Below are positions 1 to 44,550 of a stretch of 44,550 nucleotides of DNA, one piece after another. Below the pieces are notes generated by a model. The model saw only the letters and a program-made list of their open reading frames with translations, had not been told where the DNA came from and did no database searches. The stretch's first letter is position 1. Each line of letters begins with the position of its first letter. Origin of the DNA: Archaeoglobus sp. JdFR-27 (GTDB taxonomy: Archaea > Halobacteriota > Archaeoglobi > Archaeoglobales > Archaeoglobaceae); assembly GCA_002011235.1 (NCBI GenBank), contig MTMO01000011.1, forward strand, positions 1 to 44,550. The letters run 5' to 3'. The translations under genes were made by a program, and so were the position numbers.

Positions 1-1035
1 GTCTCCAGCATTCTCCCAGAGTTGTCTGTACTTCTTCTCGCTCTCTTTCAGTTTTTCCTCCATTTTCTTTCTTTCTGTTATATCCCTCGCTATCATCATC
101 AGTTTATCAGACACCTTTGTAAGACTTACCTCTAGTTCGATCCTCTTTCCATCAGGTCTGACAAAGCTCAGTTCAAAGAATTGGGGTTCACCTCTGCTTG
201 CAGCTTTCATTCTGTCTTCAAGGAGTGTCTTATCAAAAAGATCGTGAACCTTTTTGCTAAATAGACGCCGAAAACCTTTGAGGCCAAGGATCTCTGCCGC
301 CTTAGGATTACAAGACACGAGCTTATCTCCCTTAAAGAGCATCACAGCCTCAAATGAGGATTCGAACAACATTTTGAATTTTTCCTCAATTTCTTCAAAC
401 TCTCTTCTCAGCTTTCCATCGGCTATCTCTTGGAGGGTCCCGTTTCTTGCTTTCAGCTTCTTTAAAAACTTGTCAGGAGGGAGATAGTTGAGATTTTTCC
501 GAACTTCTTTTCTCGAGATCAATTTTGGATGTACTTGGAGAACTTTCAGCAGCAGATCTGGGCTGAACTTCCTTTCATCAAAGAGACAGAGAGAGATGCT
601 TCTCATTAGAGGAAGAAACTTGTTAAGCTTGGCCTCGAACTCAAAAAAGCTTTCCACCTTGGGATAAGTCAAAACCCAGTTGGCGTTTCCGACTATTCTC
701 AGACCTTTGTAACCCTCCATCAAAGCTTTCTCATCCAGTTCTGTAAGTGTTTCCAGCATCTTGTCGGCATCGAAGAATCCATCCTTCAGATAGGATTCGT
801 CTTTAGAGAGAAAGATTAGCTGCCTTCTTTCGATAAACCTTTTGACATCAAGAACCTGGCCAAGAATCTTGGTGATTTCCTCCTCGTCCTCGTTCAGAAT
901 GAGGATGAGTTCATCCTTTTTCAATCCATCTGCGATGAAAAGAATGGCTGTATAAAGCTTGTCCTTCTCGTCATCGTAAAGCATGCAGAGATGATCGCCA
1001 GGTTCGATTTCATTAATGTTTGATTCTGACATCAT
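1..1035 (-). CDS. MEDS-PAS sensor protein (probable histidine kinase), C-terminus beyond window
   Basis: Partial gene: the minus-strand frame is open from the ATG pair at 1035-1030 to the window edge, giving the first 345 residues. Residues about 11-160 read as a MEDS sensory domain, recognised from PGDHLCMLYDDEKDK near the N-terminus followed by an alternating helix/strand pattern. Residues about 215-320 form a PAS domain (SSFEAVMLF, NPKAAEILG, ARDITERK), and a second PAS-like segment begins (KYRQLWENAG) as the sequence ends. In this family such N-termini usually precede a histidine-kinase core, which is not visible here. A TATA-like run at about 1056-1070 lies about 28 nt before the ATG and there is no Shine-Dalgarno, so the mRNA may be leaderless. 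The ligand is unknown. Confidence 0.8.
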   Translation of the reverse strand, partial: MMSESNINEIEPGDHLCMLYDDEKDKLYTAILFIADGLKKDELILILNEDEEEITKILGQVLDVKRFIERRQLIFLSKDESYLKDGFFDADKMLETLTELDEKALMEGYKGLRIVGNANWVLTYPKVESFFEFEAKLNKFLPLMRSISLCLFDERKFSPDLLLKVLQVHPKLISRKEVRKNLNYLPPDKFLKKLKARNGTLQEIADGKLRREFEEIEEKFKMLFESSFEAVMLFKGDKLVSCNPKAAEILGLKGFRRLFSKKVHDLFDKTLLEDRMKAASRGEPQFFELSFVRPDGKRIELEVSLTKVSDKLMMIARDITERKKMEEKLKESEKKYRQLWENAGD

Positions 1036-1238
1036 ATAATTTAAAAATTGAGTTATAATAAATATATATAACGATTATTGCCATGATAATGACTACAAAT
1101 TCAGAACTGAAACTTTAACAATATGATCGTGCAAGTAGCTTACAGGTAAGCACTGAAACAAGAGTTGAAAATTGAGAGTGGATTGAAATTAAGAGACTGA
1201 GATTAAGAGCCAAATTAAAGACTACCCCATCAGGACAA

Positions 1239-1775
1239 TCACAACCCCAAAAATTCTACTATCAGCTCTTGATTCAAAACTTCGGGATGGAAAAGCACGC
1301 CGTAAATCTCTTTTCCTTTTACTTTAAAATAAACCGGAACATCATCCAACCTCCCTAAAACTTCAAAGTTATCGTTCAATTCGGGAAGTTTACTGATCAA
1401 AAAATAGGCTCTCCTTTTTCCTTTTTTAGTCTCTTTCTTAACTTCTATATCAAAAGCTCCTATGATTTTTCTCTCCCCAAGCCTGCATCCAAAAACCGAT
1501 GATATTATTTGAGCACCAGCACAGATCCCTATGATCTTTCCACCAAAATCTTTAATCCACTCAAAATTTTTTAAATAATTCAAATAATCAAAATCTTTCA
1601 AAGCAGTCCCGCTTATAATGACGTTTTCGCTTGGAGCAAAAGATTCCTCAGTAAAAGGTTCCTTATAATTCCTAATTTCAACTTCATAGCCATACTTTTC
1701 CACTATTCCCGCTAGAGGCCTTACAAATTCCTCTTCCGATAGCCTGTACCTACATGTTGAAATTATAACTGTCAT
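1239..1775 (-). CDS. Class I glutamine amidotransferase-like protein
   Basis: A 178-residue stand-alone class I glutaminase domain. The nucleophile elbow GICAGAQ places the catalytic Cys at 85, and HPE at 163-165 supplies the His and Glu of the triad. The family releases ammonia from glutamine and passes it to a partner synthase. The start ATG overlaps the stop of the upstream dph6-like gene by 4 nt (ATGA), so the two are almost certainly co-translated. The natural inference is that it feeds ammonia to the Dph6-like ligase. It is shorter than GuaA subunit A and carries no synthase domain. The enzymatic class is sure; the partner is inferred. Confidence 0.8.
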   Translation of the reverse strand: MTVIISTCRYRLSEEEFVRPLAGIVEKYGYEVEIRNYKEPFTEESFAPSENVIISGTALKDFDYLNYLKNFEWIKDFGGKIIGICAGAQIISSVFGCRLGERKIIGAFDIEVKKETKKGKRRAYFLISKLPELNDNFEVLGRLDDVPVYFKVKGKEIYGVLFHPEVLNQELIVEFLGL

Positions 1776-2437
1776 CCCAAAACAGCTCTCCTAACTATAA
1801 TCTCCCCCTCATTCTTACCCAGAATCTTTTCGTAATCTACCACTCTAATTTCTTTTTTAAACAGAGGCATGTATGTAACTAAAGTTTCATACTCTCCACC
1901 CTCTCCAACTACATTAGCTCTGATTTTCCTTAAATATTCCCTAAACTCCTCGTCTAAACTTTCACCTAAATACTTTGCATTGAAAGGATAGACTGCCAAC
2001 CTTGTTGTTATTACTTTAAAACCTGAGGACAAAGCATCCTCAATCACCTTCTCCTCATCCATCAGCCATAAAGGATTGAAACACCAGAGATCTAGTTTAT
2101 CACAAACTCTCTGAAATCTGGTTGCTTGGTAGACAGATCTAACAGCTCCAGTTACCACACCTTCTATTCCATGATATTCTTTGGCAATTTTTAAAGCATT
2201 ATACAAAGCTTTTATCTGTTCCTCTTCCCTATCTCCAGTCCTAACCTTTACCAATGGAATCTCCAAGGCTTCTGCCTGTAAATTCACGATATTTGCAGTC
2301 GGATAGTGGAAAATCTCACTTTCGGAACTTTTAGGCTGTATATTGATTAAGCATGATATCTTAAAATGACTTGAAGCCTTGTACAAAGCTAAATTGGAAT
2401 CTTTTCCTCCAGAATACAGTACTCCTACTCTCACCAT
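1772..2437 (-). CDS. dph6: Diphthine--ammonia ligase-like ATPase (Dph6/MJ0570 family)
   Basis: A 221-residue adenine-nucleotide alpha-hydrolase protein. The PP-loop SGGKDSN is at residues 9-15. Dph6-typical motifs follow: GAVRSVYQATRFQRVCDKL, with the aromatic FNPLW after it, and GEGGEYETLV near the C-terminus. The family catalyses ATP-dependent amidation of diphthine on elongation factor 2, the last step of diphthamide synthesis. It is the first gene of a two-gene operon with a glutamine amidotransferase, overlapping by 4 nt. A TATA-like TTTTTATATC at about 2455-2465 lies near -23, which fits a leaderless transcript. A paralogous ligase acting on another substrate cannot be excluded. Confidence 0.85.
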   Translation of the reverse strand: MVRVGVLYSGGKDSNLALYKASSHFKISCLINIQPKSSESEIFHYPTANIVNLQAEALEIPLVKVRTGDREEEQIKALYNALKIAKEYHGIEGVVTGAVRSVYQATRFQRVCDKLDLWCFNPLWLMDEEKVIEDALSSGFKVITTRLAVYPFNAKYLGESLDEEFREYLRKIRANVVGEGGEYETLVTYMPLFKKEIRVVDYEKILGKNEGEIIVRRAVLG

Positions 2438-2521
2438 CCATTAAACGATCTTTGATATAAAAAGCTTTGAGGTACTTTTGAGGGAAACTTAAAGACATTC
2501 TTGTTTACGTAGAACTCTTAT

Positions 2522-3028
2522 TTATTCAGTTCTTTTTTCAGTTCTCGATGCGAGAACACCGATGACGTCCTGTCTCGCAATTATACCCATGAGCTTTCCC
2601 TCTCTGTCTACTACAGGAAGTCTGTTGAAATCATTTTTACGCATAATTTTTGCTGCTTCGGAAATCGATGCGTCGGGCGATATTGTTACGGGCTTTTTTG
2701 ACATCACATCCCTTACACAGCCACTGAGCAATAGCTCGTGACGCCTCTTCAGCTCTTCCGGGATTTTCTTCACGGTTTTCCAGAAGCTGAATAAATCAAA
2801 GATCGCAAGGGGATTTAATGGATCTATCTCAACTTCTGGCAGTTCAACGGGAGTATCGAGCTTTATTATATCTGCCTGACTTATAATTCCTACAATTTGA
2901 CCTTTTTCAACAACTGGGGCACCACTAATTTCCTCCTTTCTAAAAATTTCGATTACATGACTGATCTTGTCATCAGGATTAAATGCTATAACTTCTGCAG
3001 TCATAACATTTCCAACTCTTATTTCCAT
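2522..3028 (-). CDS. CBS-pair domain protein
   Basis: A 168-residue protein with two CBS motifs. The first half has VGNVMTAEVIAF and SGAPVVEKGQIVGIISQADI; the second has VRDVMSKKPVTI and NRLPVVDREGKLMGIIARQDV. A linker of about 45 residues separates them. CBS pairs bind adenosyl ligands and act as regulatory modules. I chose the ATG at 3028 because a strong Shine-Dalgarno AGGAGGT lies about 6 nt upstream; the longer open frame to 3157 would overlap the preceding gene by 110 nt. It lies 19 nt downstream of a second CBS gene with the same architecture, so the two are probably a tandem duplication and one operon. The target is unknown. Confidence 0.85.
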   Translation of the reverse strand: MEIRVGNVMTAEVIAFNPDDKISHVIEIFRKEEISGAPVVEKGQIVGIISQADIIKLDTPVELPEVEIDPLNPLAIFDLFSFWKTVKKIPEELKRRHELLLSGCVRDVMSKKPVTISPDASISEAAKIMRKNDFNRLPVVDREGKLMGIIARQDVIGVLASRTEKRTE

Positions 3029-3047
3029 TTTATACCTCCTATTCCCC

Positions 3048-3485
3048 CTACAGCGAAGCAATAATATCTGCTCTGGCAACAATTCCCACGAGTTTTTCCC
3101 TTTCATCAACAACGGGCAGTCTGTTGAATCCATTTGAATGCATGATCGATGCTGCATCGTAAACAGAATCGTTCACCTTAACTGTCCTCGGTTTTTTGGA
3201 CATGACATCAGCGACTTTCGTGCTGTTTACAATCTCAAAATCCTTTTGGGCCTCCTCATTCTCATCTAGGATGTGCAGAAACATCAGAAATTTTGAATAC
3301 CAGGAAAAACCTTCAAGAACCTTCAGCAGATCAGCCTCACTTATAATCCCCACAAGCTCACCCCTTTCATTCAAAACAGGAGCACCACTGACCCTATTTT
3401 TTCTAAGTGTCTTTGCAGCTTCTAACAGCGTATCGTTCTCATCTATAGTGACAACATTTCGAGTCATTATCTTTTCAATCAACAT
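3048..3485 (-). CDS. CBS-pair domain protein
   Basis: A 145-residue protein made of two CBS motifs: EKIMTRNVVTIDENDTL with SGAPVLNERGELVGIISEADL, then VADVMSKKPRTVKVNDSV with NRLPVVDEREKLVGIVARADI. It is the closest visible relative of the gene just downstream (2522-3028), and 19 nt separate the two. The inter-motif linker is shorter here. A TATA-like element at about 3508-3516 lies about 27 nt before the ATG, which suggests a leaderless transcript. The gene is divergent from hsp20 and shares a 148-nt promoter region with it, so the hsp20 operator at 3587-3601 could also influence it. Ligand and partner are unknown. Confidence 0.83.
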   Translation of the reverse strand: MLIEKIMTRNVVTIDENDTLLEAAKTLRKNRVSGAPVLNERGELVGIISEADLLKVLEGFSWYSKFLMFLHILDENEEAQKDFEIVNSTKVADVMSKKPRTVKVNDSVYDAASIMHSNGFNRLPVVDEREKLVGIVARADIIASL

Positions 3486-3568
3486 GCTTTAGTTAAGTCA
3501 CCCAGCAATTTATACCTTCCCTGGTTTGCCAGATACCCTTAAATAATGGAGATTGCGATAATAGAAAA

Positions 3569-3578
3569 TTTTAAATAT
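3569..3578 (+). promoter_or_regulatory. Archaeal box A (TATA) promoter of hsp20
   Basis: TTTTAAATAT preceded by a purine-rich BRE-like AGAAAA. It predicts transcription starting near 3600, upstream of the hsp20 Shine-Dalgarno at about 3621-3629. Confidence 0.55.
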
Positions 3579-3586
3579 CAATAATA

Positions 3587-3601
3587 CTAACTATTAGTTA
3601 G
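3587..3601. promoter_or_regulatory. Heat-shock operator, CTAAC-N5-GTTAG
   Basis: The sequence CTAACTATTAGTTAG is a perfect CTAAC-N5-GTTAG dyad. This is the motif I recall for the Archaeoglobus fulgidus heat-shock repressor HSR1. It lies 8 nt downstream of the box A and across the predicted transcription start of hsp20, the place where a repressor would block initiation. No HSR1-like gene is in the window. Confidence 0.7.
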
Positions 3602-3633
3602 TTAACGAAAGTTAATAAAGAGGGGGTGAGAGT

Positions 3634-4044
3634 ATGAGAAAGTTTTTCGATCCGTTTGAGGAGTTAAAGAGGATGCAGGATAGGTTGAGCAGAATGTTCG
3701 AGGAGTTCGAGGTCCCATACTATTCACTATCGATGCCAGTTGATGTAATCGATGAGAAGGATGAGATCAGAGTTATAGCAGATCTCCCGGGTTTCAATAA
3801 AGACGAAATAGAGGTTTACGTCGAGGATGGGACCCTCGTGATAAGAGCAACGAGGAAAGAAGAGGTCGAAGAGAGGAAGAAGAACTACATAAGACAGGAA
3901 AGGAGGTTCGGAGAGACCTATAGAAGGATCTCGCTTCCTGTTGATGTGGATGTTGATAAAATTAAAGCCAAGTACAACAACGGCATTCTAGAAGTGATCT
4001 TGCCGAAAGCAGAGAAGGAGAGAAAGGTGATAAAAATCGATTAG
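3634..4044 (+). CDS. hsp20: Small heat-shock protein, Hsp20/alpha-crystallin family
   Basis: A 136-residue ATP-independent holdase chaperone. A short N-terminal arm (FDPFEELKRMQDRLSRMFEEF) is followed by the alpha-crystallin domain from about residue 36: PVDVIDEKDEIRVIADLPG, then RRISLPVDVDVDKIKAKYNNGILEV with the conserved NGxLxV, then a C-terminal tail. The tail reads ERKVIKID, a short I-x-I-like end of the kind used for oligomer assembly. A strong Shine-Dalgarno GGGGGTGAG sits before the ATG. The promoter carries a CTAAC-N5-GTTAG operator, so heat-inducible repression is likely. It appears monocistronic, because the next gene is on the other strand and an oligo-T run follows the stop. Confidence 0.95.
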   Translation: MRKFFDPFEELKRMQDRLSRMFEEFEVPYYSLSMPVDVIDEKDEIRVIADLPGFNKDEIEVYVEDGTLVIRATRKEEVEERKKNYIRQERRFGETYRRISLPVDVDVDKIKAKYNNGILEVILPKAEKERKVIKID

Positions 4045-4086
4045 TCTTGAATTTTTTGATTTGATGTAGGAGGTTAGGTTTAAAAT

Positions 4087-5151
4087 TTAGTTGCTTTTTT
4101 CTTCTCCTGCCCCTTCTGTTTCTTCTTTAGCTTCTTTAGCCTTTTCAACCTCACTCTCACTTTCATTCTTCGCCCTTAGTCTTTCTCTGTAGCTTTCATA
4201 TCTTTTCATTGCTTCTTCAGCCTTCTCTTTTTCACCTATGCTTTCATAAGCTTCAGCAACATGTTTCCACCATGATTCATCTTCTTCTGCTTCCTTCTTA
4301 CAGTACTCGAGATACTTCTTCCAGGCTTTTTTGCTCTCTTCCTTGTTCCCAAGTTTCTCGTAAATCTTGGCAACATCCTCCCAGAAAACACCTTCCTCCT
4401 CTGCCTCCTTGATGTAATACTCCAGAGCCTTATTCCAAGCCTCTTTTGCCTTTTCTTCGTTTATTTCTTCCCAGAGTTTTGCAACGTCCTCCCAGTACCA
4501 TGGTTCATCTTCTGCATACTTCTCAAGGCATTCTGCAGCCTTATCTTTCTTTTCAGCTTTCTTCCAGAACTCATAGGCTTCTTTCCAGTAATAAGACTCT
4601 TTTTTCTCCTCTGCAAGCTTAGTATATAGCTCTGCGGCCTTTTCATATTCTTCAGCCTTCTCGTAGCACCAAGCAGCAGATTCCATCATCTCGGCTTTTA
4701 TGTAGTTTTCAGCAGCCTTTACGTAATTTTCTGCCTTCTCGTACTTCCTCGCAGCAGCTCTGTAGTTACCTGATTTCTCCAGAGAGCTTGCACTCCTCAA
4801 ACGCTCTGTAAAGCTTAAATCCGGCTCCATTATCCACCAGAGCCCACCTATAAAAGCAAGGATATACAAACCGGTTATGTAGCCCACATGCAACGGCTGT
4901 TGCCATACGTAGCATTGATATAGGGCATATCCTGACGTCAGTACACCTATCAGACTCAGAAAAGCATACTTCAACGATTTCGCGTAAACAAGAACACCAA
5001 GCATCACAACAAAGATTATCAACAAACCAAGGTATGCTAGGCCCAAAACTATTCTTAAAAGCGTGATGAAACCGAAATAATACCATATTCCTGCGATAAT
5101 AGCGATAATTACAACAACAATCCCTATCAGCGCTGCTGTAAGTTTATCCAT
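4087..5151 (-). CDS. Membrane-anchored TPR-like repeat protein
   Basis: A 354-residue protein of unknown function. Residues about 5-100 contain three hydrophobic membrane segments. The rest is a series of degenerate tetratricopeptide-like helical pairs rich in Ala, Glu, Lys, Tyr and Trp (for example NYRAAARKYEKAENYVKAAE), then longer units with a recurring W-x-D/H-VA signature (WYWEDVAKLWE, VFWEDVAKIYEKLG, SWWKHVAEAYESIG). The tail is highly charged. It probably presents a cytoplasmic protein-interaction surface at the membrane. I chose the ATG at 5151, since GGGTGG lies a few nt upstream, over the GTG at 5160. The gene diverges from the DUF2070 gene across a region with two dyads. Confidence 0.75.
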   Translation of the reverse strand: MDKLTAALIGIVVVIIAIIAGIWYYFGFITLLRIVLGLAYLGLLIIFVVMLGVLVYAKSLKYAFLSLIGVLTSGYALYQCYVWQQPLHVGYITGLYILAFIGGLWWIMEPDLSFTERLRSASSLEKSGNYRAAARKYEKAENYVKAAENYIKAEMMESAAWCYEKAEEYEKAAELYTKLAEEKKESYYWKEAYEFWKKAEKKDKAAECLEKYAEDEPWYWEDVAKLWEEINEEKAKEAWNKALEYYIKEAEEEGVFWEDVAKIYEKLGNKEESKKAWKKYLEYCKKEAEEDESWWKHVAEAYESIGEKEKAEEAMKRYESYRERLRAKNESESEVEKAKEAKEETEGAGEEKSN

Positions 5152-5164
5152 TATAACCACCCTT

Positions 5165-5209
5165 AAATATTGGAATATTTATTGAATAAAACATTTTCGT
5201 ATATTCAAT
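5165..5209. promoter_or_regulatory. Two dyads in the divergent TPR/DUF2070 promoter region
   Basis: AAATATT-GG-AATATTT (5165-5180) is a perfect inverted repeat. Immediately after it, ATTGAATA (5181-5188) pairs with TATTCAAT (5202-5209) across 13 nt. They lie between two divergent genes, so they may be regulator sites. The regulator is unknown, and AT-rich dyads can arise by chance. Confidence 0.35.
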
Positions 5210-5314
5210 GTTTTTCCTAGCATTTTTAGCATGAGAATCTCTAATAACCCTAAATTTGATTCTCTGAATTTGATCCCAAAAACTTTAATTTTTGAATGCA
5301 AAACAATTCACCAG

Positions 5315-7000
5315 ATGATCGACCAAGAGCTGATCGAAAAATTCTACTCCAAATTTTTCACGATTCCTCGAAAAAGGATAACCGTTTCGATTGGGCTTGC
5401 AACAATTGCTCTCGCATCTTTGCTTAATGGAACTGTTAGCAAGTCATTTTTCGCTCAGAGGTATTTATTCATAGGACTTGGCCTGATAATCTGCATCTTT
5501 ATCGCTGCATTTGCTTTAAAAATGGCTTTAAACAGCCGGAGGATCTTCTTTCTTTCCCTTTTCATTCTTATTTTTGTAGAGATTTTCGATTTCATTGTCA
5601 TCCACATCATAAACAATTTTAACTTGATTATAATGGCTCCAGCTACGATGGCGGCAGGCCTTACTTTAATCCTTTTCTTCACATCAGAATCGTCAGAGAT
5701 CAGAACAGCAATCATTTCTGCTTCAATCCTTATAGCAATATACCCAGTCAACTTTATTTTCTCATTCGAAGCTCCTCACAGATTTCTTTCTTATTTTATT
5801 ACGATTATCGTTGGCATATTTTTTGCATTTCTTTTTGTAAAATACATCGATAGGAATTACGGTGGGATAAACATAAAAAAGATATTGAGATCATTTCTTT
5901 TATTCTGGCTTACATCAGAACCTTCCTACTTTGAAAAAGAGTTATTTAAGACCTCTCTGAATAAAAAAGGGTGGGTTAGGTGCTTAAAAGTTGGAGATGT
6001 CCGACTTGTCAGCACATCCTTTCATCCAGGCCCTTTGAGGAACATCGGTGGAGCTATGCTCGTTGGTAAAATCTTGAATACAATTGAGAATTCAATCTAC
6101 CTTCACTCCCCAGCCAAACACGACAGCAATCCTACTTCGGCTGCAGATGTTGAGAAGATTGTTGAGGCTTTGAACTGTGAATTCCCAGATGAATTTTCGA
6201 ATAAAACTGCCCCTTACAAACCAATAGAAGTTGAGGGAGAGAAATTTACCCTGAAAATTTTTCCATTTGATGGAGTTAAGCTTCTGTTTATCTCTGGAAG
6301 AAAAGCCATCGATGATATTCCCGAGGACGTCTACCGCCTTGCAGAAGAGATTCTGGGTGAATGCATGATCGTTGACTGTCACAACTGTCATAAGTCGAAT
6401 TATGAGGTAACTTCTGAGGATTTGGTGGAGATAAAAGAACTCGTAGAAAAGGCTAGCAAGCATGAACTTAGACGGATAAAAAACCTGAGATATTTCTTCT
6501 TTAAAAGGAAAATTGAGACGGCCAATACTTGCGGACATATAGCGATGCTCCTACTCGATTACGATGGTGAAAGGCATGCTTTGCTTATGCTGGATGGAAA
6601 CAATGTGGATTGCAGTTTTAAGAATGAACTGGAGAGCTTTTTCTTCGAGAATGGGTATAAGGGGATAATAACATCTACGGATAACCATGCAAAAACGGCA
6701 ATCTCGCCGAAAGTTGGATACATGCCGGTTGGAAGCGATAGGGCGGAGAGAGAGGCAATACTTGATTTTATCGGAGATTGTATCAGGAACGGTATCAGGG
6801 ACATCAAAGCAGAATTCAGAGAGGTGGACGAAATCGGATACTCAAAAAAGGAGGTAGAAGTAAAGGTAATGGGAAACAACTTCTTCAAGTACATCGAGAG
6901 AGCCTTTCAGGAGATCGGAGAGAAGGCGATGTATCTTTTCTTTGCCGTGATAATCCTGCAGCTTGCGGTATCCATCCTTTTGGGAAACCTGATAATGTGA
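5315..7000 (+). CDS. DUF2070 family archaeal membrane protein
   Basis: A large membrane protein of unknown function. The N-terminal part (to about residue 195) holds roughly six to seven hydrophobic segments. The C-terminal soluble part carries conserved clusters that look like metal or active-site residues: FHPGP (about 236-240), VDCHNCH (about 353-359) and STDNHAKT (about 454-461). A last hydrophobic segment ends the protein. These are features of the archaeal DUF2070 family. I chose the ATG at 5315 because a TTTAATTTT box lies about 28 nt before it; the frame is also open from an ATG at 5231, which would add 28 residues. The stop codon lies in the first copy of a 31-bp tandem repeat. Confidence 0.8.
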   Translation: MIDQELIEKFYSKFFTIPRKRITVSIGLATIALASLLNGTVSKSFFAQRYLFIGLGLIICIFIAAFALKMALNSRRIFFLSLFILIFVEIFDFIVIHIINNFNLIIMAPATMAAGLTLILFFTSESSEIRTAIISASILIAIYPVNFIFSFEAPHRFLSYFITIIVGIFFAFLFVKYIDRNYGGINIKKILRSFLLFWLTSEPSYFEKELFKTSLNKKGWVRCLKVGDVRLVSTSFHPGPLRNIGGAMLVGKILNTIENSIYLHSPAKHDSNPTSAADVEKIVEALNCEFPDEFSNKTAPYKPIEVEGEKFTLKIFPFDGVKLLFISGRKAIDDIPEDVYRLAEEILGECMIVDCHNCHKSNYEVTSEDLVEIKELVEKASKHELRRIKNLRYFFFKRKIETANTCGHIAMLLLDYDGERHALLMLDGNNVDCSFKNELESFFFENGYKGIITSTDNHAKTAISPKVGYMPVGSDRAEREAILDFIGDCIRNGIRDIKAEFREVDEIGYSKKEVEVKVMGNNFFKYIERAFQEIGEKAMYLFFAVIILQLAVSILLGNLIM

Positions 7001-7116
7001 GTTTTAATAGTTCTGATACTACGAATGGTGAGTTTTAATAGTTCTGATACTACGAATGGTGAGTTTTAATAGTTCTGATACTACGAATGGTGAGTTTTAA
7101 TAGTTCTGATACTACG
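6997..7116 (+). repeat. 31-bp perfect tandem repeat, 3.9 copies
   Basis: Copies start at 6997, 7028, 7059 and 7090; the last is cut off after 27 nt. The unit begins GTGAGTTTTAATAGTTCTGA and the copies are identical where they overlap. The first copy contains the DUF2070 stop codon. Because 31 is not a multiple of 3 and each unit has stops, the array is non-coding. It ends about 15 nt before the TATA box of the next gene. There are no spacers, so it is not a CRISPR array. Perfect identity suggests recent slippage or unequal crossover. Confidence 0.95.
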
Positions 7117-7165
7117 CCAACACGGATGCTAAAATATAAATAAATTTGAGACAGACCAATTCCAA

Positions 7166-8734
7166 ATGGAAAAAATTCTCAGTATAGTCAAAGAGGGAGA
7201 AAAGGAAAATATCGAATTTAAGGAGTTCCTGACTGATTATCATCTCCATTCTGACAGAATGCAAAGCTTAGCCTGTCAAATGAATCACAGAATCCTGATG
7301 GGGAGAGGAAAGGCAATTTACGTGATAGGCATAGCGGATTCAGGGGAGCTCAAAGGGATCAATGAGGCTCAGTTCAACGAGACCCTTGAGATTTTAGAAA
7401 AAATTTCTGGAGAGATAGAGGCAAAGATAAGTTCCGTTGAGAGATTTGAGGTTAATGGCGGATATGTGGGGCTTGTTGAGATTACTAAGTCAAAACCAAA
7501 GGAGCACGTGCTTGTGGGAACTGCAGGCCATGTTGACCATGGCAAATCAACGCTCGTGGGATGTATGATCACAGGAAAGCCCGACAACGGTGATGGTGCC
7601 ACTAGCATCTACCTCGATGTTTTGAAACATGAGATTGAACGCGGCCTAAGTGCTGATCTGAGCTACGCAATTCTCAGTTTCAAGGATGGGAAAGCAATCA
7701 AAATGAAGAACCCCCTTAACAAAAACGAGAAGGCGCATCTTGTTGAGAACTCCGATAAACTCGTCTCATTCATCGATACAGTTGGCCATGAGCCCTGGCT
7801 CAGGACAACGATTAGGGGTTTACTAGGCCAGAAAATCGATTATGGTTTGCTTGTTGTGGCTGCAAACGATGGAGTTATGCGGACGACAAGAGAGCACTTA
7901 GGAATCCTTCTTGCGATGGAGCTTCCCGTGATAATAGCGATTACGAAAATAGACATGGTAGCTGATGAAAGGGTCAACGATGTCATAAACCAGATAATGA
8001 CAACTTTGAGGGGAGTTGGAAGGATTCCCTATCTGTTAAAGGATAAAAAAGATGCTAGAAAGGTCGCCAATCTCGTTGCTGAGAAAAATATCGTTGTGCC
8101 GATAATAAAAACATCATCGATAACGCTTGAAGGCTACGACATTCTCGAAAATCTCCTTTATAGGCTGCCGAAGAGGAGCTTCTCCAAAGGAGATTTCTTG
8201 ATGTATATCGACAGGATTTACAAAGTATCAGGCGTGGGAACAGTGATAAGTGGTAGCGTGAAAGCGGGAGAGATCAGAGCGGGAGAAGAGGTGTTCATAG
8301 GTCCATTCCATGGCGGATCGTTTGAGAGAGTTAAAGTTCAAAGCATTGAGATGCATTATTACAGGATAGACAAGGCGTCGGATGGAGACATAGTCGGTCT
8401 TGCGATAAAAGGGATTGAATTTGAAAAGCTCAGAAGGGGGATGGTAGTTACAAAGAAAGACCCTAGGGCTGTGTATGAGTTCGTAGCGGATATCTATGTC
8501 TTCAGCCATCCGACCAGAATAAAAAGAGGATACGAGCCAGTTTTGCATCTTGAAACAATATCTGAGACTGTGGTTTTTGAAGATATGGACAGAGAATACA
8601 TGATGGCTGGGGATAGGGGTAAAGTCAGGCTGAGATTCAAGTACAATCCCTATTTCATCTTTCCTGGCCAAAAGTTCATTTTTAGAGAGGGGAAAAGCAA
8701 GGGAATGGGTGAGATCAGGGAGGTTTTTGATTAG
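7166..8734 (+). CDS. GTPBP1-like translational GTPase (EF-Tu superfamily)
   Basis: A 522-residue GTPase. An N-terminal domain of about 115 residues (ENIEFKE, QMNHRILMGRGKAIYVIGI, with DSGELKG) resembles the GTPBP1/2 N-terminus. The G domain follows: G1 GHVDHGKST at 121-129, G3 DTVGHEPW from 204, G4 TKID at 260-263. Beta-barrel domains typical of EF-Tu/EF-1A relatives complete it (YKVSGVGTVISGSVKAGEI, then GQKFIFREGKSKGMG). Archaeal members are conserved, with suggested roles in translation or mRNA quality control; the exact role is not known. A TATA element at about 7131-7141 lies about 30 nt before the ATG and no Shine-Dalgarno is seen, so the mRNA may be leaderless. Confidence 0.88.
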   Translation: MEKILSIVKEGEKENIEFKEFLTDYHLHSDRMQSLACQMNHRILMGRGKAIYVIGIADSGELKGINEAQFNETLEILEKISGEIEAKISSVERFEVNGGYVGLVEITKSKPKEHVLVGTAGHVDHGKSTLVGCMITGKPDNGDGATSIYLDVLKHEIERGLSADLSYAILSFKDGKAIKMKNPLNKNEKAHLVENSDKLVSFIDTVGHEPWLRTTIRGLLGQKIDYGLLVVAANDGVMRTTREHLGILLAMELPVIIAITKIDMVADERVNDVINQIMTTLRGVGRIPYLLKDKKDARKVANLVAEKNIVVPIIKTSSITLEGYDILENLLYRLPKRSFSKGDFLMYIDRIYKVSGVGTVISGSVKAGEIRAGEEVFIGPFHGGSFERVKVQSIEMHYYRIDKASDGDIVGLAIKGIEFEKLRRGMVVTKKDPRAVYEFVADIYVFSHPTRIKRGYEPVLHLETISETVVFEDMDREYMMAGDRGKVRLRFKYNPYFIFPGQKFIFREGKSKGMGEIREVFD

Positions 8735-8959
8735 AGGTTAGATTTTGATTAGCAAGTAAAAATGCTTGTGGTGTTGGATTTTGTTTAATGGTAACCATGG
8801 TGTTTCTTGTGTTTTTGTTTTATTCAGTTCTCTGGTTTTAAATAAGATTTTAAGATCTTAGATCCGTAAGTTTCCAAATTACGACTATCTCTTATCTAAA
8901 AAGTTTAAAACCTAAATGCCTAAATACCTAAATAGAAAACCTATCGCCCTTTATTTAGA

Positions 8960-9799
8960 TCAATAACTCTCCAACCTATCAAACAACTTAGCAGAGGCTG
9001 TTTTGATTTCAGCTATTTTATCCAAATCCTCCAAATAGGTTATTCCTCCCTCCCATACAATACCGCTAACGTATTTCAAGTCCACAAATTCAAACAAGGT
9101 ATTCTCGATAGCTCGAACTCTAGTTGCAAATTCTCCAAATTTTTCCAAGAATTTGTAAGAAGGGGAAGCAACGATAAACGGTTTTCCAAAATGCTTTGAA
9201 GTTAAAGATAGAGGAAGTGTGCCCACTTTGTTGATGAATCCAACTTCAAAGATGGAGTCTGCTCCTGAAACGATAAAATCGCTTTCCTTGACTGCATATC
9301 CCATGGATGCATCGGGAATCACTTCAACCTCAACGCCTTTTTCCTCGAGCCATTTTGCAACGTCTTTCCCTTCTTCTCCTGGCCTCGATTCCAGGATGAT
9401 GGCTTTTTTGACTTCAAGCAACCCTTTCTCAACGATATGGCTTCTGCTGATCGTTGTAGCAATTTTCCCAGCCACGAGATTGCGTAGATTTTCGGATGTT
9501 CTCTTATTTGCCTCTGAAACTACCTTTTCTACATCAAAGTTAGGATTTTTTGATAGTACCTTGCATAGAGCTTTCAGTCCAGCCATTGCAGTATGTGAAG
9601 ATGATATCTTCTCGCAAACACGAACTCTCAAGTCAGGATCGATTTTCTTTAAAAGTTTTATAGTTCTGTCTAAAATCCAGCTTGATCCATGAATTCTATC
9701 TTCAATTATTTCTCTCATTTCAGCGATTATACTTTCTTCGATATTTTCGTCAATCTCGAGTTTACTGCTTTTATTTTCTTTAACATCCTCGTTTTTCAT
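8960..9799 (-). CDS. IF-2B-like protein (eIF2B alpha/beta/delta family)
   Basis: A 279-residue member of the eIF2B alpha/beta/delta and sugar-phosphate isomerase fold. Residues 1-110 are a helical N-terminal domain. The Rossmann-like part contains ILESRPGEEGKDVAKWLEE, VSGADSIFEVGFINKVGT and a closing KTASAKLFD. The family includes ribose-1,5-bisphosphate isomerase of the archaeal AMP pathway. Those isomerases have a Cys in a segment like THCNS; here the matching segment reads TTISRSH and has no Cys, though the GAD aspartate is kept. It is also shorter than typical isomerases. I therefore favour a non-isomerase paralogue. The gene converges with the GTPase gene. Confidence 0.75.
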   Translation of the reverse strand: MKNEDVKENKSSKLEIDENIEESIIAEMREIIEDRIHGSSWILDRTIKLLKKIDPDLRVRVCEKISSSHTAMAGLKALCKVLSKNPNFDVEKVVSEANKRTSENLRNLVAGKIATTISRSHIVEKGLLEVKKAIILESRPGEEGKDVAKWLEEKGVEVEVIPDASMGYAVKESDFIVSGADSIFEVGFINKVGTLPLSLTSKHFGKPFIVASPSYKFLEKFGEFATRVRAIENTLFEFVDLKYVSGIVWEGGITYLEDLDKIAEIKTASAKLFDRLESY

Positions 9800-9950
9800 T
9801 TTATACTCCCTCCTATTTAACTCGATTAACTCACTTGATTGGGTTCGACTCTACAACAGAATCCCAATACTCTATTTTCTATTTTTATTCCACCTTCCTC
9901 ACTTTTAACCCACACAAAAGTATTTTACAACTTTTTACCTAAAGTTCTTT

Positions 9951-11102
9951 GTGAGAGCTCACAATATAACATCCGCAACCACATCTGCAACCGCTGCAAC
10001 CGCATCCATCACACTACCGCTGCATTATGGTAAAGCACCGTTCTGGTTACTTGATAGAATGAAAAAGCTTTCTAGAATAATTATATCCTTGATCGTCGAT
10101 GAATTCGGGGAGAGAGAGTTTTTCAGAAGGATCTCAGACCCAATTTTCTTCCAGTCCTTTTCGAATGTGTTGGGCTTTGACTGGAACTCCTCTGGCACCA
10201 CAACCGTTCTCACAGGAGTTCTAAAATCGGTTTTGAACGATAACAGAGATATTGGGATAAAAGTGGCTGGTGGAAAGGGCAAGCAAGCTTTGGGGACACT
10301 TCAGCAAATAGAGATGCTCGCAGATGGACTCGGGTTGGGAGAGGATGAAATTGAGACCCTCCAAAGCAATAGCCGGCTGGCAGCAAAAATGGATAACAAC
10401 GCTCTCCAGGATGGATACGACATCTATCACCATGCAATAATCTTCTCAGACCGTTACTGGACGGTAATACAGCAGGGAATGAATACATACGAAAGAATGG
10501 CAAGGAGGTACCATCTCAAGCCTGAAATGTTCAAACCCATCAAAATCGAAGAGAAAATTCACAGCGGGATAGTTGCTGAAAAGAGAGAGAACGAGGTATG
10601 CAATCTCGTTTCTGAAAAAAGCAAGGAAAGTAGGAAAGTAATTTTGGATATCCTAAAGAGCTCTCCATCTTCCATAAAAAGAGATCTGGAGTTCATTTCC
10701 GTCAAAAAAATCCCTAAAGGCCAGATGACGATAGATGGGAGAATTGCCGATAGCTACTCAGTTCCAAGGAGATTGAATTGGGATGCTATTGAAAAAGCCT
10801 ACGAATTACAGCCAGAGAATTTTGAGGGAGTAATAATGCTCGAAGGAATGGGAAAAGGCACTCTTAGGGCTTTGGCTTTAATAGCGGACCTCGTTTACAA
10901 CGCTGAATACGACAAACAGGATCCAGCAAAGTACTCATTCGCTTTGGGTGGGAAGGATGGCGTTCCATTTCCAGTTGACAGGAGAGCTTACGATGAAACG
11001 ATAGAATTTCTCAGCAGTGTAATCGAGCAAACCTCACTGGACAGATTTGAAAAGGAGAAACTTGTGGAGAAACTTGAGGGGGATAAGACTAAAAGAATCT
11101 AG
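9951..11102 (+). CDS. DUF763 family protein
   Basis: A 383-residue protein of unknown function that matches the DUF763 pattern: LPLHYGKAPFWLLDRMKKL, RISDPIFFQSFSNVLGFDW followed by NSSGTTT, and VAGGKGKQA. The C-terminal half contains VPRRLNWDAIEKAYELQP, LEGMGKGTLRALALIAD and FALGGKDGVPFPVDR. The start is a GTG; the next ATG lies inside the conserved domain. A TATA-like TATTTTA at about 9921-9927 is about 27 nt upstream, consistent with a leaderless mRNA. The first 20 residues are Thr/Ser/Ala-rich and derive from an imperfect DNA repeat of CCGCAACC-like units, which is unusual for the family. Predicted to be cytoplasmic. Confidence 0.8.
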   Translation: MRAHNITSATTSATAATASITLPLHYGKAPFWLLDRMKKLSRIIISLIVDEFGEREFFRRISDPIFFQSFSNVLGFDWNSSGTTTVLTGVLKSVLNDNRDIGIKVAGGKGKQALGTLQQIEMLADGLGLGEDEIETLQSNSRLAAKMDNNALQDGYDIYHHAIIFSDRYWTVIQQGMNTYERMARRYHLKPEMFKPIKIEEKIHSGIVAEKRENEVCNLVSEKSKESRKVILDILKSSPSSIKRDLEFISVKKIPKGQMTIDGRIADSYSVPRRLNWDAIEKAYELQPENFEGVIMLEGMGKGTLRALALIADLVYNAEYDKQDPAKYSFALGGKDGVPFPVDRRAYDETIEFLSSVIEQTSLDRFEKEKLVEKLEGDKTKRI

Positions 11103-11286
11103 AAAAATTAGGATGTTGGATTAGGTCGGATTAGATAAGAGGAATCGAAGGGAAATCAAAAAATTTTTGATGTTTATGATCATATGTGTTTACCCACCTA
11201 TGATTTAAGCCCCTCCTTTCGTTTTCACCATATCCCATAGGTTTACTACTTCAAAACATTTTTCTTTTTAAATTTCAATTTTTGAA

Positions 11287-12123
11287 TCATTTTTGAATCT
11301 CAATTCTGGGATCTTTCTCTTCACAGTTTATGGAAAAACCTAGTGATTTCAGATACTCCCAACTTCTCTTCCCTTTTCCATGAATAAGAAGCTCTAAAAC
11401 ATCTGATTCATCGTCTACATCTACGCTCGAGAAAAACGAATCGAAGATTCCTATCGAAAGGTTCTTTGATTTTGCAATCTCAATGTGTTTCGTAAAACTT
11501 CCATAATGATATGATACTCTGAAAGCTTGGTTTCTCACTAAAAGCATGTTTGTGCCCCCTTTCCTACCGGGCGAGAGCACAACGTCGCCTTTTGAGTTTA
11601 AGAACTCGCTCACCAACGAAGGGTTGAGAAGGGGGAGATCAGCCATGATTACGGCAAGAGATTTTTTACCGGCAACCACTTTAGCAATGTTATGGTTTAC
11701 GAGGTCGTTGAGGTTCCTTTCATCTACCAATACTTCAACTCCAGAATTCCTAAAATCGATTGCTTTGCAGACAGTGGCTGTTTCTTCGTCAGGAACTGCA
11801 ATCACTACTTCTTCAACATAATCGCATCCTTTAATAGATTCCAAAACGTCAGAAAGCATCAGGATTGCAAGATTTTTCCTTTCTTCAAGATTTAAAATAC
11901 CTGATAATCTTGTTTTTGGATTTTTTAATTTGAAAGGGATAAGAATCAAATTTTTACTCAAATTTTTAGTCCCATTTTTGATTCCATTTTTGATTCCATT
12001 TTTAGCCATGTTTTCTTGGTTTCCCAAGTTTTCTGGGTTTCCTGTATTTTCAATATTTTCTATTCTGTCTGTTCTGTCTATTTTGTTTTCCTTTTTTTCT
12101 GAGTTGGCCCTGTTTCCCATCAT
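11287..12123 (-). CDS. cofC: 2-phospho-L-lactate guanylyltransferase
   Basis: CofC transfers GMP to 2-phospho-L-lactate during coenzyme F420 synthesis. The nucleotidyltransferase core begins near residue 58 with LILIPFKLKNPKTRLSG, followed by the acidic metal site VIMADLPLLNPSLV and by VVLSPGRKGGTNMLLV, then SFTKHIEIAKSKNLSIGIFDS. CofC proteins usually start almost directly at IPFK. Here about 57 extra residues precede it, rich in Asn, Lys and Glu with short repeats (KNGIKNGIKNGTKNLSKN). The ATG at 12123 has GGAGAT about 8 nt upstream; an internal ATG at residue 39 would trim part of the extension. The gene diverges from the unknown gene at 12329. Confidence 0.88.
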   Translation of the reverse strand: MMGNRANSEKKENKIDRTDRIENIENTGNPENLGNQENMAKNGIKNGIKNGTKNLSKNLILIPFKLKNPKTRLSGILNLEERKNLAILMLSDVLESIKGCDYVEEVVIAVPDEETATVCKAIDFRNSGVEVLVDERNLNDLVNHNIAKVVAGKKSLAVIMADLPLLNPSLVSEFLNSKGDVVLSPGRKGGTNMLLVRNQAFRVSYHYGSFTKHIEIAKSKNLSIGIFDSFFSSVDVDDESDVLELLIHGKGKRSWEYLKSLGFSINCEEKDPRIEIQK

Positions 12124-12328
12124 AACAGGAAATCTCCAGATGAATTGGATAATAAATTTATGCTTTAATCAATTTAATCAACTTTACTCAGGCTGGCAAG
12201 ATATAGAGAGATAGGGGAGTTGAAAGATAAAAAATATAAAAAGACTAAAAAGGCATAAATCCAGAGAGTGAAAGCAGAGAGAAAGCAAAGAGTAGAGAGA
12301 TTAAAAGAAAAAAGGAATACTATGGGTT

Positions 12329-12907
12329 TTGAATAGGAAAAAACTGGAAATAACGCTTCGAAAATTTTTCGACAAACTTATATTTACATCATCTGAATTC
12401 AAAGTGGTGGAAAGGATGGATAAATTCGACCTTATCTGCAAGTTCGTTTACCTCGGAGACAAAGAGATCGGTGAGACCATCGATATTTATGAGGAAAGGC
12501 TCATTGTGAAGATGGGTGCCGAATTCGCGGCCATACCGATGAAGAACATGGAGAAAGTGGAAGGAGAAAAGATCTACATAACATCCTACAATGAAAAGGA
12601 TGCCCTTGAGGTAGGAAAAAAATGGGTTGATGAGAAGTCAAAGCCAGTTAACATCGAAGAACTCAAGATCTTCGGTTTTGGGGAAGAGAGCAAAAACAGA
12701 TTTTCAGTCATTCTTAAAGAAATCGGAGAATACGAGGGTGAAGAAATCAGTGATGGGGTTGAACGTGACAAAGAGAAAATAGAAGGAACTTTAGAAAAAG
12801 GATCTCTAGATAAGAGCAATGAAAATGAAGAAGAAGATCTAGAAAAAGGATTGAAAAATACAGAAAAACAAAAAGGGCTTGGGGAGGGCATTATAGATAA
12901 ATTATAG
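12329..12907 (+). CDS. Hypothetical acidic protein, two regions
   Basis: A 192-residue protein that I do not recognise. Residues 1-120 look like a compact globular domain (RKFFDKLIFTSSEFKVVERM, DIYEERLIVKMGAEFAAIPM, KIFGFGEESKNRFSVILKEI). Residues about 130-192 are very acidic and lysine-rich, probably disordered. The start is uncertain: the frame opens with TTG at 12329, whose spacing from AGGA is too long. That AGGA is ideally placed for an ATG at 12322, which reads only four codons in another frame. ATG at 12416, after GGTGGAAAGG, would give a shorter protein. The gene lies upstream of pth2 in the same direction, 155 nt apart. Confidence 0.65.
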   Translation: MNRKKLEITLRKFFDKLIFTSSEFKVVERMDKFDLICKFVYLGDKEIGETIDIYEERLIVKMGAEFAAIPMKNMEKVEGEKIYITSYNEKDALEVGKKWVDEKSKPVNIEELKIFGFGEESKNRFSVILKEIGEYEGEEISDGVERDKEKIEGTLEKGSLDKSNENEEEDLEKGLKNTEKQKGLGEGIIDKL

Positions 12908-13062
12908 GTAAATTATAGTAACATAATCCACAATAAATTTAGTCCCAATTTCCGTTTGTTAATCTGTAGAGTAAAATGTGTAAAGCAAAATTAAGCTTTT
13001 AATTTTGCTGAACTAAAAAACTAAAACTAAAAAAGCTAACTAAAAACCTTTAAGGTGCAGAA

Positions 13063-13413
13063 ATGAAGGAGTACAAACAAGTTATAGTTGTGAGGGATGA
13101 TTTAAAACTTTCAAAGGGAAAACTTGCAGTACAAGTCGCCCACGCTTCCATTATTGGCTATGAACGATCAGATAAGAAAACGATAGAATCATGGAAGATG
13201 GGTGGACAGAAGAAGATAGTTCTCAAGGTTAAGGATCTAAAGGAGATGATGCTTTTGAAGGAGAAAGCAGAAAAAGAGGGATTGGTCACAGGAATTGTGA
13301 GAGACGCCGGCTTAACGGAGATCCCACCGGGCACGATAACGGCCTTGGTAATAGGCCCTGATGAAGAAAGGAAAATCGACAAAATTACAGGAGAGCTTCC
13401 TCTTTTGAAGTAA
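13063..13413 (+). CDS. pth2: Peptidyl-tRNA hydrolase, archaeal type (Pth2)
   Basis: A 116-residue Pth2 enzyme that releases tRNA from peptidyl-tRNA dropped by ribosomes. Diagnostic motifs are KQVIVVRDDLKLSKGKLAVQ, VAHASI with the catalytic His, the WKMGGQKKIVLKV segment, and the GLVTGIVRDAGLTEIPPGT signature followed by TALVIGP. Length and motif order match the archaeal and eukaryotic family exactly. The Shine-Dalgarno AAGGTG lies 6 nt before the ATG. It may be transcribed alone or with the unknown gene upstream. Confidence 0.96.
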   Translation: MKEYKQVIVVRDDLKLSKGKLAVQVAHASIIGYERSDKKTIESWKMGGQKKIVLKVKDLKEMMLLKEKAEKEGLVTGIVRDAGLTEIPPGTITALVIGPDEERKIDKITGELPLLK

Positions 13414-13495
13414 TTATTGATTTTGAATTGATTTTGACGATTTACGAAACAGTACTAGTTAATTAAAGTAAAAAAGTAAAATAAAAATAAAGAAA

Positions 13496-14773
13496 TCATT
13501 TTACGGTTGGCAATCCGAATCCGGTGGCTGGATCATCTCCTAAATCCCAGATATCCCTTGCCAGATCATGGAGGTATTCTCTTACTTCAGTGCCATTTAC
13601 GTTGCCATCACCATTCAAGTCCGCATTCATCCACACCTTTGCTGCCAAGCCACTTATGTGCGGTGTTGCCATGCTCGTGCCATCCAACACATAGTAGCAT
13701 CCATCGTTGTAGGTTGATTCGATACTAACTCCTGGGGCTCCGAATTCAACTTCCTTCTCTTCAATTACATAATCCCCATCGTTTACTCCTCTGGAAGACC
13801 AGTCTGGGACGTTTTCATAAATATCGATCGCTCCGACAGCAACAACTTTAACATTGGCAGCAGGATAGTCTATGCTTCCATTTTCAGGCCCATCATTGCC
13901 GGCTGCCGCAACGACAAGGACTCCATTGCTTACAGCGTAATCAATAGCGTCTCTGATCAGCGAGCTCTCGCTATCTCCACCTAGGCTCATCGAAATTATT
14001 TCTGCTCCGTTGTCGGTTGCATACCTTATCGCTGCCGCTATGTCGTCAGCCCAGCATCCGCTTTCGGTGCACACCTTATAAGCAAACAGATTTGCTTCAG
14101 GAGCAACTCCGTAGATTCCCAAGCCATCAGCTCCTCCGTCTGCGGCAATAATGCCAGCTACATGTGTTCCGTGGCCAACGCTGTCATCGCACTTGCCCTC
14201 CTTTATTCTGGTCTGGAAAGGCCCACCACCTGTGAAATCAACGCACTGCTTAACCCTGTTCACGAGGTCGGGATGGTCTTTATATATGCCAGTATCCAGA
14301 ACCGCAACATCCACTCCAGCCCCTCCGCTTGTGACTGTAATGGCAGAATCGTTGTATATCTTCTCAATACCCCATGGAGTCTGATCTGATGGCAGGCATC
14401 TTACCTCCTCATCGCTTGGAGAACAATCAGCCGGGCAGGTTTCTGGGCTTTCAAAGCCCTGACAGATACCATCTCCACATTTATCTTCTGCATTCGGAGG
14501 GGCTAGGATGTGGTAGAGCTTGACTCTTTCAACTGCGATGCCCATTTTAGTAAGCTTTTCAACCTCTTCAGGAGTTAGATCGGCTGTAAAAATTCCAGGA
14601 AAGTTATGCCTTACTTTTAGCGAGGCTTTCAATGCTGGATCAGTGGAGTAAACTATATATGGAGCTACTCTAGCCCTTTCATTTGCTTTTTCTGCCGGTA
14701 TAAACGCTCCAACAACTACAACCGAGATCAATACGAGAATGGTTGCAGAGATCACAACCCTCTTCATGTCCAT
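13496..14773 (-). CDS. Secreted subtilisin-family serine protease
   Basis: An S8 protease of about 425 residues. An N-terminal signal or anchor helix (about residues 5-25) is followed by an inhibitor-like propeptide (VRHNFPGIFTADLTPEEVEKL) and a Cys-rich CGDGICQGFESPETCPADC motif. The catalytic domain has the full triad: Asp in VAVLDTGI (about 160), His in VGHGTHVAG (about 201), Ser in DGTSMATPH (about 367), and the oxyanion Asn in AAGNDGP. Near the C-terminus DLNGDGNVNGTE is an EF-hand/dockerin-like calcium loop set in the last helices. Several extra Cys suggest extracellular disulfides. The start is ATG at 14773, with an in-frame GTG just before it. It converges with pth2. Confidence 0.92.
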   Translation of the reverse strand: MDMKRVVISATILVLISVVVVGAFIPAEKANERARVAPYIVYSTDPALKASLKVRHNFPGIFTADLTPEEVEKLTKMGIAVERVKLYHILAPPNAEDKCGDGICQGFESPETCPADCSPSDEEVRCLPSDQTPWGIEKIYNDSAITVTSGGAGVDVAVLDTGIYKDHPDLVNRVKQCVDFTGGGPFQTRIKEGKCDDSVGHGTHVAGIIAADGGADGLGIYGVAPEANLFAYKVCTESGCWADDIAAAIRYATDNGAEIISMSLGGDSESSLIRDAIDYAVSNGVLVVAAAGNDGPENGSIDYPAANVKVVAVGAIDIYENVPDWSSRGVNDGDYVIEEKEVEFGAPGVSIESTYNDGCYYVLDGTSMATPHISGLAAKVWMNADLNGDGNVNGTEVREYLHDLARDIWDLGDDPATGFGLPTVK

Positions 14774-14776
14774 CAC

Positions 14777-15074
14777 TCAGATGAATGTTTTACTCAATTA
14801 TTAATTTTTCTGTATTTTTTCTGTATTTATTATTACTACCATCTAATAATTATATTTTGTTTAAGAACTTATCTAAGAACTCGGTTAGCGATTCAGTAGC
14901 AATTGCTGTCAACAACACTTAAGATCTCCAATTTGAAGAAAGTTAGAAAGATGGCAAGCCACATGTCAACCTTTCCTTAAATAGATTCCTCGAGTGATGC
15001 TGGATTGACTTTAGCTTGTAAGATCTAAAGACAGATCCTTTGCTAAACCCTGATATTGACTCATTACTTCTCTC
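14777..15074. other. Gene-free spacer between subtilase and KaiC-like gene
   Basis: About 300 nt. The part nearest the subtilase is T-rich with TATA-like stretches at about 14816-14860 that could serve as its promoter. I see no RNA gene, repeat or credible ORF in the remainder. Confidence 0.4.
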
Positions 15075-16508
15075 CTATTGCTCACTCCATCTACGAATAT
15101 CTCCCATCATTCTGGTATATCCCTTCAGTGGCTCCCCTATCTTTAGCCCCTTGCCACTCTCCATGTCGAGAATTCTAGTTGTTCTCTCGTGATTGCCAAA
15201 CCTATTTTTAATAACTGCAATCGTCTTAAGAAACTCTCCACCTACTTCCATATGCCTTCCAAGGATCAGATAGTCAGCAAATCTGCTCATTCCAGCTCCA
15301 GTGAAGTGAAATTCATCGACCGCCTGGGTGATCTCGTAAATCCCCACAAAAGTTATACCAAGCCCTTCGAGCTGCTTTTTGAGTAGGGAAAGCATTGACA
15401 GAAATTCAGCCGTTGAAATTGCCATCTCATCCACTGCGTTGAGGGGATCTATGGCTACGATTTCGATTTCCGGTTTAAGCTTGATATCCTCAATAACCAT
15501 GTTGTAGAATTCCCCCAAGCTTACATCTTCTACTTCCCTCACAACTAACTTTTTTGGCTTGTAGCCGAACACTTCTCTGTATTTCCTAAGGATCGCTTCC
15601 CCAGATTCATCGAAGGTGTACAGAACTCCAGTATTTCCTTTCTCATCGTTCTCCTTCAAAATCTGTAAGCATAAACTCGTTTTACCAACCCCTGTTTTCC
15701 CGGCGATATACACCTTTGATCCTTTCAGTATTCCCCCAAGCATCTTATCTAGCTCAGCATTTCCCGTAGAAATCAGCCTCTTCTCGTACTTTTTTGGTGT
15801 GAAAACAAGAATTATCGGGTAGACGATGATACCTTTAGAAGTTATAGTAAAATAGTGTTCACCAAGATGGACATCGCCCCCTCTGTATTTGAGAACTTCT
15901 ATACTCCTGAGTGCTTTTCCGTCATTCCTCTTTTTCCGCTTAAGAATGAATTCTCCGCTCGATAAGTAGCTTATTATGTCCTTCCCGACCGGATCTGTCA
16001 TCTCAGCGGAAACTACTGTTGTAGCTCCTATGGAGTTAAGAAAGTTGATTATGGAAGAGAACATCCTTCTGTAAAGAGCTTCGCTCTTTATTGCATCCTT
16101 CAAAACTCCGATTCCATCTATGAAGACTCTTTCAACGTTCTCCAGTTCTTTAAGCTTTGTTATCGATTTCACAAGCTCTGCTATCTCCGACTGGCTTTCG
16201 TAGAACAGAGGTTCCCATTCAAGAATGTCCATCTCCTTAACCTTGTCCACAAAGTGAATTCTGTTGATATCCCAGCCGAAGCTATCAGCCTGAAGCTTCA
16301 CCTCATCAAATACCTCATCAAAGGAAATATAAACCGATTTGCCTCCTGCAAGCAAGAACTGCAAGCCGAAAATTGTCTTTCCGGTTCCTGGTTCGCCCTT
16401 TATCAGGTAACTCCACCCCTTCTCAAGACCACCCTTGAGAACTTCATCGAAACCGGGAATACCTGTAGATACTTTCGTTTCTTTAGCATATTTAGCATAC
16501 ATGTCCAT
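15075..16508 (-). CDS. KaiC-like double RecA-domain ATPase
   Basis: A 477-residue protein with two KaiC/RecA-type ATPase domains. Domain 1: STGIPGFDEVLKGGLEKG, Walker A GEPGTGKT at 38-45, Walker B-like VERVFIDGIG. Domain 2: STGNAELDKMLGGILKGS, Walker A GKTGVGKT at 270-277, Walker B-like IEIVAIDPLNAVDE. The position of the KaiC catalytic Glu pair reads FDE in both domains. Archaeal KaiC-like proteins are often signalling ATPases near chemotaxis, archaellum or pilus genes. This one lies at the downstream end of a minus-strand run that contains a type IV pilus machine. Several TATA-like boxes and a direct repeat of ATGATGAAAATATAAA lie upstream (about 16565-16605). Confidence 0.88.
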   Translation of the reverse strand: MDMYAKYAKETKVSTGIPGFDEVLKGGLEKGWSYLIKGEPGTGKTIFGLQFLLAGGKSVYISFDEVFDEVKLQADSFGWDINRIHFVDKVKEMDILEWEPLFYESQSEIAELVKSITKLKELENVERVFIDGIGVLKDAIKSEALYRRMFSSIINFLNSIGATTVVSAEMTDPVGKDIISYLSSGEFILKRKKRNDGKALRSIEVLKYRGGDVHLGEHYFTITSKGIIVYPIILVFTPKKYEKRLISTGNAELDKMLGGILKGSKVYIAGKTGVGKTSLCLQILKENDEKGNTGVLYTFDESGEAILRKYREVFGYKPKKLVVREVEDVSLGEFYNMVIEDIKLKPEIEIVAIDPLNAVDEMAISTAEFLSMLSLLKKQLEGLGITFVGIYEITQAVDEFHFTGAGMSRFADYLILGRHMEVGGEFLKTIAVIKNRFGNHERTTRILDMESGKGLKIGEPLKGYTRMMGDIRRWSEQ

Positions 16509-16588
16509 GCAAATTCAGAGTCACGTAAGTCTATTAACTCTTGCTGTTCTTCTCATTTTTATATCTTTATATTTTCATCATTATATGT

Positions 16589-16755
16589 TTATATTTTCAT
16601 CATCATATTACTCAAGCTCAACAATTCCTCGTTCGTATCTAAGCTGTACATACTTTCGAAACTCATCTCAGGAATGAGCACGATCTCGGATTCGAATCTT
16701 TCGAGCTTGGATACAACATCAAAGAGAGTTGAGAAAATGAGTTTCTACCAGCCAC
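16589..16755 (-). pseudogene. Possible small gene broken by a one-base deletion
   Basis: A GTG at 16755 follows GAGGG at a workable distance. Four codons later (MAGR) the frame would need one extra A in the run at about 16742-16744 to continue into a coding-like stretch of about 50 residues (KLIFSTLFDVVSKLERFESE, then IVLIPEMSFESMYSLDTNEE) ending at TAA 16589-16591. As written, the stretch is preceded in frame by a TAG and has no usable start. It sits between a DUF1614 gene and a KaiC-like gene, on the same strand. Either it is a recently broken small gene, a sequencing error, or chance. The protein is not recognised. Confidence 0.35.
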
Positions 16756-16770
16756 TCTTTTAACCCTCTT

Positions 16771-17502
16771 TTACCCTTTCCGAAAAATATCAATGAAGCT
16801 ACCAATAATATCATCCACCTGGCTTCTGATTAGTACATCGGCAAGTATCGATACAAAACCAGCTAGAAAAATTGCATCTATGACTCCACCACCCCCGATA
16901 GATATGAAAACCTGATTGGCCCAGGGGTAACATACTGCCTTATATATGTTGAGAACATCTGCACCAATTAAGACTCCAACCGTCGCACCTACATAGGATA
17001 AAAGAGCCGGATTGACTGCAGGATTCATGAATCTGAACATGAAAGATACTCCCGCAGAGAGAAGTGGTGGTATTGCGAAAAAATAAATCACTATCCCTAC
17101 TCCTGGCTGAAAAGAGGTATAAAGATACGTGATAAAGGAGATTATTCCAATCAGAACAACGGATTCCCTAATCGGAACTCTTTTTTGCAAGAGTATCTTA
17201 GATGATACAATAACTGGAACAAAAAAGCCTATTATATTTATCCCCACGATTGAATTACCTACTTGAAATAAGGGAACGTCAAAGAGTCTTGGCGCAGTTA
17301 CAAGACCCAAAATGCCGTACTGCTTTGTGGTTATCCAATATGGTATCGTCGAGATGTAGAGGAATAATGGAAGAAGTAAAAGCAGAATAACTTCAAAAAG
17401 TGTAAAACCAGCAGAATGGCGTAGGTATAGGATGAGGAGTTCGATTGCTATTAGAATAAAGAATACGGTTAGCAATAAAATTAGGTAGGGTTCTAACGAC
17501 AT
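16771..17502 (-). CDS. DUF1614 family membrane protein
   Basis: A 243-residue integral membrane protein with about seven to eight hydrophobic segments. The C-terminal ISIGGGGVIDAIFLAGFVSI resembles the conserved glycine-rich motif of DUF1614, and the buried GIxIIGFFVP and VNPALLSYVGATVGVLIGAD segments are also typical. Function unknown. I chose the ATG at 17502 because GGGTGA lies 5 nt upstream; the frame is open 12 residues further (to 17538). It is 94 nt downstream of the kelch/pilin-like gene on the same strand, so it may be part of the pilus operon. Confidence 0.75.
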   Translation of the reverse strand: MSLEPYLILLLTVFFILIAIELLILYLRHSAGFTLFEVILLLLLPLFLYISTIPYWITTKQYGILGLVTAPRLFDVPLFQVGNSIVGINIIGFFVPVIVSSKILLQKRVPIRESVVLIGIISFITYLYTSFQPGVGIVIYFFAIPPLLSAGVSFMFRFMNPAVNPALLSYVGATVGVLIGADVLNIYKAVCYPWANQVFISIGGGGVIDAIFLAGFVSILADVLIRSQVDDIIGSFIDIFRKG

Positions 17503-17596
17503 ACAATTCACCCAGCACCCTACAGCACTTTGCGTCAAATTACTATTTCTCGTGTATGCTAATTTCCTTCACGACTTCATTTCCGACAGTGAACTC

Positions 17597-19990
17597 TTAT
17601 TCCCCAACGTAGATGAGAGAGCTACCCTCATGCACATTATTTGGTGTGTCTGCTAGCGATGTCCAGGAGTTGGATGAGATGTCGTATCTCCAGAAGTCCT
17701 TAGCATGATCTCCTCTTAATGCGTAGATGTAGTTTCCGCCATCGTATGCAAGGCTACCCTCATCCACTTTTTCTGGAGTGTCTGCTAGCGATGTCCAGGA
17801 GTTGGATGAGATGTTGTATCTCCAGAAGTCCTTAGCATGATCTCCTCTTAATGCGTAGATATAACCATTAGCATAGATTAGCGAGCCCTCATCCACTTTT
17901 TCTGGAGTGTCTGCTAGCGATGTCCAGGAGTTGGATGAGATGTTGTATCTCCAGAAGTCTTTGGAGTTGTCTCCTCTTAATGCGTAGATATAGTTTCCGC
18001 CATCGTAAGCCAGAAGTTCCTCGCCCTTATCCACTTTTTCTGGAGTGTCTGCTAGCGATGTCCAGGAGTTGGATGAGATGTTGTATCTCCAGAAGTCTTT
18101 GGAGTTGTCTCCTCTTAATGCATAGATATAGCCATTAGCATACACGAGAGAGCCTCCATCTCCCACTTTCTTTGGTGTGTCTGCTAGCGATGTCCAGGAG
18201 TTGGATGAGATGTTGTATCTCCAGAAGTCTTTGGAGTTGTCTCCTCTTAATGCATAGATATAGCCATTAGCATAGACTAGGGATCCCCCAGCTTCAACCT
18301 TTTTTGGTGTGTCTGCTAGCGATGTCCAGGAGTTGGATGAGATGTTGTATCTCCAGAAGTCTTTGGAGTTGTCTCCTCTTAATGCATAAAGCGATGCTCC
18401 GAGAGTCGGGGCAGGAGTAACACACTCACCCTCCCATTGAGTGTCGGACTTTCGGATGAAGATTTTTGTTATATACTGTTGCATACTATTTCCAGTATTA
18501 ACAACCCAGAATGTAACCACAGCTCCATCATGAACCTCGTATTCAGGATGACTAACATCCCATCTCACAATATTTATGTTTGGAAGACTCCAGTTATCTG
18601 CAGTCATGCTATCAGGATACGACCAGTCAGGCTGGACATCATATTCCAACGGATCTTCTGCAAGATCGCTCAGATCTGCATGGATATCATAAGGAGCGGT
18701 CACATTTTTCACTAACGCAGTTATTGAACTTGCAGTCTTGTTGATACCCTGGATACAGATGTTTGTGATTGATGGCCAGTTTGGCTGTGAGGAATCTATG
18801 TTCGTGTAACCCGGCGGAATCGATGATATCGGCGGTAAGATCGATGTGCTGAATTTTATCATCCCAGCGGTTATGTCCCCGCTTGTCTCACCACTCGGAA
18901 ACGCGATCGATCTTATAGCACTACTGTTTATCACTATCCTATTGCCTTTAACGTAAACTTTCGTATGTGTAGTGTTCGAACCATTCAGCAGGCTTTGCCA
19001 GACCTCTGGATAGTTGGTTTCGAGTGTGATGTTGACATACTTTATATGAGAGCGTACCTCCTCATCAGAGTAGGGATAGATGCTAAGAGACTCGACATCC
19101 ATAGACGATCTGGAGGATGATGTAGCGGATACGAGAAGTATGTAGATGTTATCACCGATTATTAGGGATTGCGTATCTTTAGTTATCGCTATATTTGATG
19201 CTGCTGCTTTTAACATAATTTTTTTAATTGGGTTTAACGTATCCAATCCCGATCTAAAGTTAACAAGATCGAAGGGCAGATTTTGCTCATTTTTGATTGA
19301 ATTAACATTTTTGATTGAATTAACATTTTCACATTTTTTGTTGTTTAAACCATTTTCCAAATTTTTGCCTAAAAATTCTTTTTGAGGTAAGTAGTAACTC
19401 CCTACAGTAACAAACAAGTCATCCACATTTTCTTCTCTAAAAGCAGCCAAATATACATCATAGGAAGTAGGGATTGGTGTTGGAGTGAGTGTAGGGGTTG
19501 GTTGAGTGGATGACCCCCAGTCCGTTATTATTATCCCATGCTCGTAAACGTATTTCGGGCTGTTAATTGAGCCGTAAAGTTCATAAGTTATCCTGCTGGA
19601 TGTGAGGTGCCTCGTGTAGGTGGGCATCGATGATGTGTCTAAGGTGTAGTTGATGGTGATGTTAACATCGTCAAAAGATATCGATCCAGATACACCTTCA
19701 CCCAGATTTGAGAATAATACCCTGTCCGGATATCTAACTCCCAGATGGATATCTACAGAGACGGGCACTTTTTTTGAGGCTGCCGTACTGATGCTGACCT
19801 TGAGCTTTTCCATATCATTGTAAACAACATCTAAATGATTTATCTCAGCCTCTTTATTCCACATAGGGACAACATAAGACTGAACAATTGTATAGGCCAT
19901 TGTTAGTATCATGAATATCATTATAAATCCAATTACAGGTGTTATGCCCCTTTCACTGGGTGTTATACACCTTTCACTCCTTTTATTCAT
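17597..19990 (-). CDS. Pilin-like secreted protein with a C-terminal six-repeat kelch-type propeller
   Basis: A 797-residue protein. After a short basic leader, RGITPVIGFIMIFMILTMAY is the class III (type IV pilin-like) hydrophobic segment used for assembly or membrane anchoring. A beta-rich region follows, with a TP-rich linker near residues 150-165. Residues about 530-797 are six near-identical 43-46 residue repeats (YALRGD, FWRYNISSNSWTSLADTP), a kelch-like blade pattern in which IYALRGD stands where kelch has the GG strand. It lies 55 nt downstream of the pilus membrane protein genes, so it is a candidate minor pilin or tip adhesin. The ATG at 19990 is preferred over GTG 20014, since GAGGT lies about 7 nt upstream. 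Many N-glycosylation sequons. Confidence 0.82.
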   Translation of the reverse strand: MNKRSERCITPSERGITPVIGFIMIFMILTMAYTIVQSYVVPMWNKEAEINHLDVVYNDMEKLKVSISTAASKKVPVSVDIHLGVRYPDRVLFSNLGEGVSGSISFDDVNITINYTLDTSSMPTYTRHLTSSRITYELYGSINSPKYVYEHGIIITDWGSSTQPTPTLTPTPIPTSYDVYLAAFREENVDDLFVTVGSYYLPQKEFLGKNLENGLNNKKCENVNSIKNVNSIKNEQNLPFDLVNFRSGLDTLNPIKKIMLKAAASNIAITKDTQSLIIGDNIYILLVSATSSSRSSMDVESLSIYPYSDEEVRSHIKYVNITLETNYPEVWQSLLNGSNTTHTKVYVKGNRIVINSSAIRSIAFPSGETSGDITAGMIKFSTSILPPISSIPPGYTNIDSSQPNWPSITNICIQGINKTASSITALVKNVTAPYDIHADLSDLAEDPLEYDVQPDWSYPDSMTADNWSLPNINIVRWDVSHPEYEVHDGAVVTFWVVNTGNSMQQYITKIFIRKSDTQWEGECVTPAPTLGASLYALRGDNSKDFWRYNISSNSWTSLADTPKKVEAGGSLVYANGYIYALRGDNSKDFWRYNISSNSWTSLADTPKKVGDGGSLVYANGYIYALRGDNSKDFWRYNISSNSWTSLADTPEKVDKGEELLAYDGGNYIYALRGDNSKDFWRYNISSNSWTSLADTPEKVDEGSLIYANGYIYALRGDHAKDFWRYNISSNSWTSLADTPEKVDEGSLAYDGGNYIYALRGDHAKDFWRYDISSNSWTSLADTPNNVHEGSSLIYVGE
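17630..18388 (-). repeat. Six tandem coding repeats of about 132 bp (kelch blades)
   Basis: The shared element TGCTAGCGATGTCCAGGAG starts at 17651, 17783, 17912, 18050, 18182 and 18314 on the plus strand, giving periods of 132, 129, 138, 132 and 132 bp, all multiples of 3. The cores are almost identical at DNA level, including silent positions, while the inter-blade loops vary in length and sequence. That pattern points to recent amplification or gene conversion. Confidence 0.93.
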
Positions 19991-20045
19991 AGTATCAACC
20001 TCATTCTCACGCACACTTCATGAACAAACATCATAATATAAACCA

Positions 20046-20960
20046 CTAATGTATAAATACCATATACACCAATGTTGCTACTCCAACAAATACGAGTGCA
20101 TGCTTAAATCCTGCAACCAAATAACCCTCTCCAACCTTGCCTGCTACCAGACCGTTAAAAATTCCTTGCATCACCAGCACATGGTAGAAAACCATCTTGT
20201 AGGTTTCCACCATCTCCTTGGTCACACTCACTCCAACCACACCTGGAATTCCCTCAGATTTAGCTGCAGTTTCTTCAAGCAAGGGAATGTACTCTGAAAC
20301 GAGTATCATAATAACTCCAACAAAAACGAAGAATGAAATGTAACAAATCATGACGTAGGGAAAAGCTTCAGAAGTTCTTTTCTTTTCTAGATCTTTTGTC
20401 TCTCTAGCATTCTCAGCAACCACTTCCAGTATGTTACTCACCTCTCCTCCAGCCCTCGAGGCCTCTACAATTATCGAAACTGTCCTTTTTATAAGGGGTG
20501 TTGGATATTTGTCTGCAAATCTCTTCATGGCATCCTCAAAGGATAGTCCCCACGACATCATCCTTTCTATCCATCTCACTCCCTCTGTAAGCTCACCGTA
20601 ATCTCCCTTTGCCGCGATCTCTACAGCAGCATTTATGCTCATTCCCGCTTTTCTTGATAGGGCTAGATCTGTTAACAAATCAGGTAAATGAGCTTCTACC
20701 TTTTTTATTTTCTTTTTTTCATAATAATCAAAAAGCCCAGGAGGTGCGGAAGCTATAACAAAGGATAGAAGAGCCACATTGTATATCTCTATGTTAAGAT
20801 AAACAACCGCCACATAGGCAAAGCCAAAGGCAAATAGTCCTGAAAACAGGAGTAAAAAGATTGGCCTCTCCCTGATTACCTCGAGTGGATTTCTAAGAAA
20901 CTTTACCACCAAAGGTTTTTTCCTGTACTTCTCTATAGCTATCAGCAACTCATCGCTCAT
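20046..20960 (-). CDS. Type IV pilus/T2SS membrane protein, TadC-like (T2SSF domain)
   Basis: A 304-residue T2SSF-domain protein. The cytoplasmic part contains EAHLPDLLTDLALSRKAGMS and WGLSFEDAMKRFADKYPTP, typical of TadC/GspF-like assembly platforms. Hydrophobic segments flank it: two near residues 32-75 and two to three in the C-terminal third. It overlaps the upstream partner gene by 4 nt (ATGA), so the two are translationally coupled. In archaea such paired proteins form the inner-membrane platform that the pilus ATPase drives. It is shorter than single-chain archaellum FlaJ, consistent with a split platform. Confidence 0.87.
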   Translation of the reverse strand: MSDELLIAIEKYRKKPLVVKFLRNPLEVIRERPIFLLLFSGLFAFGFAYVAVVYLNIEIYNVALLSFVIASAPPGLFDYYEKKKIKKVEAHLPDLLTDLALSRKAGMSINAAVEIAAKGDYGELTEGVRWIERMMSWGLSFEDAMKRFADKYPTPLIKRTVSIIVEASRAGGEVSNILEVVAENARETKDLEKKRTSEAFPYVMICYISFFVFVGVIMILVSEYIPLLEETAAKSEGIPGVVGVSVTKEMVETYKMVFYHVLVMQGIFNGLVAGKVGEGYLVAGFKHALVFVGVATLVYMVFIH

Positions 20961-21979
20961 TTCGACCCCTCCGGTGTAATTGCATCTACCAGAACTATGA
21001 AAAGAATTGAACCAAGAGGTATAACACCATAAACAACGAAAAAGAGGACTGTCGGACTTGCTCCTTTAAGCATCAACATGGCTGTATAAAGCACGATTAT
21101 AAAGAGGGGTGCTGCAACCAGACCGACAATATAGACCTCGGTGATCATACCCAGAGTTGTCAAAAAGTCCTCAAATTTCTTTCTGTTCTGCTGTAAATAG
21201 TCTCTAGTTTTGTTAACGAAGTAATCACCCATTTCTCCTCCTGAAAGGGTTGTCGTAACTGCCCCTTGGATAAAAGCTCTTAAACTATCAGAGGGGGTTG
21301 TTACCGTTAGGTTTCTCAAAGCGCTAAGGAAGTCATAACCAAGCAACTCGACATCTCTGACGATCTTTCTAGCCTCGAAGCTGACCTCCCCATACATGTC
21401 CTCAGCCATGGAGAGTCTCTTAAAAATCTCGTACGGAATAACACCCACAGCAGCCATTGAGGAGATGTAACCGATTGCATGGGGTAAGATGCCATCTATT
21501 TTTCTTCTCCTCTCCCAAGCCCTTAGTTTGGGGAGTTTGAGGAATATATTGTAGGTTAAAAATGGTGTAAGTACGGCTATCAAAACGATTATCAAGATTT
21601 CCCAGCGTGTCAGGGAGAAGTTCATCGTAACCGTGTTGTATGCAGCGAAAGAGTAATTCTTGATAACTTCCGCATATCCAAGGATGTTTTTCCAAAGGGT
21701 GTTAACATCGACGTTGCGTAAGTTGACTTTTCTCAGATCAGATAAACGCCCAAGAAATCCGATCCAGTCTATTTTAATGATGAGGATTATCTTAACCAAA
21801 AGAAACGCAAGAACTGAGATGATCGGGACAATGATGGATGAGAAAAGTGCCAAAGAAAGCCACTTCTCAAGTGGAATGTACATGTTGGCCCTTATTAAAT
21901 CATTTCTCAGGGACTCGTATTTGTGTCTTTTCTTCGCATAGTATTTTCCAAAGAGCCTAAATGCTCTCTCCGATACCAT
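20957..21979 (-). CDS. Type IV pilus/T2SS membrane protein, TadB-like (T2SSF domain)
   Basis: A 340-residue partner of the downstream T2SSF protein. An N-terminal amphipathic region and a hydrophobic pair (to about residue 70) precede two more membrane segments. The T2SSF cytoplasmic core has LPHAIGYISSMAAVGVIPYE, SFEARKIVRDVELLGYDFL and SGGEMGDYFVNKTRDYL. The C-terminus holds two to three membrane segments. The frame is open to 21994, but I prefer the ATG at 21979, with GGTGG close upstream. It overlaps the ATPase gene by about 23 nt, so ATPase and platform genes form one tight operon. Role: membrane platform for pilin polymerisation. Confidence 0.85.
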   Translation of the reverse strand: MVSERAFRLFGKYYAKKRHKYESLRNDLIRANMYIPLEKWLSLALFSSIIVPIISVLAFLLVKIILIIKIDWIGFLGRLSDLRKVNLRNVDVNTLWKNILGYAEVIKNYSFAAYNTVTMNFSLTRWEILIIVLIAVLTPFLTYNIFLKLPKLRAWERRRKIDGILPHAIGYISSMAAVGVIPYEIFKRLSMAEDMYGEVSFEARKIVRDVELLGYDFLSALRNLTVTTPSDSLRAFIQGAVTTTLSGGEMGDYFVNKTRDYLQQNRKKFEDFLTTLGMITEVYIVGLVAAPLFIIVLYTAMLMLKGASPTVLFFVVYGVIPLGSILFIVLVDAITPEGSK

Positions 21980-23543
21980 TTTCCACCGTCCCATTCTCTA
22001 CCATTTTCATAACCTTCTCAGGGTCCCTTGCATACTCAAAAACAATTTTTGCCATATCCTTGAATTTATCCATCTTATTTTTCTTCATCCACTCGAGTAC
22101 TCTTATCCTTCTGTCGAACTCCTCTGATAGCTCAACCTCATTCATGTTCAGCCTGTCCATTATTTCAGTAAATACCTTTGATTCTCCGCTGAATTCAAAT
22201 TTGTCTGGCCTCCAAGTGAAAAGTTCATTCGTCTTTAGAGATTCGGTCTCAAAGTCGACATCCAGCACTTCTGTAATACGTATGCATCTCCTCGCCCTCT
22301 CTAAACCTACTTTTACTGACCTCAAAATACATATGATGTCGATGTTATCCAGCAGCAGTAACGGCACTTCAATCGGTGGTTTCGTTAACCTCCTAACAAC
22401 AGCATCAACCGAATCTGCATGGAGGGTTGAAAAAGTGACATGGCCAGTGGCCATAGCTTGGAAAAGTGTGTAGGCTTCTCTCCCCCTCACTTCACCCACT
22501 ATAATGTACTCGGGCCTCTGTCTTAAAGCAGCTCTCAGCAACTCGTACATATCTATCTGCTTTCCACCCTCCTCGGTCTCCTTTGTCATAGCTGGAATCC
22601 AGTTTTCATGCAGTAAATTGATTTCTCTCGTATCCTCTATGCTAACAATCTTACTTTCAGGAGGGATGAACATCGCAACTGCGTTGAGTGTAGAAGTTTT
22701 CCCGGTTGCGGTTCCACCGGCAATTATTATGTTGTTTCCATTCTCCACAGCCATCCACATGTAAGCCATCATCTCAACTGAGAATGTTCCATAGTTTATC
22801 AGATCAATTGGAGAAAAGGGTATCGGCCTAAACCTTCGGATAGTTATCGTTGAGCCTTTGGATGTCACCTCACTCCCCAAGCTTAGCTGCAGTCTGTCAC
22901 CGCTCGGGAGAGATGCGTCGAGAAGCGGTCTTGCTAAGGAGATGTGCTTGCCAGCCCTTTGTGCAAGTTTATATATCAAGGAATCAAGTTCTTCTTCATC
23001 GAATGAGACATTTGTAGGTATTGAACCGTATCTCCTGTGGTAAACGTATACCGGTATGTGAGGTCCATCAACCGAGATGTCCTCGATCATCGGGTCTTTT
23101 AAAAAAGCGTCGAGTTTATTATACCTGATAAAATCCCTATATACATAATAAAGTATCTTCTCCAGCTGGGACTCTTCCACCTCTATAGAGAAATCTCTCA
23201 AAATCTTGTGTATCTTCTCCTTCAGGAATCCCTCAGGATTTTCTACCTCTTCAATTCTAACATCTATTGTTTCATAAAGCCTCGTTTTCAGCTCTTTTAA
23301 CAGTTCGCTCTCACCCTCTGTCAATATCGGCTCCAAAACTTCATACCTGGATGGTGAATCCAGAATCCTCACACGAACAAAAGGCTCTTCAATAGAATAG
23401 CTTTCGATCACGTTTGCTTCGATGGTTTCAATGGCTTCAATGGTTTCTAGGGTTTCTACGACTTCGTTCTCAGACAATTCTTCATCCTTTTTTTCAACTT
23501 TTTTTTCCTTCTTTTTTCCCCTCCTAAAGAGTCCAAACATCAT
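21957..23543 (-). CDS. Type II/IV secretion system ATPase of an archaeal type IV pilus
   Basis: A 528-residue hexameric secretion ATPase (TadA/GspE2/FlaI family). A basic and acidic N-terminal tail leads into the N-terminal domain (FLKDPMIEDISVDGPHIPVY). The motor has Walker A GGTATGKTST at 276-285, the Asp box SIEDTREI, Walker B YIIVGEVRG and the His box TGHVTFSTLHA. The domain order and length are those of archaeal pilus ATPases. It powers insertion of pilin subunits via the two downstream T2SSF proteins. It is followed without a gap by the TadB-like gene and lies 76 nt downstream of the receiver-like gene. No prepilin peptidase is in the window. Confidence 0.92.
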   Translation of the reverse strand: MMFGLFRRGKKKEKKVEKKDEELSENEVVETLETIEAIETIEANVIESYSIEEPFVRVRILDSPSRYEVLEPILTEGESELLKELKTRLYETIDVRIEEVENPEGFLKEKIHKILRDFSIEVEESQLEKILYYVYRDFIRYNKLDAFLKDPMIEDISVDGPHIPVYVYHRRYGSIPTNVSFDEEELDSLIYKLAQRAGKHISLARPLLDASLPSGDRLQLSLGSEVTSKGSTITIRRFRPIPFSPIDLINYGTFSVEMMAYMWMAVENGNNIIIAGGTATGKTSTLNAVAMFIPPESKIVSIEDTREINLLHENWIPAMTKETEEGGKQIDMYELLRAALRQRPEYIIVGEVRGREAYTLFQAMATGHVTFSTLHADSVDAVVRRLTKPPIEVPLLLLDNIDIICILRSVKVGLERARRCIRITEVLDVDFETESLKTNELFTWRPDKFEFSGESKVFTEIMDRLNMNEVELSEEFDRRIRVLEWMKKNKMDKFKDMAKIVFEYARDPEKVMKMVENGTVENGIGESI

Positions 23544-23619
23544 TTTTCAGCCAACCAATACAATGTTAAAAACTTCAATTACCTAACTTACCCAACTTCT
23601 CAATTACCCATCTACTCAA

Positions 23620-23988
23620 CTACTCAGCTAAAACCTCTTGTAGTTTCGCCATTAACTCTGACCTTGATATCGGGAAGGCAATAAATTGCTTTGCCCCGGC
23701 CTTTATCGCCTTTACCACAGTATCTATGTCTTTCTTTTCCGAGAGCATTACTATCTTTGCATCCGGATCTTGTTCAATTATCGTTTTTATCGCCTCTATT
23801 CCATCTATATCCTCAAGTTCCATACCGACCAACATCAGGTCTGGTTTAAATTCCAGATAGTACTTCAACGCAGCGTAACCTGACTTAACATACTTCAGCA
23901 CTTCTACATTCTCCTCCTTCAGCAGCCTTCTCACCATGGCATACATAAACACGGAGTTTGTAGCTATGATCACCCTTATTTTTTCCAT
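23620..23988 (-). CDS. CheY-like receiver domain protein lacking the phosphorylation site
   Basis: A 122-residue single receiver domain by fold pattern (RVIIATNSVFMYAMVRRLLK, KPDLMLVGMELEDIDGIEA, DAKIVMLSEKK, AIKAGAKQFIAFPIS). The key residues of a working receiver are missing: the acidic pair after strand 1 reads TN, the phospho-Asp position after DLMLV is Gly55, and the conserved Lys before Pro106 is Phe105. Ser83 is kept. It is therefore a pseudo-receiver that probably signals by protein contact. It sits between a KaiC-like gene (117 nt upstream) and the pilus ATPase (76 nt downstream) on the same strand. TATA-like stretches at about 24003-24036 suggest its own promoter. Confidence 0.87.
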   Translation of the reverse strand: MEKIRVIIATNSVFMYAMVRRLLKEENVEVLKYVKSGYAALKYYLEFKPDLMLVGMELEDIDGIEAIKTIIEQDPDAKIVMLSEKKDIDTVVKAIKAGAKQFIAFPISRSELMAKLQEVLAE

Positions 23989-24105
23989 AGCAATCTATCA
24001 TAATTGGTTATATTTATATTTAACTTATATACCCTATCACCTTGATCTCTGAATTCCACTCTTTGCATACAACACCCACATCGGAGAACCCCATGCAATC
24101 TCAGA

Positions 24106-25389
24106 TCACAGAACTTCTGTAAGTGATACCTCTGGATAATCACCATTTGCTCTAATACTCATAGCCCTTATGTTCGTCCATGGATTTACTCCATAAATGC
24201 AGGGAACACCATATATGACCTTGGTTCTCAAGTAGACAGATGCTGCAGGTTCCATTTCTTTACATATATCCTTGCCTTCTCCTGAAAACCCGAATGTAAA
24301 GCAACTTTCACATACCTCGGAGAGAACCTTGTCGAACTTTCCTCTCTCGAAAATCTCTTCCAAATAGAATATAGCCACGGGTATGGAGTCCTTTGAATCG
24401 CCAACCTTTGTCTTGAGAGCATCTATGTCATTGACGAGAATTATATAGTCCGGATTTCTGACGAAGGGCATAGCCTCCTTTATGAAGTCAGGTTGTTTGT
24501 ATTTCATAGAGATGAAAATTACCGGTCTGCCAGAGTTTGCAGAGTTTACTATCAAATTCTGCATCAGAATTTCAAACGGTAGATGATCCCCTTCAAACAG
24601 GTTAAAGCTCCCGTATCCTCCGATCAGCTCATCAAGTTGCTTTACTCCCGATGATATTCTGCTTCTCGATATGTCAGGGATTGGAGGCGGTGGAGATGGA
24701 TTGACTATCCTTGGCTTTTTATAGGGGGAGAAGGCTCTGAAAATTCCATTCAAAAGCGTGAAAAGATATGTGGACTGAGATATCGGATATCCTCTAAGCT
24801 TCTGGATGTACATTTTTCTTATGCGTCTATTCTCAACATTTTCGTTTGTGGTGGAGATCACACCATCAACCAAATAGTCGAGGGGTTGCTGCTCGAGGTA
24901 CTCAACAATGAAAATTATCTTTATATTCGTTCTTCTTGCAAAGTCACATATATTGTGTTCGAGCTTTTGTCTTTCCTTTGGATCATAAAAACCGGTATAG
25001 GATGCTACAGCATCCCAAGAATCGATAACAACGATCGGATTCGGTATATTCTCTGTTCTCATATACACAGCTTTTAAAAACTCAGGGACATCCGTATACT
25101 TGAGCGGTTTTATTCCTATCGTTTTCGCCGGTCTTTCTGAGAGAGTCGCATCCACTATATTCTCCGGAGACAACCCTTCCTGTATCCACGGTACGTGGTG
25201 GTATAGGGTATCGGGATCGACCCTTGTAGAGAGATAGATTCCACTCCCTCTCATTTTCGTCAGAAGTGTTAGGGCGAATGCCGTTTTTCCTGATCCAGGG
25301 GGTCCCTTTACGAGCAGGGTCTTTCCTTGGTCATCGCTGAAGAATCTGGTTATCTCCTCTGGAACGGATTCTTGTATCATAGTAACCAT
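24106..25389 (-). CDS. KaiC-like ATPase with a degenerate second domain
   Basis: About 427 residues. Domain 1 is intact: Walker A GPPGSGKT at about 29-36, then strand and Walker B elements ending in PIVVIDSWDAVASY. Domain 2 begins with SSGVKQLDELIGGYGSF, but the Walker A position reads FEGDHLPFEIL with no GKT, so it should not bind ATP normally. The frame is open to 25539, but that would overlap the divergent gene; I take ATG at 25389, with ATG at 25380 as an alternative. A TATA-like TTATTTATTT at about 25405-25414 suggests a leaderless mRNA. It heads the receiver/pilus operon and diverges from the DUF5371-like and pilin genes. Confidence 0.8.
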   Translation of the reverse strand: MVTMIQESVPEEITRFFSDDQGKTLLVKGPPGSGKTAFALTLLTKMRGSGIYLSTRVDPDTLYHHVPWIQEGLSPENIVDATLSERPAKTIGIKPLKYTDVPEFLKAVYMRTENIPNPIVVIDSWDAVASYTGFYDPKERQKLEHNICDFARRTNIKIIFIVEYLEQQPLDYLVDGVISTTNENVENRRIRKMYIQKLRGYPISQSTYLFTLLNGIFRAFSPYKKPRIVNPSPPPPIPDISRSRISSGVKQLDELIGGYGSFNLFEGDHLPFEILMQNLIVNSANSGRPVIFISMKYKQPDFIKEAMPFVRNPDYIILVNDIDALKTKVGDSKDSIPVAIFYLEEIFERGKFDKVLSEVCESCFTFGFSGEGKDICKEMEPAASVYLRTKVIYGVPCIYGVNPWTNIRAMSIRANGDYPEVSLTEVL

Positions 25390-25502
25390 GAGGAGAATGT
25401 GAAATAAATAACTTTTCCTCATCACCATCATCAACACGTTATGCTCACCATAAGATTTATATACTATGAGGTTTCTAAATAATGCTACAAGGTGAGGTAA
25501 GG

Positions 25503-25724
25503 ATGGAAGAGAGAAACAAGGTCGTGTTCGCTCAGGCACCCGTGCTCGAGTGGAAGCTTGAGGAACTCAAGCGGCTATCCGGAAAGAAGACGACCAAGGA
25601 TGCACTGAATGAGGCCATTGACCACTACCTCACCTGTCCTTTCGTGGGGGTGAAAAAGAGGCTGGAGACAGAAGAACCGGAAAAACCACGAAAGGATGGA
25701 TGGTGGTGGTATCCTGAAAAGTAA
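25503..25724 (+). CDS. Small DUF5371-like protein, ribbon-helix-helix-like
   Basis: A 73-residue protein. The N-terminal part has a strand-helix-helix pattern (KVVFAQAPVLEWKLEELKRL, then GKKTTKDALNEAIDHYL) resembling DUF5371 and the ribbon-helix-helix fold; the C-terminal tail is charged and ends in three Trp and a Tyr. I chose the ATG at 25503, since GGTGAGG lies 5 nt upstream; an in-frame ATG at 25482 is also open. A TATA box TTTATATA at 25456-25463 predicts transcription starting near 25485. It is the first gene of the divergent unit and is followed by the pilin gene after 23 nt, so it could be a local regulator of pilus genes. DNA binding is an inference. Confidence 0.75.
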   Translation: MEERNKVVFAQAPVLEWKLEELKRLSGKKTTKDALNEAIDHYLTCPFVGVKKRLETEEPEKPRKDGWWWYPEK

Positions 25725-25747
25725 AAAAATTAAAAAGGGGGTGAAAT

Positions 25748-26164
25748 ATGAGGAAATGGAGAAAGGATGAGAAGGCTGTCAGTCCAGTGATTGCAACAAT
25801 ACTGATGGTTGCAATAACAATAGTGCTTGCAGCCGTGATTGCAAGTTTTGTCTATGGATACACCGGCTCGTTGGAGACGACAAAGGACGTTACCGCCACT
25901 GCAAGCTTTATTGCCAAGGGTGGAACCAAAACAATTATTGTGACCTATCATGGAGGACCTGATCAGGATGATGTATCTAGCCTAACAGTGTATGCCACTA
26001 CCGCAGGTGGAACTGCAATCACTAGTGGTACATCACTTAGTACAACCGTTGGCAGTTCAGTAACATTAACAAGTAATGTAGCTAATAAAGGACAGAACCA
26101 CGTCGTTGTTAAAGCGACATTCAATGATGGTACAGAACAGGTCATATTAGACACGTGGGTCTAA
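25748..26164 (+). CDS. Archaeal type IV pilin
   Basis: A 138-residue pilin with a classic class III signal peptide: basic leader MRKWRKDEK, then the AVSPVIATILMVAITIVLAA core, with cleavage expected just before AVSP. The mature part is a short Thr-rich beta domain ending in QVILDTWV. Archaeal pilins of this type assemble into adhesive fibres through the conserved hydrophobic helix. The Shine-Dalgarno GGGGGTGA lies 4 nt before the ATG. It is transcribed away from the minus-strand pilus operon, directly after the DUF5371-like gene. This is the likely major subunit of the machine encoded at 20-23.5 kb. Confidence 0.9.
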   Translation: MRKWRKDEKAVSPVIATILMVAITIVLAAVIASFVYGYTGSLETTKDVTATASFIAKGGTKTIIVTYHGGPDQDDVSSLTVYATTAGGTAITSGTSLSTTVGSSVTLTSNVANKGQNHVVVKATFNDGTEQVILDTWV

Positions 26165-26214
26165 AAATCTTAGAGCTTAGAGGTGTGAGGTAAAAATTAA
26201 TTTTATTTTTTATT

Positions 26215-28086
26215 TTAAATAAATACCCATGTAATGGGTGGACCTTTCTCCATAAAAAATCTGCTTCCAGTATTCCATGCAATATACCAGTGAACATTGT
26301 TCATCGCTGGAAGAATAAACCCTGCACAAGGTGCTTTTCCGTAAATGAATCCAATGTTGAAGATCCAGAAAAATGTTGAAAATAGGGAGAATCCAATTGC
26401 GTAGGCAAATATTCTTCTCGATTTTTCACTTTTACTTTTAATCATGTAAACAAACGAGGCAAGCAAAAATAAAATTGCAATCCAAGCTAAAATCTTGAAC
26501 AACGCATACAGATTGTTAAAGTCTCTATGTCCAAAAACAATGAATCCGTAAATTATTGAGGGTGTGAGTAAAATTGAACAGCTTATAAACACTTCAAAAA
26601 TTTCTTTTGTTTTTTCAAAGACCTCATATCTATTCAAAAACGAGATGGAGAAATATAGGAGCGGAACGTATATTGGAAGGAAGTATCTTGGATCCCACTG
26701 ACCGATCCACAAAGCGGTGGGATCTGCTTGCTTAGAATATATTATGAGGTGGGAGATCAGATATGTAACAAACAGAAAATTGAGGTAATTTTCTCTTTTA
26801 ATGATCTTTGAGAGGTTCTTGTACTTTACAAACATGATAAACCTGTAAATCATGAATGCTGAAAATATTAAAATGGGTGTGGCCTCGAAGATAGTCATCA
26901 GTGTGCCATTGTCGTTATGAACAAAAAGTGCAACGAAATTCTTTGGAATTGTCAGCCATGATCCAACCTGGTGTTTGAAAACATCAAAAATTTTGGTTGA
27001 GCTTTTTGCAATTAAAACAGTCTTTTCCTGAATTTGATGTGCAACTGGAGCAGATTCGTTAACCTTTCCAACCACAATCACATCCTCAGAAGCTACCATC
27101 GGTGGAAAGAAGATATTCTCAAACAGCAAATAGTTATTGACGAAATAGGGCGTTAGAGATATAACAATAACAACAGAAATTTTTATTAAATTCAGTATTT
27201 GAGCCTGAATACTTTTATTTCTACTGACATATAGGATTTCTGTAAGAATCAGAGAGATAAAAAGTGGTATCGATGCCTCAGGTCTCACCCAAAGTGCCAA
27301 ACCAAACATCGAAAAAGCGAGATACTTCCTCTTCTGGTCTGAATTCGCAACATAACCCGTAACATAGCTGTAAAAGAGATATATACCTAAAATTAAAAAT
27401 AAGAGTGAGAGAGTATGATCCTTACCCGTTAATGCCCAGATCGAAAATGGTGTGCCAAACAAGCATACAACTGCCGCGAAAATTCCAATTTTTTCATCAT
27501 AAATTTGCCTGAAGAGTTTGTAAACAACAGCTATGATGATCGAATTGGCTGTGATATTTAAGAGATTAATTGAGAGTATCTCACCCCAGCGAGCGAAATC
27601 TAACGGTTTGAAATGGTAAATGTTTATTAAAAAGAAAATGAGAATTGGAGTTACCAGCAAAAACCTTTCTTTTTTACTTCTGAAGCTCCGATGTATCAAG
27701 AAGATGAGCAATACAAACCATAAAACGTTCAAGAGAAGTCTTACATTGACAAGGTGATCTATCGCAGACAATACAAAATAAATCGGCAGGGCAAAGAATG
27801 GTAGTGCATGAGTGTATGCACCCACAGGTTTCCCATTTATTGTGCGTATCCCATGATCCCCACCATATTTGATTACGTCAACTGTTAAAGAGCCATTTTT
27901 TAGGTTCACAAGCTGATTTGCCGATATCCATTCATCGTTTAAAAGCAATCCAACCTGACAGAAAGTTAAGAGGAGTGAGAATGCTAAAAGAAAAAATACC
28001 AAGGATTTGTCCTTAGTCTCCTTAGTCTCCTTGGTCAACACCAGTTTTATGTGTCTAATCCACGATCCAGCATACATTTTAATCAT
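26215..28086 (-). CDS. Multi-pass membrane glycosyltransferase-like protein (GT-C type)
   Basis: A protein of about 623 residues with roughly a dozen hydrophobic segments. An acidic NDEWISANQ motif in the first extracytoplasmic loop is the typical position of the GT-C catalytic acid, and a long C-terminal extracytoplasmic tail follows. WIGQWDPRYFLPIYVPLLYF resembles conserved loops in GT39/PMT-like and archaeal dolichol-linked sugar transferases. It probably transfers a sugar from a lipid carrier outside the membrane. The frame is open to 28221, but the N-terminal 45 residues lack membrane character; I take the ATG at 28086 (ATG at 28077 is an alternative). The TATA CTTATATAAAAG at about 28131-28142 lies upstream. 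Confidence 0.75.
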   Translation of the reverse strand: MIKMYAGSWIRHIKLVLTKETKETKDKSLVFFLLAFSLLLTFCQVGLLLNDEWISANQLVNLKNGSLTVDVIKYGGDHGIRTINGKPVGAYTHALPFFALPIYFVLSAIDHLVNVRLLLNVLWFVLLIFLIHRSFRSKKERFLLVTPILIFFLINIYHFKPLDFARWGEILSINLLNITANSIIIAVVYKLFRQIYDEKIGIFAAVVCLFGTPFSIWALTGKDHTLSLLFLILGIYLFYSYVTGYVANSDQKRKYLAFSMFGLALWVRPEASIPLFISLILTEILYVSRNKSIQAQILNLIKISVVIVISLTPYFVNNYLLFENIFFPPMVASEDVIVVGKVNESAPVAHQIQEKTVLIAKSSTKIFDVFKHQVGSWLTIPKNFVALFVHNDNGTLMTIFEATPILIFSAFMIYRFIMFVKYKNLSKIIKRENYLNFLFVTYLISHLIIYSKQADPTALWIGQWDPRYFLPIYVPLLYFSISFLNRYEVFEKTKEIFEVFISCSILLTPSIIYGFIVFGHRDFNNLYALFKILAWIAILFLLASFVYMIKSKSEKSRRIFAYAIGFSLFSTFFWIFNIGFIYGKAPCAGFILPAMNNVHWYIAWNTGSRFFMEKGPPITWVFI

Positions 28087-28221
28087 TTTTACTCTTAAAT
28101 TTTTATCTAAGTTCACAATTTTTGTGATTTTGCTTTTATATAAGTTTTTCTGAAAATATTCCAGATTTGCGTATTTAGTAGCTAATTTAGGACTCCAGGA
28201 AATTGTAGAATGTCTTACCAA

Positions 28222-28536
28222 GTTTTGTCATTTGGGCATTTGTCTTCTAATCGAATTTTCATAGCAATACCTAACGATCCAAACAAATAAAGATTCAAAA
28301 CAAATCTAATCAGTATCATTTAGTTTAATTTTTGAACCATATTAGAAACCCATCTTAGCTGGCAAGATCTGGCAAGATCAATAAAAAAGTATGTTAAGAT
28401 GTGCTCCTTAAGCCTTGGCTTTGAGTCTATTGGCAAAAAATTTAAAATTTCTAAGATTAATAAGACCAACCTTTCATGATTGCCTTTCAAGATTTTAGCA
28501 TTTTAGCCCATCTCTGGGATTAATCATCTCTAAAGA
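28222..28536. other. Gene-free AT-rich spacer
   Basis: No credible gene seen. It contains a short direct repeat GGCAAGATCT-GGCAAGATC at about 28361-28380. It separates the 3' end of the surface-protein gene from the promoter of the glycosyltransferase gene. Confidence 0.4.
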
Positions 28537-30888
28537 TTAACCTCTCTTCCTCTTAAGTGCAATGGCTGCCAATATTGCAATCACTACTACTGCAACTAGC
28601 ACGAAGATTGCTCCTGGGAATGGCCATAGTACTGGGGCTGGAGTGGGTGTTAGAGTTGGAGTTGGTGTAGGACTCACAGTCGGTGTTGGGGTTGGTGTAA
28701 CAGCTGGTGGTATCGGAGTAGGTGTTAAGGTAGGTGTAGGTGTAACTGTTGGAGGTTGCTTTACTTTCACTCCAATCGCAAACAAACTGAAGTTATATGT
28801 GTGTGCTTTGTAGTAGGCAAAGTTGGAATCGCTCTCTAAATACTGTGTCTCAAGCTCCTCCCATACCTTTGATTCGTTGTTCCATCTAAACATCGATATA
28901 TCGCCGAAACTATATCCTCTACTTTCGATCCAATTTTTCTCCACCCTGAACTTGATATAAGCTTCCTGCGGATAGACTTTCTCTCTCGTTCCAAATTTAA
29001 CTATAACAATTTCGTTGAGCTGATAGAGATCGACTGGGGGTGTTAGAACGCCCTCCGGTAGTTTTATGGCTTTCGAGAATCTCACATCTGCATAGACACT
29101 CTCGCTGAATTTTAAGCTGAATGATACCAGGTTTGTTAGTCTCGTGTAGTTTACCGGGATGGAAAGATCATACCACTCTGGCTTTGGCAGATATTTTGAG
29201 ATTGCAAAGGCATAATAAAATGGAGCCGTGAAAAGAGGCGGTCCACCTCCTCCACCACCAACAGGTATAGGAGTGAGTGTTGGAGTTGGTGTTGGAGTTG
29301 GTGTGGGAGCGGGAACAGAGACGCCCACGAAAGTGCTCAATCTATTTGTTATGATATAGAGATACCACAAACCTAGCTCTGCGTCGTATTTTCTACCATT
29401 CTCGTTGACGTGCGCTGGCGCGTAGGTTGTTGTTTGAGGTTCCCAGATTTTAGTTGTCTCATTAAATCGGGATATGTAGTCTGTGTCGTTCCCCTCAACA
29501 CCTTGTGGATAGTAAACCCTTATCTCCACCCATGTTATGTTCTCAGGAGATATATCTGTACTTACATAAATGTAATCGCTGATAGGTGTACCTTCCCAGC
29601 CTGAAATTGCTGTAAACGCTACACCATCCGGATTTAACCCCGTTTTTGCCACATTTATCGTTCCAGATTGCTTTGCAGTTATGTTGATGTATGAATTCAC
29701 TTTTGTAACATTGCTCTTTCCGGTTTCTACCGGTACATTCGGAACCACCTGAACATCTGAAACTTTTGCCTTCACCAGATCTTTTACAAGTATGGGCTCG
29801 TAAACCTCTTTGAACTCAATACCCTCTATTATCACCTTCCCCTCTGTTATCTTCGGTAACCCAGTTTCTGGATCTTCTAATACTTTTGCATTTTCAATAA
29901 CAACATTCTCAAGAGTGATGTTACCTATAATAACGGAGTTTTTGGCTACCACATTAACAACCGTTGCATCCTCTATAGTACTTCCCGTCACGTTTGATGT
30001 ACCCATAACTTTTGCCTTACCTTTTACAACGGAATTCACTACAACAGCATTGTCTTTAATCTGAGCGTAGTCCTTAACAACGGAATCCACAACCATTGCA
30101 TTATTTGCAACCAATGCATTATCAGTTACATTTGCTGTTCCTCCCACTATCGCATTGTCCATCACGACCGCATTACCAGTGACTACAGCATTATCTTTAA
30201 CCGTGGCATTTCCTGAGACGGTTGCATTACCCAGAACGGTTGCGTTACCTAGTATTTTGGCCGAAATTTTGATTACCTTTGATGTTGAATCTTTACCTCC
30301 AAGGTTATCTGTAACAATCAATATAACGGTGTAATTGCCTGGAGAAGAGTAAATATGGGTTGGATTCTGTAAGTTAGAGGTTGTACCATCACCAAATCTC
30401 CATTCCCACGCTACAATCGATCCATCCGAGTCAGGATCATAACTTTGGTCTGTAAAGGTTACGGTATCGCCAACTTTTGGAGATGATGGAGAGTAAGTAA
30501 AGTCGGCGATGGGAGGAGTATTATTGAGTGGAGAAAGATTGAGTTGCGTATATTTGCCTGATTCGAAAACGTGACTTCCAGCCCATGATCCATTAACATA
30601 AAATTGAACTACATCTCCACTTACACCCCCATCCTTTTGTGCAGTATCAGGATCGTCGGAGGGTACAAAGAAGAGAGGAGTGTGACCGTACATTCCGTTT
30701 ACAGTTGTTGTGGTTGCATAAACGACTCCACCTATTTTTGCTGTCACCACTGTGCCATCAGGAGCGGGAGTTTCACCTATGGTTACACTTCCAAAGAACT
30801 GATGAGGAGGTTGAGGAACCGCTAAGGCTACCTGAATCAGTAGAATAAGGAGCCCAACAACTATTGATGCCCTGATTTCTTGCCTCAT
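28537..30888 (-). CDS. Large surface protein: PKD domain, hexapeptide beta-helix, PGF-pre-PGF domain, C-terminal anchor
   Basis: A 783-residue secreted protein. Signal peptide at 1-24. A first beta domain is followed by a PKD domain at about 125-210 (WEWRFGDGTTSNLQNPTHIY). Residues about 212-336 are hexapeptide-like repeats (NATVLGNATVSGNATVKDNA), predicting a left-handed parallel beta-helix. A TP-rich linker with a Gly6 run leads to a PGF-pre-PGF-like domain (MFRWNNESKVWEELETQY, then the YNFSLFAIGVK end). A second long TP-rich stalk precedes a C-terminal PFPGAIFVLV helix and KRKRG, which resembles a PGF-CTERM sorting tail. Many Asn sequons. It is 44 nt downstream of another surface protein gene. 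Likely an anchored adhesin or envelope protein. Confidence 0.87.
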   Translation of the reverse strand: MRQEIRASIVVGLLILLIQVALAVPQPPHQFFGSVTIGETPAPDGTVVTAKIGGVVYATTTTVNGMYGHTPLFFVPSDDPDTAQKDGGVSGDVVQFYVNGSWAGSHVFESGKYTQLNLSPLNNTPPIADFTYSPSSPKVGDTVTFTDQSYDPDSDGSIVAWEWRFGDGTTSNLQNPTHIYSSPGNYTVILIVTDNLGGKDSTSKVIKISAKILGNATVLGNATVSGNATVKDNAVVTGNAVVMDNAIVGGTANVTDNALVANNAMVVDSVVKDYAQIKDNAVVVNSVVKGKAKVMGTSNVTGSTIEDATVVNVVAKNSVIIGNITLENVVIENAKVLEDPETGLPKITEGKVIIEGIEFKEVYEPILVKDLVKAKVSDVQVVPNVPVETGKSNVTKVNSYINITAKQSGTINVAKTGLNPDGVAFTAISGWEGTPISDYIYVSTDISPENITWVEIRVYYPQGVEGNDTDYISRFNETTKIWEPQTTTYAPAHVNENGRKYDAELGLWYLYIITNRLSTFVGVSVPAPTPTPTPTPTLTPIPVGGGGGGPPLFTAPFYYAFAISKYLPKPEWYDLSIPVNYTRLTNLVSFSLKFSESVYADVRFSKAIKLPEGVLTPPVDLYQLNEIVIVKFGTREKVYPQEAYIKFRVEKNWIESRGYSFGDISMFRWNNESKVWEELETQYLESDSNFAYYKAHTYNFSLFAIGVKVKQPPTVTPTPTLTPTPIPPAVTPTPTPTVSPTPTPTLTPTPAPVLWPFPGAIFVLVAVVVIAILAAIALKRKRG

Positions 30889-30932
30889 TTTTACACCTTT
30901 TCTAAAAATAAAATAAAAGTAAATCTATGGGG

Positions 30933-33677
30933 TTATGGTGTTATCTCTCCACTCTCCTTAACGTAGAGCCAGTAACCATTTCCAGGTTTCATGTAATCGT
31001 CTGGTTTCAATCTCTCGAAAACACCCTCTGCAACTTTGTTGTGTCTAAAGTCAACATAGTTGTTATAGCCTATCAGTGAAGTCCATGTTCTCTGCGGATA
31101 TGTTAGGCCTGAGAGGTACTCCTTCACTGTCATATTGACTTCGGAATGGAATCCTATGAGGTTCCACCCCTTGTATACGGAGTATGTTGGTGGTAGTTGA
31201 CCTGGTTTCAAGTATACACCCGTGTACTTCAGCTTAATCGGTACTGCAACAGGTGGAATCGGTGCACCCGGTATTTGTACGGTTTCATAGGCTGATGAGT
31301 TCATAAGTACCCAGTATCCTTTACCCGTCTCAAGCTTTGTAAGGTTGAATGGTACTCCTGATGACTGCGGATGATATACAGACCAGTTTCCATGTCCCGC
31401 ATTGTAGTACCATATCGCATCAATTCCACTAACACCCTGGGTTAAGGCATCCGCGCTTTCATTGTCTGGTATGAGTGGTAATGATATCAGGTTCCATCCA
31501 GGCATTAAGTTGATTGTGAACGCAGAGAGGGTGGAGGTTATGTAAACATTTACACTCGTTATATTTCTATTTCCAGCTTTATCAATCGCGGTTATGTTGA
31601 ATGTGTAATTACCAGTTACAATTGGTACATCTGTCGGTATCGTAATTGGTGTAAAGTGAGTGGCATTTCCAATCTCCCATATGAGCTTGTAGAACACCTC
31701 TGTCTCATTCATTCGTATCATCATTGGCCCTGCCTCTTCAGGTCCACTTGGTGTTATTAAGTACACTCCCTCCAAGCCTACTCCACTATCATTGGCTATA
31801 ACCCTTATTACTGCTTCATCTCCCGGTCTTGCGGAGACTACTCCAGTCGGATACACTACTGGTAGAACTTGTATGGTTGGCGGAGTTGTATCAAGTGTAA
31901 CGTTCATTTGGGTGGAGTTGCTGTTACCAGCTTTGTCATAGGCTCTTATCTCAAGCAGATTTGTCCCTTCCTGTATCGTCTTCAATGTGTAATAGTCACC
32001 ACTTTCTGTCTTCTTCTGTATTAACTTGGATGTACCACCTGCAACCGTTAGGTAGACCTCAGCCTTCTCAAGACCAGCATCCATAACGTACCATGAAACG
32101 TTCAGGACGCTTTGGTTGGTGTATGGAGGTACACCGATAAAGCCTATTTCCGGTGGAGTTGTATCGAGAGTGACATTTACACTTGCGTAAGCTGGCGGTG
32201 AATAGGCATTCTGAGCTTTAAGGGTAATCTTGTTGAGTCCTTCAGCAAGCTCAACCGTTGTATTGAATACCCCATTCACGACTGGAATTGGCTGTTCAAT
32301 CTGGCCAGCACCCACAATTTTAATATCATCAATGAACCAACCCTGGAAGTCATTACCCCATTCGTCCTTTGTGTTGAATAGGAAGCCGAGTTTAACCGAC
32401 TCACCCTCATAGGCACTCAGATCTACCTCAACCTTCTGCCACATAAATTGTGGTACGAATATTGCTTGTAGGTCATCACGTACAACGTAATTCGAGCCCG
32501 GATATTCGTATGTTGACTTAAGCACGTTCTTGAAGTACTCAACATCCGCACCTGGTCCAGGCCCAGATGGTGGTGGATCTAAGATTATTGCCACAATCTC
32601 TATCTTGTTATTCGTAAACACCACAACTAGCTTGTGGTCATAGTCTGGTCCCATCTCGGTGTCCCACCATGTCCAGAAGGTGAGCTTGGTCCCAGCTCCA
32701 ATGGTAACGTTGTTCTTAGTTTTCAAAATACCAGCATTAGGCTGACCTGGCGTGTTGTAGTTCTTCATACCACCATCTTTCTTACCATACCACCATGCAT
32801 GGCTGGCACTGTTATAATCTTCTGTTGTAATATGCCATAATGATGGGCCCGCATAGAAGGGTGCTGGCATTGGTTCAAATGGATTGGTCATATCTTCAGT
32901 CGTATTTTTCCATGTATCCAGGCTTTTAGTTATGTTTTCGACATCATCACTTAGCAATGTAGTTTCAGTTGTTTGCAAGAATCGAGATATCTGAGTTAGG
33001 CTTGGGTCACTAACGGTACCGTTAACCCAGATTGTGCTCTTGTTTGTATAGGTATCTGGTGCCGGCGTATCAATTGTGATGTTTATCTGGCTCAGTGCCC
33101 CAATGCTGAAATCCTTTTGTGGTGAAGCCAGCTTATCTGGATTATATGGGTCTCCAGCCAATAGAATAAACCTAACTGAGTAATTTCCGGTATACTTTAA
33201 ATCGGCAGGTATTTTCCATTTAACTGTATAGTTGACATAAGCTGACCCGCCACCATTTGAATACCCATATCCATATCCGTATCCCCAGTTATAGTAACCG
33301 TAACCACCTGGAGGGGGATACACTGCTTGTAAGGCGCCATTTTTATAGACAACATTTTTGTGTGTGACAGTTACGTTAAGTTGTTGCAGATAGTTGTTTT
33401 CGCCATTTTTAACATACATGCCCTGCTGCACTGGCAGATTCACAATCTCTATCGGATAAGGATTTCCATCTTTAAATACTTCTAATCTTACGCCAACAAT
33501 CGGAACCAATTCATTTGATTCGATCTTTATCGTGTTCGTGAACGTTACGGTTTCTCCTAGCAAATACTGTGTTTTATCTGTTTGCACGGATAAAAGAAGA
33601 CTTATTGCTGGCTGGCTCAATAGCAACATTCCTATAATCACTATTGTTATAGCTATGCTTGTAATACTTTTTCTCAT
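30933..33677 (-). CDS. Large secreted surface protein with Ig-like and MAM-like domains
   Basis: A 914-residue extracellular protein. Signal peptide over residues 1-30, then a beta domain (DKTQYLLGETVTFTN). A Gly/Tyr-rich segment (GYGYYNWGYGYGYGY) is near residues 125-140. A jellyroll segment like the immune-inhibitor/MAM fold contains LTFWTWWDTEMG and GWFIDDIKIVGAG. Several Ig-like repeats carry the VTLDTTPP signature. The C-terminus has two copies of a GWNLISLPL/GWNLIGFHS motif with GKGYWVLM and GNGYWLYV. Dozens of Asn sequons suggest heavy N-glycosylation. No C-terminal anchor is seen. I chose the ATG at 33677, since GAGGTG lies 6 nt upstream. Probably an S-layer-associated or adhesive protein, co-transcribed with the next gene. 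Confidence 0.82.
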   Translation of the reverse strand: MRKSITSIAITIVIIGMLLLSQPAISLLLSVQTDKTQYLLGETVTFTNTIKIESNELVPIVGVRLEVFKDGNPYPIEIVNLPVQQGMYVKNGENNYLQQLNVTVTHKNVVYKNGALQAVYPPPGGYGYYNWGYGYGYGYSNGGGSAYVNYTVKWKIPADLKYTGNYSVRFILLAGDPYNPDKLASPQKDFSIGALSQINITIDTPAPDTYTNKSTIWVNGTVSDPSLTQISRFLQTTETTLLSDDVENITKSLDTWKNTTEDMTNPFEPMPAPFYAGPSLWHITTEDYNSASHAWWYGKKDGGMKNYNTPGQPNAGILKTKNNVTIGAGTKLTFWTWWDTEMGPDYDHKLVVVFTNNKIEIVAIILDPPPSGPGPGADVEYFKNVLKSTYEYPGSNYVVRDDLQAIFVPQFMWQKVEVDLSAYEGESVKLGFLFNTKDEWGNDFQGWFIDDIKIVGAGQIEQPIPVVNGVFNTTVELAEGLNKITLKAQNAYSPPAYASVNVTLDTTPPEIGFIGVPPYTNQSVLNVSWYVMDAGLEKAEVYLTVAGGTSKLIQKKTESGDYYTLKTIQEGTNLLEIRAYDKAGNSNSTQMNVTLDTTPPTIQVLPVVYPTGVVSARPGDEAVIRVIANDSGVGLEGVYLITPSGPEEAGPMMIRMNETEVFYKLIWEIGNATHFTPITIPTDVPIVTGNYTFNITAIDKAGNRNITSVNVYITSTLSAFTINLMPGWNLISLPLIPDNESADALTQGVSGIDAIWYYNAGHGNWSVYHPQSSGVPFNLTKLETGKGYWVLMNSSAYETVQIPGAPIPPVAVPIKLKYTGVYLKPGQLPPTYSVYKGWNLIGFHSEVNMTVKEYLSGLTYPQRTWTSLIGYNNYVDFRHNKVAEGVFERLKPDDYMKPGNGYWLYVKESGEITP

Positions 33678-34308
33678 AATCACACCTCACACTCTGAAGT
33701 TAGCTTCTTCTAGCTGTTTTAGTTAACCAACTTTTGTATTTATTGTATATATAACATTTTTGGTATTTATTAGAAGCTGCATTATTACTGTATTACTGTA
33801 AATTATTGGTAGAGACTGTAGTAGAGAAATCCAGAAAGATCGTAGTCTCTTAAATGGTCTTTTAAATTGTCTTTTAAACCACTTTAAACCACCTCTCTTC
33901 ATCGAACTATCTCCATCATAACTAACTATTAGCAAAAGCTCCCTCATATAATATAGACAGGTGGGCTCTAATTTGCTCAATCTGACTCCATATGGAGTCT
34001 TTTTATTGCATATCTCTTATATACCTCCTATATATCTATATTTCATAATTTCACAATATTCATTCTAACAAACCGTCAATTGAGACGAAATTAAGACAAA
34101 ATACTTATCTTAACCCTGAACATCCTGCAGACACCTACTATCTCTCCCACAGAAACTGCTAACTTTTGCTGATATCGCTTAATCCACAATCTTCCATTAA
34201 TTCTACCATAAGGGATCTCTTCAAACTTAGAGATCTTAGTTGCCACGCACCACACACCAAAAGACACACACCAAAAGATTTTAAAAGTCCTGAATAAACT
34301 GGCATCTC
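33678..34308. other. Long intergenic region with promoter and dyads
   Basis: About 630 nt with no credible gene. Near the surface-protein gene, TATATATA at about 33743-33750 could be its box A. GACTCCATATGGAGTC at 33984-33999 is a perfect palindrome followed by TTTTTATT. GATCTCT (34214-34220) pairs with AGAGATC (34229-34235) across 8 nt. A 14-nt direct repeat CACACACCAAAAGA occurs at about 34251 and 34265, just before a TATA box for the gene at 34309. Confidence 0.5.
33984..33999. promoter_or_regulatory. Perfect 16-bp palindrome followed by T-run
   Basis: GACTCCATATGGAGTC is its own reverse complement. As RNA on the plus strand it gives a 6-bp stem with an ATAT loop, followed by TTTTTATT, so it could be a terminator-like hairpin; as DNA it could be an operator about 300 nt upstream of the surface-protein gene. 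No plus-strand gene precedes it closely, which favours the operator view. Confidence 0.4.
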
Positions 34309-34677
34309 ATGTCATGCGTGCATAAGGCAAATAATAAAGATCAGATTGAAATGCAAACTCAAATCGTCAAGTTTCACCCTTACTACAATAGATGTGAGAC
34401 GGTAAAGAATGAGACAGTAAGGAATATATTCTCTAATAAGTGGAAGAGAGCCAGAGCCAGTTATTTTGTAGCTTCTTTATCAAAACCAAGAAGTCTTGAA
34501 AAGAGAAGACATAAGGTGTTTGAAGTTCAGATAAGGTTGATTGCAAAAGGGTTAAGTGGAATAGATTGTTCTGAAAATACATTGTGGATAACTTTATCAA
34601 AGCAAAAGGAAATTTTATTTTCAATCGTGCAGAGATATATTAGGGTTCCGAGAGATGCGATAGAACATATTTGTTAA
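34309..34677 (+). CDS. Orphan hypothetical protein
   Basis: A 122-residue open frame that I do not recognise. It is basic, with RNIFSNKWKRARASYFVASL and SLEKRRHKVFEVQIRLIAKG, and ends in Cys. A TATA-like GATTTTAAAAG at about 34275-34285 lies about 28 nt before the ATG, the spacing seen at other leaderless genes here, which is the main support. It has no neighbours on its strand, and the composition is less clearly coding than nearby genes. It could be a fragment of a decayed gene or a chance frame. A hairpin follows its stop. Confidence 0.4.
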   Translation: MSCVHKANNKDQIEMQTQIVKFHPYYNRCETVKNETVRNIFSNKWKRARASYFVASLSKPRSLEKRRHKVFEVQIRLIAKGLSGIDCSENTLWITLSKQKEILFSIVQRYIRVPRDAIEHIC

Positions 34678-34724
34678 TCTGGCCAGCAGAGACTGAGCTC
34701 TTGCAATGAGGGGGGTTGGCCAGA
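34678..34724 (+). terminator. Inverted repeat just after the 34309 gene stop
   Basis: TCTGGCCA (34678-34685) pairs with TGGCCAGA (34717-34724), an 8-bp stem enclosing 31 nt. It begins directly after the TAA stop. It may end or stabilise the transcript; no clear T-run follows. Low confidence. Confidence 0.3.
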
Positions 34725-34991
34725 GTCAGCTAACGCTATCTTTGACTAAAAACTCTACTAAAAAACCAATGATGATACTTTTGCCAAATTGCTTGATTGA
34801 GAAGACACCAATAAGGTAGGATTAGCTAATTTTAGCTAATTCCTTGAGATTGTCAATGTGATAAAGATACAGATAATAGATAAACAGTTTTAAATTTTAA
34901 AGTAAATGGATTATAAGTATCAATAAAAATAAAAATATCCAACGCATAACCCAATAGACCATTTCGTTCAGTACAGTCATGAGCTGTAGAG
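34725..34991. other. Gene-free convergent spacer
   Basis: No gene seen. It holds two perfect TTAGCTAA palindromes (34822-34829 and 34832-34839) spaced 10 nt apart, in a region where both flanking genes end. Confidence 0.4.
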
Positions 34992-36461
34992 TTATATAAC
35001 TCGCAGATGACTTCCAACATTGTTAAGCCACACTACAATCTTCCTTATAATCTCAACGAATCGAGGTGGGAGGGGCAGGAAGATTATATCCACATCTCCA
35101 TCATCAAAGAGGCGTAAGATGGATAGAAGTAAGAAATAGATTACAAACGAAGTGGTTATCTCAATAAAAGATAGTAACCTGCCATCGACATGAATAAGGA
35201 GAAATACTACTGAGAAAATTGAATAAGCAAGGCAAAGTTTTAGAATGTGCTCTATTGACCCTTTAAAATAGAATTTTCTTACATAATATACGCTAAGCGT
35301 AATGGTTGCAATGGCAGATGAAATCGCCACCGATAAAGCAGAAATGAACATTGGATTTTCATTAAAGAAGTAGACGACAACAACAAGCGAAATAGAAGAG
35401 ATAAATAAGCTGATGGCAGGAATTTTTAACTTTTCAAATGCTACCAAATTTGAAGAAATTATAAATGTTAGGCAAATAAAAGCCATACCAATAGAAAGTA
35501 ATCTCAAAACTTCAGCTCCACCCATATATTTTTTGCTGAAGAATAAGTTGAGCCACGTTTCTGGGTCTACTGCCATAGACACACAGATCGGAAATATAAA
35601 GAGTATAATGTATTTTACCGATTGGAATGCGTATTCATCTCTCCTACTATTTGAGTGTGAAGAAACATATGGGAAAAGTACTGATACGAGAGCTATCGTA
35701 ATCCAAAATGGTCCTCTTGCAATCGTAAGTGCGGCATTGTAATCTCCTGCTAGGATATCGCTACCACTAAACCACCTCATAAAAACTATACTGGAATTTA
35801 TTATGAATGCTATTCCAAGAAACACTATAGAAACAAAGAATGTTTCGGGAACCATATCTTTAACAAAACCCTTTGACGGTGGCAGTTTTATCTTGTTTGT
35901 ACAATAAACTAAATATCCAAAGACAACAACGAAAGAAACTAGTAAACCCGCAATTCCTCCAATAGCCCCTAAGCCGAGCATAACCAAAACAACAGCGGAG
36001 GATAGCCTTAGAAGAGATAATAGAATGATTGCACCAGCAACTTGGTTAAACTTTTTCATAGCTCTAAGAAGGGAGCTATACGAATTCACAAATGCTGAAA
36101 GGAGCAATGCCGTTAATACGAGCATGTTTGGTACAAAGTATGTTTTGGATTTATAGGAATAGTATAATATTATCAAAGAAGCAATAAAGGCGAGAGTGAA
36201 ATTCCCTGCAATTGTAGTTCTAAGGATTTTTGACATCTCCTTTGGTGGTGATGATACCATTCTCCTCGTTCCACTCCAAGAGAACGTATTCTGGGTCAGA
36301 ACTAAGGCTATGAAAAATATCGAGAGGGCAACACCAAGTATACCGAATTCGTGCTTTGGCAGTAGAATCCCCATCACGACTTGGTAGAGATAGTTAAAAA
36401 GGCTTGATACTATAAACGCAACAATCATAATATAACTGTACTTTGCTATTTCCCCCTCCAC
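34992..36461 (-). CDS. Polysaccharide flippase (Wzx-like, MOP superfamily)
   Basis: A 489-residue membrane protein with about 12-14 hydrophobic segments across its whole length. The N-terminal pattern YSYIMIVAFIVSSLFNYLYQ, with LLPKHEFGILG and TFSWSGTRRM after it, is typical of oligosaccharide flippases that move lipid-linked glycans across the membrane. The start is GTG (GTGGAGGGGGAA); TTATATAC at about 36482-36489 lies 25 nt upstream, consistent with a leaderless mRNA. It diverges from the glycosyltransferase cluster that follows, across a 431-nt region, and is probably the exporter for its glycan product. Confidence 0.87.
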   Translation of the reverse strand: MEGEIAKYSYIMIVAFIVSSLFNYLYQVVMGILLPKHEFGILGVALSIFFIALVLTQNTFSWSGTRRMVSSPPKEMSKILRTTIAGNFTLAFIASLIILYYSYKSKTYFVPNMLVLTALLLSAFVNSYSSLLRAMKKFNQVAGAIILLSLLRLSSAVVLVMLGLGAIGGIAGLLVSFVVVFGYLVYCTNKIKLPPSKGFVKDMVPETFFVSIVFLGIAFIINSSIVFMRWFSGSDILAGDYNAALTIARGPFWITIALVSVLFPYVSSHSNSRRDEYAFQSVKYIILFIFPICVSMAVDPETWLNLFFSKKYMGGAEVLRLLSIGMAFICLTFIISSNLVAFEKLKIPAISLFISSISLVVVVYFFNENPMFISALSVAISSAIATITLSVYYVRKFYFKGSIEHILKLCLAYSIFSVVFLLIHVDGRLLSFIEITTSFVIYFLLLSILRLFDDGDVDIIFLPLPPRFVEIIRKIVVWLNNVGSHLRVI

Positions 36462-36892
36462 GGTGATGTAAAAGTAGTGATGTATATAACTGTTTTTAGA
36501 AATAACAGGTGGTGATTTGATTTAAAGCAGAGTCGATTCAAATCGTCTTAAAAGGATAGTTGCTTTTCCATCGATATAATGATCAAATGTCATAAAATTA
36601 TTAAAAAATGTTTTCTATATGGTTGTTGACCGTGTGTAGACCATTCTTAACAACCTCATGGAAAAGTTAAAGCTTATTTTTGTTTTAAGATTGAAAAATG
36701 GTAATGGGATAAAGTATTTGGAGATGATGGGTTAAAACTTTAAATGAAATTTATATAACTGAGGAGTAGATTTCTTGTAAAACTTTGTTGACTAATATAA
36801 TATTAGGGTCAAGAAAAAAGTTTAGAAGTTGATAAAAATTTAAAAAATGTTGTCGTATATAGTAGAGCTAATAAATAAAAAAGGAGGCTAAA
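36462..36892. other. Divergent promoter region between flippase and glycosyltransferases
   Basis: 431 nt of AT-rich sequence without a credible gene. It holds the flippase TATA box at about 36482-36489 and a small CGATT-CA-AATCG dyad at about 36534-36545. TATA-like stretches such as TTTATATAACTG at about 36750 and the run near 36855 could serve the glycosyltransferase operon. Confidence 0.45.
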
Positions 36893-37588
36893 ATGAAGTT
36901 CAAGAAAGTAAGTATAATAATCCCGACATATAATGAATCTGAAAACATAAAAAGGCTTATACCTTTACTAGATTCTATTTTGAAAGGTTATGATTATGAG
37001 ATAGTGGTGGTGGATGACAGTAGTCCAGATGGTACTGCTAAAGTTGCCGAAAAGCTGGCTGAGGAGTATCCGGTTAGGGTTCTTGTGAGGGATGGGAAAC
37101 TGGGACTGGCTTCAGCGATACTCTACGGGTTTAAGAATGCGAATGGAGATGTTTTAGGGGTTATAGATGCGGATTTGCAGCATCCCCCCCAGCTAATAAG
37201 AACTCTCGTCGATAAAATTATGGATGGTTATGACATTGCTATTGCCAGCAGATACGTTGAAGGTGGTGGTGTGGAAGACTGGAGTTTTTACAGGAGACTG
37301 GTTTCCAAAGGAGCAATAATGCTGGCAAAACCGCTCACAAGAGTGAAAGATCCGATGAGTGGATATTTCTTTTTAAGGAGGAGTGTGATAGACGGGGCTC
37401 ATTTAAATCCGAAAGGGTATAAATTGTTGCTTGAGATACTCGTCAAAGGCAAATATGAAAAAGTTGCAGAAGTTCCGTATGTTTTTACCAAACGCATGGC
37501 GGGAGAAAGTAAGCTAAACGCTTCAGAATACTGGGAGTACATGAGATTACTGGTTCACCTTTATAAAGCCAAGTTTTTGCGGGTGTAG
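36893..37588 (+). CDS. Dolichol-phosphate mannosyltransferase-like GT2 enzyme
   Basis: A 231-residue GT2 enzyme of the DPM1 type. KVSIIIPTYNESENIKRLIP opens the nucleotide-sugar fold; VVDDSSPDGTA and the metal-binding VIDADLQHPPQ (DAD) follow. IASRYVEGGGVEDWS, then KDPMSGYFFLRR and GYKLLLEILVKG are diagnostic of polyprenol-phosphate mannose or glucose synthases. There is no C-terminal membrane domain, as in the soluble or peripheral DPM1 form. It makes a lipid-linked sugar that GT-C enzymes such as those at 26215 and 39911 could use. A strong AAAGGAGG Shine-Dalgarno precedes the ATG. First gene of the operon. Confidence 0.92.
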   Translation: MKFKKVSIIIPTYNESENIKRLIPLLDSILKGYDYEIVVVDDSSPDGTAKVAEKLAEEYPVRVLVRDGKLGLASAILYGFKNANGDVLGVIDADLQHPPQLIRTLVDKIMDGYDIAIASRYVEGGGVEDWSFYRRLVSKGAIMLAKPLTRVKDPMSGYFFLRRSVIDGAHLNPKGYKLLLEILVKGKYEKVAEVPYVFTKRMAGESKLNASEYWEYMRLLVHLYKAKFLRV

Positions 37589-37594
37589 GATGAG

Positions 37595-38479
37595 ATGAGG
37601 ATTTCTGTTTCCATAGGAATATGTGCATACAATGAAGAAAAAAATATTGGAAAGCTTTTAGAAGCCTTAATAAACCAAAGAACAGAGAAAATAAAGATTA
37701 AGGAAATGATAGTAGTTTCGTCTGGGTCAACCGACAAAACAAATGAAATTGTAAAAGAATTTTCAGAGAAAGATCAGAGAATACAGCTTATAGCTCAGCC
37801 AAAACGAGAAGGGAAAGCTTCAGCTGTGAACGAGTTTATAAAAAACACCAGTAACGAGATTTGCGTTTTAGAGAGTGCAGACACTATCCCGCTTAAAGAT
37901 ACGATTGAAAAATTATGCTTACCTTTTTACGATGAAAGTGTTGGAATGACTGGAGGACGTCCAATTCCTGTGAATGATAAATCAACTTTCATAGGATTCG
38001 TTGGTCATTTATTATGGGATTTACACCATAAAATTTCCTTGGAGAACCCAAAACTCGGAGAACTTGTAGCTTTTAGAAATATAATTAATGGAATACCTAA
38101 AAATACAGCAGTTGATGAGGCTTGGATAGAAGCGATGATAAGAAAAGAGGGATACAAGATACTGTATGTGCCAAAAGCCATATGTTATAATAAAGCACCT
38201 GAAAGTGTCTCCGACTTCCTAAAACAGAGAAGGCGAATATATGCTGGACACTTACATTTAAAAAGAAGTTTAGGTTATGGTGTATCCACCATGGATGCCT
38301 TTAAAATTTTTAATTTAATATTAAAAAACTTAAATTCAAATTATAGGGAAATTTTGTTTACTTGTGGTGCTGTAGCCTTGGAACTAGTTGGTAGAACTCT
38401 TGGATGGTATGATTATTACATTAAGAAAAAAAACTATGTTATTTGGGAAATGGCAAGGACAACTAAGGAGCTAAGGTGA
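37595..38479 (+). CDS. Family 2 glycosyltransferase
   Basis: A 294-residue GT2 enzyme: VSIGICAYNEEKNIGKLLEA, VVSSGSTDKTNEIVKEF and KREGKASAVNEFI define the donor-binding fold. The usual DxD region reads ESADTIPL, a variant. A Q-RRR-I motif (LKQRRRIYAGHLHLKR) near residue 210 resembles the QxxRW acceptor motif of processive GT2 enzymes. One C-terminal helix could be membrane-associated. It starts 6 nt after the DPM1-like gene and ends 4 nt before the next GT2 gene. The sugar and acceptor are unknown; it belongs to the surface-glycan cluster. Confidence 0.87.
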   Translation: MRISVSIGICAYNEEKNIGKLLEALINQRTEKIKIKEMIVVSSGSTDKTNEIVKEFSEKDQRIQLIAQPKREGKASAVNEFIKNTSNEICVLESADTIPLKDTIEKLCLPFYDESVGMTGGRPIPVNDKSTFIGFVGHLLWDLHHKISLENPKLGELVAFRNIINGIPKNTAVDEAWIEAMIRKEGYKILYVPKAICYNKAPESVSDFLKQRRRIYAGHLHLKRSLGYGVSTMDAFKIFNLILKNLNSNYREILFTCGAVALELVGRTLGWYDYYIKKKNYVIWEMARTTKELR

Positions 38480-38483
38480 TTAT

Positions 38484-39359
38484 ATGAAAGTTTCTATAAT
38501 TGTATTAGGCTATAATGGAGAAAAATATCTCGGAGACACCTTTGATTCCTTGATTAGCCAAAAGTTCCCAAAAGATGATTATGAAATAATCTATGTTGAT
38601 AATAACTCATCCGATAATAGTTATTTTATTGCTAAGGAATACGAAAAGAAATTTCGTAATTTTAGAGTCATCAGGAATAAAGCGAACTTAGGCTTTGCTG
38701 GCGGGAATAACGTTGGTATAAGAGCTGCAAAAGGAGAATATATCGCTCTATTTAACCAAGATGCCATTGCTGATACGGACTGGCTCAAAGAGCTAATTAG
38801 CGTGATGGATAAGAATGAAAATATCGGTGCTGCTGGCGGGAAGATCTATTATTACAACTCTAATGATTTATATTTTGGAGGAGGTAAAGTATTATACGGG
38901 GGTTTCTGCTGGAACTGGAGCTTAAACAATAAGGAGGGAGAATGTGATTATGTTTCAGGCTGTGCAATGCTTATAAGAAAAGAAGTTTTGGAGAAGGTTG
39001 GTTTGCTGGATGAGGATTATTTTATGTACTACGAGGAAACAGATCTATGTGCAAGGATTAGAAGAGCTGGATATAAAATATGGTATACCCCAAAAGCCAT
39101 TGTCTGGCACAATATTCCAAAAAAATCAAAAAGACCATCAAGACATATAACTTATTACATTCACAGAAATAGAGTGATGTATTGCTATAAAAATTATAGA
39201 CATAATAAATTATTTCTTTTTTTAGATGTTTTATTGTTATTCAATATAAATGCAATTTATGAGTTGTTTAGAGTTCCTAGATCCATAAGATTCATGAGAG
39301 AGGTACTAAAAGCAAGAATGGACTCAATAAAATACTGTCTGGGTGGTGAATATTATTGA
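38484..39359 (+). CDS. Rhamnosyltransferase-like family 2 glycosyltransferase
   Basis: A 291-residue GT2 enzyme close to the WbbL/rhamnosyltransferase type: VSIIVLGYNGEKYLGDTFDS, VDNNSSDNS, NKANLGFAGGNNVGIRAAKG, with FNQDA as the metal site (D in place of full DxD). CDYVSGCAMLIRKEVLEKVG, then EDYFMYYEETDLCARIRRAG, are the characteristic acceptor-domain motifs. GGTGAT lies upstream of the ATG. Its end overlaps the start of a decayed methyltransferase gene. Base composition becomes noticeably AT-richer from about here on. Confidence 0.9.
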   Translation: MKVSIIVLGYNGEKYLGDTFDSLISQKFPKDDYEIIYVDNNSSDNSYFIAKEYEKKFRNFRVIRNKANLGFAGGNNVGIRAAKGEYIALFNQDAIADTDWLKELISVMDKNENIGAAGGKIYYYNSNDLYFGGGKVLYGGFCWNWSLNNKEGECDYVSGCAMLIRKEVLEKVGLLDEDYFMYYEETDLCARIRRAGYKIWYTPKAIVWHNIPKKSKRPSRHITYYIHRNRVMYCYKNYRHNKLFLFLDVLLLFNINAIYELFRVPRSIRFMREVLKARMDSIKYCLGGEYY

Positions 39360-39906
39360 AAAAGGGATTCCTACAGGGCTTTCAGTAGAAGATTATGGAG
39401 TAAGAAAAAGAGTTGAAAAAATAAAACAAGTATAGAAAAATAACCAGGTTATATTCTAGATTCAGGGTGTGGTTATGGTGCCTATACAAGCCTTTTATCA
39501 AAGGGGGCAACCTTTGCTTTGGGTTTGGATATTGAACATGACTTTATTAAAGAGGCTAAAGAGAGTACCGAACAAGTATTTTCCTTTTGAAACGCATAGC
39601 ATAAAGATTGGAAACAAAATCATAGAACCTCCGATACCGTTTTTTGTGGCTCCCCCATAAAGTTAGAAAAAAATATGAACGGGCCAGGATTTACACCACA
39701 AAAGGTTTAATTAAACTCTTAGAGGAGATCGGTTTTTGCATTGATTCTTGCACTTATATCCCCCCTTTACTTGAAGCAGACCTTTTCTTAAGCCCAATGA
39801 GGGAAACCGGGTGAATGCAATTCGAAACTTCATTGAATGGATATTTTCAAAGACCCCCCTAAAATATATTTCTATGTCGATACTAATAAGTGCCCAGAAA
39901 GGGTGA
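39346..39906 (+). pseudogene. Decayed SAM-dependent methyltransferase
   Basis: The stretch keeps recognisable pieces of a class I methyltransferase, but in shifting frames. From GTG 39346: EKGIPTGLSVEDYGVRKRVE, stopped by TAG 39433. Another frame gives motif I, YILDSGCGYGAYTSLLSKGA with LGLDIEHDFI, stopped by TGA 39588. A third piece reads IKIGNKIIEPPIPFFVAPP, stopped near 39660. The next frame gives VRKKYERARIYTTKGLIKLL, stopped at 39812, and a last piece gives NFIEWIFSKTPLKYIS to TGA 39904-39906. The segment between motif I and the C-terminal half is also too short, so there is a deletion. It was probably a sugar methyltransferase of the surrounding glycan cluster. Confidence 0.8.
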
Positions 39907-39910
39907 GTTT

Positions 39911-41362
39911 ATGAGATTAGAATCGATAATTATTACTAAATCTAAACTCAAAAGTATCAGTCAGCATTCCTTATTTTACTGGGCAGTTTTAGGAATACTT
40001 TTGAGATACGCTATTGGGCTGTATACTTCTTGGTCTCCCGATGTTGAAATATGGTATAGAACAGGGATGTCTATACTTCACGGTGCTGGTGTTTATGATT
40101 TTATGTACTTTGCGTATCCACCAGTCTGGGGATATATTTTAGGATTCTTTGTTAAAATTGGAGGGTTGGTTTTTGATCCAAGAAATTTTGCCGTAGAAGT
40201 TCCTGAGCTGCATCCTCTGTCTCTAATGACGGGCATGATAAGCACGACAATAACATCTCCTACATTTAATTTTATTTTTAAAACTCCTTTGTTTATATTT
40301 GATTTTTTAGTGGGGTATATTCTTTACAGATTTGTTTACGAAATAACAAATAGTATAACAAAAGCAAAATCGGCTTTTATCATGTGGTTTTTCAACCCTC
40401 TGGTTATCGTTGTTAGTGCAGTTCACGGGACTTTTGACACTATAGCCACATCGTTCATTTTGTTAGCAGTAATTCTTATTTATAAGAAGAATTATTTTTG
40501 GGGAGGGGCTATGTGGATGCTTGGTGTTCTTACAAAAATATTTCCTTTATATTTTATATTCATATTTATTGGATTTGTATTCTTAACAATCCACAATACA
40601 GAAAATATTATATTTAAATTAAAGAAAATTATCAAAAATTTCTCTTTATTTTCTTTGGGCGCAATTTTATCATTTTGTATCATTATACTTCCTCTTGTCA
40701 CATCAGGTACATTTAATAATTTTATACGAGCCACATTTTTAGGTAGACAAACTACAGGAATAATAGTTGGAGGATTTTCACCATGGTTCATAAGATGGAT
40801 ACCGGAGTATAGCTGGGTCACTAAATGGGCATACAATAATAGCTCGATGATATTGAAATACTCAACCATAACTTCATTTTTTTTATTGAGTATTTTAGGG
40901 ATTTTTATGACATTTTTAATGAATAAACAACCATTACGATCTTTAGTTTATGGATCAATACTAACTTTGATAATTGTATACCTAACAAGCCCGCTTGTCG
41001 GGCCAAGGTATTTGATATGGATCATGCCATTCATGATACTTTATGCAATGATATACAATCAGCAATTTAAGCACATTCCGACCATAATTTCTTTTTCAGG
41101 AATTATTTATTATTTCTCACTGCAAAGCCACTGGGTATTCTTCTTACCCCTTGTAGTGTACACAAACTTAATTGATGCGCAAACCATCTACAATGTAGTA
41201 GAGAGTTTTTGGTATACTCATGGATTTCTGAATAAATTTTTAAGAGACGATCTCAAACTTATCTCCTCATTTATGGGAATAACTGCTATGATTTTATGTC
41301 TCCATTTAGGAAACATAATGAAACTAAAGATGCTTATAGCTAAGAGATGGGGGAAGATGTAG
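39911..41362 (+). CDS. GT-C-type membrane glycosyltransferase
   Basis: A 483-residue membrane protein with about 10-12 hydrophobic segments. The first outer loop contains SWSPDVEIWYRTG, with the acidic residues expected of a GT-C catalytic site, followed by FAYPPVWGYILG, which resembles GT87/PMT-like mannosyltransferases. ILRYAIGLYTSWSPD and LVGPRYLIWIMPFMILYA flank the membrane core. It would use a polyprenol-phosphate sugar, such as the product of the DPM1-like gene upstream. I chose the ATG at 39911, since GGGTGA lies 4 nt upstream; an in-frame GTG at 39890 is weaker. The next gene starts immediately after its stop. Confidence 0.82.
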   Translation: MRLESIIITKSKLKSISQHSLFYWAVLGILLRYAIGLYTSWSPDVEIWYRTGMSILHGAGVYDFMYFAYPPVWGYILGFFVKIGGLVFDPRNFAVEVPELHPLSLMTGMISTTITSPTFNFIFKTPLFIFDFLVGYILYRFVYEITNSITKAKSAFIMWFFNPLVIVVSAVHGTFDTIATSFILLAVILIYKKNYFWGGAMWMLGVLTKIFPLYFIFIFIGFVFLTIHNTENIIFKLKKIIKNFSLFSLGAILSFCIIILPLVTSGTFNNFIRATFLGRQTTGIIVGGFSPWFIRWIPEYSWVTKWAYNNSSMILKYSTITSFFLLSILGIFMTFLMNKQPLRSLVYGSILTLIIVYLTSPLVGPRYLIWIMPFMILYAMIYNQQFKHIPTIISFSGIIYYFSLQSHWVFFLPLVVYTNLIDAQTIYNVVESFWYTHGFLNKFLRDDLKLISSFMGITAMILCLHLGNIMKLKMLIAKRWGKM

Positions 41363-42481
41363 ATGAATGAGGAATCAATTTTAAGGATTTCGATGGGTTT
41401 AGTTCTCTTGGTCATAATTTCAGAAATTGTTATTTATCAACCATATTTTGAACCTTCTCCTAAATTTAAAATTGAAGATTATAAAATTAACTCTTCAAGG
41501 TTAACAATAAATTATAAAATTTCTGGAGGAACCTATCCAACAAGCATATCCGTAATTTTCTTAACCTCACAAGAAAAACCAGACGATGGCAGAATCGTTT
41601 ATATTTATTATGACTCCGAATATCAAATGGCTATTGTAGACAAAAAAGCAGTAAATGGTATTATAAACCATTTAGTTACTGAGCTAATAGTAAGAAACCA
41701 TCCATCTAATAAGATAAAAGTAGTTAATGCTACTGAACTTCAACATATTGTGTTAGATGTCAAATCTGCTAACAAGTCAATAATTGTAATTCCAACTGGT
41801 GCCTTTCCAGACACAGTATATACAAGAGAGAAAAATCTTATTAAACATTGGATTGAACGTGGAGGGATACTGATATGGATGACAAGTCAATTCGGCTACT
41901 ATTCTGCTAGAAATATTTCTGAACCATTAGACTTTAGAGATCCATGGCACCCAGGACAAGAAGGGCAAAAATATTTCTTTAATGATAATGTTATAGTACT
42001 AAACAAAAGATTTAAAGAGGCTACAATTCCAACACAATATGCTAAAATCTTAAAACTTTCTTATAATTATGTATATAGAGGCGTATCCATATCTGCTATA
42101 CAAACTCTCAATGGTGTTCCTGTAGGATATGTAGATAACGATAGTGGCGCTGTAAGCATCGCCATTATCCCCTATAGTCATGGAAAAATTATTATTTTTG
42201 GGGGGGATATTGTAGGTGGTCCGCAATCGCTTAAGTTTGTTAGAATATTAACCTATGACATCGCTCAGATACTTGTATCAGGAATTTTGGATGGTGATAT
42301 CATAACACACAAGGAATATCATCTAAAAAGTAGAGATACCATAAGAGATGATGTTACAATACTAAAAAACATGACAAAACTAAGCAATGGGACACTAATA
42401 ATATATGCCTTTGAATCAGAAAGTGAGGGTACATATTTTGAGAAAATAGCGCTTCCCTTCAACTTCAAAGATTGGAGGTGA
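41363..42481 (+). CDS. Membrane-anchored protein with GATase1/ThuA-like fold, function unknown
   Basis: A 372-residue protein that I do not recognise by family. Residues 5-28 form a membrane anchor (LRISMGLVLLVIISEIVIYQ). The outer part alternates strands and helices: IVIPTGAFPDTVYTREKNLI, HWIERGGILIWMTSQFGYYS, GKIIIFGGDIVGGPQS. This resembles the class I glutamine-amidotransferase or ThuA-like fold, without a visible nucleophile elbow. It begins directly at the stop of the GT-C gene with no spacer and ends 4 nt before the sulfatase-like gene, so the three are one operon. The sequence is very AT-rich. A role in processing or sensing the glycan is only a guess. Confidence 0.75.
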   Translation: MNEESILRISMGLVLLVIISEIVIYQPYFEPSPKFKIEDYKINSSRLTINYKISGGTYPTSISVIFLTSQEKPDDGRIVYIYYDSEYQMAIVDKKAVNGIINHLVTELIVRNHPSNKIKVVNATELQHIVLDVKSANKSIIVIPTGAFPDTVYTREKNLIKHWIERGGILIWMTSQFGYYSARNISEPLDFRDPWHPGQEGQKYFFNDNVIVLNKRFKEATIPTQYAKILKLSYNYVYRGVSISAIQTLNGVPVGYVDNDSGAVSIAIIPYSHGKIIIFGGDIVGGPQSLKFVRILTYDIAQILVSGILDGDIITHKEYHLKSRDTIRDDVTILKNMTKLSNGTLIIYAFESESEGTYFEKIALPFNFKDWR

Positions 42482-42485
42482 AAAA

Positions 42486-43877
42486 TTGAAAAATCTTATT
42501 TTAATAACAATTGATTCGCTAAGACCAGATCATTTAAGTTTCTCTGGATATAGAAAGCATACCTCTCCAAATATTGATAAGCTCTGTAAAAAAAGTATTG
42601 TTTTCACTAATGCGATATCTACGGCACCATATACTAAAGCATCGTTTAAATCTATCTTTACTGGGCTTTACCCTTTTTCCTTTGGGGGGTATAACTCAAT
42701 AAAGGGGTTAGAAAGTCTACCTATAATATTTAATGAAAATGGTTTCAAAACGGCTGGGTATCCTAACATACCCATCTTATCTGCTAAGTACGGATATCGT
42801 GAAGGATTTGATTTCTTTCTTGATCCTATACTTAAAGAAAATATTATAAAGCATTTTCTTAAAAAAATGCGTATCTTTTCTATATTTGTAGAGTTATTTA
42901 AACATCTACCACCTATCAGATTACCACTAATAAAGATTAAAGATTTTCCTTACTTAAAGGCAGAGGATGTTAATAAGCACGTATTTAGGTGGTTAAATAA
43001 TCATTATAATGAACCTTTTTTCCTTTGGATACATTATATGGACATACATTATCCATACAATCCCCCTAAAGAGCTCTATTATATTTTAAACAATGATAAG
43101 ATATCCTCTACAGAACTAGAACGTATTAACCAGTTATTACTTAAGAGAATTTTTTATAATAATATAAATATTAATAAATATGATTTAGAAAAATTAGTAG
43201 CGTTATATGATACAGAAATTAGATATTTAGATGATAAAATAGGAGATTTAATAAACTTTTTGGAGGGTAAAAACATTTTTGATGAAACGGCAATAATAAT
43301 TACTTCAGACCATGGTGAAGAATTTTTAGAACATGGGGCCATCGGACATACTGGCAATAATTTTATTACACATATGTATGATGAATTACTAAAAGTCCCT
43401 TTGATACTATTCATACCAGGATATAAATCAAAAATAATTAACTCTCCAGTTTCTATGATTGATCTGGTACCCACAATCCTAGACTTGTTTAATTTTGAAA
43501 AGCCTAAAATACTGGAAGGAAATCCCTTACAAGCTATCATCGATTCTCGTAATAATTCCATAGTGACGGAATTTATAATTAGTGAAGCTTCATTGTATAA
43601 TAAGGAGAGAGGTACAATCCAAATAAAACCTGACGAAAAAAGAGTAGTTTCTTTGAGAATTGGAAAATGGAAATATACCTATTATGAATCATCGCAAATT
43701 AATGACGAACTATATGATACAAAAAAGGACCCCTATGAACAACAAAACGTGATAGACGAAAATTTGGACGTTGCAAAAATTCTTAGAGAATATATAGTAA
43801 AACGTATATCCAAAACGAGACAAATACACATAAAGGAAAAAATAAGACAGAGCATAAAAGATCTGAAATTAAATTAA
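42486..43877 (+). CDS. Sulfatase/phosphoglycerol-transferase-like alkaline-phosphatase-superfamily enzyme
   Basis: A 463-residue enzyme of the sulfatase superfamily. Metal ligands: Asp10 in LITIDSLRPDHL, and SDHGEEFLEHG with GHTGNN in the C-terminal half. The segment STAPYTKASFKSIFTGLYP places a Thr (about residue 50), not a Cys, at the nucleophile site, as in phosphoglycerol and phosphoethanolamine transferases or unmodified sulfatase relatives. FLWIHYMDIHYPYNPP and SMIDLVPTILDLF are also family motifs. The start is TTG at 42486; GGAGGTG, 5 nt upstream, overlaps the preceding stop. There is no signal or membrane segment, so it may be cytoplasmic. Likely modifies the glycan made by the cluster. 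Confidence 0.87.
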   Translation: MKNLILITIDSLRPDHLSFSGYRKHTSPNIDKLCKKSIVFTNAISTAPYTKASFKSIFTGLYPFSFGGYNSIKGLESLPIIFNENGFKTAGYPNIPILSAKYGYREGFDFFLDPILKENIIKHFLKKMRIFSIFVELFKHLPPIRLPLIKIKDFPYLKAEDVNKHVFRWLNNHYNEPFFLWIHYMDIHYPYNPPKELYYILNNDKISSTELERINQLLLKRIFYNNININKYDLEKLVALYDTEIRYLDDKIGDLINFLEGKNIFDETAIIITSDHGEEFLEHGAIGHTGNNFITHMYDELLKVPLILFIPGYKSKIINSPVSMIDLVPTILDLFNFEKPKILEGNPLQAIIDSRNNSIVTEFIISEASLYNKERGTIQIKPDEKRVVSLRIGKWKYTYYESSQINDELYDTKKDPYEQQNVIDENLDVAKILREYIVKRISKTRQIHIKEKIRQSIKDLKLN

Positions 43878-43900
43878 AAGGCAAATTATAAGGTAATATC

Positions 43901-44550
43901 ATGAAAGCCCTCATCCTGTCTGGTGGTCACGGTACAAGATTGCGCCCATTAACTTACTCTCAACAGAAGCAGCTTATACCTGTAGCAAACAAGCCCGTGC
44001 TGTTCTACGCAATCGAGGACGTAATAGAGGTGGGAGTTGAAGAAATAGGAATAATAGTGGGCCCGAACAAGGAACAGGTTATGGAAACGGTTAATTCAGT
44101 TGATTGGGATGCTAAAATAGAATTCATATATCAGGGAGATCCCAAGGGTCTGGCACATGCGATTCTTGTCGCTGAAGATTTCTTAGACGAGGAATTCGTC
44201 ATGTATCTTGGGGATAATATACTTAAAGATGGAATTGTCGAACATGCAGAAAAATTCAGAAATCTCAAATCTGATTCTCTCATCCTGTTAACAGAGGTCG
44301 AGAATCCCCAGCAGTTCGGGGTTGCTGAGCTTGATGAGAGCGGTAGGGTAAAAAGGCTGATCGAGAAGCCAAAAGTTCCGCCATCAAATTACGCTTTAGT
44401 TGGTATATACTTCTTCAAGCCCATAATCATGGAAGCATGCAAGAGTATTAAACCATCGTGGAGAGATGAGCTTGAAATAACGGATGCAATTCAATGGTTG
44501 ATCGAGAATGGTTATAGCGTTGAGGCCTCCATAGTAAAGGGGTGGTGGAA
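43901..44550 (+). CDS. rmlA: Glucose-1-phosphate thymidylyltransferase-like (RmlA long form), C-terminus beyond window
   Basis: The first 216 residues of a sugar-1-phosphate nucleotidyltransferase. The signature GGHGTRLRPLTYSQQKQLIP with NKPVLFYAIEDV opens the protein. GLAHAILVAEDFL, YLGDNILKDGI and the FGVAELDESGRVKRLIEKP segment match the long-form RmlA family, which makes dTDP-glucose for rhamnose and related sugars. The gene runs off the window. Its G+C is visibly higher than that of the genes just before it, so it may belong to the older chromosomal part of the cluster. Shine-Dalgarno-like AAGGT lies about 6 nt before the ATG. Confidence 0.9.
   Translation, partial: MKALILSGGHGTRLRPLTYSQQKQLIPVANKPVLFYAIEDVIEVGVEEIGIIVGPNKEQVMETVNSVDWDAKIEFIYQGDPKGLAHAILVAEDFLDEEFVMYLGDNILKDGIVEHAEKFRNLKSDSLILLTEVENPQQFGVAELDESGRVKRLIEKPKVPPSNYALVGIYFFKPIIMEACKSIKPSWRDELEITDAIQWLIENGYSVEASIVKGWW

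Follow-up and report, generated by a model that had tools for sequence, protein, structure and literature searches.

We propose that a 44,550-nucleotide stretch of DNA from the heat-loving archaeon Archaeoglobus sp. JdFR-27 (the window) carries a complete split-platform (Epd/Tad-like) type IV pilus operon, in which an ATPase of the KaiC family, KaiCn, may serve at the base of the motor as the counterpart of TadZ or ArlH. This proposal draws on analogy with those systems, and we give it about an even chance of being right. The link between KaiCn and pili is genuine and goes beyond chance, as KaiCn orthologs in other archaea adjoin genes for prepilin peptidases or pilins. Judging from sequence relationships, the locus is a mosaic with at least three origins: an ANME-1-type core, a native pilin, and a second double KaiC ATPase (KaiCc) that belongs to the host's order.

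Gene content and layout

The ORF listing and domain searches found all ten genes of the first-pass annotation in place, with the domains that it had given them (Table 1). On the minus strand, from 25380 to 16771, the order is KaiCn, a receiver, a TadA-like motor, two single-domain T2SSF platform proteins, a kelch-bearing pilin-like protein, and a DUF1614 protein, with intergenic gaps of -38 to +117 bp. KaiCc is the next minus-strand gene, 262 bp after DUF1614. As had been noted, the genes for a DUF5371 protein and a major-type pilin diverge from this run on the plus strand; the pilin matches the class III family PF07790 (Pilin_N) at 57.5 bits. A scan for sigma-70 promoters, which is a type of scan unsuited to archaea, gave no more matches than it gave in shuffled sequences.

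Table 1. Features of the pilus locus, with positions in the window.
Feature	Position	Strand	Evidence
KaiCn, GvpD/iKaiC-type double KaiC ATPase	24106..25380 (ORF readable from 25539)	-	domain hits, alignments, AlphaFold fold
Stand-alone receiver lacking Asp57, acidic pair and Lys109	23620..23988	-	domain hit, residue alignment
Pilus motor ATPase, T2SSE; FlaI/GspE/CpaF-like	21957..23543	-	domain hits, tree
Platform protein 1, one T2SSF domain, N-terminal-half type	20957..21994	-	domain hits
Platform protein 2, one T2SSF domain, C-terminal-half type	20046..20960	-	domain hits
Pilin-like surface protein, class III signal, C-terminal six-unit kelch propeller	17597..20014	-	domains, homology
DUF1614 membrane protein	16771..17538	-	domain hit, homologues
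DUF5371 small protein, immediately 5' of pilin	25482..25724	+	domain hit, neighbourhoods
Major-type pilin (Pilin_N)	25748..26164	+	domain hit, homologues
Putative common divergent promoter region; TATATAAA/TTTATATA box about 25 nt before DUF5371	25381..25481		sequence, inference
KaiCc, double KaiC ATPase, both P-loops	15075..16508	-	domain hits, neighbourhoods, KaiC alignment

The true start of KaiCn is probably the ATG at 25380 or slightly upstream, because its homologs align from about residue 52-59 of the longer ORF and because a start at 25539 would overlap the DUF5371 gene by 58 bp.

As in Epd-like and Tad pili, a motor of the TadA/CpaF-like (TadA/VirB11) family is encoded contiguously with two adjacent platform genes of one T2SSF domain each, and next to the motor is the gene for a secondary ATPase. 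For Tad or Epd operons, this neighbouring ATPase is TadZ or FlaH (PMC6668835). Neither TadZ/FleN-MinD, as in Tad, nor FlaH, as in Epd, was found beside the window's motor: the slot holds a GvpD/iKaiC-type ATPase and a separate receiver instead. A secretin was not noticed either. The motor matches CpaF at 136 bits, FlaI at 277 bits, and 2OAP at 419 bits. The host genome has one other T2SSE gene, on contig C32, which adjoins a KaiC/FlaH-like gene and presumably encodes the archaellum motor. The window's motor is the only non-archaellum pilus motor that we found in this genome.

KaiCn, KaiCc and the receiver

KaiCn contains two domains of the RecA/KaiC fold. Its best Pfam match is GvpD_P-loop (E = 4.2e-22), and both this hit and the KaiC hit are confined to the first half of the protein. 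An AlphaFold model (pLDDT 87.6) has the KaiC fold across both halves, according to a fold search, and in a profile search the other half matches the ArlH/FlaH structure 4YDS (E = 1.8e-6). The Walker A and B motifs of the first domain do not vary across 32 homologs. The absence of a P-loop from the second domain bears out the earlier description of this ATPase as having one dead domain. In KaiC, the phosphorylation cycle runs in the second, ATP-binding domain. The KaiC clock kinase has a P-loop in both domains and KaiCn has one in the first domain only, which makes a clock-like cycle unlikely for KaiCn.

Orthologs of KaiCn (46-57% identity) were found only in family f7, and in a tree of 49 proteins the window's KaiCn nests inside the f7 group. 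Across 20 f7 (ANME-1-like) genomes, the ortholog lies near pilus genes in 16: in 10 it is directly followed or overlapped by a gene for a class III prepilin peptidase (Arc_PepC_II), and in 6 a pilin is within 2 kb. Of the other four orthologs, one is 79 bp from a receiver; no peptidase, pilin, or receiver is near the last three, one of which is truncated by the end of its contig. Most of the peptidase-linked genes fall in one clade of the KaiCn tree and the pilin-linked genes fall in others; together with the motor linkage in the window, this implies that the association recurs in different arrangements rather than having been inherited as one. In most f7 genomes, KaiCn is outside the motor operon, beside the peptidase or pilins instead. 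A 12-kb f7 contig (L147) unites the motor, the T2SSF pair, large pilins, DUF5371, pilins, and a KaiCn ortholog. In both L145 and L147, the motor gene is preceded at a distance of 98-139 bp (139 bp in L147) by the gene for another KaiC/GvpD-type protein, and in L163 and L207 a FleN/MinD-type ATPase directly precedes the motor.

The receiver has T, N, G, and F at the sites of the phospho-acceptor Asp57, the acidic pair, and the conserved Lys109, so all of these residues are absent from the window's copy. Asp57 and Lys109 are both present in its six nearest relatives, which usually also have one of the two acids. Based on this comparison, the loss of phosphorylation is local to the window's receiver and is not a property of the system; the earlier idea of a phosphate-independent receiver fits the window's copy but not its relatives. 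The best relatives of the receiver are also in f7. In four f7 genomes they are no more than 2.5 kb away from KaiCn, and in two they are separated from the motor by 4-5 kb. A genome-wide search placed the best receiver match next to KaiCn, or at 4-5 kb from the motor, in roughly one third of f7 genomes; in most f7 genomes that have one, the receiver closest to the window's lies elsewhere. The receiver's link is therefore looser than that of KaiCn. The first-pass annotation had made both proteins part of a pilus system and had asked whether KaiC or receiver genes recur beside pilus genes in other genomes. For the KaiC-type ATPase they do, and for the receiver the same can be said only more loosely.

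KaiCc is, as first described, an intact double KaiC-like ATPase: it has two KaiC domains, each with a P-loop, and it aligns along the whole of KaiC. Its inclusion in the pilus system was not supported. Orthologs of KaiCc (41-73% identity) are restricted to the host's order, where about 15 other genomes have one, and among the neighbourhoods that we read, just one (L192) has the gene downstream of a pilus operon, whose motor is from a different clade. The case for KaiCc as a core component is weak. The 262-bp gap before this host-lineage gene holds a TATA-like sequence and the remnant of a frame-broken gene, so KaiCc is probably a unit of its own. The remnant resembles the gene that precedes KaiCc in L192, where it lies between the pilus operon and KaiCc; this similarity is short, and we consider the relationship tentative.

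Origins of the locus

Contig C27, which holds the window, is part of a 2.36-Mb genome with a completeness of 99.7%. Positions 3.5-13.4 kb are collinear with contigs from the same genus (72-89% DNA identity), and pieces of the right flank also match genomes of this genus. Because both flanks match, the contig is genuine, and we ruled out contamination or a mis-binned contig: the DNA on either side of the locus is native to a genome of the Archaeoglobales type. The window's Pth2 is nearest to AF2095 from A. fulgidus, and no match to McrA was found in the host genome; from these two results we place the host in the Archaeoglobales.

The motor has a different ancestry from the flanks. Motors elsewhere in the host's order are at most about 50% identical to it over their length, and 19 f7 genomes have motors that are 58-65% identical. 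In a tree of 82 motors, which included no named Epd/Tad reference motors, the window's motor is sister to 18 f7 motors (SH-aLRT 100) and is far from the native motors. The split T2SSF pair is also present in f7 wherever the contig is long enough. The McrA of f7 scores 1141 bits against PDB 3SQG, which is the ANME-1 enzyme, and 691 bits against the next structure. Since 3SQG is by far the closest, f7 is ANME-1 or its close kin.

The trees led us to reject vertical descent from Archaeoglobales pilus loci for the motor and for KaiCn. For the pilin, sequence similarity favors a native origin: it is nearest to pilins of the same genus (106-119 bits, versus 49 bits for the pilin of L147), and these are near CofC/Pth2 in G012, G010, and G009, which is the same neighbourhood as in the window. 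The acquired operon would have been placed where sister species keep their own pilins. We suggest that the core arrived as a block from ANME-1 or a closely related lineage; taken jointly with the docking of KaiCn at the motor, we would put this at even odds.

Proposed role of KaiCn and relation to known systems

KaiCn and the receiver occupy the slot that is held by a FleN/MinD ATPase in related operons. In the model that we favor, KaiCn would bind ATP, form oligomers, and attach to the motor base in the manner of ArlH or CpaE/TadZ. TadZ/CpaE combines an atypical receiver with a deviant ATPase encircling the motor (PMC13170226), and the window's receiver may be a docking or dimerisation piece of KaiCn in the same way. 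KaiCn and the receiver resemble TadZ/CpaE in their parts and place, but they are not homologous to TadZ. Because the window's receiver cannot take a phosphate, the module may be constitutive in this host, or gated only by nucleotide. More specifically, KaiCn and the receiver could be a split, KaiC-based counterpart of TadZ/CpaE that evolved independently in ANME-1-type archaea as the organiser of a Tad-like pilus motor and moved as a block to an Archaeoglobales host, in which the receiver became purely structural; this fuller account is speculative, and we think it somewhat unlikely to be correct in all its parts.

The archaellum proteins ArlH, ArlI, and ArlJ offer another comparison. ArlH is a KaiC-family partner that is essential for the archaellum motor (PMC4858521, PMC13286277). 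As in that system, the window encodes a KaiC-family protein with a T2SSE motor, and the dead half of KaiCn is the one that matches an ArlH/FlaH structure. However, ArlH is a single domain with a P-loop, while KaiCn has two domains and its ArlH-like half has no P-loop; also, the window's platform is split, and the presumed archaellum motor is elsewhere in the genome.

GvpD is a regulator of gas vesicle gene expression in haloarchaea. KaiCn might similarly be a cytosolic regulator of pilin synthesis that works with the receiver and DUF5371, outside of the pilus machine. GvpD_P-loop is the top Pfam match of KaiCn, KaiCn has its putative divergent promoter in common with DUF5371 and the pilin, and in f7 it is often beside peptidase or pilin genes and not beside the motor. 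But only the P-loop region matches GvpD, the dead half also matches ArlH, and the KaiC/GvpD-type genes of L145 and L147 are directly before the motor, in the slot that MinD has elsewhere. The neighbours of the window's KaiCn are pilus genes, and no gas vesicle gene was recognised in the window or in the listed neighbourhoods, whose genes were only partly scanned for domains. We regard a regulatory role as possible but somewhat unlikely. That KaiCn and the receiver are accidental neighbours of the motor, with no role in the pilus, would be in keeping with the mosaic nature of the locus. Given that KaiCn has pilus genes next to it in 16 of 20 genomes, arranged in several ways, and that KaiCn and receiver are close together in four f7 genomes, we consider such an accident improbable. 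The first-pass annotation had suggested that KaiC-type ATPase cycling controls assembly or switching of the pilus through the receiver. In a clock-like form of this idea, phosphorylation cycling by both KaiC proteins would drive the switching. Both proteins are encoded on the same strand as the operon, and KaiCc has two intact P-loops and aligns with KaiC over its full length; but there is no P-loop in the second domain of KaiCn, the window's receiver is not phosphorylatable at the usual site, and KaiCc has its own upstream gap, with just one other genome placing an ortholog near pilus genes. We consider this very improbable.

Some of these linkages were already known, namely the association of KaiC with pili, fusions of KaiC with receivers, and split-platform pili. 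Makarova et al. 2016 associate KaiC with type IV pili in archaea (PMC4858521), and KaiC-receiver fusions occur in Methanosarcinaceae (PMC5847659). The KaiC homolog CirA affects the motility of Haloferax (PMC13286277), and that paper cites a study of pilin-mediated motility. Our locus has in common with the pilus associations and the receiver fusions that a KaiC-family ATPase is linked to type IV pilus operons and KaiC to a receiver, but the KaiC families, the fusions, and the partners differ. In the passages that we consulted, we found no description of the linkage of a GvpD-type ATPase, a receiver, and a prepilin peptidase in ANME-1-type genomes. What appears to be new, with the same limit, is that ANME-1-type genomes tie a GvpD-type ATPase family to the peptidase, to pilins, and to the motor; that this ATPase is paired with a receiver; and the probable transfer of a block into an Archaeoglobales host with a native pilin alongside.

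For the question of why so many archaeal pili have KaiC-family ATPases, the window's locus and its ANME-1-type relatives provide a small set that can be tested, with one ATPase, one receiver, and one motor. If KaiCn does dock on the motor, then a KaiC-type protein would fill the role of the MinD-type TadZ of bacterial Tad pili. The putative transfer links uncultured methane oxidisers to a lineage with cultivable members, so an ANME-1-type pilus might be studied in a host that can be grown.

Under our preferred model of KaiCn at the motor base, the motor and the platform pair would extrude the native pilin, and the kelch-bearing protein would be a minor pilin or a tip adhesin. This protein has 805 amino acids and six Kelch hits, and its propeller consists of six nearly identical 44-amino-acid units, encoded by a 132-bp tandem array. 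Over 141 residues, its body shares 50% identity with an f7 protein of L155 that is encoded two genes past the T2SSF pair. We recognised the class III signal by eye and by homology to the L155 protein. A role for the propeller in adhesion is plausible.

The literature search found no paper that names DUF1614, and the structure model of the window's protein, which is fairly confident (pLDDT 83.5), had no fold match in the PDB. This protein is nearest (42-45% identity) to proteins from families f8 and f18. There were no pilus genes near the DUF1614 gene of an ANME-1-type genome (L273). In a cluster from the distant family f8 (L207), the DUF1614 gene adjoins DUF5371 and a pilin and is 2.8 kb from the T2SSF pair; this cluster contains DUF1614, DUF5371, the pilin, a single-domain KaiC, the split T2SSF pair, the motor, and MinD.

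Repeats and remnants within the pilus locus

The tandem array in the pilus locus (see table) codes for kelch units, almost identical to one another, of the C-terminal propeller of the pilin-like protein. We believe, from the sequence of these repeats, that the array was expanded or homogenised recently and that its copy number is liable to change. Ahead of the gene for KaiCc, the double KaiC ATPase with both P-loops, there is a coding remnant with a broken frame, which resembles the short ORF that precedes the KaiCc ortholog in another genome (locus L192).

Features in and beside the pilus locus
Feature	Window position	Description
Coding remnant	16509-16770	Broken frame
DUF1614 gene	16771-17538	
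Tandem array	17628-18388	132-bp unit, 5.7 copies, 85% matches
PMT_2-type glycosyltransferase	26215-28221	Convergent with pilin gene
Two large secreted repeat proteins	28537-33683	PKD and Ig-like domains; adjoin pilus locus
Polysaccharide export, glycosyltransferase and sulfatase-family genes	34992-43877	

The DUF1614 membrane protein

DUF1614 is an uncharacterised membrane family and is possibly an enzyme or a transporter. The aspartates D194, which belongs to a GAD motif, and D221, which belongs to a GGAGxxD motif, are conserved in all 22 homologs that we compared; each lies inside a predicted membrane helix or at an end of one. A fold search of the PDB with the predicted model gave no match.

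Related arrangements in other genomes

L207, from a distant family (f8), is an independent instance of most of this pilus gene set: MinD, the motor, a split T2SSF pair, a KaiC protein, a pilin, DUF5371, and DUF1614 lie within about 8 kb (1949-10123). In ANME-1-type genomes, a class III prepilin peptidase gene is directly 3' of, or overlapped by, the gene for KaiCn (the GvpD/iKaiC-type ATPase), on the same strand (loci L106, L109, L110, L111, L112, L116, L120, L121, L122, and L123).

Flanking genes with possible surface roles

The PMT_2-type glycosyltransferase perhaps glycosylates the pilin or the S-layer; a weak homolog of it adjoins the pilins of the sister genome G009 (L176). The PKD/Ig-like proteins are possibly additional surface or adhesion proteins, and the gene content farther along suggests a surface glycan cluster.
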